Below the pieces are notes generated by a model that was given only the letters and a program-made list of their open reading frames with translations, was not told the DNA's origin and did not search any database. Below, one piece after another: positions 1-64,000 of a stretch of DNA of 64,000 nt. The stretch is from Guyanagaster necrorhizus. Taxonomy: Eukaryota > Basidiomycota > Agaricomycetes > Agaricales > Physalacriaceae. The translations under genes and the position numbers were made by a program. How positions within the stretch are numbered: position 1 is the stretch's first letter; each line of letters opens with the position of its first letter. The stretch is from the NCBI RefSeq assembly GCF_019112545.1, contig NW_025064907.1, positions 364,223 through 428,222 on the forward strand, read 5' to 3'.

Positions 1-580
1 AAAAAATTGACGCGCACTGCTGGGTAGCCATAACCTGGACCTTCTTCCCCTCGCCATGCAAGTCATAGAAGACAAGCTTAGATCCACTCGAACGAATGTT
101 GTGGATCCGGCCAGCAAGGCTCTCCGTTGTACCCTCCAACTTCGTTCCAGGCAGGATCTTGCCTTCGGCGCCGTACGTATGGATGTACGATGTGATGGAC
201 GACGTCACATGAAACTTGTGAGGGTAAGGATTGGGGTTCTGGCTGGCCTTGAGAGCCAGTATTTGCCGTGAGCGCAGCTCATAGTATTGCTACACCATCA
301 TCAACAACGGTGCGAGGATCGATCTGCTGGGACCACTCACGTTAGGGTTGAGGTCGTCGTCGGATGGCTTGCTCTCTGCCTTGGCCTTGGCTGCAGATGG
401 AGGCGGCTTAGTCGCCTTGCTCGCTTCCTTTGCTCTCTGTTTTTCCCGGCGCTTGAGCTCCCTATCGCAAATCAATACCACGAAAGGAAAAAAAAAAAAA
501 AAGAGTAAATCCACCAACGTCTTGGAGATTATCTCCCCCGTAACAGGGTCCTTGTGTGTTACAGCCACTTCTGTAGACAT
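1..580 (-). CDS. KRS1: Cytosolic lysyl-tRNA synthetase, N-terminal part (runs off window)
   Basis: Class II aminoacyl-tRNA synthetase that charges tRNA-Lys with lysine in the cytosol. Three exons are visible on the minus strand: 580-519, 461-341 and 289 to beyond base 1, with introns 518-462 and 340-290, all GT..AG and phase-consistent. The start at 580 gives MSTEVAVTHKDPVTGEIISK, followed by the Lys/Arg-rich helix ELKRREKQR that fungal enzymes carry, the DDLNPN linker, then YELRSRQILALK and NPYPHKFHV, which lead into the OB-fold anticodon-binding domain (GTKLEGTTESLAGRI, SGSKLVFYDLHGEGKKVQV). The catalytic domain lies outside the window. The intron-1 polypyrimidine tract is a run of about 14 T. 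A broken second copy of this region lies at 6.58-6.89 kb. The family call is very secure; only the exact start is inferred. Confidence 0.92.
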
Positions 581-675
581 TTTTCGGTATATGGGACTGT
601 ATATATGCTTGGGAGGCGCGTATCGGGGGATCCTGGATGTCAGAGGAAGAGCACGAAAAAGTCGGTGCATGCACC

Positions 676-758
676 AAATATGAAAAAATATGACTCGGAA
701 TTCTGAAAAAACATTATTTTCGATCATAAGTGAACTCGGCATTCTCGGCTTAGTCCTT
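676..758 (+). repeat. Short dispersed repeat, copy 1 (upstream of KRS1)
   Basis: About 80 bases, containing GAAAAAATAT, AAAACATTATTTTCG and AAGTGAACTCGGCATT, recur at 6484-6567 with small changes. Here the block lies about 95 bases upstream of the lysyl-tRNA synthetase ATG and points against the gene; in the other copy it points the same way as the broken synthetase fragment. It could be a small mobile repeat or a rearrangement scar. No terminal inverted repeats were recognised. Confidence 0.6.
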
Positions 759-1513
759 ACCGGCGGCTATCCACAACTTGGAACTGGGTGAGGCAAGCAA
801 GAGATAATCATAAAGGGGATATTGTCAACCATATACGTACACGTATGCCTAGTTCATCTCTGACGCACCGCTTGCTAAATCTTAACCTCAAGGATGTCGA
901 CATCGTGCAAATCTCGCATCCTACGGGAAAAAAAGTATGCGTAATTTACTCTAAGGGTCGCAACAGCACCGAGTCCCGACGGGTTCGAGGAGATATTTCG
1001 GCTTGAAGGCATCCTTTACACGCACAACGTCGTAAGTATTCGACTTTCTAGTGTATATGATTACCTATCGTTACCGATGCAGCTGAACGAAGTTTATTAA
1101 GTATATTCTCTAGGCGACGAACACAGGACCATGCACATTTACATCTCGGACATAAATTCCCAACATGTTTGCAAGCGCAACCCAAGACCTGTATGCAAGG
1201 CTTTTTGTATTCCTCACGCCTCCCTCTATTTCAGCCATTTATGAGAGACAGAAAAGCATAGTCAATTGTATTTCTACAAAATACATATGTGGGATCCGCC
1301 CAGGCCAAACATATTTTCGCATAGAGAATAGTAAAAGAAACCCCAAGGGCTAAATTAGGCACAAAAAATGAAAAAAAAGATATCCAACGGTATTCATGAT
1401 AGATCGCTAAAAACAAAATTAGTACAGCTAAAAAAAATAAATAGTCAAAACATCACCAAAAAAAAAAAAAAACAAAGCAAAGAAAACACACCTCTTCAAG
1501 AGCGTAGCGTATT
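759..1513. other. Intergenic, no gene recognised
   Basis: No coding signal found. Contains A- and T-rich runs (for example 15 A near 1458-1472), and its right end must include the 3' untranslated region of the minus-strand gene ending at 1514. Confidence 0.5.
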
Positions 1514-4314
1514 TTACCGAGAAGGAGGCATATATCGCCTCTCCTCTCTCAGATCCCTCGCATATCCTGCATTTCTCGGAATATAGCTCTGCCTAACCGG
1601 TCTATCATACGTCGCCGGATACTCTCTCGAATACTCAGCAGAAGCACTGCTCCCAACCGTACTCGCAGACGTCGGCGGCTGGCTGCGCGACGAGTCATAA
1701 TAACTACTCCCAGCGCTCGTCGGAGGCGGTTGAGCCGGTGATACTGGCCTCTCATACGACGCACGTCCGCCATAGTAATCATAATCATCCCTCGAGCGCT
1801 TCACAGGAGGCCTCAAGTCATCCGCAGGAGGTGCCCCCGCCAACCGAGTCCTCAGCGGGCTCGGACTCGGACTGCGTGGACGTCTGGTACCAGTGTATCC
1901 CGGACTGGGAGTCGTCGCGGTGCCTGTGAACCGCGCGTCCCTAGCTGAGGGAGGAGGAGGAGGAGGCGGCGGATACGTCCGCTCTCTGTCATCTCCTGCA
2001 GCAGCCGGAGCAGTAGTCGGTGGATAGTCTGTCAACCTTGTGCTCAGAGGTCTAGTCGGATCGTACGATGATCGCGCTGGAGAAGGTGCCCTAGGAGGTG
2101 GAGGAACAGGAGGATAGCTCGTCGTCCTTCGTTCGCGCTCTTCTCGTGTCTCCCATGCACTTGCTGTGGAGGTCCGAGGAGCATCGAATCGGTCTCGATC
2201 GGCGCCTCTGGCATTGTACTTCCAATAGTCGTCATCCCAATCACGGCCCCGACCTTCATAGGGCGCCTGAGAGTAAGAGGGTGGCCAGTCTCGTCTTTCT
2301 GCCGTGGTCGGAGGCGGCACATACCTCCGATCCCTTTCATCGTAAGCTTCCCTAGGAGGAGGATCCGGGGCAAACTGTCGCCTCAAGCGGTCTCGATCCC
2401 TAGCGAGGTCAGCAGCCGAAGGCGGAGAGAATCTTCCAGGGCCAGAGTATCCTTCCACTCTGTCCCTGTCCCTGTCCCTGTCTCTGTCCCTTTCTCTGTC
2501 TCTGTCTCTGTCGTCTTGGATCTCACCTGGACGGTAATTATTTGGGACTGGACGCGTGAGCTTGGGAGGAGGACGATAGGACTCAGAACGAGGAGTTGGT
2601 GATGCAATTTTTGAACGTGTATCCTCACGAGCTACCGACGGCGCACGAGTGTACGTGCTTGTCCTGGGTGGAGACACCGGCCTGGAATAGCGGTCACCTC
2701 CTGGACGAGGCGTACGATCATCTTGTCGAGGGGGACGGTCCTCTGCAGCAAGCGGACGAGCAGTGTCAGCACGGTCATGATCACGTTCAGGAACGTTTGA
2801 TGTCGAGCGTGCCAGCCTATCATCAGGTTGAGGCGTTCGGCCATTGACAGGTTCCGTTGCCGATTGAGAGAGACGTTCTCCAAGACTAGGTCCCGGATGG
2901 GGAGGTTCAGCCCTTGGTTGAGTGATACGGTCTTGCAAAGAAGGACGGCTGATGCGCTCTTCAAGCGTAGCAGGACGAGCTGCCCTATCGTCAGCTGGAA
3001 TCCGTGCAACCGGTTGAGAAGGCCTCGTGATGCCGGAAGGCGGTGGTAAATCGCGGTCAACAGGCCTGATAGGACGCTCATCACGAGAAGAAGATGGCGG
3101 CGCTCGAGAATCAGAGATGAGAGGCCGAGAATCCACAGGAGGACGAGAAAGTCGGTCGTCAGACAAAGAAGGACGAGGTCCACGCTCCTCAGCAGACAGA
3201 GGACGGGGTCCGCGCTCGTCAACAGGTGGACCACGACGGTCATCAGCTATATCGTCTCTGGAATCATACCGACGAGGAGGGAGACCGCTTCTGCTATAGT
3301 CTGGCTCGTAGTGCCGTTGATCTGGAGGCGGTCTTCGTGCATCCGTCATTCTTCTGTCGTCTCTGTACCGGAAGCGATCCCTGTCTCGATCGCGCTCCCG
3401 ATCTGCGTCTCTTCCATCGTAGTGCCGCGATGCCTCCTTTGCCGGGGGAAGAGTACGATCGCGGTTGTTGCGAGCATCAGACAGGCGCCTATCATCACTA
3501 GATGGCACATCATCTCTGTGGGACCAACCCGCTCTAGAGCGCTCGTCAGGTGGTGGTCCTCTGGACTCTGCTCGCTGGGAGTCCGATTTGATGATCCCAG
3601 AAGAGTCATTTCCGTTGACCATTGCTGAGCGTTGAGGTGGAACAGAGTCTGCCAAGGGAAGTTGGGGTTTTTGTTCATTCAGTTCATGGGCGGGCTTGGC
3701 GGTAGTATTGTCAGCGTATCGTCCACCACCGTTGATCTGAGAAAAAAAAAAAAGAATGAGAAAAATTAGCGAAAAAATGATAGACGTGGTTGACGCACGC
3801 TGGCCGTATCTGTCAGCATCCTCGAACCCTCCCAATTTTCCTTCCGCGGCCTAGAGGTATCCGACGTTGGGAGTTGGCCCGACTTGGATGGCGATGAGCT
3901 GTCGTGATAGTCAGGCGCCTGTTCTGGATGATGCGGCACTTGGGATGAAGAGCTTGGACCCTTGTAGATGCTTGCGAGAGCCGCAGGATTAGGAATGGCA
4001 CGATAAAACTCGTGCTGACCAGCCTTTATCCTTTGCTTGAGATTTTCGAGGACCTCGAGATCGTTTGAGCCAGGGCGGGGTTGCTGCTGTTGCTGATAAA
4101 AAGGCTGCTGCTGTACGAAAGGTTGAAAGTTGAAAGGAAAAGACTGTGCCATTGTGTACGCTTGATTGGATCCCATGAGGGTAGCAGGCGATTCTTCGCT
4201 GGGAGTAGGAACGAGATATGATGAGTTGGGATCCTCCGTGAGAGTAGTGACAGTTCGTTCGCGGTTGTTGGGGTTCCTCCCTTTTCGCTGTTTCTTGTTT
4301 TGTCTTGCTGACAT
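1514..4314 (-). CDS. Hypothetical Arg/Asp/Pro/Ser-rich protein, 912 residues
   Basis: Two exons, 4314-3799 and 3736-1514, joined across a 62-base GT..AG intron (3798-3737) in phase 0, give 172 + 740 = 912 residues. The N-terminus is basic (MSARQNKKQRKGR), followed by a Gln-rich stretch (QQQPFYQQQQQ, about residue 70) and a possibly ordered segment NDLEVLENLKQRIKAGQHEF. The rest is largely disordered: many RD, DDR, RPP and RPS repeats, a near-perfect Asp-Arg alternation around residues 530-550, poly-Pro runs, and YDYYG/SYYDSS motifs close to the end. The composition resembles nuclear RNA-processing or transcription-scaffold proteins, but no domain is recognised and no function is assigned. The single clean intron and the long open frame support a real gene. 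Confidence 0.8.
2452..2518 (-). repeat. Coding hexanucleotide repeat (Asp-Arg tract)
   Basis: A tandem series of GTCCCT/GTCTCT units on the plus strand, read on the minus strand as alternating Asp/Glu-Arg codons within the 912-residue protein. It is a likely site of copy-number slippage. Confidence 0.75.
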
Positions 4315-6483
4315 GAATGGATCCCCCGCCTTGTTTGCACCTGCGTCCGTCAGAAATTTGCCTCCGCTTAACCGCTTAGACCACCGTGCTCACCGTCCGC
4401 GTCACGCAGATATGGTTTCAGATGCGCGTGGTACAAAGAAACATGTGTCTGACTTTGCCCTTGATCCGTGCGTCACCACTGCCAAATCGATTTGCCTCCT
4501 TTCTGATTTCGCCTTCCTTGCTTTTTTGTTCTTCTTATTGTTGTTCTCTTTACAGATTTCTTTTATATTGCTACTTATAGCGACGCATCCCAATTCCCTT
4601 CTTCGCTCGCAAGCTTAACCAGGTCATAATGTGGAAACTGAAAGACTGCGGGGGATGCTAGTCACGGTAACAATCGGACTCGGAGCCGCTCCAGGGACAT
4701 CGGAATAAAAGACCTTCCTCCAGAGAACAAAAGGCCAAGAGGGCACAAGTTTGATATTTATTTCCGAACGAGATCAGAAAATGAAGCCCCTGTCGGCCAG
4801 AGTATATGATGTTCATGTATGGTAGGCTTGCCTGGAGATGATGTAGTTAAGGTTTTATAGTCATTACCAGATGACAAGTAGGAAGAATTGTGTAGCGTAT
4901 ATGAAGCGCATCCGAAGAACTGCTAGGGCGAAGGGCCGACTTAGATACGCTATAAGGGAAGCAAACTCCTGGAATAGAACAGCATCGAGTCGTTCTCGCA
5001 AACGACATACCCACAATCGTTGGTAGATGCGGATCGCCTTTGTTTTCCTGTTGACTCTATTACGAAAGGAATTCCTTCTGAGATAGAGACCGTAGAGCAA
5101 GGATACCGCTGACTCCCGTAGGATTCACCACCAGGACAGATAGCGGGCCACGAGCGATCTATCTTCCCCTTCATCGTCAAGGATCTGTCGGTTCGGATAG
5201 TCAGAAAATTTAAGGATAGACTGTTGATCCCAATCAGCTACTTTGTTCCTCTGCATTAGCAATGAGCAGAATGCGGTCGAAAAAGATGCTGTAAAGGACG
5301 GGCCAAAATATCTGCTCGAATCCGCTAGCACCATTGTGATGCTTGAAATTACGCAGGGCAATGTAAATTTACTCGGGCCATGAGTCACGATAATTGCAAA
5401 AGATGTCTGGGCTACACAATCTAGGAGCGAAGACTAGAAGCATGCATGGGATGAATTAAGCATACTTACTCAAGTTCCCTGCATGACAGACCCAATGATG
5501 GCGGTCGTGACGTTTGATAAAACAATAAGGTATTCTTCAGGATGTTGTTATTGCAATACCGAGGGAGCTTTGCATTCCTAGCAGAACATGAGATCTGAAG
5601 AAAGGTGAACGAAGACCCTTACCTATTGTAAGAGCAATATCCAATGTTTTTAGCGTAGCTCATATTCAGCGATAACATTCAAACCGAATAACTTTCCGAT
5701 CTTCGCATCGAGGGCAAGCTGCACAGTAAGAAATTCCAAGATGCGGGTCCATCGAGCGACGTTACGTGTCCGAATTCTGTTGACCCGAGAGAAATGGTGA
5801 GACAACATCAAACAGAGACAGAGAAAACTAACCAGGCAGAATAGACAGAAGGACGCGAAAAGGAGAAAACCCGTACGCGTACATCCCAAGGAGGACGAAA
5901 CTCGTGTCAAATAGCGAAATACCACCCAGTCTACCACCATGAGACGAATCCCGAGAGCGAAGGCCTGGCGGTTCGGGGAGACGCCCAATTCCTGACCGCG
6001 GAACTGCCACTAGTGATATAATCAATACTCTGCCTCTTTCCCTGTGCGCTCTTCAGAAGATATCACTTCATGTTCATGCCCGAGCTGAAAGTGACATGAC
6101 GGCTTCGAACACATTATTCATGTCGAGTGTGGAGGTTTCTTTGGTTTTAGGCAATGAAGACATCGACGAAACCAACAGCGGAATAGATGAAAGCTGAGAG
6201 GACATAACGATGGCTTTCATAAAATGGGCGGGCACGGATCGGTCCTACGTGAGGTAGTGCGAGGAGGTAAATCGGGTGAAGGAGTGGTGGGGCCTACGTT
6301 TGGACTGGCGGTGGAGGGAAGGATTGGCATCCATTGATGGGATTGTCATCTGGGACGTCGTTTGGGAAGACGACAACAGCGTCAAGTGCGGGGGAAGGTA
6401 CTGCATGAGGGAGGAAGATGGTGGGGGAGGAAGGAAAGGAACGACGGAGTTGTACGCAAGATTGCGCGTGATATTTTGCAGAT
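4315..6483. other. No confidently supported gene; possible weak minus-strand gene
   Basis: The minus strand between about 6025 and 4864 has short open stretches that could be exons. One, at 6025-5828, ends in a hydrophobic segment (SFVLLGMYAYGFSPF) followed by a GT..AG-like gap at about 5826-5770 and then RNVARWTRILEFLTVQLALD. Another, at 5100-4864, is basic, then hydrophobic. Frames break between them and no family is recognised, so this could be a decayed membrane-protein gene or chance. Confidence 0.3.
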
Positions 6484-6567
6484 ATGTATGAAAAAATATA
6501 ATTATGAACGAGAATTCGAAAAAACATTATTTTCGTAAGTGAACTCGGCATTTACGGCTTGGTCCTC
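6484..6567 (+). repeat. Short dispersed repeat, copy 2
   Basis: Similar to 676-758 (shared GAAAAAATAT, ACATTATTTTCG and AAGTGAACTCGGCATT). It lies immediately before the broken lysyl-tRNA synthetase fragment and in the same direction, opposite to its relation to the intact gene. Confidence 0.6.
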
Positions 6568-6574
6568 TAACACC

Positions 6575-6893
6575 CAGGATCCCCAAGACGTTGGTGGATT
6601 TCCCTTTTTTTCCATCGCATTTCTGATTTGCGATAGGGAGCTCAAGCGCCGGGAAAAACCAGAGAGCGAAGGAAGCAAGAAAGGTGGCCAAGGCAGAGAG
6701 TAAGCCATCTGACGATGACCTCAACCCTAACGTGAGTGCCTTTGCCGATCGATCCTCGCGTCGTTGTTAACGAAAGTCTAGAAATACTACGAGCTGCGCT
6801 CGAGGCAGATACTGGCTCTCAAGGCCAGCCAGAATCCCGATCCTTACCCTCACAAGTTTCATGTAACCTCATTTATAACAACGTACATACGGC
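6575..6893 (+). pseudogene. Broken lysyl-tRNA synthetase 5' fragment
   Basis: Plus-strand DNA closely matching the intact synthetase gene at 1-580: the end of exon 1 (AAGACGTTGGTGG), intron 1, exon 2 beginning GAGCTCAAGCGCCGGG and ending AACCCTAAC, an intron starting GTGAGTG, and the first part of exon 3, coding for YYELRSRQILALKAS, then PYPHKFHVTS. Exon 2 has one extra C after CGGGAAAAA and an internal deletion of about 27 bases, so the frame is lost. Similarity ends abruptly near 6893, before the OB-fold. Because both introns are retained, this is a DNA-level duplication, not a retrocopy. Confidence 0.88.
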
Positions 6894-8541
6894 TCCGAAA
6901 GCACGATTCCACCCGACCGCAACGTCTTTGGGCTATCCCAGAAGATCGAACAGCATCTTTGGATGAACCTGTAGCTCCAAGAGTGGAACAACACAGTCGA
7001 GGATGAGGATGAGCGAGAAGAGGAGGCCGAAGAAGGTGGAGTCAAGGGACTGGAGAAACGATCGGTTGAGGAGACCGTGGTCACTACCAGCCCGTGCAGA
7101 TTCGTACATGCTCTTCTTGAGAATCCTGGATTCAGCGTATTGAAGACTGGGAGAGGTTTCGATGGGTCATCATCCGGGGCTGGGAGAATGTGTCTTGGGT
7201 GGGTGCGTTTGTGCCAGAGTTACTCTAGCCAACCTTTGCAGATTAATGCTTTGCAGCCTCTGGCTACTGAAAGTGCTAAAAGTGCTAATTGGGGCGTATT
7301 TTACGAACGAGGGAATCGCAGGCATAAGTGATCCTTAGTGAGTTGCATCCTTGATTTTTTTCCCGTCTTCTGATGTGCCTGCGATTGCTAGTACCAAGGA
7401 CCGCTGTGGTTGTGACCGTCATTTAAATGGATCGAGATGACGCATTCAGTGTCTGCAACATGTCCAACATGTTAACGAACAGCCACAGGACATGTCATGA
7501 CTAAGTCGAAATCACGGAGGGGTGTTTGTCTGGCGATAATGGATCAAGAGTGCTATGAGGACGTGTAGAAGAACTCGCGACGACGACAATACCAAGCTAT
7601 TACCAAACCACTCAAGAGAACGTTTTGGCGTGGTGCAATAGACATCACGACGTACTGCAGTGTGAAATCTCGCACCATTACTGATCAACAAACTGTTCTG
7701 CGCACGCAGCTTTCCAACCTTGCTTTTTCACCATCTTACCATCGTGACGCAAGGCGCTTATCGTTGCCATCTCCGTGATGCCACAGTGACGATGTGAAGA
7801 ACAATACTATTTAGCAAATTTGCGGAGGTACTGGAAACCGCCGCCGCCTGAGAAAGTGCCGGACTCAAATTGAACAGTTTCCACATCGCGAGAACTCCGC
7901 CTGTTCCTCGTCACATTGTTTGTAAAGTTTTGAACTTCAGCTCAATCTCACTAGGCCGACATCACAGAAGTGGGAATCAGTTCAGTGTCTCCGCTTGAGG
8001 TGATGCTCTCTTGTGAAACTGCTATAAAGCGGTTAGTGCCATTCAAGCATTGCCCTGCTTTCTCTCCAATATACTCTTTCACTGCCGATCACCTTAGCGC
8101 GTACTTCTTCTGCTGTGAGATATGAGTCTCTTCGCAGTCCTTCACTACCTCGTGGCTAATTGGCTTTCGTAGCAAATTGAAACACCGGAGTCAACCCGAC
8201 TTTCAATGACCCTTAATCTTAGCCTTGGTGATCACTCAAAATGAACCAACCCCAATGACTGCGGGGCGCCTTTGTTGCCTGTGGCCGGCCTTCGAATCTC
8301 TGGGCGCCTCCCCAGAACTTCTGTGAAGGTCTAAGGGTCATGTAGCACACCTTCACAAGCGGGTAACAAGTGGAGACCAGTCAATACACCCAGCACTTCC
8401 ACAGCGTACAAATCACCACAATCATCGGGTTTCCGTTCCAAGGCCCGTCCTCTGGTCTTTTCGACTCTAACTCTCATCTCTGTGGTCGTCGCATTTGTCT
8501 TAGGTCTTCCTCAGAGTCACTTTTTACAACTTTACACAAAG
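6894..8541. other. Intergenic; contains leader region of GTPase 1
   Basis: No coding gene recognised. A TATA-like box (TATAAAG, 8023-8029) and the likely transcribed leader of the first GTPase gene fall in the right half. An acidic open stretch near 6970-7080 (about residues 'EDEDERE') continues from the broken synthetase and is probably meaningless. Confidence 0.4.
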
Positions 8542-8593
8542 GTGCTCGATACAACTGAAGAATAAACATCGCTTCTGACCTGTACGTTTTCAG
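8542..8593 (+). other. 5' leader intron of GTPase 1
   Basis: A GT (after ACACAAAG) to AG (TACGTTTTCAG) interval of 52 bases ending 18 bases before the ATG at 8612. The same placement of an intron just ahead of the start codon is seen in GTPases 2, 3 and 4, and probably in 5. Confidence 0.65.
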
Positions 8594-8611
8594 CCCTCAG
8601 GTTCATTAAGA

Positions 8612-9916
8612 ATGGGTGCTGCTGGCTCAGTCATTCCTGCAGTTGTTGCAGCAGCAGGAGCCATCCCCGGTATCCTTGGCGCAGTGCGGGGCAGCAAAGT
8701 CAAGGAAAACCCGACGATGGCCACCATCGAGGGGCAGCTCAAAAATGCGGAGGCAGAGAAACTCAAGGCCCAGAAGCAGGCGGAGCAGTTCGAACGAGAG
8801 GTGCAGGCGCAAAAGGAAAGGATCAAAAACCTGCAGGATGCAACAGACAGAACGAGTCAACTTGTCGAACAGCTGGAAAGGGAAAGGCAAGCGCAGGCCG
8901 AGAGAAGCAGGGTCCAGCAGGAGGAGGTCGAAAGAGCGACTCAGACGGCAGCGCAATTGCAGAGGGAGAAGCAAGAGCAAGCCGAAATTGCCCAACGAGA
9001 ACGGGAGGCAGCTCAGAGGGCTGCTCAGGCTGCTAAGGAGTTGCAAGAGCAGGTGCGCAAGAAGGAAGAAGAGATGAAGAAGGTTTTGGAGGTCCAGAAG
9101 GAGATGGAGGCGAAGTGGAAGAAGGGGATCCATCCGGTTGAGTGGCCTTCTCGCGAGCAGTACGAGGCGAACAAACAACGTTTTTACAAGGAGGGAAAGT
9201 TCCATCTCGCCATCGCTGGAATTTCGGGGACGGGAAAATCGTCTCTTATCAATGCCTTTCGAGGCATTTGGGACGATGAGCAAGGCACCGCTGCGACGGA
9301 TATCGTTGAAAGCACGTCGGTGGTTACTCCTTACCCTGATCCGAATCCTGCCAACCCTTTCATTTGGTTCGATGTCCCAGGTTCGGGAACACTCGCGTGC
9401 TCAGACTGGACCTACTTTAATGACCAAGGACTCTATATCTTCGACGCCATCATCGTCTTATTTAATGACCGCTTCACCGCCACCGACATCGCCATCTTGA
9501 AGAACTGCGAGCGATACAAAATCCCGACCTACATCGTTCGTTCTAAATCTGATATTCACATTGAGAATCTCATCAAGAAGAAAAGGCGGGGAGCTGGCGC
9601 GAAGAATGACCCTGCCAAGATTCTTGACGAGGCTCGCAAGGAGTACCTCTCTAAGACGCAGGAGAGTGTTAGGTTGAATCTGATGAAGAACGATCCTCCG
9701 ATACGCTCGCAGAAGATGTATGCTGTCTCACGAGATACGCTGACTATGGTTGTTCGGGAGGAGCTGGTTGAGGATAGTCTTGTGCTGAACGAGGTCGAGC
9801 TGCTGAGGGATATCCTTCAGGATGCGTATTCGCGACGATCGGAGAAGTCGTACAGTTCCATGGCGGATCTCATGAAAAAAGCCGGCATGGATATCCTCCG
9901 TTTCTTTACCAACTAA
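8612..9916 (+). CDS. IRG-like GTPase 1 (434 residues)
   Basis: Predicted dynamin-like P-loop GTPase of the immunity-related GTPase (IRG) type. N-terminus MGAAGSV fits the myristoylation pattern (Gly2, Ser6) and is followed by an Ala/Val/Ile-rich stretch to about residue 26. Residues 35-185 form a long Glu/Lys/Gln-rich coiled coil. The G domain starts at KFHLAIAGISGTGKS (P-loop GISGTGKS, residues 203-210), then a switch-I-like ESTSVVTPY, G3 DVPGSGT (254-260) and a G4-like RSKSD (near 310-314; classic G4 is NKxD/TKxD). A conserved YAVSRDTL and the C-terminal tail SSMADLMKKAG follow. Single coding exon with a leader intron at 8542-8593. It is the first of six same-strand paralogues. Cell-autonomous defence or membrane remodelling is an inference from animal IRG proteins, not shown here. 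Confidence 0.88.
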   Translation: MGAAGSVIPAVVAAAGAIPGILGAVRGSKVKENPTMATIEGQLKNAEAEKLKAQKQAEQFEREVQAQKERIKNLQDATDRTSQLVEQLERERQAQAERSRVQQEEVERATQTAAQLQREKQEQAEIAQREREAAQRAAQAAKELQEQVRKKEEEMKKVLEVQKEMEAKWKKGIHPVEWPSREQYEANKQRFYKEGKFHLAIAGISGTGKSSLINAFRGIWDDEQGTAATDIVESTSVVTPYPDPNPANPFIWFDVPGSGTLACSDWTYFNDQGLYIFDAIIVLFNDRFTATDIAILKNCERYKIPTYIVRSKSDIHIENLIKKKRRGAGAKNDPAKILDEARKEYLSKTQESVRLNLMKNDPPIRSQKMYAVSRDTLTMVVREELVEDSLVLNEVELLRDILQDAYSRRSEKSYSSMADLMKKAGMDILRFFTN

Positions 9917-10534
9917 TGAGGTCTGGTTCCCTCTATTTTCTTCTGCTACGGACATTTTTTCTTACAGCTTTGTTTTTTGGTATCTGGAGGATTTAGCTCA
10001 GCCTTTACTCTTTTTGTTTCTTTTGCGGCTTGCCCGAATTGATCTCAGCGTATTGAATTGTCTCCGGACCTTTCTTCTGTAAAATCTACCATAGCTGTCG
10101 CCTCGAACACAATCTTGGTGATGTATGTGGCTGATCGTCTCTAGGTACATATCAAGTCGGATAGCAGGCACGCTAATCTATTTCATTTGTGTCTACCTAA
10201 GACTGCAATCAGAGTAATCTCTCCATATCAATATATCTGTACATTCGGCTGCCGTTACACGTCGACATCAACCAAGAGGACAAGGCGGTAACCATATGGG
10301 AGAAATGTTGAGAGTACGAGCCATGACTGCAGGCACAGTCGTACGGACCCTAATTTAGTTATCGGTACTCGCAATTTTCGCCGTTTACACAGCCACACAT
10401 CTTAGCGACCTACCGTCCGCTAAGATATACATTCTATTTTCTTGTTCCAGGCTGACCCTCCCTGTGCTCGTATCACCGTGAAACCTCGCCACCATGACCT
10501 CCCAAACTTCCTGGCCCACTGCTCAACAAGAAAG

Positions 10535-11085
10535 GTATCATAGCATTCTCACGGTGCAGGCTCTTCCTACTTCCTTTCGGTTTGGCTTTCAAGTTTCTCA
10601 TCACATCCGACGTGGTAAGGTAAAGAATTTGGGACTGCTGTCTCAGTATGTTAACGGCGAGCTTACTTGTTCTCAGGGTCCATATGGCAAAAAGGCACTT
10701 AGAGAATTTCCGACAGCACATCTTCACACCACCCCTTAGTTGCAAGGAAACCATCTGGTTCTTAACGTGCTTCGCTCTTCCGCCGCATTGTGATACAACA
10801 AAGTGTTGTCCCATGTCAACGAAACCTATAGTTTGCCCTTGCCCTTCACCCACCCCTGTGCGTCTAGCGCCTCACGCACACACACAACCGTCACTAAAAT
10901 TATGCAGATCACCGCCTTCACTCCTTACAATTGGACCGTGTTCTTGGTTCCATCATTTGACTAGTTCCTGTGCAGCTTTCCATCGATAACGACCAATAGT
11001 CTCTTCCATGATCTGTGAGGCAAGGTATATTTTTGGATTTTTGCCAGAAGAAAATAATCAGATAGCGCCTATCTTATGACGGGCA
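10535..11085 (+). repeat. Upstream direct repeat, copy 1 (before GTPase 2)
   Basis: About 550 bases similar to 13532-14071 upstream of GTPase 3, roughly 85-90% by eye over most of the length. It shows that the array grew by unequal duplication including promoter regions. Within it 10821-10935 is almost unchanged between copies. The copy ends with the TAGCGCCTAT motif. Confidence 0.85.
10821..10935. other. Near-identical 115-base noncoding block, copy 1
   Basis: From GAAACCTATAG to TTACAATTGGA it differs from 13807-13921 at one position by eye, while the flanks differ at about one base in ten. No long frame is shared. Includes a CACGCACACACACA tract. Confidence 0.7.
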
Positions 11086-11156
11086 CGCGAAGTTGGAGCT
11101 GTGATCGCAAGGGTCGCTCTTTGTATGAAACCCGGGGCTTATAAGAATCTTCACAG
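11063..11156 (+). promoter_or_regulatory. Putative promoter of GTPase 2
   Basis: TAGCGCCTATCTTATGACGG (11063-11082) lies about 75 bases before TATAAGAATCTTCACAG (11140-11156). Both elements recur upstream of GTPases 3 and 5, and the TATA/CTTCAC part recurs upstream of 4. TATA function is inferred from sequence and position. Confidence 0.55.
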
Positions 11157-12806
11157 AGTAGCTTTTTTTCTGACATCTCTCAGTTCATCGCTCCTCTGGT
11201 CTTCGACTTGTCGCCGCCATAGACGTATCCCCTGTTCATCGTTTCGTCAATCACCGACATCGCGTCTCCATTGTAATTTGTAAGACGAATAAAACAACTC
11301 AGCATGATATATACTGATTCGCATCGTTCTCTGCTAGAGTCTCTACGCGGCTTTATCCAAACAACCTTCGCTACTTCGCAGAAAGGTACTCGAGCACATG
11401 TCACAGGTGCCTACACATATCTCACTGCTGTCACTTTCAGCTATTGTCAAAGCATGGGCGGTACCATATCCTGGCTGTTTGGAGGCGGCGAAGTCGGGCC
11501 CAATCCGACAATGCAGGCCATCGAAGAACAACATAGAAGAGAGGAGGCCGAGAGATGGGAGCAGGCCGAAAGACTGAGGTGGGAACAAGAGGAAGTGCAG
11601 AGGGCTGCCAAAATCGCCGAGCAACAGAGATGGGAGCAGGACGAAAGACTGAGGAGGGAGCAAGAAGAAGCGACCGCTTCTGCTATGGCGTCCACCAAAA
11701 AAGAAAACAAAAAAAAGAAAAGAAAAAAAAGAAGAGAGGCGCAGAGAGCGGCCAAAATTGTGGAGCAGCAGAGGCAGGAACAGGCCGAGAGAATCAGAGT
11801 CCAGCAGGAGGAGGTCCAGAGGGCGGCTCAGATAGCAGCGCAGCTCGAGAGGGAGATGCAAGAGCAAGCCGAAATTGCCAGACGAGAACACGAGGCTGCT
11901 CAGAGGGCTGCTCAGGCCGCTAACGAGTTGCAAGAGCAGGTGCGCAAGAAGGAAGCGGAGATGAAGAAAGCGATGGAGGTCCAGGAGGTGATGGAGGCGA
12001 AGTGGAAGACAGGTATTCGTCCAGTCGAATGGCCTTCCAAGGAGAAATACGAGGCGACGAAGCGTCGTTTTTACAAGGAGGGCAAATTTCATCTCGCCAT
12101 CACTGGAATTTCGGGAACGGGAAAATCGTCTCTCATCAATGCCTTTCGAGGCATTTGGGATGATGATGAAGGTGCTGCTATGACCGATATCATCGAAAGC
12201 ACGTCGGCGGTTACTCCCTACCCTGATCCGAATCCCGCCCACCCATTCATCTGGTTCGATGTCCCGGGATCAGGAACGCTTGCGTGTTCTGACTGGACCT
12301 ACTTCAACGACCACGGTCTCTACATTTTCGACGCAATCATTGTCCTCTTCAACGACCGCTTCACTGCCATGGATGTCGCTATTCTCAGGAACTGCGAGCG
12401 GTACAATATCCCGACGTATATCGTTCGCTCCAAATCTGACGTCCACATTGACAATATCATCAAGAAGAAAAGACGGGAAGCTGGCGCGAAGAATGACCCT
12501 GCCGAGATTCTTGACGAGGCACGCAAGGAGTACATCGTGAGGACCCAAGAGAGCGTCAGGTCGAATCTGATGAGGAGCGATCCTCCTATCCGGTCGCAGA
12601 AGATGTATGCAGTCTCTCGGGATACGTTGACGACCATTGTCCGAGAGGAGCCGCTGGAGGATATGCCCGTGCTGAATGAGGTAGAGCTGCTGAGAGATAT
12701 CCTCCAGGACGCGCATTCACGACGAGTGGCAGACAAGTCTTATGGTTCAATGTCGGATCTTATGAAAAAAGCCGGGTTAGACATTTTTCAATTCTTTGCG
12801 AACTAA
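11089..12806 (+). repeat. Segmental duplication, copy 1 (GTPase 2 with its leader)
   Basis: Leader, both leader introns and coding region match 16522-18205 closely, including a shared GAAGTTGGAGCTG start, TATA motif and CCATTGTAATTTGTAAGACG at the first donor. The two copies differ mainly in the coiled-coil repeat number and the poly-Lys insertion. Confidence 0.85.
11454..12806 (+). CDS. IRG-like GTPase 2 (450 residues), with poly-Lys insertion
   Basis: Same architecture as GTPase 1. I chose the ATG at 11454, which begins MGGTISW, a myristoylation-type N-terminus (Gly2, Ser6). The frame is open back to 11304, but that part overlaps two likely leader introns (11280-11337 and 11386-11440), so the longer form is unlikely. 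The coiled coil is built of about 25-residue repeats and carries a unique 22-residue insertion (11673-11738) rich in Lys/Arg (KKENKKKKRKKRR). P-loop GISGTGKS at about residue 218, DVPGSGT and RSKSD follow, with the tail KSYGSMSDLMKKAG. From the leader to the stop it is nearly identical to GTPase 4 outside the repeats and insertion. Function inferred only. Confidence 0.87.
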   Translation: MGGTISWLFGGGEVGPNPTMQAIEEQHRREEAERWEQAERLRWEQEEVQRAAKIAEQQRWEQDERLRREQEEATASAMASTKKENKKKKRKKRREAQRAAKIVEQQRQEQAERIRVQQEEVQRAAQIAAQLEREMQEQAEIARREHEAAQRAAQAANELQEQVRKKEAEMKKAMEVQEVMEAKWKTGIRPVEWPSKEKYEATKRRFYKEGKFHLAITGISGTGKSSLINAFRGIWDDDEGAAMTDIIESTSAVTPYPDPNPAHPFIWFDVPGSGTLACSDWTYFNDHGLYIFDAIIVLFNDRFTAMDVAILRNCERYNIPTYIVRSKSDVHIDNIIKKKRREAGAKNDPAEILDEARKEYIVRTQESVRSNLMRSDPPIRSQKMYAVSRDTLTTIVREEPLEDMPVLNEVELLRDILQDAHSRRVADKSYGSMSDLMKKAGLDIFQFFAN

Positions 12807-13531
12807 CACAACCGGGTTTCCTCTATTCATCATGTACGAATTTATTGTTACAGTCTTTTTTTCCCTTTGTATGTAACGAAAAACTTCTTCCTCAATACTT
12901 CAGTCTTCAGCTCGTCAGTACCGCACCAAGGTAGCGGATGAAGGCCACCTCATAAGAGTGGCATCTCCCTTCTGAGTCCTATTTTTATCAGTCCGGGCCG
13001 TTTCATATTCGGTGACACTAGTACACAATGGCATCCGGTGCTTTGCCATTTGAATTACCTTCCGTGCTCCTCCAAGAAATCAAGATGAGAAGCTTTGCCG
13101 AGCTGCCCAATGGCCTTCACTTCTTTTAAGAAGAAATGTGATTTTTATTGAGATTGTACACGATAAAAGTTTTCTTCCACTTCAGGTCCGTTACATCTAC
13201 CTGTATTTTACCATGATGGTCAATCAGAGATGCACGGAAATTCATTGTCTCCGCTGTCGCTAACAACCAACCTATTCAAAGCCCTACACTTCAGCGTATC
13301 TCTCAACAGAATAGACATAGGAACCCCAGAAAGCGTCTCAGGGGCAGCAACAGCTCATGGCCTATCCGAAGTCTGCATCTCGCCATTCTCCATGGTCTCC
13401 AGAACAGCTATGAAACGTACGCATGCGAGACGGCAAACGCCGCCATCATTTGATTTCACAAATAGGTTTTCTGACGGTGTCTGTCACCTGTATAATAACC
13501 GTGACCGAGTAGAGTATCCTAGAAGACAAGG

Positions 13532-14071
13532 CGAAGGCATCGCAACGTTCGCGCAGGCTCTTTTTACTTCCTTTCAGTTTGGCTTCCAAGTTTCCCATCC
13601 CATCCGACGTGCTAAGGTAAAGAATTTGCGACAACCGTCGCAGTATGTTAGCGGCGAGCTTACTTGTTCTCAGGGTCTATATGGCAGAAAGGCGCTTAAA
13701 GAATTTCTGACAGCACATCTTCACACCACCCACTTCGTTGCAAGGAAACCATCTCGCGCTTCACTCTTCCACCGCACTGTGATACAACGTGTTGTCCCAT
13801 GTCAGCGAAACCTATAGTTTGCCCTTGCCCTTCACCCAACCCTGTGCGTCTAGCGCCTCACGCACACACACAACCGTCACTAAAATTATGCAGATCACCG
13901 CCTTCACTCCTTACAATTGGAACGTATTCTTGGTTCCGTCATTTTCCTAGTTCCTGAGCAGTTTTCCATCGATACCGACCAATAGTCTCTTCCATGATCT
14001 GCGAAGCAAGATATATTTTTGGATTTGTGCCAGAAGAAAAGAATCAGATAGCGCCTATTCTGTCACGGGCA
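13532..14071 (+). repeat. Upstream direct repeat, copy 2 (before GTPase 3)
   Basis: Second copy of the block at 10535-11085, in the same orientation and with the same position relative to the next GTPase gene. It ends with TAGCGCCTATTCTGTCACGG at 14049-14068. Confidence 0.85.
13807..13921. other. Near-identical 115-base noncoding block, copy 2
   Basis: Counterpart of 10821-10935 with one difference seen (CCCAACCC versus CCCACCCC). Confidence 0.7.
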
Positions 14072-14146
14072 TCTTGATGAAGCTGTTTAGGATTGGAACC
14101 GCCGTAACGAGATTCTCAGCACACAGTCATACAAGTACCTTCACAG
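14049..14146 (+). promoter_or_regulatory. Putative promoter of GTPase 3
   Basis: TAGCGCCTATTCTGTCACGG (14049-14068), then ATACAAGTACCTTCACAG about 80 bases later (14129-14146), paralleling the arrangement before GTPase 2. The TATA element is degenerate here. Confidence 0.5.
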
Positions 14147-14261
14147 AGGCTCAGTTCTTTAGTCGGATTCCTCGCTTCGTTCACTGTCTGCTTGGTCGTC
14201 GACAGTGCTGCTACCGCATTCGTGTCCTGACCATCGCTTGAATCATCACCGGGGTTCCACT

Positions 14262-14419
14262 GTAAGTATTCAGGACAAGCCGATTCAATATTTACACTCA
14301 CTCGCTCGTAGATTGTTATCAAGTTTGACATTTTAGTACTTCATTTGTGCCACCTCCGTTGAAAGGTACGTAGTATCAATTAGAGATGTTTTCCCGTTTC
14401 TGAATCACAAATGTTACAG
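14262..14419 (+). other. Two 5' leader introns of GTPase 3
   Basis: First intron 14262-14311 (GTAAGTATT...CTCGTAG); second 14366-14419 (GTACGTAG...GTTACAG), ending 13 bases before the ATG. The two-intron leader matches GTPases 2 and 4. Confidence 0.65.
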
Positions 14420-14432
14420 CTATCATCAAACC

Positions 14433-15830
14433 ATGGGTGGCGCAGTTTCTGCCGTCGTACGCACTGCTGCTTTGGTGATCCCTCCCATCGTAAGCGCTGC
14501 TGCTATCGCGATCCCTGCCATTATTAGCGCAATCAGGGACAGCAGAGTTGAAGACAACCCAACAATGAGGGCTATCGAAGAACAGCACAAGAGAGAGGAG
14601 GCGGAGAGAGCAAAAGCTCAACGGCGCCTCGAGCAAATCGAACGAGAGAGACAGGAGCAAGCCGAAAGACTGAGGCGGGCACAAGAAGAAGCGCAGAGGG
14701 CCGCCGAAATCGCCGAGCAACAGAGATGGGAGCAGGACGAAAGACTGAGGAGGGAGCAAGAAGCAGCACAGAGAGCGGCCCAAATAGCTGAGCAGCAAAG
14801 GCAGGAGCAGGCCGAGAGAATCAGGATCCAGCAGGAAGAGGTTCAATGGGCGGCTCATACAGCAGCGCAGCTCGAGAGGGAGAAGGAAGAGCAAGCCGAA
14901 ATTGCCAGACGAGAACACGAGGCTGCTCAGAGGGCTGCTCAGGCCGCTAACGAGTTGCAAGAGCAGGTGCGCAAGAAGGAAGAGGAGATGAAGAAAGCGA
15001 TGGAGGTCCAGAAGGCGATGGAGGCAAAGTGGAAGACAGGTATTCGTCCAGTCGAATGGCCTTCCAAGGAGAAATACGAGGCGACGAAACGTCGTTTTTA
15101 CAAGGAGGGCAAGTTTCATCTCGCGATCGCCGGAATTTCGGGGACGGGAAAATCGTCTCTCATCAATGCCTTTCGAGGCATTTGGGATGGTGAACAAGGC
15201 GCCGCTATGACCGATATCGTCGAAAGCACGTCGGTTGTCACTCCCTACCCTGATCCGAATCCTGCCAACCCTTTTATTTGGTTCGACGTGCCAGGGTCGG
15301 GAACGCTCTCATGCTCTGATTGGACCTACTTCAATGACCAGGGCCTTTACATTTTCGACGCAATCATTGTTCTCTTCAACGACCGCTTCACTGCCACAGA
15401 TATCGCTATTCTGAAGAACTGCGAACGATACAATATCCCGACGTATATCGTTCGTTCTAAATCTGATATTCACATTGATAATCTCATGAAGAAGAAAAGG
15501 CGGGGAGCTGGCGCGAAGAAAGACCCTGCCAAGATTTTTGACGAGGCGCGCAAGGAGTATATCGTGAGGACGCAGGAGAACGTCAGGTTGAATTTGATGA
15601 AGAACGATCCTCCTATCCGTTCGCAGCGCATGTACGCTGTCTCCCGGGATACATTGACGATGGTTGTGCGAGAGGAGCTGCTCGAAGATATGCTTGTGTT
15701 GAACGAGTACGAGCTTCTGAGAGACATCCTTCAAGATGCATACTCGCGAAGATCTGAAAAATCTTACGGTTCGATGTCGGATCTGATGAAAAAGGCTGGT
15801 ATGGACATTTTCGGATTCTTTGCGAACTGA
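14433..15830 (+). CDS. IRG-like GTPase 3 (465 residues)
   Basis: Longest member. It starts MGGAVSA, a myristoylation-type N-terminus, followed by a hydrophobic Ala/Ile/Val-rich region to about residue 35 that is longer than in the other paralogues and could contact membrane. The sequence then reads EDNPTMRAIEEQ, a motif shared by the family, and a coiled coil of four tandem repeats (14637-14942). The G domain has P-loop GISGTGKS at about residue 234, DVPGSGT, and RSKSD. The tail is KSYGSMSDLMKKAG and the protein ends FFAN. One coding exon, with two introns in the leader. The 3' flank shares CTTTGTATGTAACGAAAAAC with GTPase 2. Family assignment is strong; the role (cell-autonomous defence, vesicle action) is inferred from animal IRG proteins. 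Confidence 0.88.
   Translation: MGGAVSAVVRTAALVIPPIVSAAAIAIPAIISAIRDSRVEDNPTMRAIEEQHKREEAERAKAQRRLEQIERERQEQAERLRRAQEEAQRAAEIAEQQRWEQDERLRREQEAAQRAAQIAEQQRQEQAERIRIQQEEVQWAAHTAAQLEREKEEQAEIARREHEAAQRAAQAANELQEQVRKKEEEMKKAMEVQKAMEAKWKTGIRPVEWPSKEKYEATKRRFYKEGKFHLAIAGISGTGKSSLINAFRGIWDGEQGAAMTDIVESTSVVTPYPDPNPANPFIWFDVPGSGTLSCSDWTYFNDQGLYIFDAIIVLFNDRFTATDIAILKNCERYNIPTYIVRSKSDIHIDNLMKKKRRGAGAKKDPAKIFDEARKEYIVRTQENVRLNLMKNDPPIRSQRMYAVSRDTLTMVVREELLEDMLVLNEYELLRDILQDAYSRRSEKSYGSMSDLMKKAGMDIFGFFAN
14637..14942 (+). repeat. Coding minisatellite in GTPase 3
   Basis: Four in-frame units of 72, 75, 75 and 84 bases coding for coiled-coil blocks of the type IAEQQRQEQAERLRRAQEEA. Unit ends fall on QRAA motifs. 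Confidence 0.8.
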
Positions 15831-16573
15831 CACGACCGGGTTCCCTCTGTCTTGGACAATTAGCTAATCATTATGTACAATTGTTTGCTACAAATTTGTT
15901 CCTCTTTGTATGTAACGAAAAACTTCCGATAGATTTCACGACTTGGAGTTCCCACTAATGAATCCAACCTCTTCCTTCGTTCCCCCCTCACGTCTTTCAC
16001 AAGAACGCGTATGCTAAACCTCATAGCATTCAATTCAGTAAATCTGCTCTTCACGTTTGGTCCAAGCTTCTTGGCGCTGTGACTGTCAGGTTTCCTGGAA
16101 TGATGTCGCACGACACCCTCTCTTTTCAACGTCCAGGAACTGTTCTAACAGCATTGTTTCATGCCTTGCTGCATGTAGGCCATGTGGCTTTCCGTGGTGC
16201 TTCACCCTTTTGTGTGGGGGCCTCATGATCACCATTCTTACCGCCCATTTTTGCTCTAACCCATACCAACGTTCTTCATCGATTATCAATCATCCCAAGA
16301 ACATGACACTATAATCGGGAGGATCCGCCCGGTCATTCTGCGTTCATCTGACGTGTGATATGAGGGTGCGCCTTCCATTCGACATGAGTCCTCATCGATA
16401 CTACATTGGATGTCGAATACACTGTGACAAGCGCCAGCTACAAGTTCCGTGGCAGTAGCACAAATTACGGCGTATTCCTTGGATCATCATATGTGAAAGA
16501 AACCACCAATACCACACCCCCAGAAGTTGGAGCTGCGGGTCACAAGGCTCGCTCTTTGTATGAAACCCGGGCT

Positions 16574-16590
16574 TATAAGAATCTTCACGG
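16574..16590 (+). promoter_or_regulatory. Putative TATA region of GTPase 4
   Basis: TATAAGAATCTTCACGG, one base different from the GTPase 2 element. Two leader introns follow (16699-16756 and 16815-16869). Confidence 0.5.
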
Positions 16591-16882
16591 AGTAGCTTTT
16601 TTTTTGACATCTCTCAGTTCATCGCTCCTCTGGTCTTCAACTTGTTGCCGCCATAGTCGTATTCCCTATTCATCGTTTCGGCGTCTCCATTGTAATTTGT
16701 AAGACGAATAAAACAACTCGACGTGATATACACTAATTCGCGTCGTTCTCTGCTAGGTGCCGAGGTTAGAGGCTCGACGATTTATCCAAGGAACCTTCGC
16801 TAGTTCGCAGAAAGGTACCCAAGCACATGTCATAGATGCCTACACATATCTAACTGCTGTCACTTTCAGCTATTGTCAAAAC

Positions 16883-18205
16883 ATGGGCGGTGGCATATCT
16901 CGGCTGTTTGGAGGCCGCAAGGCCAGGCCCAATCCGACAATGTGGGCCATCGAAGAACAGCATAGAAGAGAGGCGGCGGAGAGAGCAGAAGCTCAACGAC
17001 GCCAGCAAATCGAACGAGAGAGGCAGGAGCAGGCCGAAAGACTGAGGCGGGCGCAAGAGGAAGCGTGGAGGGCCGCCCAAATTGCGGAGCAGCAGAGGCA
17101 GGAACAAGCCGAAAGACTGAGGCGGGCGCAAGAGGAAGCGCAGAGGGCCGCCCAAATTGCGGAGCAGCAGAGGCAGGAGCAGGCCGAGAGAATCAGAGTC
17201 CAGCAGGAGGAGGTCCAGAGGGCGGCTCAGATAGCAGCGCAGCTCGAGAGGGAGATGCAAGAGCAAGCCGAAATTGCCAGACGAGAACACGAGGCTGCTC
17301 AGAGGGCTGCTCAGGCCGCTAACGAGTTGCAAGAGCAGGTGCGCAAGAAGGAAGCGGAGATGAAGAAAGCGATGGAGGTCCAGGAGGTGATGGAGGCGAA
17401 GTGGAAAACAGGTATTCGTCCAGTCGAATGGCCTTCCAAGGAGAAATACGAGGCGACGAAACGTCGTTTTTACAAGGAGGGCAAGTTTCATCTCGCCATC
17501 ACTGGAATTTCGGGAACGGGAAAATCGTCTCTCATCAATGCCTTTCGAGGCATTTGGGATGATGATGAAGGTGCTGCTATGACTGATATCGTCGAAAGCA
17601 CGTCGGCGGTTACTCCCTACCCTGATCCGAATCCCGCCCACCCATTCATCTGGTTCGACGTCCCGGGATCCGGAACGCTTGCGTGCTCTGATTGGACCTA
17701 CTTCAACGACCAGGGTCTCTACATTTTCGACGCCATAATTGTCCTCTTCAATGATCGCTTCACTGCCACAGATATCGCTATTCTCAGGAACTGCGAGCGA
17801 TACAATATCCCGACGTATATCGTTCGCTCTAAATCTGACATCCATATTGCGAATATCATCCAGAGGAAGAGGCGGTCAGCTGGTGCCAAGGTTAATCTTG
17901 CCAAGATTCTTGACGAGGCACGCAAGGAGTACATCGTGAGGACCCAAGAGAGCGTCAGGTCGAATTTGATGAGGTGCGATCCTCCTATCCGGTCGCAGAA
18001 GATGTATGCAGTCTCTCGGGATACATTGACGACCATTGTACGAGAGGAGCCGTTGGATGATATGCTTGTGCTGAACGAGGTAGATTTGTTGGGCGATATC
18101 CTTCAGGACGCGCATTCACGACGAGTGGCAGACAAGTCTTATGGTTCGATGTCGGATCTTATGAAAAAGGCCGGGTTAGACATTTTTCGATTATTTACAA
18201 ACTAG
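16883..18205 (+). CDS. IRG-like GTPase 4 (440 residues)
   Basis: Recent duplicate of GTPase 2. The ATG at 16883 gives MGGGISR, again Gly2/Ser6, and lies 13 bases after the second leader intron; the frame is open upstream to 16757, but that region overlaps the likely intron 16815-16869. The coiled coil contains four tandem repeat units (17009-17314), two of them almost identical at the DNA level. P-loop GISGTGKS at about residue 208, DVPGSGT and RSKSD are intact. The segment after RSKSD differs from GTPase 2 (IQRKRRSAGAKVN in place of IKKKRREAGAKND). It ends LFTN. No frame damage seen, so probably functional. Role inferred as for the other members. Confidence 0.87.
   Translation: MGGGISRLFGGRKARPNPTMWAIEEQHRREAAERAEAQRRQQIERERQEQAERLRRAQEEAWRAAQIAEQQRQEQAERLRRAQEEAQRAAQIAEQQRQEQAERIRVQQEEVQRAAQIAAQLEREMQEQAEIARREHEAAQRAAQAANELQEQVRKKEAEMKKAMEVQEVMEAKWKTGIRPVEWPSKEKYEATKRRFYKEGKFHLAITGISGTGKSSLINAFRGIWDDDEGAAMTDIVESTSAVTPYPDPNPAHPFIWFDVPGSGTLACSDWTYFNDQGLYIFDAIIVLFNDRFTATDIAILRNCERYNIPTYIVRSKSDIHIANIIQRKRRSAGAKVNLAKILDEARKEYIVRTQESVRSNLMRCDPPIRSQKMYAVSRDTLTTIVREEPLDDMLVLNEVDLLGDILQDAHSRRVADKSYGSMSDLMKKAGLDIFRLFTN
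17009..17314 (+). repeat. Coding minisatellite in GTPase 4
   Basis: Units 17009-17080, 17081-17155, 17156-17230 and 17231-17314. The first two differ at only a handful of positions, indicating a very recent in-frame duplication of a 72-75-base unit. Confidence 0.85.
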
Positions 18206-19140
18206 TTTCTTCTCTTAGTTTTTTTTTCTCTCTCTGTATACATTATGGTACGATGTTGGTCTCCAGTTTGTCTTTAGCTTCGGTTCGACTTTAACCTGTC
18301 CACTGTCTCGTGTTAGTTCAAATTCACATTGTTCAGTAAAGCATTCGTTGGGCTTGAGCGTTCGTTTGCTCGTCTTCATTCTGATGCGTTCATTTCTGAG
18401 AGCTTGGCGCTTAACACTTTGCGAAGAGTGAAAGGATAAAAAGTTTCGAACGAAATGGGCTGCGCTGGTGGCGTGAGAATAATTTGGGCCCCCTGCGACG
18501 ATTGGGTGCGATATCCCAAAGGTGCAATCAGACGCTCGATAACGGGTTGCACTATCTGCACTTCGACTCTGAAGAGAAAATCTCTGACTGTCAGTGTTGC
18601 AACAACTCCTTTCAATCGAAGAGGGCGGTTGATTTGGGCTTCCTGACTTGCTCTGTTACGACGACGACTCAGATCTGTTACTTGTATAGAGGCCAACGGC
18701 AGGAAAGCATGCATTTTATGGACCAAACTCCAGGGAATCATCGCTTATTTAGTGGCGTCGCCTACTGGGGCTGCAACAAAGTCCTTGCTCTCCACCCACA
18801 GTGCGAGTATTCTCTGTATGCCTCGCACTTCCAACGTTATTACATCTGTTCTGCAGCCTGCGGATAAAATGGCCTTCTTCTCGTATCATACAAGTGCTGC
18901 CGACTGTTTGTGACGTGCTTTCTTTCCAGGCCTACCCGTGTCTTGCAAACATCCGAACTAAATTTCTAAAGCACATTCTCACCGACGATCCCTTCATGGC
19001 TTGAGGCATCCGCGACCAGCGAAAAATAACAAATATCTCGAGGACATTCGGATCCCTATCTTTGAGGTCCTAGAAGCCTCCAACAGAACATGCGAAACTA
19101 TAGCGTTTCACGATAAGACCCTAAGCAGACACCTATCATC
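18206..19140. other. Intergenic, no gene recognised
   Basis: A plus-strand frame of 127 codons from 18484 is Cys- and His-containing, but I see no family and no intron signals that extend it. Treated as noncoding or unrecognised. Confidence 0.35.
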
Positions 19141-19875
19141 ATGGACGTATTATTGCATTCCTTCCTGAAGTATGATGCTGCATATGCGGTCCTACAATCC
19201 TTAGCCTCATCATTATCACTGACGCAGTCTTATACTCAGTACCGCGATTTCCGCAACAGAGCACATGCACTTCTGGCCCGGAACGCGGCGCAGGGTATGA
19301 TACCAGAGAGGGCGGGAGGCAGCTCAGAGGATGTCCCAGCAGACGAACAGGAAGGAGGCGGAGATGAAGAAGATATCGGAAGACCAGAACGAGATAGAGA
19401 TAGAGGCACAGTAGAAGAAGGGAACTCACCCTACTGCCTACTGAGTGGCCGTCTCGAGAGCGGGCCGAGGCGAACGAATGACGGGTTTACTGATGTAATA
19501 TCGCCATCATCGGGTCTCCAGGAAGTGGCAAGTGGTCTTGGCGAACGCATTTCAAGGCATCTAGAAGGCGCTCTTCCAACGAATGTTGTTGAAACCACCT
19601 CAGTTAGTGCTCCCTAACCCATCCCGATCCAGCAGACCCTTTCATCTAGTTCGATGTTCCATCCTCAGGCGCTGCCTCATGTCCCAACTGGACCTCCCTT
19701 AACAACCAAGGCCTCTACATCTACGAAGCCATCATCACTTTCAATGATTGCTTCTTTGCCACTCTGCACACGCTATATGATCCCCTCCTGAGTTGTATAC
19801 TCTAAATCCGTACATATTGACAAAACGTATCAATAAAAACGGCGGGGCGCTAGACCAAGGGTTGATCTCGTGAAG
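19141..19875 (+). pseudogene. Dead IRG-like GTPase copy
   Basis: Degenerate member of the array. Recognisable in order, in shifting frames: coiled-coil end (KEAEMKK), the linker TEWPSRE (intact copies have VEWPSRE), a P-loop-like GSPGSGK, NVVETTSV (intact VVESTSV), then PDPADPFI-stop-FDVPSSG and NNQGLYIYEAII. The Trp codon of PFIWFDVPG is replaced by TAG, frames shift at least twice, and similarity fades after the HID-like segment near 19840. The P-loop Ser/Thr after GK is also lost. Orientation and position (between GTPases 4 and 5) fit loss of a former tandem member. The divergence is greater than between living members, so the death is old. Confidence 0.88.
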
Positions 19876-20696
19876 AATACTTTTCATCTAAATACGCGGC
19901 GGCTGCCTATGGCACGGTGCCGAGTCTTTGAGCGCGAATCTCCTGGAACGCTGCTCCGTAGAAGATGTTTCAATAATGGCTGTGTCTTTACTGGGCTTGG
20001 TGACTTCTCTCTTCCTGTTCAGGCAACTAGGATCAGAAAACCTCCTTCCTCTAGAACATAACATCCACGACGATTTCCATACCTTCACAGCACTTACTGA
20101 ACTCAAGCGGCGTAAGGTGTTGCCGCTCAGTAATACCAAAGCGCATCCGAGATCAAATTTCTGGTGTCCTTGCTGTATCATGCCAGCATCTGCCCGCCTG
20201 GTTGAACGCGTCACATTAAATCGGTAGAAAGATAGGCCCATTGGCATGAAGCTTGAAGGAAACATTCTCGATATGTTCCATTTAGCTCTGGTTTGAAGAA
20301 TCCGCTCCTTGGGCTTCCTCACAACTCCTTGACTAGGGCTTTGTTTCCGCAACATGCCTTTACAACATTCAACCGGTGTACATGGAAGTCATCGGCGCTT
20401 ATGTTGCTTCATTGCTATCTTTATCCTTCGGCGAACTCGTAGGACCTTACATCAATTAAGCGGTTAGCCCTGCTTTCATGGCACTGCCTGTCCTCCCTAA
20501 CAGTGTTAACAAGCCCCTTGGATTGTTCTATGATGTTTCAAGTTCTCGTGCGCAGCTACGGCTCGTAGAAATGAAGACTACTATTCTGCGAGTCTTATGA
20601 CCTGCAAGTATGGTTCTGTGATAGGACACTGTAACCACATCTCAACCCTCGAATTTCGATATATTCTTGGCTCACTTGTGAAATCAAACAAACAAC
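19876..20696. other. Intergenic, no gene recognised
   Basis: Open stretches on both strands around 19888-20355 show no family resemblance and no conserved splice pattern. Confidence 0.35.
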
Positions 20697-20817
20697 TGGC
20701 GCCTATTCTTGTGACAATACAGTACGAGCGGAACAAGAGCGGAATGAAGTGAAATACCTCGAGATGGAAACTTCCTTTAAAGGACTTCGCACATACTACA
20801 GGTATATATCTTCACAG
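20697..20817 (+). promoter_or_regulatory. Putative promoter of GTPase 5
   Basis: TGGCGCCTATTCTTGTGAC (20697-20715), then TATATATCTTCACAG (20803-20817). It matches both elements seen before GTPases 2 and 3, although the surrounding DNA is not alignable by eye. A leader intron GTAAGTCTTGG...GCTTTTAG follows near 20930-20988. Confidence 0.55.
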
Positions 20818-21078
20818 AAGGCTGAATTTCTCTCGGTCCCTCATCTGTGCCTTTGCTTTGACTTCCGCCTCTCGCTGTGGTACCTCTAACCATCACTTTT
20901 GTGAACTCTTAAATCAAGACCCTGTTGTAAGTCTTGGAAACGAACACCTATAATGCATATACTCAGTCGCTTTTAGATCCCGCATTCAAACGTTTCGAAT
21001 AAATTCCGCTCATCTTACTGTAATGTACGCAGCACAGAAAAGACCGTCCCGCATCTGATTGTAATATTTTTAGCTGTA

Positions 21079-22230
21079 ATGTGGAGCTTTCTGTCTACGC
21101 TTGCTGCAGTTGCCGTCCCAACCATCCTCGGATGGATTCGGGGTAATAAAGTTCGGGAGAACCCAACCCTGGCCCTCATGGAAGAGCGATTTCGGAGAGA
21201 GAGAGAAGAATCCGACCGCCGCATCCAGCAGGTTCAGAACGAGGCAAACCAGGGTCGTGACTATGCCGCACAGCTTCAGAGGGAGAAGCAAGAACAAGCC
21301 GACATAGCCAGCAAGGCGAAGCTGGATGCCGACAAGGCTGCAAAAATCGTCGATGAACTACAAGACCAGGCAAACCAGAAGGATAAGGAGATGAAGAACA
21401 TACAGGCGGCTCAAGAGGAAATGGAGGCGAAATGGAAGAAAGGAATTCGTCCTGTCGAGTGGCCTTCTCAGGAGCAGTATGAGAAGATCAAGCGACGGTA
21501 CTACAAGGAAGGGAAGTTCCATCTCGCTATCGCCGGAATCTCTGGAACCGGCAAATCGACTCTTATCAACGCCTTTCGAGGTATTTGGGACGGCGACGAG
21601 AAAGCTGCTCCGACCGATGTTGTCGAAAGCACTTCCGTCGTTACTGCATACCCCGATCCGAATCCATCCAACCCTTTCATTTGGTTTGACGTCCCGGGAT
21701 CAGGAACCCTCTCGTGTTCTGATTGGACGTACTTCAACAACCAAGGACTCTTCATCTTCGATGCCATTATCGTTTTATTCAACGATCGTTTCACCGCTAC
21801 AGATGCAGCCATATTGAAGAATGCCGAGCGGTACAACATCCCCACCTACATCGTTCGTTCCAAGTCCGACATACACATCGAAAACATCATTAAGAAAACA
21901 CGGCGGATGCCCGGCGCAAGAGCCGATCCCACCAAGGTTCTTGACGATGCTCGCAAGGAGTTCATGAAGAAGACGCGGGACAGTGTTCGCACTAATCTGA
22001 TGAAGAACGATCCGCCACTTCGATCGCAGAGAGTGTATGCTGTCTCTCGAGATACGCTTACTCTGTTGATTCGGGAGGAGCCGCTTGACGATAACATCCA
22101 GCTCGACGAGTACGAGTTGTGGAAGGACATCCTTCAAGATGCGTTCTCGCGACGATCCGAGAAGTCGTACGGTTCAATGGCAGAGCTCATGAAGAAGGCT
22201 GGTTCTGGAATCTTAGGACTCTTCGCATAG
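21079..22230 (+). CDS. IRG-like GTPase 5 (383 residues)
   Basis: Shorter, more diverged member. It starts MWSFLSTLAAVAVPTILGW, hydrophobic and without Gly2, so not a myristoylation substrate. It then has the family motif RENPTLALMEER, a short coiled coil with about two repeat blocks, and RPVEWPSQEQ. The P-loop GISGTGKS is at about residue 153, followed by ESTSVVTAY, DVPGSGT, RSKSD and YAVSRDTL, with tail KSYGSMAELMKKAG. An AG (ATTTTTAG) lies five bases before the ATG, suggesting the same leader-intron layout as its relatives. The reading frame is intact. The different N-terminus suggests direct hydrophobic membrane contact or a different partner; this is inference. Confidence 0.87.
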   Translation: MWSFLSTLAAVAVPTILGWIRGNKVRENPTLALMEERFRREREESDRRIQQVQNEANQGRDYAAQLQREKQEQADIASKAKLDADKAAKIVDELQDQANQKDKEMKNIQAAQEEMEAKWKKGIRPVEWPSQEQYEKIKRRYYKEGKFHLAIAGISGTGKSTLINAFRGIWDGDEKAAPTDVVESTSVVTAYPDPNPSNPFIWFDVPGSGTLSCSDWTYFNNQGLFIFDAIIVLFNDRFTATDAAILKNAERYNIPTYIVRSKSDIHIENIIKKTRRMPGARADPTKVLDDARKEFMKKTRDSVRTNLMKNDPPLRSQRVYAVSRDTLTLLIREEPLDDNIQLDEYELWKDILQDAFSRRSEKSYGSMAELMKKAGSGILGLFA

Positions 22231-23289
22231 TAATATGACAAGTCTCCTGCTGTGGTTCATTGCGCGTTTTTTGTCCATTTTCTCGCCGATATGCTTTACT
22301 TTAATTCGTCGATAGATTCTTGTTGCTGGAAATTTCTCTAATTTAGACCCAGATTTAGCCTAGCGTTTGTCGTCTCGTGCATTCAAATTTTATTTGATTT
22401 CTTCTTGCTGTGGACCTGTGGTGGGAGGTGGGGAGTTGTTATTTCATCGTGTGGGTTAAGGGACATGCTTGTCTGGGTACTTTCTTGTTCCTATCATGTG
22501 CGTTCGGCGTAGGTGGTTGTGACTGTTGGCCCGGAGAGCTGGCTAGACTACTTTTGCTTGCGGGTGAGTACCGGTGCGGTGCGGGCTGTCGGTGGAGTGG
22601 GTGTCTGTTTAATATATTAGCTGCAGGCGTGACCACCGTGCCAGCCGCACCTTTTAGCTTTTTCGTCGGTGCGTTGTCTCTTCCTCTTCCTCCTCGGTGT
22701 CGGCTTCGTCCGGAGGTTCCTCGCGCCCTTGGTGTTCCGCGGCCCTGGCTGTTCATTTCCCTGGGGGGGGGCTGTCAGGGCTGTTCTGGTTGTTGTGCGA
22801 GCACTCACGTCTGACATTTATTTTCTTGTTCTGGCTGTGTTATATTTTTTTGCGTCTTGAAGCGTTTGCTCAGACTTTGAGGCAGCGTCATAGTACCGTT
22901 TAGTGTCGGCCTTTGCTGGTTGGTGGCTCGGTCGAGAGCAGTTGTACGGATCCTTTGCGGGTGTCCCTTTCTTGGGAGTCTCATCGGTCTTGACTGGAGA
23001 CTAGTAACTTCATGTGTTAGCATAGATTGAATTACGCATGGTAGGTGGACTCTCACAGATGTTGAGGTGCATTCTGCATCTTTATAGATAGTTCTGTGAA
23101 CTGGTTTAGTATTCTTCCTTGGTTTTAGCTTGGCTGATGTGCCTCGGGTTTCTGCAGGACTATCATTCTTGATATGAGGCGTTTTGCTAGGGTCGGAAAC
23201 CCGTGAGTGTTCCTGTGCGGGGCGAGACGAGCTCGCTCTTTGCCACTATCTCGTGGGAATATCTCGGCCACATGGTAGTTGGAGATCCC
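22231..23289. other. Intergenic, no gene recognised
   Basis: G/T-rich stretch (22380-22800) with open frames on both strands but no recognisable protein. Confidence 0.35.
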
Positions 23290-23752
23290 CGCCTACGAAC
23301 GGATGCAATTGTCCAAGAGCATCCAAACCCTTCATCACTACTTCAGAGGTCTCGGCAAACCTGCTTAACGCGCTATCAATTTACTTTGTGTCCAGAGAAA
23401 GTAAACTAATTACTGTAGCTGCCGATGAGATCGCTGATTCGTTTGCTGTATACCAAAGTATTGAAAGACGCGTGGGACGTCGAGATATCAGAGAGACTGA
23501 CGGTGTCTACTAAAGTACGTTGACAGAAAGTCATATATTTACTGTTGGCTGCTCACTGAACTTTTTAACCTTCTCTTGCGTCTTAGACAGCTCTGTTTTT
23601 GAATACACAGCTTCGTACGCGGCGTCCAGTAACTGCTAGCGATGCAGATCCTCCGGAACGTCGTCGCTATCTGCATCAGTTCCATTTATGATGATTTTCG
23701 GTAGAAGACGAGGCTTGTCCATGTCTGGGGAAGGAGTAACAAGATAGTTATC
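23290..23752 (-). pseudogene. Broken 5' fragment of the EF-hand/ZZ-finger gene
   Basis: Minus-strand copy of the start of the gene at 41929: the ATG at 23722 (MDKPRLLPKI), NGTDADS and DVPEDLHR followed by a TAG where the intact gene has Gln, then intron 1 and exon 2 (SEVVMKGLDALGQLHPFVG). Further stops and frameshifts occur in exon 2. Similarity stops at GTAGGCG, the exon-2/intron-2 boundary of the parent. It includes sequence just upstream of the ATG (CTTCCCCAGAC) and keeps intron 1, so it is a DNA-level copy. It lies between GTPases 5 and 6, about 18 kb from its parent and in opposite orientation. Confidence 0.9.
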
Positions 23753-24679
23753 TTGCTGGAAAGCAAGTTCCCAGTCGTTTCCTAGGCGACACTTGTGTGG
23801 GCAAATAGACGTCAATAAACCGTCGAGCGGCTATTCAAACATAGAAACAGTCCCGCCTTCATGTATCCCTCAATACCGCTCTCTGATCTCCTCAACGAGA
23901 TTGTCGTAACCGTCAACAGCCCCGCGACCACCCCCAATTTCCGCCTTAACAGACCGTCGTACGACTAAAATTGGATGTGAATTCACGTTTTCAACCACGT
24001 TCAATTAGTTTCAAGTTCAGAGCGCTTCAATGATCTTCCAATGAAATGTCTTCATAACTATCACTTCAGTTCTAGACCGAGGATCTTGCTAGTGCTCCAC
24101 TCTTTCGCGCGTTCGCGGTTCAGCAGATCAAAAGGCGCCTCATCATCAATATATTCCCTGGTTGGCCTTCTTGTCACTTAAGCTATTCCTTGCAGCGCCT
24201 ATCAACCTCATGGAATTCGTCACCTTGGCCGTGGAAAGCACCGTGTCCTGTATTGGCACAATACGCGCCGTTCCAGTGCCTCGGTCGTCCTAACCCATCT
24301 TGCATGACGAAACACCGTGGGAGCTGCAAGGCGGTTATGTGACAATGGCGCTGTACCGATCATTTGTTCCCAAGTTTAGACCAAGTTTCTGATCTTCTGT
24401 GAAACTAGAAGAGCGCTTATAATTTTTCAGGACAGTGAGAACGTGAAGAAGTAGAAGTTGGACCCTCCGATTCCGCCCATAAATTGTACAAGAAGCACTG
24501 CAGAGTGCTTGCCGGCCTCTTGTCTGCGACGCTTTCTTTGTGCGTCTTCTCACCTGGTTGCAACCCTATAAACATCCTCGTTCCTGTCAGTACATATAAT
24601 ACCTGTTTTTTTTCGGTTGCTGAGCGTGTTCACCATCAGATTGGACGTTGGCCAGCACAATCTGTTATTTTACCTTTAG
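23753..24679. other. Intergenic and probable leader of GTPase 6
   Basis: No gene recognised. A TATA-like CTATAAACAT near 24567 is the best promoter candidate. GCGCCTAT occurs near 24195, but without the rest of the motif shared by GTPases 2, 3 and 5. Confidence 0.35.
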
Positions 24680-24773
24680 GTATACGTTTTGTGCGGTGAA
24701 CGTCGACCTTGGTTTCTGACTGTTGTTATTCCGTACAGAAAGAGCCAAAACCGCACTCGAACAAAATTCGACT

Positions 24774-25745
24774 ATGGAAGAGCAGCTCCGGAGGCAGGCA
24801 AACGAGTCTCATCATCGCGCCGAACAGCTCCGTAGAGAGAGGCAAGAGCATGCTAATAACGCCAGGACGGCACAGCTAGAAGCTCAGCAGGCGGCGCAGC
24901 GCGCTGACAAGCTGCGAGAGCAGGCCAGGCAGAAGGATGCAGAGATAGAAAAGGCGTTGCAGGCTCAGAAGGATGTGGAGGCAAGATGGCGGAAAGGTCT
25001 TCGTCCCGTCGAGTTGCCTTCTAGGGAGCAGTTCGAGGCGATCAAGCGACGCTATTACAGAGACGGAAAGTTTCATGTCGCTATTGCCGGAAGATCAGGA
25101 ACTGGAAAATCGTCTCTCATCAATGGATTCCGGGGCGTATGGGACGGCGAGGACGCTGCTGCCTCAACTGACTATGTGGAGAGCACCTCCGTTGTCACCT
25201 CATATCATGATCCGAATCCTGTCAATTCTTTCATCTGGTTCGATGTCCCGGGATCGGGGACTCTCGCCTGTTCCGACTGGACCTATTTCAACGATCAAGG
25301 ACTCTACATTTTCGACGCTATCATAGTCCTATTTAACGATCGCTTCACCGCCACAGACGTAGCCATATTGAAGAACTCTGAGCGATACAACATCCCCACC
25401 TATGTCGTTCGCTCCAAATCTGATGTTCACGTTATGAATCTCCTCAAGAGGAAACGACGAAGAGCTGGCGCGGGGTGTGATCCCGGCAAGCTCCTTGATG
25501 AGGCTCGCAAGGAATTTGTTGCCAAAACGCAGGAGAGCGTCAAATTGAATCTGATGGGGACCGATCCCCCACTTCGGTTAAAGAAGGTGTATGCTGTCTC
25601 TCGGGATACGCTTACTTTGATTGTCCGAGGGGAACCAACTGAGGATAGCCTCGTGCTTGACGAGTTGGAGTTGTTGAGGGAGATACGTCAGGATGCGTAC
25701 TTGAGGCGATCCCAAAAATCATACGCTTCGATCGCGAGTCTGTAG
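24774..25745 (+). CDS. IRG-like GTPase 6, shortened at both ends (323 residues)
   Basis: First ATG in frame is at 24774 (MEEQLRRQ), after a likely leader intron 24680-24738 (GTATACG...CGTACAG). The bases just upstream of the ATG still encode a degenerate form of the family motif (LEQNST for RENPT), so the ancestral N-terminus with its lipidation or hydrophobic part has been lost or moved to an unrecognised exon. The coiled coil is short. The G domain is intact: GRSGTGKS at about residue 106, ESTSVVTSY, DVPGSGT, RSKSD, YAVSRDTL. The C-terminus stops at SYASIASL through a TAG, about 16 residues before the family end. It could be a specialised soluble form or an early pseudogene. Confidence 0.8.
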   Translation: MEEQLRRQANESHHRAEQLRRERQEHANNARTAQLEAQQAAQRADKLREQARQKDAEIEKALQAQKDVEARWRKGLRPVELPSREQFEAIKRRYYRDGKFHVAIAGRSGTGKSSLINGFRGVWDGEDAAASTDYVESTSVVTSYHDPNPVNSFIWFDVPGSGTLACSDWTYFNDQGLYIFDAIIVLFNDRFTATDVAILKNSERYNIPTYVVRSKSDVHVMNLLKRKRRRAGAGCDPGKLLDEARKEFVAKTQESVKLNLMGTDPPLRLKKVYAVSRDTLTLIVRGEPTEDSLVLDELELLREIRQDAYLRRSQKSYASIASL

Positions 25746-28700
25746 TAAATGGCTCAGTCGGACCTTCCAGCATGACACGAACCGAGGAAGTTTCTGAGAT
25801 CGTTTTCTACGTTATTTATTTACATACCACTGTCCCGCCGCTCCATTCGCGGTTCTTTGATACAGCTTTCCCATCTCCTTGGCTATTATCTATTATCGTG
25901 TTACTTTACGCCACCTTGGTAGATTTGATTCCCGTTCGCACATTTCTTGGCACTTTTTTACTTTTGGAATAAAATACTTCAAGTTGCTTCTATGTGGCGG
26001 ATGAGACTATTTTATGATTTAAGGCCGGTCTTAGTACTACTGAGTTTAATGATTCATATTCACCGACCAAGAAGGCGAGAAGGCCAAACATAATTTCGTC
26101 TTGATTTTTTTTGTTACTTAATCGAGCTTGAGCTTGAACTACGACTGGTAGAACAAAGGTATTTATTCCAGACGAAGTGGCTGCACACAGAAAAACTCGA
26201 AACCCTGATAAGTTTCTCATGGGCTAATACCAGCACCAAGAGACAGAAGAGACAGAAAACGTGTCCGATTTCGATTAGTTCTCAGACCTGTGCTACTTGA
26301 ATTTCAGTCCTAGTAATCACAGAAATTTCTTGATGACCGTGGTTCTTAGAAGAGTCGGCGCTGTGGAAGCGCCGCCGTCACGATGATCGGGAAGTTGCCT
26401 TGCTTCCTACCATCACCATCTATACACCACCCTAATCGCATTCGAGGACGACCATCCATATCCAGAGGCAGCCAAGTCTGCAAACATGGGGGCTAAGCAC
26501 CGGGATATCATACAGGATGATGGATGACGAGAAATACAGCTGAAAATGGTCCGAGAACTGCATGTGTCCTAGCGCCCATCGAACTGACATCAGCGTTACA
26601 GAGATCCGCAGTGAATCTGAGGCGAGGATATGACCTTCTTCTGGCTAGCACTCAGGCATATGAAGGATCCTCTCTGAAGGATATATTGACCGCTGATGGC
26701 AGGTCAAAAAGTTTTTTTTTTTTGCTTTCCTCGAGTTCCTACCTAAAAATACGCGTTGTAGGTTCAGCCAACATTTTTTTGCTCAGCCCAATGCACTGTC
26801 AATATGCCCCCCATATATCAGTCCCTGAACGACAAAGTTCTCAATATTTCCGTGTCGTTCATTACGCAGAATCATCTAAACCTAGCATTAGACAAAAACT
26901 GTTGTACTACCTAGTCGATCCTCAAAGCCCCTCCCTCACCTCTGGTAGTCCCCGCGTATTCTAGAGAGAACAGAATCTGAACCCTCCACAATCATTACTT
27001 TTATCATCCATGTATGCACCTACGTATGTTCCGATGAACACAGCCGGGACCTTGCCGCCTGGAACCTCGCGAGTGTCGTTTTTTTTTTGATCAATACATT
27101 TTCATTTGAATCCCACTTCCCCGCTCAGAGTCCGCACTCTACCTTACCTCCATCTTTCTTGCGGGCGTTGCCGGGTTCCTGTAAAGATACAATGGTGTGA
27201 TGCAATTCTTGAATGAACCAGAAGACCGTCATGACCTTTTTCGTTTGTACGTTTTGGGGGGCATGGGCCGCATAATATGTGGTTCCTTGGTTTGGGTTCG
27301 CCAGTTACTGGATTTATGATCCAGACGTGCTACTGTGGCGCAGCAAAGCTATGGAATTAGGGTCAATAAGCACGGGCGGCACTGATATTGATGGAACGAG
27401 GAGAATATACCCTCTTTTTGCGTGTATGTTATCTCTGTTTAGCTCAACAAGCCTTCTTAGGACTGAATCTGATCTTATCCAGCAATTCTTCGTCCAGTCA
27501 CGAATCAAGACCGTCATCCAAATCGTCATAAAAGATCGCGATCTCAATAGAACACCTTCTCTGCCTTCGTCTTGCTTTGTCGTCGGAATCAGGAGGAAGT
27601 TATTCCACGGGAATGATGACATCTTGGCATCAAGTTCTACCTGGCTATACGTTAACCAGTAATTCGCCGTGTTGGGTCCAGAGATAGCGCTGCCAGGACT
27701 TTATCCACCGCTCCTGGACTGTATGTTCTGCACGATATCTCCCAGGCCCACCTCGGATTGTCTTGGATGGCCAATAGGCTCTTACAAGACGATGGAACGT
27801 TGCTTAAGAAGTCCGGACCTTCATTGCGTCACCTCGCCTCAGGAGGTGCTGTTGAAAATAGGACTTCGTGATTGTTTAAATCAGCCAAAGCCCATAACGC
27901 AGCTTGCCGAGGAGTTCCTGCTCTCTTCTATCGCATGTCAAATGTAACCCGTTGGAATCCCTCGATCCCGACGGCACATTGCATCCTTCCTAGGATACAA
28001 ATTACAGTTTTTTTTAAGGCCGTTCTGACGAATGAGGGGATGAGAATGACTTGTATCGCCTCTCGAGTCTCGCCGGCACCGGAGACAATAACGTTACAAG
28101 AAGGTGGCGTTTCAGTCATAATTGAATGGCTAACGATGGGGTTTGCCCTGTCCCGTGTTCGGAAGATCGCAGTCGCGGGTCAAAACAAAACATTGCCGAC
28201 TCCATGGGGCAGTTTTGACAAAGCACTAGTGCTGTTGGAGAAAAGCGTATCTCACCTCCGCAAAAGTGGAAGTTCTTTTCACCCTGTGGCGCCGCATTGT
28301 TAATCAGCTGGAAGCGAAGCGTGACTCGTCCTTCCACCCGTGTATGTAGTCCGCGGTGTGTTCGAGGAGGTTTGACGGCGGAACTTCGTGAGATGGATGG
28401 GCTACGCCTGGAGGACCGCCTTCCGTGGCGCGGTGATCGACCTCTAGTACCCCGTGTGGTTCTGCGAATCCTTCCCCGAAGATTCCTGTGTGTCCCCATT
28501 GTTGATTTTCGGGGGGTGGGGAAACTCTGCAACAATGTGGATTCTTTTTCTCCGGTCTCGAAATCCACATCAGCTCTCATCCTTAGGCCCAGCCACGTTT
28601 CTCGTTTCAATAATCGATTTTGAGTTCTCGGCCAAACAGAAGAGCGCCCAGGTAGGCCTTCTCGTCGTCATTGCGTGCGACTTTCACTCAAGAGCGCATG

Positions 28701-29137
28701 TTCTGAGACGCAAATGGTAAAAGTGGACCAAAGGATAGGTTCTTCACAATTTTCGGTGCTTCTTTTTGGTCCAATAGCGTAATCGGCATGGAAATTCGAG
28801 TGAACGGAGCTGCTTTCTTTGGCTGCCCCCCAAGAAGCTGCTGCAGTTATATCTCCCGGAATCACGCTCTCGGCCTCCGGAAGCTCCGATCAACATCTCT
28901 GAGGAGCCTGTGGCGTCTAGGCCGCATTTACTATTCTTTCCTTCTTGAGAGCGTTTGATTGGTCATTATATATTGTTCGTACATTTGTTATTGATATACG
29001 CTCTGTGTGACGAGAATAGGCACCCGTTAGATATGTACGAAACGATGAATAGAAAGGGAAAATGTTGGGATAGCGCACAAGGCAGATCTGGCGAACAGCG
29101 AGCGTCAGGAATCTAGATAGATGGGTTAGAATCCAAG
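25746..29137. other. 3.4 kb without a recognisable gene
   Basis: Several open stretches occur on both strands. One minus-strand zone (about 27640-27240) reads in shifting frames as fragments such as IAIFYDDLDDGLDS and INPVTGEPKPRNHILCGP with intervening stops, which looks like a decayed protein gene, but I cannot name it. Minus-strand frames at 28116-28610 are basic or Pro-rich and unassigned. Confidence 0.35.
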
Positions 29138-31143
29138 TTAAACCAGATCAGCCTGGTCCGGCTCGTCAAACCCTTCCACTCGTGCATTCCATTTCCAGCG
29201 ACCTTCCAAGAATCCGTTCGCTGTGTCCTCCAAGACGATCTCGTTCCGCTTGTGCACGTAGACCTAGAAAAAATATATTTAAAAAATGTCACTCGGACAG
29301 CGAGTACATACCGTCTTGTCAGTCACCTTCTGCCTTAACGTCGGGATCGCATCAGCTTCTATCGGTTGCTCAAGCAGCTCGGCAAGTTCTTCCACAGCCT
29401 GTTCCAGATCTCGTTGATTATCTTCGAACAGCTCCTTCTCATTCCCTCTCGCGAGGTAATACGCCATGGCATAAGTCCATTTGAGAGTCATACGACATTT
29501 GTCGGCCTCTTCCACCGCCTTCTTCATGAACTGAACTTCGATCCAGGTCAACGAAGATGTAATCTGCATGTCCTCCATCTTTTTCTCGGTTTTAGCATAC
29601 AAATCCAGAGAAAGCTTGGCGGATTGTTCATGGTTAGCCCAACGATTGTAGTACTAAAACAAACAGGTTAAAAATAACAACGTCAAAGAACGCGAAACGC
29701 ACGTGTAGATATCGTTCCAGCGACGCGCGGCTTTTACTCTGAGCATCTCGAGCATCAGTCCCACTCTTCTCCTCGTATCGGTTGCAGGAGTACCACGAGG
29801 TGCCGTGTTCCGACCATGGACCCATGCAAACCCAGCAAAACTCGTGCTTGCACTTTTTACAAGTCATATGGCTGATGAACAATCAGCGCAAAAGATCTCG
29901 AAGACAACTATAGACGCGTACTTGCAACCCCCATTCTTCTCTATCGTACTCTGGCACTTCGGGCATTCTTTCGTGTTACTCTTGATCCAATTGGCTGTTT
30001 CGCTATCATCTGCGCACTTCTTCAGCCACATTTTGGCGACGCTGCACACCACAGGACGATGATCACTGTCGATAGGACATCCAAAACAAAAGTAGTGCTC
30101 CTTCGCCGCCACAGCTGAAGTTAACGCTTCTGGAGATCCCGGAATTCCCCGCGCTCCACACGATACGGCTGGTACAACCGTCGTCAGACTGGATTTGGAT
30201 GCCGCGGCAGGACATGACACGGTATTAGTGCACCCAGGATGAGGACAGTATTTCAAATTTGGGTTGCACGAAACAAAGTGTCGGACGAGCAACTCCTGGA
30301 AACGGGCCCATGTGGGTTCCCCCTCGCCTGCGAGGGCAGATTGAATAAAGGTGTCTGGGGCTACAAGGCAACACCCTTCCGCCATGCATCGAATACAATG
30401 CTCGGCCTCGTCGCGAATTTTGGAGGTGATGTAGGTCGTCCAGCAACCTGTGCAGAAGAGATGATCGCAATCGAGCGACGCGGTTTGAAGATCTGATGAA
30501 TCATCGTAGCATATGGGACAAACGAAGCGTTCAGCCTTTAGCCTGGTCTGTGCTGGCTGATAAGAAGATGATGAGGCTTTGGACGATGTCTTCGACGATG
30601 ACGACAGGGTTGAAATGATCTTCGATGCCGATCTCGTGGTACGACGGTCGCCGATATGGGTCCGTATAGGCGAAGTTACTGACGGGGGTTCCGGTGCGGT
30701 GACGCCCGCAGCGACGAGAATAGTGTTAGGATTGTCCATGTATTTCTCGATTAGTCGTTCTTTGTTCCATGACGAGTGGCGCAGCAGCCGAGCGGCAATG
30801 CTAGACTATTTCCGCGTCAGCTACAGCGATTAAGGAATAATTACAACAAACTCACGTCGACACCCAAAATACCAATGATATACGCAACATCTTGCTGCAT
30901 AAGCTTTTCGACAGCGGGTTGGTTGAGTGACTCGTACTCAATCTCATACGATTTGCGTTTGCTGTTAGTATCGACCTTGAAATCCTCAGTATAGTCGTCC
31001 ATGTTCATATCGTCTACGGATCGCAAATGAGATACCGGGCTGTACATACACCATGAAGCGCTGTGCTCACCATCGTCTTGAGTTATATCAAACATATCTT
31101 CATCGTTGTAGTAGTCGTCATCGGAGAGGCTATAGTCGGACAT
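29138..31143 (-). CDS. Ariadne-type RBR E3 ubiquitin ligase (583 residues)
   Basis: Transfers ubiquitin through a RING/HECT-hybrid mechanism: RING1 binds E2~ubiquitin, then a RING2 cysteine forms the thioester. Six exons on the minus strand, all phase-consistent: 31143-31071, 31013-30856, 30805-29922, 29871-29703, 29653-29312, 29263-29138. The acidic start [16 protein letters not shown] is followed by an Ariadne-like helix ([18 protein letters not shown]). RING1 begins CPICYDD near residue 173; IBR has CPHPGC and FCFGC; RING2 has CPKC near residue 358 and NGGCNHMTC with the catalytic Cys near residue 371, then [11 protein letters not shown]. The C-terminal Ariadne helices ([30 protein letters not shown]) are present. 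Length fits HHARI/Ari1 proteins. Promoter contains CACGTG at 31216. Confidence 0.93.
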
Positions 31144-31152
31144 GATGGTAGA

Positions 31153-31800
31153 ATGAAGAAGGATACAAGGACGTGGTGGCCGACGCAGTGGGGACCTAGC
31201 TGGGTGAGTCAAGGTCACGTGCCATTACTCCCTTCCTTTCTTCCTTTTCAGTGTTAGGCTCTGTACCGCAACGCCTTTGTCCTCTATGTTCTTACTCATG
31301 TGCTTTGCAATAATCTGGAGGGAGATGAGTTTTGCTGGAACAAACCAGTACCTGATCCAAATTCCCATCCATTTATTACTGTCAACGAACCAATCCAACG
31401 GCAACCTGATCTCGTGTAGTAAGTTTTCCTTCCATGACATAAGTAACATAGAAGCATTTCTGTGCCTCATCGTCTTACAGTTCTTTAGTATTTGCCTCGT
31501 GTCTTGGGTTTCATAAATAGAAGCTTCGCCGTTCAATTTCTGTGCCACATAGCGTCGTGATGCTCGGGTGTTCTTCTCCCGTCGTGCGCAATATAAGAAT
31601 CACGTCTTGGGACTTTGAGCAAATCTCAGGCTCGATCTTACTGGCTGTGACTCTGGGTTCCCTCATTGAGTACCTCACTGTTAACCCTATCTGTCGGAGA
31701 CTTTTTCTTGGTCAAAGTAAGTCTCTTCTGCGGATCCCGGTGTCCAGAAGACGCTAATCCCTATCCCTATGTAGACGAATATGACTCCCCTGGAATCTTT
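31153..31800 (+). CDS. Candidate small gene, possibly a single-pass membrane protein
   Basis: Weak model. ATG at 31153, exon to 31203, intron 31204-31257 (GTGAGT...GTTAG), then a frame reading CNNLEGDEFCWNKPVPDPN, to a TAG at 31417, or continued by splicing near 31414-31421 into a hydrophobic exon (ISGSILLAVTLGSLIEYL) at about 31551-31708, with another GTAAGT..GTAG intron and a TGA near 31800. Its ATG would be only nine bases from the divergent ubiquitin-ligase ATG, which leaves no room for leaders, so at least the 5' end is doubtful. No family recognised. The 3' part overlaps the start of the next candidate gene in another frame. Confidence 0.25.
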
Positions 31801-32578
31801 TGACCATCAGCAACAAAGCGCCTCCAATGTCCCGTCGTCAAACAGGAGCATTGCTCAAAGGCTACGCCGAGAACGCGAGCGAGCGCTAGCACGTCAATCA
31901 CCAAACCCCAAACAGAAGGTGGATATTGACACCGCCCATCATACATTCAACTCACCTACAGTTTCAGCGGAGCCACGTCGATCCAACAACCGGATTACCG
32001 GGGTCCAGCTCAGTTCAGCCTGCCAATGATGCGGTACGGCGCTGTATTGCTTCAGAAACGCAGAAGTTTATCATAATAAATCCGCTCTCAGGCCCAAGGT
32101 TTAATGGCGACGCTGTCAATAGGCACCGATTCATCCTATTCGTCCGCGTCATCTTCGGATTCATCCAAACCTGCTCATCTTCCCCGACATATACGTATCG
32201 CTCCCGCTCCACCATCTATTCCTTACCAAGAAGCCAAATCCGAGGTACTTTCAAGTTTCAACGATCTTGCCGCATGACTCATCTCGCATGGAGCAGGCGC
32301 AGTTGGCAGTCCGGAGCAAGATGATTCCGTTGTTGCCGTCACGGAGAAGTATGGCGCAACAAGCGCGACAAACGCGGAAGCGTGCCGAGGAGATGCGACA
32401 GCAGGTGGGCACATTATCTTTGTACGATCGAGCCATTGCTGATTTAAAAAAAACTATTTCGAAGCCTTCACCAAGTCAAGACCAAACCGAGGCATCTTCG
32501 TCGCAAGCTAGAGATCCCCATTCTAACCATTCAACGAGCCCATCGACCCACAAAAAGAAGGAGCTCTTCGTAAACTAA
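31781..32578 (+). CDS. Hypothetical basic, Ser/Gln-rich protein (214 residues)
   Basis: Four exons, 31781-31918, 31962-32033, 32092-32244 and 32297-32578, join in phase 0 throughout and total 645 bases. The N-terminal part contains an Arg-rich helix (SIAQRLRRERERALARQ), the middle is Ser-rich (DSSYSSASSSDSSK), and the C-terminal half has a conserved-looking basic helix (RSMAQQARQTRKRAEEMRQQ), then LYDRAIADLKKTI and a Ser/Thr-rich end. No transmembrane segment or known domain is seen. The consistent phases over four short introns argue for a real gene, but the first exon could be further upstream (AG just before the ATG at 31774). Confidence 0.55.
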
Positions 32579-35500
32579 TGTGCGGTCGAAGGGGACGTTT
32601 ATTGATGCCAAATTCCAAGTTGATACCTCCCGATAAAGTTTTTTTTTTTTACTCTTACGACGAGTAACACGTTCAATATTATAAGCTGGTGTTCGTCGAA
32701 AGAAGGATCACATGCCCCCGTGCACGCCATCGTTCGCCTACTTTAACGTGTATATTTATGATACGCTCTTCTCCCTCCCGCATGGTGCTAAGCACTGGTG
32801 AGAACACCGTGCATAAATAAAAGCACTGCTGAAGAGATTCAGATCACGAAGAAGTCCCAAGGGCCATCTGACATCAGCCAAATAGTCAATTTACCATGAG
32901 AAGTAGAATCTCAGATGGCTCAGGTTTATGAAGTTCATGTCTGACAGACTTTTGGAATGTACGCCGGAACTCGCTTCGTCTCAAGCCCGGAAGAAGACAA
33001 TCCATCAGCGTCAAATTTAAGAATCAGAACGAAATACGCCGACCCTTCCGCTCCTACTTTCGCAGGGGTGCTAAGGACCTTCGTCATAGAATCCTTGCCT
33101 GCCTGCTTCGCGTCCGAGTCAAATCACATGCCAGTAATGGTGTACTTGTATATTTTCAAGAAGTACTTTGAGGACATCAGATAACGGGCCCGGAACCGAA
33201 CGGACCTCCAGCTCCTTCCATTAGTACTCATGTCTGTAGATCTAGGGGCATGTGTCGGTTCACTGAAGCTGAAGGTTCGCTACCGGGGCCGATCCCAAGT
33301 TTCGGTAGCGGTGGCAAACCCGGCGATTCAAGTCATTCCAAGTGCTCAGCAGTCTTTCATGTAAGTTCACGGTTGATTGATTATCCATATTTCGACGATG
33401 AATAGGGCAGATGGTCCAATACCGGTTAATTTCATGTGGGGTATATCCCGAGGTGCTAGTAAGATGCCGGTCGCATAATTGTAGCCACTAGCCAGTAAGG
33501 CCGTAGACTACGTACGAATCCGCGGGGGGGGGGTAACATTTAGGTATGGCCATACTTCAGCCAAGGCAAAGTTAATAACGGTGAGATTCAGGAAGCTACG
33601 TATATAATATCCGCTAGAGCATAATATCAACAACAACGAGAACCGATACACGTACCAATAATGAAGACACAAAGCCTTATGAAACGCCACCGGCCTTTGA
33701 GCTTCGTATCACACCTTCAGGACCAGGTTTCAATATGGGACTTTGGGTCACTCGTCTTGCGTCCTTGTGCTTCTTTAGGCCAAGCCAGGTCCAATATCAG
33801 GTTTCCAGACATAGATAAGAGCTAGGGACCAATCGGCTCGCGTACCGACTGTCCTATGATCTTTCAAACTGACCTATGATGTGGTGTGCAAAGTACAAAG
33901 CGAAATCCAAGATGGCATAGGCGGGTCGACGCTCCGCGATTGCCAGACACGTGGCTGAATAAAAACGACTTCGTCTAACCTACGCCCAACCTACTTTGGA
34001 GCCACAGCTACATATTTTGCAAGCTCTATCATCCTATTCACTAACGTCGAACAACCAACAACCTTCCAATAATACATAATTTAGCACAAATTTAAAGTGG
34101 CTGTTGAAGCTGGGCTTTGTATGCCCGTTCTACAGTACCTTGAAGTTGATAGCGATCTGGAGGGCATGTGGGATACGGTGTTTTGCGGCATACGGCTTTT
34201 CTTTTTGTCCTTACATCTCCTATGCAACGATACTGGGCGCTGTTTCTTGTACTCTTCTTGGCTCCCAACGTCTAGTCCTATGTACTTGTGGCCAACAAAT
34301 TCCACACAATATGCTGTCTCTCGTGGTCCGAACATCATATAGGTGTCTACGTTACATCTTCAATAGCACACCAATGGGTATGTATGCGACCTTGGCGTTC
34401 CTCTTGGGTTTGAGGCTGAATGAAGGATGGAGGTCATACACGGAGACCGTGTCTTATACGTTACCCAAGCGTAATAATGATGGCGTGAGTCAAGTAAATG
34501 ACGGGAAACAGAGGGTGCCTTACAGCATTTGTAATTACAGATCGCCGTTACTGTGTACATACTACGTAATGTCTGGAACCAGCGTCACTGTGTAGATATG
34601 CCCACCGCTGTGTAATGCTACCTACCCACCCACCTACCTCCGAATCCGACGTGAATGACGATATACCGGGAAGTGGGTCCAATCCTGCATTGTGTAGATT
34701 ATTATCTCTAAAACCTTATCAACGAAGACACCTTGGATTGCACCAATTTCCTGCGACTCAACGCCACCAGCAGTACCCAAGAAGCCGATATCTTTACACT
34801 CGCTCATGATTAGGGTGTGCTTTCAGGTACATCTCTGTCTATGAGCTCTTGTGCGGCTTCCTCACTCTGTGTACTCTGCACCATCAATTCCAACTACTCC
34901 AATCCGGAAACCCCCAGTCATCCTTTGGATATTTTCTCCATCAGAGTCTGACGTCGCCTCTTCTGGTAGCATCCCAGTTCCGCCCGCTAACAAGACATGT
35001 GATTCGCAAAAGCTAAACGATTCCGCCGCCATCATAGAGTAGACCCTGTCTTCCGGCTCTGTATCTTCGCCGACTTTCTTATTCGCAACCCTGGAAACAT
35101 ATAACGCTACTGGCACGAACCCCAGTCATCCAGGGTCAGCCAATAGCGAACAGAGTTCTCCGACCACTACGATAGGCAATGACTCGGGGTCATCCAGTGG
35201 CCAATGTAGGATCCTTCCAAGCTTCGCTGCGTAAGTCTCTGATCATATGGTCTATCGTAACTATATTATTGACATCGCATTATCAGTATTGCCTGTATAC
35301 TTTTCGAGGTCCTATTTCTTCACTGAGAAGGCGCTAATCCGCGACGATAGCACTCCCTTCTTTTCATGAAGGTATCACCGGTGGTCTATATCGCGTTAGC
35401 CCAGTGCTACTAAGGTTTGATTTTTCAAACCTTGATTTGCTAGAAAGGATCCAGTATATCATTGTATACATAGATTCGAGCCCCGAGTTCCTCGAGGGTG

Positions 35501-36582
35501 TTTATACCAGCGTCATGGCGAGACCTTTGAATTGAGGTTCTTTAGGCCAAGTGAGCACAGAGATATCACGAGTGATGTACGAAGCAGCAGCTGAAGAGTG
35601 GAAAAACGTTACTTCGAGCAACGTGGTTTACGCTCTTTGTCCTCGTCCTCTTTACTGCCCACGCTTCAAGCAGTGGTATGTACTCTCCCTCCCGGAACTC
35701 GCCGACACCCCCCGGGCCTGCACGGCACAGAATACTTCCTAGTGATACGAGAAACGCGAGTCACTTATGGTTCCGGAACCAGATAGTCGGGCTTGAGTGG
35801 ATGATTCGGCTAACAGACGGCTGGATAAGAGCGACGCGTAGTATGCAAGGCTAGCACTACTCGCGAATCAAAGCTTGACTTTGACCTAGCACAGCCTTTC
35901 GAAGATAATAGTTCGGAGCATGCCTTTCCCTGGCCAATACAGAGAATCTTCTCTTCATACACGCTCACAACGGTCAGCAGCCAGACGGGAACAATGCAAC
36001 GGCACTCACAACACTAATTCTCATACGACTTCTTCGTCGTCGTGTCCTGTATCGCGGTAGTAATCGTCATCGTCCATATTGTCCGTGTGTTTATTTCGGA
36101 GAATATTCCTCAAAAGTAAGAATAGTCGTCCTGTCAAAACTTGCCTAATGAACATCCTAGTCCTTGAGACGGAGCTTCTGCTGCTAGTGTAGAATTACAG
36201 ATGAGCAGAGAACGGCTTCAGGCCATACTGAACTCACCAGGGATGTGCGGTAATCGTGGCTGGCGAATAGATATAGGACCTATAAGACCACAAGTAATTA
36301 AGCATTTCAGAAGAACGTTCAAGATCTCAAAAGATGACTATTGAAGTCTCTGGAAGCAAAAATAGCTCGATGAAATCACGCAGGCCTGGAATCATGGCTT
36401 TTTTCTGTCTAGGCTGTTGAGTAGACCTATCTCCGCTGTCAGCAATCATGAGGAGTATGTATTGAATGCCATCTTACCACTGCAACAGAGATACGCTCCA
36501 ATCGGTCCAAAGAGAAAGGAAACTACGTATATTATAGAGATATCCAAGCGTCCACGGTCAGTGATACAGAGATACAAAGAGA
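32579..36582. other. 4 kb without a confident gene
   Basis: A plus-strand stretch at about 34104-34595 reads as hydrophobic segments (YISYATILGAVSCTLLGS, YATLAFLLGLRLNEG), and 34860-35220 is Ser/Thr/Pro-rich with interrupting stops. They may be pieces of decayed membrane and secreted-type genes. An 11-G run lies near 33523. Nothing is assignable. Confidence 0.3.
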
Positions 36583-37631
36583 TCAGGCCTCTCCAGCTAA
36601 ACCTTCCAAAGCAACTGCGGCCTGCCACATGCCCATTCTCCTAACAGCCCGCAAGGCAGCAGGAGCAGGTATAACAAGAATTAAGCAAGGGAGGACACAG
36701 ATGACGATAAACAGCGAAAAAAGCAGAGTGATAGGTGGCTTAATGACGAGGAAGTAGAATAATGAGTGATAAGATGTGGGATCGGTGAACTAGTGAGGCA
36801 TTAGTGGGAAGTAGTATGACAATACAAGGTAATACACACCATCGCATATGTGTTTTTGTAGAAGGAAGTCTCGTCAAGCAAGATGTTCGTGGTAAGAGGT
36901 GTGGACTCGATATCCTCTCGAGAAGGTGAACGTTGCCGAGTAAATATGACTGGTTTACGGCGGAGCGATGTTTGAGGGAAATGAAACTTGGTTTGGAGGT
37001 ATAGCTGCTGATACATCAATAACGGAACTGGGAAAGATAGGAAATGTGCGTACCTCTCCACGCGCAAGGACCCGAGCTACTAGCAAATCAATAAAACATA
37101 GCAAAAGGCCCAATGGCAAGGCCACAAGGAGCGTTGTTCCAAGCTACTGCCATCATTACCCAGAACAGGACATGTAAAATGATGACGCACCAGCGTGAAC
37201 ACGAATAGGAATATCCATGTCAATAGAGTGTATGGGAAATTGATGACGGCCAAATGGAATAGCGACATATAATAAACCTTCTTTTTCAGTGGCCGGAAGT
37301 AAGACGACGGCGCCTGCGGCAAAGCGCACCCGTCATCCTGGTTATGCTGGTCCGCGCCGTCAAACATCGTGACCATCGTCTGGCCCGACAAAGGCGACCC
37401 CGAAATCGAAGAGAGCAGACTGACGTGTGACAACGAGCGAGGTCGTGTCAGAAAAGGAGTGGTTTCATTGGGCAGCTCTGGCGACGGTGCCGCGGAATCA
37501 GTGGGTTGATTGCTGCGCCGTGAACGACGGGAGCCTCGTATTCTTCTTGAACGGGAGGGGTATGGCGGCGGCGGGTCGTTCATCATCGAGGCCGTCATTT
37601 CAGACTCCAATGATACATCGGAGATGGTCAT
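36583..37631 (-). CDS. Multi-spanning membrane protein, sensor-domain-like (300 residues)
   Basis: Four minus-strand exons, 37631-37191, 37143-37054, 37004-36840 and 36789-36583, all phase 0, total 903 bases. The first 110 residues are cytosolic-type: Pro/Ser/Arg-rich (DPPPPYPSRSRRIRGSRRS). After the conserved-looking RPLKKKVYYMSLFHLAVINF come hydrophobic segments FPYTLLTWIFLFVF, LLVALPLGLLLCFIDLL, and a C-terminal block FYFLVIKPPITLLFSLFIV plus LPCLILVIPAP. An extramembrane loop contains LYLQTKFHFPQ and ETSFYKNTYAMFTDPTSY. I recall related basidiomycete proteins grouped with putative sensor domains, but cannot confirm this. The exon-3 acceptor could instead be at 37008, adding one Gln. No function assigned. 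Confidence 0.75.
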
Positions 37632-40600
37632 GGTATGAAGGAGAGCGGCGAACCTGCTGCATGTGACTGATCGAAATGTACGCGCCTTCCTTTTTGGGAT
37701 GCCTATTGCTTCTTTTATGTCGTGTGAGCCTCCTTTTACAAAATAAAATGTCTAGTAAAATCCAAAGATTGCTCGTAGGTCGCTGATAGACGCCACCACA
37801 GATACGGTGGACCTTGAGTGGAAAACGAGTGTCACTGTGACTTGGTATTTATTGTCTGGAAAGCAGCGGGATCTATTATTCCCTACTTGATACCTCGTAA
37901 ATAGTTTTCACCAGAAAATTGAATTGGCTGTTGACACTCTCGAGTTCCAGCATATCTACTTCTTCCTAATCTCCTTGTTTTTGGACGTTGACATCGACGT
38001 GTGGATGCGTCAACGAAATGTCAGATGACGATATGTCGAAGCCTAGTACGACCCTTGCACTCTTAACTTCTTCCTTTTGAGGTCATAGTAGTACAAAGGT
38101 GGTAGCGTTGTATGTATGAAGAGAAACGACCAGACCTTGGGGGTGGTAAATTTCTATGTCTGATATTCAAGCTAAATGCATCCCGGGAACCGTTTTACGT
38201 TTTACAGCACCTTCGCAGCCGAGTTTTGATGATTCCGAAAGAAGACATCAACACTCCTCGTGGTACTTAGCTCGTCGGTCCCGCCTTTGCTACCAGTAAA
38301 ATGAGTCTGCTGCATCGAAACCAGTGCGATACTAAGTCAACATCTTGAGAAATATTGGCCTCTGTGATTCAATAGTGATAAGCTCATTACCCGTTTCGAA
38401 CGGAGGTAATAAAAGAGCTTCTCTGTCAATAAAAAAATAGAATATTTTTTATAAATAAAAAAAAGGTGGTGGTGCGAAGGAACAGGACAGGGAACGTGCG
38501 ATACAGTTGATCACTTCTGCTCCAGTCACTCCTCAGCGTGGCCTATTATATGATGGGGCGACCGCGAGGAGTTCTTGGGAGTTTAGGAAACGTAGTAATA
38601 CGCCACAGCGGTGAAGTCGCACAAATGAACGCTAACAATCTAGAGGAGATATCAATTTTGGTGAAGGGAAGATGGCGATTCCAACGTTTTATTTGCCAAC
38701 TCGGATGAGACGAGCGCCTGGGATAACAAGGGTAAACACCGTGACTGTTGTCCTTATCGTTTCCTAGGTGCTCGAATCTCGTAGATTTGCCGGAATTCCA
38801 GCGTCGGCGACTTCATTCTCCGCCGAATCAGAAACTGAGCAATACCGGGTCACCGGGACGGTAGTATGAAAAGTGAGAGGTTTCAGAGAGCAAAGATGGT
38901 GAACAACATGAGGTCCTCAATGGTCAGATGCGTCCGTGCCCTAAGCAGCGGAAGCTGAGAACCGGGTGCTATATCAACGACCGTCACAGATGGAGTGAGC
39001 TCGACGTACCCGTTGATTGTTACGAGAAATTTGAAAGAGAGACAAAGGGGAGCTTAAGGCCAAGTAGGCGACTGTCGTTACTAAACGTCGGCGAAAAGGC
39101 AAGCTTGAAAAAGGACGAGAACAGGGCGATAACGGAACCTCTTGCAGCGGTCTGGCCATGGGTAATTGGTTGTCAGCGTTATGTCTTTGGTGGAAAGTTA
39201 ACGTGAGAAGGCGACCAAAAGGTGAGCGACATTGGTACCCTCAATTCTTCTCAGCCCAAATATTAATTGTCAACGGTGGCATGACCTAAAAAATGGGCAC
39301 CCTTTTAATAAATTTAGTAACAGGTGTAATGGGGTAAGCTCAGCCTACCCGCCGATCCCCGTTAGAAAGAGAGGGCAGGTCGTATCCCACAAGGACGCCT
39401 TGGAGTCGACACTGCGATAGCGAGTGGGTGCCGCTGGCTGTCCAGGCGTAGGAGTCGTCGGGGGAAAGTTAAGCGAGAAAGAGGATAAAGAAAAGATGAC
39501 ACAAACCCCAGAATAGCCAGGCCGGACACTGATCCTCAGTGTCATGCCACGGCTCAACCCTTTCTGCGCGGCTGTCTACCATGCCATCTCGAAAGACAAA
39601 ATAGACTTGGATGGGCTGCTTCGGTTCGGGTATTACCATATAAAATGCTGAGACTTGTCATAAGCTGACGTCTTATGATAGAACAACAACACGCACGGCA
39701 ATAAGAAGCATGCGAGCTATGACATCGTAGAGTGTGCATATTACGATCCATGGGAAGCAGACGAAGAAAACAATCCCGGTTTCCTAAAGCAGGAGGAACC
39801 AGGCAATCGATTGTTGATCACAAAAAATTACACGGGTAAGGGTGTGTCCGTTGGCTGATCCCGAAAGGCGTCTGCCGCGGTGTTAAGTCGTAGGCCATGG
39901 GTAAAACTGAAATACCACCAACCGGATGACTGAATGCTCCATGTCATCGCTGACACTCGCCATGCTCAGTGTAAGACCATTCAATGGCTGAAAATAGTGG
40001 ATGTATAGGCTGGAAAGCGTAGGAATGACCCATAGTTGCGTCCGATGAGCAGATTGAAGGACAAGCCAATGATTGGATATGTCTTGCAGTAACGGGCGCA
40101 GGGCAGAGAAAAATCGGATTTATTCTCAATTCTGGGGAGGCTTGATATGAGCAAGTGGTCGAGTCATCATCTGCTGCTGCGGTCCTTCCAGGAGCTTTTT
40201 GATTGTAACTCGATTCAAGCCTTGTGATCTACCCAGAGAAGACCTAATTCTCAGCTCGGCCCATTTCACAAACGGCGTCATGTTTTGATAAGCCTGTCTT
40301 GTTGCGGCCATCTGACCGTCTTCATCCGGACATTCACCAGTCGTACGCGCGCGGTGACCCTCTCGATGTCGACTATTATACATATTAATGATTCATTAAA
40401 AATGGAAAGTTAAATCAACAAGCCGTTTATGTCCATTAATGGTGAGAAGGATTTTCCCCACAAAGGCTGGGGCTGAGGGAAGATCACGACCAGTTCGGCG
40501 CCGATAATCCTCTTCTTGTTCAAATATAGCGGAAACTTCTCTAACAACGAGAAGGATCTGGGAGGCCGAGAAGGGAGGATCCTGACAGCTAGCTCGGAAG

Positions 40601-41868
40601 ACGCCTGCGGCTACATCTCCTATAACGTCTACTTGCTGTCAAAAGTCATTGGCAGAAAATTGGACAAAGTCGCCTCACTTACCACCAACTGAATCTTTGT
40701 ATATTTTTGAAGACCTACCAGAAATACCGATGAAGCAAGATCCGTAATATGCTATCACTACCCTTTCATCAATGTGGAGAAGGCTCCGGAGCAGGAAATA
40801 ACTTAGGTCCAAGCAAGTCCGTGGGAACCCAAGACTCGAAGATGCCGTTCAATCCTCTCTTTGGCTAGTTCATCTAACGCGAGAACATCATCTGAACTTT
40901 CTTGTCCTGACTCCACGGAAGACGAAGCATGAGTTACCGTATTCGAGCGAGCTGAATTCATTCTTCAGCCTCTCACGTATACCTTCAGAATTCGCAAATG
41001 AGATAACGTACCTTCCCTTGCCTTCATTTCCCGTCGGCACTGGCGCACAGTCCCGGAAAGGTGGGAACACGGAAGGATTCCCAGATACCGCCGCCGGTGG
41101 ATATGGCATTCTCAAACACGCTCTGAATGGAAGTGTCGGGGTTGAGATCCCCCCTGATTATCATCACATTGAACACAGAAGCAAGTTTTCGCGACGAAGG
41201 GTCACAGATTCAGACCCAAGCCAAAACATGAAAATCGCTATACTAGGTTCCCCCAGTCGCCGCCCAGAAATGAATGCCTTCCCACAGCCCAGTTCAAGGA
41301 TGGTTTCCAGAGACATGGTATTCAAGATGCGTTTTACTTTGTTGAAACGTAGATTTGGCCGAACCCTTCTCAGTAACTTGGCTAATAATGACCGAGTCCG
41401 AGTCAGGGTCTCGTAGCGCCCATTGCCATACCGGGCATGGTCCTTCCATTTAGCAATCAGGTCCTAGGGGAAAAGCGAGAAAATCCCCCACATCCTCACT
41501 CGATTCGATTTGGACTGGTGTAGGAAACATGCGTTGCGTTTTGACGATGAAAAGAAACTTGCTACGCTCCTTCCGGAATAGTCGGTCCGGGAAGTCCCGT
41601 GATGCCCGAATATTCAAAACAATCACCTTATGGGCGCTCATCATCTTCAGACACCTATGTTTCTATGCACAGAATATGCCTAGACTCCTTGACGACCCAT
41701 TGCTGATCATCGCATTTTACCTTCTTTTAGCGTGGTTCTCCCAGCTGGTGCAGTATCCGGGAGTGCAGGTTGATGTAGGACATGTTAACATCTAGACGCC
41801 GGCCTATGCATCACATCAGTGATGACCATCGTACCTGATTACCGGCGGACTTTATTTTTCGAATTCAG
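37632..41868. other. 4.2 kb without a recognisable gene
   Basis: Short open stretches on both strands (for example plus 41018-41416; minus 39557-39345 with a hydrophobic GVCVIFSLSSFSLNF) are unconnected and unassigned. The right end must hold the promoter of the gene starting at 41929. Confidence 0.3.
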
Positions 41869-41926
41869 GTCAGTCCCATGAATAACTGTTATATTCTTAC
41901 TACCACGTCGACAACTTCTTCCCCAG
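41869..41926 (+). other. Probable 5' leader intron of the EF-hand/ZZ gene
   Basis: GTCAGT (after GAATTCAG) to CCCCAG, ending two bases before the chosen ATG at 41929. The broken copy at 23.7 kb keeps CTTCCCCAGAC at the same place. Confidence 0.5.
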
Positions 41927-41928
41927 AC

Positions 41929-44900
41929 ATGGAGAAACCTCTTCCTCTACCGAAAATTAGCATAAACGGAACTGATGCAGACAGCAACGACGTTCCGGAG
42001 GATCTGCATCGCCAGCAGTCACTGGACACCGCGTACGATGCTGCGTATTCAAAAATCGAACTGTCCAAGACGCAAAAGAAGGTTGACAAGCTCAGTGAGC
42101 AGCCAACAGTCGACATTTGATCTTCTGCCAATGTATATTAGTGGACACCATTGATCTGTCTGGAATTTCGACATCCTACGCGTCTTTCAACACTTGGTAT
42201 ACAGCAAACGAATCAGCGATCGAGTCGGCAGCTACAGCAATTGGTTCGCTTTCATTGGACACAAAATCGATTGATAGCACGTTAAACTCCTTTGCCGAGA
42301 CCTCTGAAGTAGTGATGAAGGGTTTGGATGCTCTTGGACAATTGCATCCGTTCGTAGGCGGTGAGTCATGATGCATGAACTACAAGCGCCTATTTTGACG
42401 CCCAGACGCAGTGGCCGTCCTCGCTTTCAAATTGGTTATTACTCTTGATATGACGCGCCGAGGCAACAACAAAAAGGTTCTTGCTGTAAAGCTTCAAATG
42501 CAGGACACGATGATCGTGCTATTTCAGTAAGCACACTAGATGTCCCCTTCTTTCCAAAATATCACTAACACATTCAAGACTTCGTCATATAAAGGACCCT
42601 AAAGAAGTTGGGCGCGACGGCACCACGATCGAAGATCGGATGGGTTCCTTGATGGAAGCAATCGCAAAAGACATCCGAGAAACTGGCTCTGCCTGCGACC
42701 ATTACCTGAAGAAGGGATTTCTTGGTTCGTCTCTACTTCATCGCTTTTCAGACCTCGTCGTTTACCTTCATCTCAGCCAAGACAATGAAGTCCAAGATTT
42801 ATGAAACTCGTCTGGCCGGTTATGCCGCTAAATTTACTAAATATCGCGAGGACATTGATTACGCCTTACAGATCCATACAGCACTGGGAGTTGAATCTGC
42901 TAATGCGAAGCTGGATGTTCAGGACAAGACACTCAAGTCCATGGATCGAAAGCTTGACCAGACAGTGCAGACAATGGAGGCTATGATGATGTCGGTGTTC
43001 AGGAAGTTGGACACGGCCCGGGAGCGAGACATTCAGGCGTTCATCAAAGAGAAGGGGGGAGTCAAGGCGTGCATAGACAACGAGCAACTCCTGCACGAGC
43101 TTATTGACAAAAGTGGGGAGGGCATCGCAGGCGTATTTGGGCCTCAGTCAGGGACGGGAGAATCATGGTCTGCGGCGAAAGCCAAGGTCCAGAAAGAGAT
43201 GCTGAAAGAATGGTCCGAAGACGTCGAGCAGGCCTTACAACGGAACATCGTCCACTTTGAGAAGAAGCTTGTAATCCAGCACCGACAACTAGCGTCGATT
43301 TTCAAAGATTCATTGAAAAGCACTGAGTCTCATATCCTTAGTGCCATGGCCTCTGGAGCTCATGACAGAGTCATTAATGAAGTAAGTTGTGTTTGTTTCG
43401 TTCCGCTCTGTTGCTTATTCCCTTTCAAGGACTTGAAGGAGCTTTGGAAAGATATGGTACGTGCATTCTGTGATACGTTTTTCATGTTGCATTCGTTTGA
43501 TTCCCTTCAATAGGCCTGGAGGGGTAGCGTCAAGGCCAAGCACCTCATCCTTGCCCTCCATGACTATTTTATTGATAAGCTCGGCGCTTTGAGTGCCTCG
43601 CCTATGATGTCACCCGGCGCCTCCGAAGCTGGAAGCCCCATATTCTCACCAATAAGCGCTGTAAACGACGACTTTTTCTATCTCAAATGCAAGAATGATC
43701 GCTGGGCTCTGATGTACTTCAATGTTTCCCATGTTCAGCCCATCATCGAAGCCGTGGATGATGACGCGACAGGATTTATCACCACCAAAGAGATTAATAC
43801 TTTCACAAAGTCTATGCCACCGGGTTGGACGTGGGTTCAGTCGTCAATCACTATGTTTGCAGTTTATTGATCGACTCTTGTAGACTCCCCCAATGGATCG
43901 CGTACTGGGCCGGAGGTATGTCTCCCAGCCTGTTTTGTTCGTTTGTGCTGAAGAGTCCTATGATAGGCTGGCACGTCAGTGTGGATCGATATAAAAAGAA
44001 GATTCATATGATTCTCTCTACAATGTACAAAACATTTCCCCATGTGTTGCCGGTCAATCGTGAAGCGGTGGCCACGTATCTCCAGTATGGTCCTATCTAT
44101 CTGGTCGATAGGCTCCTTCGGTCTACTCGGGACGTATCTCCTAACGCCTTGGAAAGCAGTGAATTGCGAAGACTCACTAAGGCGTACACTGAGAGCGAGG
44201 AAGCGCGTCTGATGCGTAACCTCGCAGATGTCCTATACGAAATCGATGCAAAATCCACCGTGTTTCTGATAACGGGACCTGGGCGTATTGAACGTGTAGG
44301 TTAACCGACCGTCGATCATTGGCTTTCTCTCATCGCTTCTTAGTACATTTATCCCATGCTATATCTTCTTCTCAGGCATCACCTAAGGATAGTCCGTCTA
44401 TCCACCAGATTCGTTCTAGACCAATATGAAATGCAGAACATGTCTGCATCCTTGTGGAACTTGTTCTCGGTATTCGAGCATCGAATGCAAAATGTGGCAT
44501 GTATGTTCGTGACTTCTGTAATCTCTGGTCTGTATTGATCAAAGTTATCATCAGCGATCTTCAAGCAGAGTAATGTCGACGTAGTTGAAAAGCTTGAGAA
44601 CTTTGCTTTTGGCATGGTAAGTCCATGCTCTGTATCTTGTACATTTGAAGTTCTCATATGTTTCATCCAGTTCAAATTGTCGTACAATAATCCCGAAAGG
44701 CGACCATCCGAGAGTTCTATTTCCGACTATGTCAATGAAGATCCGACCATTGATGAAGAAGGCACCGAGTCTATTACGGACATCCCTCTCAGCATTCTAC
44801 GATATCCTCTTCCCGACACCTCTGGATCTGATATGTACAACCTTCCCTCTGATTTCACCGAGGAAGCTCCTGAAGACCCAATACAAGGACAATGGACGGG

Positions 44901-46698
44901 TCATCTGTACTATGAACATAAATCGGATATTTGCCTGGTACAGCTCCTCATCGATTCCGTGATCGATGGTGCTTTGACTGGGAGAGCGGTGACATGGAAG
45001 TGGTCTATGAATATCTCAGGGGACATTAAGGAGGATAACAAGGTGTACATCCGTCTCGCTTTCGATGATGGTGACTTTGTGGACCTTACCGGGGAACTTG
45101 ATACTGAAAAGGGCATAATCAAGGGGTGGTGCAAATACTTAGGTGCCACCGGAAATGAAGAAGAACATGACTCAGATGAGCAGTCGCCCGATGATGAGGG
45201 TGGTGGCGACCAAGGTGACGACAACGGTGACCAAGGAGGCGCCGAAGAGAATAAGGATGGGGATGCCGTGTCCCAGGGGGGTGACCAGGCAGCTTCCGAA
45301 GAAGGTACAGGCCGAGTGGACAGTTCGACCCCCCAGAACGATGAAACCGCTGCGGCTGAAGAAAGCCACAGCGGCGCGGCTGACCCCGAGTCTAATGAGG
45401 CTGACGTTGACAATCATGCTTCACAAGCATCCGATGGCTCAGGATCTACCGATCCAGAGTCAGAGAATTATTATTACAAGTTTATTTTGCGTCGAACCCC
45501 TGCTTCCTTATGCAGATTCCTTCCCGGCGATGAGCGAGTTTTCCCAGTAGCTAACGAGGATGCGGGGAGTCGTGCTCGCGCGCGATGGAGGTTTGCTTGC
45601 ACGTCTGTGCTGGACCGAATGCGGAGGAAGTCCTTTTCCTGGAAGTTCTTGAAGGACAGGTTCGCTGAAAGACGCCGCTTCCTGGAACTGGCCGTCAGAG
45701 AACAATGTGTGAAGGACAATCTTTGCCCACGTAGCCCTTTGTCTGAGGAGGAGGAGGAAGAACTGTATCGTTTGAAGTGCATCCTTTGTCCGATGGATAT
45801 TCGGTATTACTATTCTTTTGCCGCTGATGAGATAACCCGGCGCAAATTTATGTGAGTCCACAGTTCAGTCATTTCTTCCCCGATACCCATCGTTCCACTA
45901 GTGGTTACGGTTGCGATTCATGTCATGGTTCGATTTTAGGGAGTAGGCTGGCCTGCCTCACCTGTATGAACGACTCATTCACGGACACGATTGACTTATG
46001 CACGAGTTGTATTGATACAAGCTGCGAACGCGGTGGATTTGTTCACGACCCGTCCCATGATCTGCTCAAGTTCGATAGTGTCGTCCTGGATGGTCGTCTG
46101 CGGTGGATGATTCCTGAAGCCCGTTCTATGGTAGTCCGCATCAAAGGGGAGTTCCGATCTTCCCTCAAGAACCGTGTCGAGCCCGTGGAGAAGAGTAGCT
46201 CCTCCCACGGTAGCCAGTCGAAGAAGGAAGCGCTAACTCCAGCCGCACCCCCAAAATGTCGGTGCTGTGGGAAAGTTGTATCCATACCTTGTTGGGTATG
46301 TTTGATCTGCAGTGCGTTTTTTTTTTTCGTTTGCTGCCCGTAGTCTCGAGCGCTGATTATCACTGGCTCCAGCCATCGATGCGTATGTTTGCGACGAGTG
46401 CGATGCGAAGAAGAAGGAACCCATGCCAGGTGATCCCCACGAGCTCGGGGAGCCCCTTCTACGAATCGCCGATTGCAATCCTCCCGTGGAGGTTGTCGCG
46501 ACCGAGGTGAAGCTGGCAGCTCTCGAGAAGAAGTTCGACAAAGTTGATCAACGGCTAGCGGCACTTGAAGACAGAGTCGAGAGCCGATTATCCTTAATGG
46601 AAACGATGTTGAAGGAATACTTCAGCAGTTCAACCCACGGAAATGTTTCGAAGGGCAGCGATGATGGATGCGTTTTGGCTGCAGGAGCCGAGTCATAG
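41929..46698 (+). CDS. Goodbye-like / EF-hand / ZZ zinc-finger protein (1,365 residues)
   Basis: Fourteen exons, phase-consistent, total 4,098 bases: 41929-42094, 42142-42360, 42406-42526, 42579-42724, 42777-43381, 43430-43456, 43514-43830, 43884-43915, 43967-44295, 44344-44500, 44555-44616, 44671-45851, 45902-46311, 46373-46698. The N-terminal 220 residues (ALGQLHPFVG, LAFKLVITLDMTRRGNNKK, IVLFQLRHIKDP, CDHYLKKGFL) resemble the fungal STAND N-terminal Goodbye domain. Residues 509-520 form an EF-hand loop (DDDATGFITTKE). An acidic Asp/Glu/Gly-rich linker precedes a ZZ-type finger (CDSCHGS, CLTC, CTSC, HDPSH; about 1122-1175), then a second cluster (CRCCGK, CWVCLIC, CDEC) and a coiled coil (VKLAALEKKFDKVDQRLAAL). 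A calcium-responsive ubiquitin- or peptide-binding scaffold is possible but unproven. Confidence 0.85.
43430..43456 (+). other. 27-base microexon in the EF-hand/ZZ gene
   Basis: Nine codons (DLKELWKDM) between GT..AG introns 43382-43429 and 43457-43513, in phase 0 on both sides. Including or skipping it keeps the frame. Confidence 0.7.
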
Positions 46699-48282
46699 TG
46701 TTCATTGCTGTAAATGGATGTACACAGATGCAACGGGTGCCGGCACGGGGGTTTCCTTATGCCAGTAGTCATAACGTACGATGTCTAAGTGCGCATGGGA
46801 TTCTGATAGGGCAATCAGCGTCGTTGTCGGCCTGGGATGGTGATGTTGGGAAGTTCCGACCTCAAGTCGTCGGCGGAGACCTGTAGCATAACCGTCAATT
46901 AAGTACACAGCTACGTTCGTGATGATATCAGATACCTATTGATAGGATGATAGTGAGAATGACGCAAACACCCAGAGAGTCGCAAGGCTTCGAATTCAAC
47001 ATAAATGGGAGTAAGTTCAGAAGGGAGATCGAAAGAGATGGGCGATAGAACAATGGCACCGCTACTTTAGTTGCCCGGTTCCCGAGCAACAAAAAGACGA
47101 GTGCGTGTTGGACATACTTACAGGAGCAGGCATCTCGATGACGATATAGACATTCGCACACGAACTTAGAGCAATCAGCACGGGGCAGTCGTGGGGTACT
47201 TTTCGATTGTGTTAGTCATCAATGTCAACTTCTTACCCGCACTAGATCCTTCGAAAAGCACAAATTTCGCCTCCAGGGTGATCCAAAGAGAACCATTCAT
47301 CGTTTGACGGATGCTACGATGTTTGGGGACGAGAGATCAGAGCCATTATGCTGGTGATTTTTGCGTAAGGATTTTACACCTTAGGCGTATCGTCGGATCT
47401 TTGCCTGGAAGCAACACATTATTGACACTGGCATCCGCCGCGAGTAAAATGAACATATTAGACAGGATAATAGGCAAGTCGGAATCAGCCGATCAATGTA
47501 ACCTAGCAGAATATGAGGACGTAAGATTGAGGGGAAAAGAAGCAGATACTCAATAGGTATATTAAAAGTGGCGGCGATGCGGAGGAGGTAACTAGTCCTA
47601 AGTGCTACTAGTGTCTATTTCAGATTGAAACGACGCCCCCAGTGGGCATCTTTCGGAGGCGCCCGAATAATGTAGCAACGCTAGCAAGTCAAAGGTCCCT
47701 CGATACACATTTTTAGCGGTACCACATGTGTCTTTGATCGCCGCCGTAGGTACCTTGCGAGGGGTCAATTCAAAAGCGAAAGCCGGGAATCAATTCGGTC
47801 GGAGAATGCTCATGGCGGGACAGAAAGGTTAGAAGTCTAATCAATTTGTGTCATTTTTTGAGGGTGCTGTAAATGGACTTAAAGGATTGTGAACCAGCCG
47901 ATAAAGTGAGTGAAATCGACGCTTACGATGTGCTGGAAAACCTTGTGTGCCGCGTGTCCTGAGGCGCTGCCTGCAACGAGGACGATTCGGACGCCACCTA
48001 GCCCTAGGACCGACCCAGTACTTATAATGGTTCGTTGATGCGTGGTCGGAGCTTGCCATTGAGACGGCTATAGCGGCCAGGGTACCACGGACGGAAGTTC
48101 CCGAGGTGGTGAGCGAGTACATATTTAAGCCACGTATTCCGGAGTCGTTGCCCCCAGTATCAACCTTCACAGGCGATATACAAGCCCACACATCCTCTTC
48201 GTGTTACAGAAAAACCAGAGCGACCCGTACGTCACGTGCCCGTTCCTTTTTCGTTTTTTTCATTGATCTTCCCCGGACCGTC
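46699..48282. other. Intergenic; possible decayed minus-strand gene
   Basis: Minus strand about 47330-46920 has protein-like pieces (SLWITLEAKFVLFEGS, then LLNLLPFMLNSK and LGVCVILTIILSIGI) with intervening non-open DNA; unassigned. The right end holds CACGTG at 48233-48238 in the likely cyclophilin promoter. Confidence 0.3.
48233..48238. promoter_or_regulatory. E-box CACGTG before the cyclophilin gene
   Basis: CACGTG within GTCACGTGCC, 45 bases upstream of the ATG. The same ten bases occur at 31214-31223, upstream of the ubiquitin-ligase gene. It may be a Cbf1/bHLH-type site; inferred from sequence only. Confidence 0.4.
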
Positions 48283-49151
48283 ATGGCTCTCGACTGGCAG
48301 TTTCATGTATGTCCCTCCAATCCTGTTTTCATGCACAGCCTTTGAAGAGATTCACATCCAGGGCAAACATATTCGTACGTATACCCTCCATGGTCAATTT
48401 TGTTATTACCTTGACGCGTCTACCACCGTCGACTTGTAGTTCGATATAACCATCGATTCCCGCCCCGCGGGAAGGATCGTATTCCGTCTGTACGATGAGC
48501 TAGTTCCAAGGACGGCTAAGAACTTTCGGGAGCTGGCCACGGGCCAGCATGGATTCGGATATGCCGGTTGCAGCTTCCACCGTATAATACCAGGGGTGAG
48601 TATCTTCTCCAATACAAACATTCTTCCTGTCCATCTTCCTTGATGCTGATAATTGAATCGTTCTAGTTCATGATTCAGGCGGGTGATTTTACGGCGCATA
48701 ACGGAACGGGTGGAAAGTCGATATACGGCTTGAAGTTTCGAGGTGAGTGTCGAGTTGTCTGATTCCGGCCTAGGGTTTGACTGGACTTGTCTAGATGAGA
48801 GTTTTAGAAGAAAACACGACCGACCTGGGCTTTTGTCCATGGCAAATGCCGGTCCAAATACTAACGGTTCTCAGGTGTGTATTCTTCTCTTGATTGATCT
48901 AAACATATGACTGACATCGTTCCAGTTTTTCATCACGACTGTAAAGACTCCTTGGGTAAGTTTCACGATGTACTTACCATCGTCACAAGGTGTGCTTACC
49001 ACTGTTTTCGTTTTAGCTGGACGGACGACATGTGGTATTCGGAGAAGTTGTAGAAGGTATGGATCTTGTGAAGGAGATCGAAATGACAGGTACCGCGAGC
49101 GGCGCACCAAAGAAGAAGGTGGAGATATCAGCGTCAGGCACAGTTGCGTGA
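48283..49151 (+). CDS. Cyclophilin-type peptidyl-prolyl cis-trans isomerase (178 residues)
   Basis: Catalyses cis/trans isomerisation of X-Pro bonds; a single-domain, cyclophilin-A-like protein. Seven exons, phase-consistent: 48283-48306, 48339-48374, 48440-48595, 48667-48742, 48795-48874, 48926-48955, 49017-49151. Core motifs present: [37 protein letters not shown] (catalytic Arg, Phe, Gln), [27 protein letters not shown], and [10 protein letters not shown] (Trp and His of the active/cyclosporin site). It ends EISASGTVA without a targeting signal. The first 19 residues ([19 protein letters not shown]) come from two tiny exons and are unlike the usual short cyclophilin A start; no clear signal peptide is seen, though the basic, Ser/Arg-containing start could be a weak mitochondrial presequence. 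Confidence 0.9.
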
Positions 49152-49566
49152 ATTGTTGACCTTTGTGTTTAATCTATTGCTCTGTTTTGCGTTGCCATTT
49201 GTTATCCTTCTGTTATTCCATATCTATGTTACTTAATGCTATACTGCTGCTCTGTGATCCTGTGATTACTATTTCTCACTGTTCGTGAGTGCGTGTGTGT
49301 TCTTTATGATTAATCGAGCGAGCCGCCGCTGAGATCTCGTTAGAATTATTTATAGGTATATGATTAATGGCACTCAGAAGACACCATGGTACATGTCCAA
49401 CAGGCTACAATTGCGAATTCAATAAAAATAACTGGAAACTCTCCGCGAGGTCACGTCAAGGAAGCAGGTAATTGCGGCGCCGTCGCCACGGGTCTGTGCG
49501 TTTTCAAGCCGCCCGAGGCCCCCGAATATAGCGCGAGATAGACATAGCCCAAAGATCTCTGCAATA
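49152..49566. other. Convergent 3' intergenic region
   Basis: Separates the ends of the cyclophilin and the F-box-like genes; no gene seen. T-rich directly after the cyclophilin stop. Confidence 0.5.
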
Positions 49567-50520
49567 TCATATCTCTAGTACGGCATCCCATCGCCCTTCC
49601 ATACCAAACTCGAACCTCTCTTTATGGTCCTGTAATGCTGACGCGATACTCCCCCACTTCCCTTCCCCCCTTGCCACCAATCGAACATCAACACCTGTCA
49701 AATCAGAAATTAACTCCGCTTGAGCAATCTTGTCGTTTAGCGGCTCATGGTAGCTATCGTCATCTGAGGACGAGGGCGCATGACCTCGCCTTATGTACCC
49801 GAGGTCTGTCTCGACAAGGATTTTCTGTATCGTGCGCGGAAGAATGCATCTGGTGGCCATGGCCGACACCAAGGTCGAGGTCGAGGTCTGTAAGAATTGG
49901 GGGACGCCAAGGGATTGCCCGACCTGTCTGAGAGATAGGCCGCGCTCAAGGACATATAAGTGCGTGAGGAATGGGCATGCTCGTCCAATGTCTCTAGCTA
50001 AGGTTTTCCCGCCCGAAAGCACAGATAAGTGTAATCGCCGGAGGGAAGGGAACGCTCGTCGCTCAATGTAGGTGTCGAAGTGGCCGTAGAGAGTCAATTC
50101 TTTGAGGTTCGGGAAGAAACCATTTTGCGGAAGTATAGAATTTCTGAGGAATAGGAGATGAACTGTTAATGTGACCACTGTCCGTGACACGAGTCGCAGA
50201 ATTCTTGTCATGGCGTTGTATATTTGGGCCGGGTTCGGGTAGATACTGGCATCTGGACCCGGATACGTGGACGCGATGAAGAGGTGACAGACTGTTGTTT
50301 CATTCAACGGCAAGCTGTCCAAATGTTCTCTCAACCCGATAATCTGCCTTGCACTAGTTACACAAAGCGAGTTCAATCGGAAGGGCTTGACAAGGCGATG
50401 CGCCCGTTTGCTGACAAGAGAGATAGAACGCCCTGTTTGGCCCCCATCAGTGCAGGCATAGTAGCATACGCGGGTCAAAATTTCGCAAGGGAAAGTATCC
50501 ATGTCGTGGTCAAGCGCCAA
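49567..50520 (-). CDS. F-box/LRR-like protein (317 residues)
   Basis: Intron-free minus-strand gene. The start (DTFPCEILTRVCYYA) followed by SISLVSKRAHRLVKPFRLNS fits the degenerate F-box of agaricomycete proteins, in which ILPxEIL..I and S.VSK..... positions contact Skp1. The middle shows leucine-rich-repeat-like lines (FFPNLKELTLYGHF, AFPSLRRLHLSVLSGG, ACPFLTHLYVLERG), each beginning with a Phe/Cys-Pro-x-Leu pattern about 25-30 residues apart. The C-terminal part has an acidic stretch (SSSDDDSYHEP). The likely role is substrate recognition for an SCF ubiquitin ligase, inferred from architecture. Such genes form large, fast-changing families in mushrooms. Confidence 0.75.
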   Translation of the reverse strand: MALDHDMDTFPCEILTRVCYYACTDGGQTGRSISLVSKRAHRLVKPFRLNSLCVTSARQIIGLREHLDSLPLNETTVCHLFIASTYPGPDASIYPNPAQIYNAMTRILRLVSRTVVTLTVHLLFLRNSILPQNGFFPNLKELTLYGHFDTYIERRAFPSLRRLHLSVLSGGKTLARDIGRACPFLTHLYVLERGLSLRQVGQSLGVPQFLQTSTSTLVSAMATRCILPRTIQKILVETDLGYIRRGHAPSSSDDDSYHEPLNDKIAQAELISDLTGVDVRLVARGEGKWGSIASALQDHKERFEFGMEGRWDAVLEI

Positions 50521-53439
50521 AGTCGATGGGACCAGGGTAACAGCCCCCCCCTAACAGAGACAAAGTTCGATGCGTCATCATTTGTGATCGTTCGAACTTT
50601 CTTCGAATTTTCCATTTACGCATTCCCTTGCCGCCGGCCAATAACATTTTTTGCAGACTCTTATTCTTTTGCTGTGAAGAAGTTAAATACTAGCTCATCA
50701 ACTTGTGCAGCGGGGCAGCTACCAGTCTGCTTTAGTAGATGATTTCTTCTATTACTGATACGATTTGCGTGAGTGCGTGGGCAGAAGTGGGGAATAGGAT
50801 CGTCTGATAGATTGATTTATGCTGAAGTAGATGTCGTCGGGACCGTCATGAAACTACTAACAGGATAATTCGGATGATATCCATGTTTCGGATACGAATC
50901 TTGTTCGCGTATGGCCTTCAAGATATGCGCAGCTGCCAAGAACCAGGTTGTTTCATTATTGTATCCGGAAACATCTAGAATACGTGGACTACTGTCAACG
51001 TGTTTCTTACGGATGCACAAAGGAGAAATATCGATTATCTAGCTCAGGATCTTCTTTGTAGGTTCTGTTTTCTCTTATGAAACTAATCTAGGCAGTAGCG
51101 GTCCTATTCCATTCGCATGCGCTGCTGTTCGAATCGAGGACCATGGCGCTATTTTTTTGACATGCAGCCATTGCTGTGTTTTTTTTTAAAGGAATATTCG
51201 TTGATTTTGTACTGGCGGTTGCTACGGCCTAATGTGTGTATGCATGGCCCTTTACGCGGCAAGGATATTCTACTTATGAATGCCCAGATGGAAACTCAGA
51301 ACCACATTATGGGACCTTGGACAACACAAGGTGTACTGCCGTACAGCGTTTCATCTGCACCATGGCTAGATCGTAGGCGAATCGACTGAGGCCTGTCTGC
51401 GGCGTGCCGTGGCATAACACGCCTTTGAGGCGTGTACCAGAGGAGGAGAACCAAACCATATCTGATTAATCTTATCTGATAAGAGGGGGGAATCATGGGG
51501 CCATTTGTGCGATATCTCCGCTATATTGCTTTACTACCACGGTTTCTTCTCATACTAAGTCCTTGACACAAGCACGCGTGTTACTTGTCATCACATGTAC
51601 ACGGGCATATCGAATCCAGAAGCGAAATACTAGAGACAGCTTGTTTGTTAGTCAGACTCAGAATACTCCACCTTCTTCTACAAACCCACGATCTTTTCGG
51701 ATAGGATGAAAGTATGGGCTCACAACGCGTACGATCACACCAGGTTTTTCAAGCATATAGTTGCGCCCTCGTAGTACCGGAACATGTACTGTCAGCGGAA
51801 TAGGTGGACAGCATACCTCCATCGGTCCGGCGCTCTCCATTGTTGACGTGCCTGTATTGATTAGTCGTAGGCTGTGTGGGACTAACGAAAAGTAGTCGTT
51901 TTAGATGACCAGAGTTCAATAAAATCCACCAAGTCAGAGCATTGCTTTCCCATGAACTCTTCATAGCCGGCAGTGTAGCCTCGCCGGATTCTGAATAAGG
52001 GACCGGGACTAGATCTCGACTAGAAGACGTATTCGCGGGTCTAGTACATTCTTGATAGCGTATCGGAACTAATGCTCGCACTTTCAATCCACCGGTGGGG
52101 TTCTCTCTCCAGAGGGTGGGCATCCGTTCCGTTTACACGACAGATGCACACTACCATATATGATACTTTTGTCCCTGCCCTGTATCCAAAGTTACCGCTC
52201 AAAGCCACAGTCTCACCAGGGGCGCTCACCGTGACTTCAGGTATAAATCCCATCCACAAACGCCAGCTTAGTCATTTCCAGACATTCCGCGATGACGATG
52301 AACTTCACTGCTGGCAGTGGCACCGCATCGACATCGCCGTAGTTGGAGCTCAGAGGTCCAGAATTTTTCGTGCGTTCTTGTTCGGAGCAGAGCGGCGGTG
52401 GCAGAAAGAGAGTCAGAGTAGGAATCGAAGTAGAACGATCAAAAAAGACCCACGGCGAGCCAGAGGTGGTGCGATACCCTTGCCTAATCAGCAGTTTCAG
52501 ACTAACTTTCATTTAGATGGAGCAGAGCAATGTTGACCGACGTCTAAGGACATTAGCTCTTATTCGCCTCCCATTCAGAGGCTTCGCTCCTACCAGCATG
52601 GGCGTAAGATCTCTATCGTGATTCGCGTGGACGGTTTCATCTAGCCCTTCTCGATAGGTAGGTGCTCCTCGTGTAAATAAAGTCAACGAATGTGGTATAC
52701 AGTATACGGTTTCATTCAGAGAAAGAAGCAACCGTACTGCTCGAGGAAAACTCAAGTCGGGGTGTCTCCCACCGCTCTCAGAGGGAATGTCGACGTCCTG
52801 AAAAGCCCTCTTCATATATGGAGTACCGGGCATCAGTGATCAGAGCTGGAGAAGACGTCAGTCACGGTAAATTTAGGCCCGGACTCATGACGGATATCTA
52901 ACCGCAGTATCAATGAAGGACAGGTGGCGTACTTGATGTGCTGTAGTGAGCACCCGTTGAGCAGTTGCGTTTTCCTATAGACATCAGTCGCATGATGGGT
53001 TGTTACAAAATCGATATCGCCTCATGGATCAAAGGCCTAGATTTGTGTGGGGTTATGTAAAATACTCAAGACCACTCAGGCTGGTCCTATTTAAGAGGCG
53101 CTTTTTCATTCTCACTGCAAAGGGTCGATTATGCATTTCTCTTGTACAACGGCAACTTTGCGTATCGGCAGAGGATCGAGTGTGAGACCGAGGAGATCAT
53201 ATGGCATCATGGATAGCTGAGCGGGTGCCTATCAACTCATGCTCCGAACGCGGTAAAGAAGTGGCCAATTTCCTGTACCGGCATGCAGCCTGTTGTGCAG
53301 ATGCTGAGTCTATGTTTCAGAATATGGAGAAGCAGGGTGACTTTCTCCAGGTTCTATCAGCTTGTTGTTTCTGCTTTGCATAGAATTCCTGGAGTAGTGA
53401 AGTTTTGTTGATTGGTATTGGTTTTCACAGTGGTGCTGG
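50521..53439. other. 2.9 kb without a confident gene
   Basis: Minus-strand open pieces at 52833-52513, 52512-52237, 52259-52041 (with AGTKVSYMVVCICRVNG), 52123-51749 and 51840-51658 (PLTVHVPVLRGRNYMLEKPG) are protein-like and collinear, and could be exons of one gene or a decayed one, but I could not join them cleanly or name a family. Confidence 0.35.
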
Positions 53440-53600
53440 TATATTCCACTGCTCACTGACATCACCTCATGCTGCTGCCTTCACTTCTTCATCTGCCATT
53501 TCATTACCTGCAATGCCTTGTGAAATGCTGAGAAGTGGCTATGAATGAATCAACAATGTACAAGGCACATACCACTAAAACACTAACACCAAATCACAGT
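53440..53600 (-). mobile_element. Remnant RNase H of a non-LTR retrotransposon
   Basis: On the minus strand, a stretch reads SQGIAGNEMADEEVKAAA, then a stop and GDVS. This matches the GHxGIxGNExADxxAKxA signature at the end of the RNase H domain in many fungal LINE-type elements. Only this piece was found; flanks show no more of the element. It lies about 500 bases before the first LTR. Confidence 0.5.
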
Positions 53601-54109
53601 GTGATTTAAGGGAGGAATAGTAATACCTGGATTCTCAGTATATAGAGAAGGTAACATTGATAGAGTGCAATAGAATGTAATTCAAGGATATATATTGCAG
53701 CCTACTTGGACAAAGTTGTCAGTGTCACTGAACACAACAAAATCTATCTCAAATAGTCTGCCTGATGCAGTTTCTCAGCTGATATGGTGCACCTGGTTGT
53801 GACTTATACACAAAACTGAACTGTTCTGACTGTCTGACACAAAATTTTGGTTGCTTTCTGAGGTTCTTGCACAAAACAAAGTGACCTGATCACCACAATA
53901 CTATTCAAGTTGAGTTTATGACTTGAAGTTCTTAACACAACTCTTACTGTTTGCTTGGTAGTGTTTCAGTGTAAGGCTAGCAAACTCCCTGATATAAGAA
54001 GGATGCATCTGCTCATGCAAGTTCTTTTATAATTGTGAGGGAGAAATCCAGCAGTTCAGAGTGGATCTGACAGAATCCATCTGAAGCAAATAGCTTGTTT
54101 GTAGAACAA

Positions 54110-54567
54110 TGTTACAATTTTTCCATTTCCTTTCTTGATTAACCCCTATTTATGCTTAGTCAGGGTGCTAAACACAGGTGCTTAAGACCATGAGACAAGG
54201 CTTAGTCATCACAAACAAGCCAAGTCAGTTATTGTCTTTTGACACAACAGCATTGCCTGATAATGCACAATCATCCTTTTATGTATGGTAATAACACTCA
54301 AGGACAATGGGCACAATGGACTCAGCAACATACAATTAGTAGCAGTATATTTAGCACAGGACTTATACAGTATTTAAGAGGCTCACTCTTGCTGAAAAAC
54401 CCTAGCTTCAAGCTAAAGTTTATTCACACCATTCTACCCTTGAGCTAATTCTTGGCCTTGTGACACAATGAATCAGAAGTGCATCAGTGGACTCAGACAA
54501 CTGCCCAAAGTGCAAGGTAGCTTCTGTTTATCATGTGTTTCTGTTTACATGATGCTTGGATCTAACA
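54110..54567 (+). repeat. 5' LTR of retrotransposon A
   Basis: 458 bases starting TGTTACA and ending CTAACA (terminal TGTTA/TAACA inverted repeats). It aligns, in reverse orientation, with 60181-60647 at roughly 75% by eye over the whole length. Contains TATTTAA at 54371 and the 13-base segment 54404-54416 that pairs with the primer-binding site. The divergence between the two LTRs reflects different elements, not the age of one. Confidence 0.85.
54371..54416 (+). promoter_or_regulatory. LTR promoter and predicted transcript start
   Basis: TATTTAAGAG at 54371, then AGCTTCAAGCTAA at 54404-54416, 33 bases downstream. The second element is the exact reverse complement of the bases at 54569-54581. 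Its conservation in the LTR of element B (CAGCTTCAAGCTAAAG on the minus strand, near 60337-60352) supports function. Confidence 0.6.
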
Positions 54568-54568
54568 A

Positions 54569-54581
54569 TTAGCTTGAAGCT
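54569..54581 (+). other. Putative self-priming primer-binding site
   Basis: TTAGCTTGAAGCT begins one base after the LTR end and pairs over 13 of 13 bases with 54404-54416. This is the layout of self-primed elements such as Tf1 and sushi, where the 5' end of the transcript itself primes minus-strand DNA. Part of the match comes from the near-palindromic core AGCTT..AAGCT. Confidence 0.6.
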
Positions 54582-56929
54582 TCTCCTTCTCTTTCCTCAT
54601 ACCTATTAGTGCAGAGGAAACCAAATGCCCTCTATCAACCCTTCAGACCTGAACTTCAATCACAAGTTCTTTGAACTCCTCACTTCTATTGTCAGAACAT
54701 TGTTGGGATTATTGGTGATCATCCAGCTGTGCCAGGGATGCCATTCAATTACCACTTGGGCCATCAGACATTATAATGAGTTTCAGCATATCCAACACAT
54801 CTTATGAAATGTAACCTCTGATCTTCCTCTATATGACATCTCCAAATCCCAATGAATGTCTCACCAGCCCCCAGCAAGCCCCTTATCAGAAGCTGGACCT
54901 AGCAGCCTGCATCAAGGGGACATTCAGAAAGAAGAAAGACACCAATACCCTCTCAGATGACCTAGCCAAGATTGCAATCCTCATGTCTTGGGATTCAGAA
55001 ACCCATGAGTCCCAGGACCCCCACTAAATCATAAGGATGAGGACATCCCAGGAGACTTCTTTCAGCAGTCTCCCACATCTGACTCTACCATCACCTCTCA
55101 AACTGGAGAGATTGCTGACTATACCAGAGATTCTCTCAATGCCACTCAGTTGGCTGCAGGATCCCACCAGATATCACCTTGAAGCCAGCCTCACAGCCCT
55201 GCCACATCTCCTCTCTACTCAGTTGAGACAAGCAGTGGGCTGGGGAGGACATTTTTGGACTGGCTCAATGATGAGTGCTGAAACAGAGAAGCCTGAGACG
55301 AAATTATACACTGATATTTCCCTATCTGAGACACCAACATCCTCTTCAACTATGACAAAGCCCTCTGACAAGAAGAACAAAGGCAGCAAACTGCACTGCA
55401 GCCAGTTTGCAGTGAGTTTGAGAAATGCATCATTGAAAGCAGTAGAAGGAGATAGGAAGCTGCTGAATATGACTGGCAATATTGAGACAAGCAGTGAGAA
55501 GTTGAGAGAGCCTGACTAGAAAGAGCTGACATCTCAAATTGGTATAGGCTCTGGTCTGAGGGTGCTGCTGTCCTTGCCCCAGTATATGCTGATGCTTTCC
55601 TCTCTACCCTGGTCTTTAGAGAGCCAAGCACTGAGTCCAGCCAGTGGAGCAAGAATCACTGGAGAAATGAAACCCTTACAGCAGAAGGAAGAGCCTCTGA
55701 GTCTCCCTCATGCCTCTCAACTCCCCAGTATCCCTCTCCCCAATGAACTCCCAGTAATGACACCATGTTTGGAGATGATGAGTCCATTCTCAGACACTAC
55801 AGGCTATGAGTCCCTGAGACTGCTCACATCTCCACCCATGCACTCTGAGGATTCCTTGGGAGCTGAGTGGTTGGGCAGTTACTTGATGATAGATACAGGT
55901 GAAATATCCAGCTCTATCATGAGCAAGTGGAGGTGGTGAGAGCAACAGAGGGAAACTGATATGATGAACATATTGGTAGTCAGCCGGCCTCCACCTACTA
56001 CAGCTCTTCTAATGCCTCCAGCTCTACCACTGGCTCCAGCACTCAGCCAGGATAGTGGAATGACAGCCTGACCACCAGAGGACATAGAGAGTTTCTACAC
56101 TCTGCCCACCATCTTCTCTGAGGGGGAGAATGATGAGGATGAGGAAGAAAAGGAAACTGAAAGTAGTGATCCACCTTATGCTGGGAGGGCCTCTCTTATT
56201 TTCTGCAAGAAGATACAGATAAAGAAGAACTGAAGAAGATGATATAAGAGGTGAGGACCCAGGAATATCAGGAGTTATATCTATGAGAGGTAAACTTTTT
56301 ATGGCATGACACCACCTGGGTGGCATCGCAATTAGGACAATTATATTTGCAGTTGTCAACTAACAAAAAAACAGAAATCCTGAGGTATGTGGCAACTGAC
56401 TATGCTGCTATCCAATATAACAAGAAACACCCAGAAGACCAGATCCATTGGCCACTGGCATATCTGATGCCAAAGCCAGTACAACTAATGCCATGGTCAT
56501 CACTCATTACTCTGAAATGAGCCATGTATACAGCACCCTTCATCCAGAGTACATTTTCATACTCCACTCCATTATTCCAGTCAACAGCAATATAGTTCTC
56601 ACACACCCAATCACAACCTAGGGAGGCACTGATCTCCTACTGAAACCCTTGGACTGACAAAGGAAGCCACATCCTAGGGGTCCAGCCCCCTTCTGATCAA
56701 GCAAGCAGGAGTGGTGCCAGAAAAAAACCAATTAGAGATGATCCAGAAGCAGTATGGCTCAGATTCACCATATGGGATGAAGTTATAGTGTGAAAGGAGG
56801 AATCACTATGAGGAAGCCCAATGGCAGATGACAACTTGCTTCACTCCTTTCTGGGACCATCACAAGAATAGCAGTAACCTCTATTTTCTGACTGGTCCAA
56901 CCCTATAAGTATATTACTCTATAATGCTG

Positions 56930-57753
56930 CTATTCTTCAATGTTACCCTGATCTCTTACACAAGCTCTGCCTCTTTAAGAGAGCCTCCGATGACATCTAC
57001 TGATTTCTGGTCAATTGTGAACAGTATTTTGAGGTATACATCAGATATCTTAGCACAGACATGAACAAGATTGTCTTTGCTGCCTCCTATCTTGAAGAGA
57101 AGGCCAAAACATGATGGATCCTTATCTCTCCAAACTTCCAATCGTCGACTTAGGAGCACTATCAATACTCCTCATGGCTCATCTTTAAACAAATGCTCTA
57201 TGATAAATTCATTGATCCTGCCATACAAGAAGTATATAAACAAAAGATCAAGGAGTACAAGATGGCTGACAAGGTGGCAACAGACTACTTCAATAAGCTA
57301 GAATGATTAGCCAAGCTTACCAGAATTTAGGATGATATGGCAAATAGTGGAAAAATAGTCAAGGCCCTCAAGAGAGAGGTCCCCTCCTCCTACATCACAA
57401 TGATTTCGGCAATTAGCATCCGAGCCCTTATGCTGAACAGCTATGACAAATGGAAGGAATAAATCATTGAGATGTACAAGAAGTGACAAAGGCAGAAAGC
57501 AGAATCAGTGACACTGTAAGACTACATGAAGAAGTTGACACTGCCAACTCTGAACAAGTTGTTGGAGACAACTGCTGAGAAATCATTGGAACCCTCAATG
57601 GCCCCTGTCTATGGCATGCAGAAGACCAGAACAGGCACCACATACACCAGGACAGACAAGCCAATGGATATAGACTGGATGAAGAAGAAAGAAAAGTGCT
57701 TCAACTGTAGACAAAAGGGTCATATGGCCAAAGACTGTTCAAAGAAAAAGTGA
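56930..57753 (+). pseudogene. Gag capsid and zinc knuckle of element A
   Basis: Structural protein that packages element RNA. The frame reads FLVNCEQYFEVYI and KIVFAASYLEEKAKT, typical of the retrotransposon gag capsid domain, then LYDKFIDPAIQEVYK and the CCHC knuckle. Interrupted by several in-frame stops (for example YKK-stop-QRQKAE and LE-stop-LAKL, where Arg is expected). A longer stretch before it (54625-56900) is Ser/Thr/Pro-rich and may be the gag N-terminal part. Confidence 0.8.
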
Positions 57754-58339
57754 ACTCAAGAAGACATCCAGGTGCAGATCACTGAGCTACAGAAAGAAGA
57801 AGAAGGACTTGGCAAGGAAACAAAGGTTGAGGAAGTAAAAGACATGGCCAGCCAGTGAGCAATTTCACTAAACCAGCTAAAGGACTTCATAGTGTGTTGA
57901 TAATAGCTGCTAGTCAGACTGAAAAAATCTCTATAGTTACACCTATGTATGCATTACATATGCATTTGAATATACCACAGTTAATGACACCACATACTGA
58001 AGAATTACAAAATAAGACTCAAATGCCTATGGGCTGAACAGAGGCAGAGGGTCTCAACATATGGCTCAAACCATTCGATACCGAGTGGACCTGGAGAGTG
58101 ATCAAAGATGCCAGGAATGAGTCAGCAGCAAAAGCTGTACTCTGGAACTGGATCTATCACACACAGAACAGCAAGATCACCAATAAGGTGATAAACAGAG
58201 TAAAGAAGGCTGAACAATGCCAGGCTCTGGAATGGCTTGATGAACTCCATGGGCCACAAAAGTTTATCTGATGAACCAAAACCCTTGGATGAGACCTGGT
58301 CACTAAAGTCCAGATTAAGACTCTTACATCCCAGTCAAC

Positions 58340-58660
58340 CCATGCAGTAACCACCCTGATTGACAGCAGCTGCATCAGGAGCTCAATCAACTATGCTTTT
58401 GTCAACAAGCACAAACTTCCAATGAGGGCAACAGCAGCCCCAATCTCAGTCTATAATGCTGATGGGACCAAAAATCAAGCTGGCTCGATCACTGAGTTCA
58501 TTGAACTCAGATTGACAATCAGAGATCACTCCAAGTGGATTGACTTGGCTATCACAGATTTAGAGACCAAGGAGATTTTCCTTGGTCATGATTGGTTAAT
58601 ATGCCACAACCCATTAATCAATTGGAAAACTAAGAGAATTACATTTGCCAGATATCAATG
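58340..58660 (+). pseudogene. Aspartic protease region of element A
   Basis: Reads VTTLIDSSCIRSSINYAFVN, where active enzymes have a D[ST]G triad; here Gly is replaced by Ser, so it is probably inactive. It continues with IFLGHDWLICHNPLINWKT, the conserved end of the retropepsin-like domain in this group. Confidence 0.75.
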
Positions 58661-58899
58661 CTAAAAAATTCCATTCGAACTACCTGATGAGGATCCAAAG
58701 GATTGCTGGGATAAGGAAATGGAGGATGGGGAAACCATACTTGCCATTGACCTTCAGCATGAAATCCACATTCATGCTGTACATCATGCTAATGACTTGG
58801 CCACCAAAGCCAACAAACATAAGGAGGAGAGGATCTTCAAAGAAATGGTATCCAAATGGGCTCAGGACTTCTGGGATCTGTTTGAGAAAGAGAGTTTTG

Positions 58900-60180
58900 A
58901 TGAGTTGCCAGAACTGAAACCATGAGATCATGCAATTGAGCTGATCCCAAATGCTAATGCCAATCTGGATTGCAAGACTTATCTCCTTAGAAATAACAAG
59001 CAGCAGGAACTCGACAAGTTCCTGAACAAAAACCTGTCCAGTGGGTGAATCTGACCATCCAAATCCCCCATGGTATCACCATTTTTCTTTGTTAAAAAGA
59101 AGGATAGCAAGCTCTGACCAGTCCAAGACTATTGAAAGCTTAACAAGATGACCATCAAGAATTGCTATCCTCTGCCTCTAATCTTGGAGTTAATGGACAA
59201 ACTCTAGGGTGCCAAATATTACACTAAACTTGACATCTGGTGAGGCTACAACAATGTCTGAATTAAAGAAGGGGATGAATGGAAGGCTGTGTTTAGGACA
59301 AACCAAAGACTGTTTGAGCTGACAGTCATGTTCTTTGGGTTAACCAACTCTCCAGCAACCTTCCAATAGATGATGAACAATATCTTTAAAGATCTCATTG
59401 CCACCAGAAAGATTACCATCTACCTTGATGACATCTTAATCATGTCCAAAATGAGGGAGGAACACTAAAGACTAGTATGACAAGTACTGACTCTCATGAG
59501 GAAACACAAACTGTTCCTCAAGATGGAAAAGTGTGAGTTCAAGGTGCTGAAGACCAAGTATCTTGGAGTTATTATCAGTGAAGAGAGTATTCAGATGGAC
59601 CCCATCAAAGTAGCAGGAGTAATAGAATGGCCAGAACCGATCAAGAAGAAGGAATTACAGTCATTTCTCAGATTTACAAACTTCTATTAATGTTTCATCT
59701 GGGACTACAGCAAAATAGTTTGGCCAATGACACAGCTAACCAGCAATGCTCTCTGGATCTGAGGACTCTCCCAGCAAAATGCCTTTAATGACCTAAAGTG
59801 GTGACTAGCTGAAGATGTCATACTTGCCATCCTGACCCAAGAAGGGAGATTCTGAGTTGAAGCCAACTCTAGTGAAGGAGTGATTGGGGTCATACTTTCC
59901 CAAGAACAGGACAAAAGATGGTGCCCAGTCACATTTCTCTCAAAAGTGCTTACTATTACTGAATGGAACTATGAGATCTATGATAAAGAGCTGCTTGCTA
60001 TCATGCTCACCTTGGAAGAGTGGCAGCATTACTTGATTGGGGCTGTGGAAGTTTTTAAAATCTAGACCAATCATCAAAATCTTTGCTACTTCTGACAGCC
60101 TCAGAAGCTCAATCATTGCTAAGTCAGATGGGTAACCAAGCTCAGCCAATACCAATACGCCCTCTATCACAAAGCAGAGA
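58900..60180 (+). pseudogene. Reverse transcriptase and RNase H of element A
   Basis: Copies element RNA into DNA. Recognisable blocks: FFVKKKDSKL, PVQDY-stop-KLNK (Arg lost to TGA), [23 protein letters not shown] (catalytic Asp pair present), CEFKVLKTKYLGVIIS, and the connection region LQSFLRFTNFY. RNase H follows with ANSSEGVIGVILSQEQD, NYEIYDKELLAIMLTLEEW and YQYALYHKAEM, where the sequence breaks into the LTR of element B. At least eight in-frame stops; dead. Confidence 0.85.
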
Positions 60181-60647
60181 TGTTAGGCTCAAGCTGCATG
60201 TGATCAACTAGCACATGATAGACCAATGTGGCTTCATGTTCGAGTCTTCCATTAGAATCCACTTTATATACTGTTGTTGACTCCCTGTGCTTCAAGGCTT
60301 TGTGTGACTAGCTTGAGAGTAGAATGAGATGGAATAAACTTTAGCTTGAAGCTGAGGATTTACCAGTGAGAGTGAGCTTTTAAATACTATACAAGATCAG
60401 CTAATAATACTACATACTTATTGTATATTTCTCTGTTCTAGTGCTCATTATCCTTGAGCATCATTACTATACATAAAAGGTCAATTGTGCATTGTCAGGC
60501 AACATCATTGCAATGAAAGACAATGACAGATTTGGCTAGTTGTAATGACTAATTCTTATCTCATGACCTTAAGTGCTCATCCTAGTGCCCTGATTAAGCA
60601 TAAATAGGGATTATTTCAGAGAAAGAAAAGGAAAATCATAATATTAC
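60181..60647 (-). repeat. 3' LTR of retrotransposon B
   Basis: Reverse-orientation homologue of 54110-54567. Its 3' end (CTAACA on the minus strand) falls exactly at 60181 against the RNase H coding trace of element A. The 5' end of the LTR lies at about 60647, next to a polypurine tract, and reads GGTAATATT, so the usual TG is changed. Contains the same TATTTAA and AGCTTCAAGCTAA elements. Confidence 0.85.
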
Positions 60648-60656
60648 CTCCTCTTT
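60647..60656 (-). other. Polypurine tract of element B
   Basis: AAAGAGGAGG on the minus strand, directly before the 3' LTR: the expected plus-strand primer site. It lies a few codons after the end of the chromodomain-like coding trace. Confidence 0.65.
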
Positions 60657-60699
60657 AAGACCATTGTCCTAATAGCTTAATTTAGAGATAATTTGTAGT

Positions 60700-61060
60700 C
60701 TCATATTGCATCATCTGCATGCATAAGCTTTTTATTTACCCACTGGTTGGACTCTGGTCCATAACCCTTTTAGCTGACCAAGTAGTTGACTATCGTTGTC
60801 AGTCCACCTCCTTTTGCTTTAATTTTTGGCAGTTTATAGTTTAGGATCTGATCAACTTTGTAGTGTTCTTTATCATCAATCAGATCTGGTAGTAGAGGTG
60901 GGAGATGTTTCTGGTTAGGAAATGCCAGTGCAATGTAGGGAGTTAATAATGTCTCATTGAAGACATTATAGATTTTCCAAGTGGCTGGTAATCGGAGTCT
61001 GTATGCACCTGCTCTGACCTTCAAGGTTATATGGAAAGGGTCTGTGCATTTGTCCACTAA
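60700..61060 (-). pseudogene. Integrase C-terminus with chromodomain-like segment, element B
   Basis: Reads AYRLRLPATWKIYNVFNETL (the GPF/GPY-like end of integrase in this group), then HYKVDQILNYK, YLVS-stop-KGYGPESNQW and LMHADDAI. This fits a chromodomain with the pattern Y.VE.IL...YLVKWKGY....WE, here with the tryptophan before KGY lost. Chromodomains guide chromoviruses to heterochromatin. Confidence 0.7.
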
Positions 61061-61199
61061 CTTGTGTTTGGGTTATGGCAGATGAAGATTGGTGGTGTCT
61101 AATCACACTTTATCATTGATAGAGTATTTGTGGGCTAGTTGCTGATATTTGTCATACTGAGTTTTCATGCTTGTGGCAGCTTTTTGAAGTGCTGCTTTG

Positions 61200-62000
61200 G
61201 TTTTCATATGGATCTTTGCTATTATGGTAGCAAAGTCTGTAGAGGTGGGGGTGGTAGTTCAGTATCATTCTATTTGTGTGATGTTTGGATGTCATCTGTG
61301 ATTAATGAAGAATGGGGTTTTTCTCATTGCTGAATGTACTCAGTTATTATGTTGGAAGGCTGCAAGGGCCAGCTACTCCATTCAATCATCTTGTTGATAG
61401 TTGATGAACAGTTAAAGATACTTCTCGATTTCCTGGTTTGTATGTTCTATTTGTCCATCAGTTTGGGGGTGATAGACAGTTGATGCATTGTGCTTGATGT
61501 TTAAGAGATGATAGAGATCCTCCAAAAACTTGGAGATGAATTGGGGTCCTCTGTCTGAGATGATGACCTGTGGCATGCCATACTTGGCATAGATCTCATT
61601 TTGTAGGATCTTCACTCATCCTTCAGAAGTTAATTTGGTTGAGCAGGCAATTGGGATGATTGCTTTTGAGAACTGATTGACTATGACAAGTATGGCATCA
61701 TACCCATTGCAGTCAGGCAGTCTGATGATTATATTGACAGAAATATAGATCTATAGTGATGATGGGACCTCATTTGGATGAAGTGGTGCAGCTTGAGCCC
61801 TTGTCAATGATTTGTCTTGCTGACAGACTTTGCATGCCTTGACATATATTGTAATGTTAATTTCCATTTTGGGTCACCAGTATTCTTGCAGTATCAGTTC
61901 TTTGGTCTTGGCAATGCCAGAGTGGCCAGCTATGACATGATCATGGCAGGTGGTGATGATTTCGCCATGCAATCTTTGATCTTGTGGAATATAGATTTGG
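61200..62000 (-). pseudogene. Integrase of element B
   Basis: Inserts element DNA into the genome. HH-CC zinc-binding traces (DHVIAGHSGIAKTKELI, CKVCQQDK) precede the catalytic core, which shows YGMPQVIISDRGPQFISKFL and VYHPQTDGQIEHTNQEIEKY, with the second Asp and the Glu of the DDE triad. Stops lie between segments. Confidence 0.85.
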
Positions 62001-64000
62001 CCATCATAATAAATCAACCCCCTTTCTTTTGTTATTTCTCATTTGTGATTAAGAGATAGAGCCACTTGTTGGTCCTATTTGTGAGTATCACAGTTAATGT
62101 GCTCATGAATTTCTTTCTCTATGGGCATTATCATAGCTCTGAAATGTTCAGGCTATAATAATGTTACTCCCTCATTATCACCTCTGCCTTGATCATGATC
62201 TGCCTGTTGACTGAGAAGATCAGCCTTCTTGTTCACCATTCCTGCTTTATAGTGTAGTGTGTATTAGTATTGACTGAGTTTAGTAATCCATCTGATTTGG
62301 TGGCAGTTTAGCTTCTGTGATTGTCAGAAGTATTGCAGGTTTTGATGATCTGTTTAGATCTTGAATGTCTCTGTGGCTTCAATCAGATAGTGCCACCATT
62401 CTTCTAGGGCAAGCATAATAGCAAGCAATTCCTTGTCATAGATCTTGTAGTTGCACTCAGTGGTGGTTAATGCTTTTGAAAGGAACACAACTGGATGCCA
62501 CTTCCCCTCCTGTTCTTGAGAGAGTACCACACCAATGGTGCCCTTGCTAGAGTCAGCTTCAACTCAGAATCTTCCCTCCTGAGTGAAAATAGCAAGTACA
62601 ATATCCTCAGCTAGCTGTCATTTTAGATTATCAAAAGTAGTTTGTTGGGAGGGGCTCTATGCCTAAGAAGCATTGCTGGTTAGCTGCATCATGGGTCAGA
62701 TGATTTTACTGTAGTCTCAGATAAACTGCCAGTAGAAGTTGATAAATCTGAGGAATGACTGTAATTTCTTTTTTTTGATCGGTTCCAGCCATTCAGCTAC
62801 TCCTGCCACCTTGATGAGGTCCATTCGAATATTTCCCTCACTAATTATTACTCTGAGATACTTGGTCTCAAGTATCTCAAACTTGCATTTCTCCACTTTG
62901 AGAAACAATTTATGTTTTCTCATGAGTGCTAGTATCTGTCAAACCAGCTTTTGGTGCTCCTCCTTGGTCTTCGACATGATCAGGATGTCACTGAGGTAAA
63001 TGGTGACCTTCTCAGTGGTGATGAGATCCTTGAATATATTATTGATCATCCACTGAAACATGGCTGGGGAGTTGGTCAGCCCAAAAAACATAACTGTGGA
63101 TTCAAATAGCCTCTGATTTGTCCTGAATGTTGCCTTCCATTCATCACCCTCCTTAATGTGTACATTGTTGTACCTCCATTGAACATTGAGTTTGGTGTAG
63201 TATTTAGCACCTTAGAGTTTGTCCATCAATTCTGAGATCAATGGGAGAGGATATTAGTTTTTAATCATTATCTCGTTGAGCTTCTGATAGTCTTGGACTG
63301 GTCAGAGCTTATCATCTTTCTTTTTAATGAAGAAAAATGGTGATGCCATGGGAGATTTTGATGGCTGGATGTGTCTGCTGGATAAGTTCTCATCTAAGAA
63401 CTTATCAAGTTCTTATTGCTCATTATTGCCAAGTGGATATGTCTTGCAGTCTAGATTAGCATTTGCATTTGGGATGAGCTTGATTGCATGGTCCCAGGGT
63501 TTTGGCCCTGGTAGCTCATCGAAGCTTTCCTTTTCAAATAGATCTTTGAAGTCACATGCCCATTCTAGTACTATTTCCTCAAAGGTTTTCTCCTTCTTGT
63601 GTTTATTGGCTTCAGCAGCCAGATTATTGGCATGGTGCATAGCACAGATATGTAGTTCCCATTGAAGGTCGATAGCAAGGATGGTTTCCCCATCCTCCAT
63701 TTCTTCATTCCATCAATCCTCTGGATCCTCATCAGGTAGTTCAAATAGAATCTTCTGGTATTAACATCTTGCAAACATGATTTGCCTGGTTTTCCAGTTG
63801 ATTAGCAGGTTGTGACATATTAGCCAATCATGGCCAAGGAAAACTTTCTTGGTCCCAAGATCTATGACTGCTAAATTGATTCATTTGGAGTGATCTTCAA
63901 TTGTTAGTCAGAGTTCTATGAACTCAGTGATGTGCTTGGTAACAGCTAAGTGACTAAGAGAAGTGAATGAGGAATGAACTCTCAAACACCAACACCTAAC

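Follow-up and report, generated by a model that had tools for sequence, protein, structure and literature searches.

A compact gene array of Guyanagaster necrorhizus, a relative of wood-decay mushrooms, encodes proteins whose G domain, judged by profile comparison, is of the type known from the immunity-related GTPases (IRGs), but which, lacking the C-terminal helical part, do not amount to complete IRG proteins. The reading that we prefer, and that we hold to be about evenly balanced between right and wrong, is that they are membrane-anchored, self-activating GTPases in which an IRG-type G domain sits on a different body and which may respond to foreign or damaged membranes.

Extent of the array and type of its G domain

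The window, that is, the whole stretch of 64,000 nt analysed here (assembly GCF_019112545.1, contig NW_025064907.1, positions 364,223-428,222), was described in a first-pass annotation as carrying, at 8612-25745, six same-strand paralogues and one dead copy, and this description is borne out by six plus-strand ORFs with the motifs. The array exceeds what was then claimed. Outside the window, the minus strand carries three further intact copies (u1, u2 and u3; C28:332.7-342.3 kb), and another remnant is located at roughly C28:328.0-328.9 kb; the assembly contains nine intact IIGP genes, all inside 58 kb. Searching the 53.3 Mb assembly with the IIGP profile (PF05049) gave at least nine matches, every one on C28 (the match counts per assembly are lower bounds).

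All six window genes are on the plus strand and encode the IRG-type G domain preceded by a coil. The products of g1 (8612-9916; 434 aa; IIGP E-value 6.9e-24), which is contained whole in the G. necrorhizus record P0017, and of g3 (14433-15830; 465 aa; 4.2e-23) start with MGAAGS and MGGAVS, respectively, followed by a hydrophobic stretch. Those of g2 (11454-12806; 450 aa; 2.6e-23; MGGTIS) and g4 (16883-18205; 440 aa; 1.6e-23; MGGGIS) are devoid of this stretch; the mechanical ORF starts of these two genes are 11304 and 16757, and the protein starts given here were chosen by homology. The g5 protein (21079-22230; 383 aa; 5.2e-22) begins with MWSFLS, with no glycine-2, and has a hydrophobic stretch and a short coil, while that of g6 (24774-25745; 323 aa; 2e-22) begins with MEEQLRRQ and has neither anchor, a short coil and no tail. 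The g6 ORF opens at 24723; its protein start at about 24774 was placed by homology and is matched in position by the relatives P0040, P0043, P0045 and P0048, and g6 may have an unseen first exon.

The degenerate copy (19428-19763, plus strand) represents the G-domain part only, at 41% identity and with three TGA and two TAG stops inside the match; its best DNA self-match is the u2 copy (76% to C28:335667-335935). The segment with g2 (10544-13971, plus strand) forms an inverted repeat with the region around u1 at C28:331299-334811, in pieces at 92.6-94.4%. A database record of the same species, P0034 (a 2,451-base contig), is 97% identical to g3 and has no match of 100% identity anywhere in the 53.3 Mb assembly; by its sequence, it would be either an additional, tenth member of the family or a g3 allele.

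The proteins had been called IRG-like on the basis of their motifs, and for the G domain this stands, with no family scoring better in the profile search, while it does not extend to the C-terminal helical part. IIGP is the best model for all six window proteins (7e-24 to 5e-22; 78.9-85.1 bits, cut-off 24), and among solved structures, in a PDB profile search by sequence, mouse IRGs come first (6e-28 to 6e-19), the next family following at 4e-4. The P-loops of the six ORFs lie at 9218, 12105, 15132, 17504, 21535 and 25089 on the plus strand, and DVPGSG is found 153 bases downstream of each. GISGTGKS, regarded earlier as common to all, is exact in five of them, and g6 (25089) reads GRSGTGKS. 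The switch region of ESTSVVTPY type is present with slight variation (VESTSVVTPY, IESTSAVTPY, VESTSAVTPY, VESTSVVTAY, VESTSVVTSY).

Protein body and predicted catalytic interface

The Pfam IIGP match stops at profile positions 161-176 of 375 and the profile-profile alignment stops at G5, and the G domain is not followed by a C-terminal helical domain, whereas in the control, a Flavobacterium relative (one protein), the same model covers positions 14-313 of 375 and the helical part is present. The region before the G domain, where the IIGP model finds no match, appears to be a long coil of another kind. The N-terminal coiled coil proposed earlier is predicted from composition (61-83% of E/Q/R/K/A across the nine own copies) and from 25-residue (75-bp) repeats with 78-92% matches in g3 (14647-14826) and g4 (17019-17191).

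Both the length of the coil and the N-terminus vary among copies. Seven of the nine own copies start with MGxxxS, a myristoylation-type start, often with a hydrophobic stretch next and then the coil, and an MG start is present in 57 of the 66 relatives that retain the N-terminal anchor region (the other 155 of 221 relatives, without an NPT anchor in the first 90 residues, were left out of this count). Eight of these 57 starts are outside the PROSITE myristoylation pattern; among all 221 relatives there are 86 MGxxxS, 10 other PROSITE-type and 15 other MG starts, and 110 have no MG. These starts point to a putative N-terminal lipidation of the array proteins. A glycine for myristoylation, predicted here for the fungus, is a feature of mouse Irga6 and Irgb10, and the myristoylation of Irga6 and IRGB10 is reported to be important for membrane targeting (PMC2901525, PMC7815755).

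Residues E106, R159 and D164 of Irga6 are reported to be required for GTP-dependent oligomerisation or hydrolysis (PMC3042988). Their equivalents are kept in 71, 67 and 70, respectively, of the 71 rows of alignment A1 (69 of the best 120 relatives, picked by length and spread, and two window proteins), and occur all together in 66 rows. The full triad is present in eight of the nine own copies, u2 having Cys at the R159 equivalent. Since the triad is equally well kept in bacterial relatives (E in 117, R in 118 and D in 118 of the 118 scored; two of the best 120 listed were dropped for want of a P-loop match), it is no pointer to immunity.

The R-to-C change is found in all 13 members of the u2 lineage vs. 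1 of 106 scorable others. An altered R159 position is also a feature of the mouse regulatory GMS proteins (Irgm1-3), where it is reported as Gln (PMC3042988). Unlike GMS proteins, the u2 class retains the E106 and D164 equivalents and keeps the P-loop GKS (13/13), with no Lys-to-Met change. The u2 class may be a partner or a brake. For the R-to-C change in P0036, gene conversion was considered as a possible source.

The fungal proteins share with mouse effector IRGs (Irga6, Irgb6/Tgtp2, Irgb10) the IRG-type G domain, the GKS P-loop, the switch I Glu, the R159 and D164 equivalents, the VR-[ST]-KxD G4 motif and a stretch of seven residues ahead of switch I (20 of 23 fungal rows and both mouse rows). 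They differ from them in being devoid of the C-terminal helical part and in the long coil that appears to replace the N-terminal one; the interferon control of mouse IRGs does not apply to a fungus. Bacterial IIGP-type GTPases (of Flavobacterium and others) have the same type of G domain, but only two residues before switch I (118/118) vs. at least seven in fungi and mouse. A special kinship of the animal and fungal proteins, favoured by two shared inserts, was rejected on account of identity values: the median identity of mouse Irga6 is 33.7% to bacteria and 33.1% to fungi, and that of Tgtp2 is 35.3% vs. 32.3%. As Irga6 is as near to bacteria as to fungi and Tgtp2 is nearer to bacteria, we claim nothing on origin. 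For a viral origin, 600 stretches fitted a pattern and none was confirmed; in the genome scan, at least two of 593 candidate stretches were confirmed, the cyanobacterial L015, which matches mostly the coil, being left out.

Proposed mode of action, lineages and rival explanations

In the explanation that we favour, the N-terminus would anchor the protein in a membrane by glycine-2 for myristoylation and/or by the hydrophobic stretch, and the coil of variable length would be a stalk with the G domain at its distal end; most copies also have a short amphipathic tail. A pair of GTP-bound G domains would meet face to face, most likely via an Irga6-type interface (the E106, R159 and D164 equivalents), and activate each other's hydrolysis, and this pairing would pull the anchored stalks together, leading to the coating or tethering of membranes. 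The paralogues would differ chiefly in anchor and stalk, and they would most likely serve to respond, in a cell-autonomous way, to membranes inside hyphae that are foreign or damaged. While we infer dimerisation and membrane action, the defence role is plausible and the least sure part of the explanation. Clustering of the array, local duplications, one inverted segmental copy and two remnants are in its favour; g5, without glycine-2, g6, without both anchors, and the eight MG starts outside the PROSITE pattern count against it.

The array had also been described as actively duplicating. This applies to one lineage (g2, g4 and u1, with g3 weakly), of which g2, g4 and u1 are Guyanagaster-specific in the tree, and not to g5, g6, u2 and u3 (g1 weakly), which group in lineages common to other armillarioid genera, Armillaria and Desarmillaria. 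The tree omitted seven G. necrorhizus records taken as own-gene duplicates or fused models, among them P0034, later found to be no duplicate. Seven armillarioid entries (P0001-P0007), and similar ones in the wider family search, suggest tandem double-G-domain proteins; this was considered and set aside. The G. necrorhizus entry P0006 covers both u2 and u1, which have separate starts and stops, and is therefore read as a fused gene model, a reading checked for P0006 alone among these entries.

Selection on the G part is purifying, with NG86 dN/dS values of 0.07-0.19 in all 36 pairs, many of them with dS above 1 and thus near saturation; positive selection was considered, and the pairwise dN/dS values, with the same saturation, give no sign of it. 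According to the first-pass annotation, a strain survey with fixed copy number and with purifying selection typical of housekeeping genes would speak against its reading, and as to selection the values, from one genome only, lean that way. Strong purifying selection and lineages that cross genera fit a conserved cellular role equally well. Constitutive GTPases of membrane remodelling or organelle tethering, with no immune role and with an array grown by dosage or tissue specialisation, are a serious possibility, although we consider them rather less than probable. In addition to the dN/dS values, this role is favoured by the well-supported lineages common to Armillaria and Desarmillaria, for which PMC5264464 puts the common ancestor at 51 million years, while the species-specific duplication of g2, g4 and u1, two dead copies and stalk-length changes (in one genome) count against it.

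Allorecognition, in which paralogues or alleles at the locus would trigger incompatibility on fusion of different mycelia, is favoured by the variable N-terminus and coil, the clustering of the genes and P0034, which is absent from the assembly and possibly an allele; the strong constraint on the G part, and a Pfam profile search that found no death-effector domain in the window proteins, make it improbable. That the proteins are members of a different family of P-loop GTPases (general MMR_HSR1, dynamin, GIMAP or septin), with the IRG match as a by-product, is highly improbable. In its favour are MMR_HSR1, the next Pfam model, which at 22.3-27.9 bits scores just over its cut-off of 21.9, and a bacterial dynamin model of NCBIfam, which matches g5 at 5e-4 and stays well under its cut-off. 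Against it are the IIGP scores of 78.9-85.1 bits in the same six proteins, the absence at E<=1 of any Pfam model for dynamin, GBP, AIG1/GIMAP or septin from the matches of the six (HMMER filters remove most matches above 0.1), and the PDB profile search, where the lead of IRGs is 14 orders of magnitude or more.

Possible relevance for fungal immunity

A bolder form of the preferred explanation, which we regard as unlikely though worth stating, is that mushroom-forming fungi possess an IRG-like cell-autonomous defence, with myristoylated E/R/D effectors and R-to-C regulators co-switched via a shared upstream element. A candidate for such an element is CTTCTGTGAA, found 294 bases upstream of g1 (8318-8327, plus strand), 268 bases upstream of g5 in reversed orientation (CTTCTGTGAA at 20811-20820, minus strand) and 380 bases upstream of g6 (CTTCTGTGAA at 24394-24403, plus strand); the promoter word test covered seven of the nine upstream regions, g2 and u1 being omitted as near copies of g4. 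No defence-labelled neighbours were found among the 30 other window ORFs scanned, which are part of the window's ORFs, and PADLOC and NCBIfam gave weak matches only, mostly to the coil or P-loop, those of NCBIfam all being under cut-off.

The fungal family is already annotated in databases: entries named 'IRG-type G domain-containing' or 'interferon-inducible GTPase-domain-containing' belong to it, the names being automatic. It comprises 836 proteins at E 1e-3 in one search, and record names place members, among the best 120 listed, in Agaricales, Boletales and Polyporales; Lentinula edodes has one such protein, P0101. Our search found no functional study of fungal IRG-type G domain proteins, and the terms GTPase, IRG, GBP, dynamin and interferon are absent from the main text of two recent reviews on cell death and immunity in fungi (PMC12881547, PMC10197012).

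If mushroom-forming fungi do have an IRG-like defence, the effector/regulator logic would be older than animal immunity or would have evolved twice on a single type of G domain. IRGs are treated as a part of vertebrate intracellular immunity, and those of mouse attack intracellular parasites. A large fungal family with the same self-activation residues and a myristoylation-type start on another body would make it possible to study the G-domain mechanism apart from the interferon setting, and it offers a specific candidate for immunity in fungi that goes beyond NLRs.

Gene array and additional copies on the contig

The six same-strand paralogues and one dead copy proposed in the first-pass annotation were confirmed as six plus-strand open reading frames with a G domain (g1-g6) at 8612-25745 of the window, together with a degenerate copy at 19428-19763. 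The Pfam IRG G-domain model (IIGP, PF05049), searched against the 53.3 Mb assembly, gave nine matches, all on the contig holding the window (C28, range 332,992-389,679; the window is bases 364223-428222), and the three further copies, u1, u2, and u3, are located on the minus strand upstream of the window. Each of the nine genes is a single open reading frame. A second remnant adjoins a 2,420-base run of N (C28:328879-331298), which falls in the middle of the duplicated segment and represents either an assembly gap or sequence that was withheld.

Among database records of G. necrorhizus proteins, P0057 is identical to u3. Record P0017 includes the whole g1 and 94 residues more upstream, an extension regarded as an artefact because relatives begin at MGxxxS. 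Record P0034, a 270-aa protein whose contig measures 2,451 bases, shares 97% identity with g3, has no identical counterpart anywhere in the 53.3 Mb assembly, and represents either a tenth gene or an allele.

An inverted pair of about 449 bases (23289-23737 and 41914-42361 of the window, 86% identity) links the array with the far side of the window. A partial RBR-type E3 ubiquitin ligase (UBA_ARI1, RING, IBR) is encoded on the minus strand at 29867-30805. Pieces of a Ty3/gypsy-type LTR element occupy 58293-63931, including an aspartyl protease (RVP_2; 58293-58661), SH3_Tf2-1 (60773-61072), and an inverted pair of 74% identity (58488-60158 and 62261-63931).

The G domain and its catalytic-interface residues

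The relatedness of the G domain to animal IRGs, previously based on family knowledge, was borne out by profile search: IIGP matched all six window proteins (E 6.9e-24 to 5.2e-22), with MMR_HSR1 as the next-best model (E 2.7e-6 to 1.5e-4), and mouse IRGs ranked first in the PDB by both single-sequence and profile searches. The description of these proteins as IRG-like holds for the G domain but not for the whole body, as the match covers the G domain only and stops at position 161-176 of the 375 of the profile. A Flavobacterium saccharophilum protein from a genome scan (L014:2950-4065) is matched by this mouse-derived model over 300 positions (14-313; 6.7e-45), more fully than the fungal proteins; thus, the model detects the helical part where it is present. 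Many relatives, among the matches listed, come from Bacteroidota and metagenomes. When the profiles of 71 fungal and 40 bacterial proteins were aligned, the match extended over 157 columns and stopped at the G5 motif.

Mutations of Irga6 E106, R159, and D164 abolish GTP-dependent oligomerisation or hydrolysis; among the E106 changes described in excerpts of the same source, some still oligomerise and none hydrolyses (PMC3042988). With Irga6 numbering transferred via alignments from PDB sequence and profile searches, the equivalent residues were found in 71 (E), 67 (R), and 70 (D) of the 71 fungal rows, the full trio being present in 66. In bacterial relatives, E is kept in 117 of 118 and R and D in 118 of 118 each; therefore, the trio is a marker of the G domain rather than of immunity. 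The u2 lineage departs from it systematically: all 13 members have Cys at the R159 position (one of 106 scorable others). The inhibitory GMS proteins, according to the same excerpts, carry Arg, Gln, and His at the E106, R159, and D164 positions.

The G4 aspartate is replaced by Leu (VRSKSL) in three Rhodonia/Postia proteins (P0110, P0111, and P0114), and Leu occupies this position in 5 of the 71 rows. Guanine specificity may be altered in such proteins.

No study of fungal IRG-type GTPases appeared among the matches listed for IRGs in fungi and IRG evolution, which were judged partly by title and abstract opening and covered few subscription journals. Two interferon-inducible GTPase homologues are reported from the Acanthamoeba genome (PMC4053784, excerpt), so relatives outside animals were already known.

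Lineages, duplication, and a shared upstream word

In a tree of 124 G-domain rows (midpoint-rooted for drawing), the lineages of g5 (8 rows, 100/100), g6 (7 rows, 100/100), u2 (13 rows, 100/100), and u3 (16 rows, 100/99) are shared with Armillaria and Desarmillaria; the armillarioid ancestor has been dated to 51 million years (PMC5264464, excerpt). Gene g1 is basal, with weak support (90/66), in a 25-row group that takes in the u2 lineage. A clade of Guyanagaster genes (100/100) comprises g2, g4, and u1, with g3 joining it weakly (97/55). The proposal of an actively duplicating array is supported for g2, g4, and u1, and weakly for g3, while g5, g6, u2, and u3, and weakly g1, fall in lineages shared across genera. 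The g2 segment is repeated in inverted orientation around u1 (92.6-94.4% in pieces; 79% across g1/u2). The dN/dS over the G part is 0.07-0.19 in 36 pairs, and variability in 38 armillarioid rows is located in the N-terminus and coil, in the stretch following G4, and in the C-terminal part. At least seven family proteins of Desarmillaria ectypa lie on contigs of equal size (4,568,377), which, as a proxy only, hints that the family is clustered there too.

All four copies of the word CTTCTGTGAA (TTCACAGAAG) within the 110-kb region lie upstream of IRG genes: at 8318 (g1), 20811 (g5), and 24394 (g6) of the window and at C28:336726 (u2). The word lies at -294 in g1 and at -295 in u2, with a one-mismatch form at -293 in g3; genome-wide, it has 172 sites vs. 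109 for the reversed word. The 9-mer CTTCTGTGA is present in five of seven upstream regions, whereas none of 200 dinucleotide shuffles and 200 random window sets gave more than four; the word was selected post hoc, and shared ancestry of the regions is a confounder.

N-terminus and putative function

The MGxxxS start is found in seven of the nine G. necrorhizus copies (four of six within the window). Glycine-2 is combined with a hydrophobic stretch in g1, g3, u2, and u3 (best 19-residue Kyte-Doolittle mean 1.07-2.34) and occurs without it in g2, g4, and u1 (-0.33 to 0.34); g5 has the stretch without glycine-2 (1.59), and g6 has neither. The N-terminal anchor region is kept in 66 relatives: 57 begin with MG, including 44 with MGxxxS, and two of the remaining nine carry MGxxxS further inside. 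Coil length ranges from 47 to 153 residues among the G. necrorhizus copies, and the coils of g3 and g4 contain 25-residue repeats. Irga6 myristoylation has been termed essential for vacuolar targeting, with unpublished data cited (PMC2901525, excerpt), and the IRGB10 membrane model rests on myristoylation and head-to-head G-domain dimers (PMC7815755, excerpt). By analogy with these examples, a similar membrane mechanism is proposed for the fungal proteins.

Results of our analysis indicate that the array is real and compact, and that its copies are partly old and partly recent. A putative defence role is only plausible, the predicted membrane anchor is fairly supported, and the IRG-type domain with its self-activation residues is well supported; the IRG-type GTPase is placed here on a body unlike that of an IRG protein.
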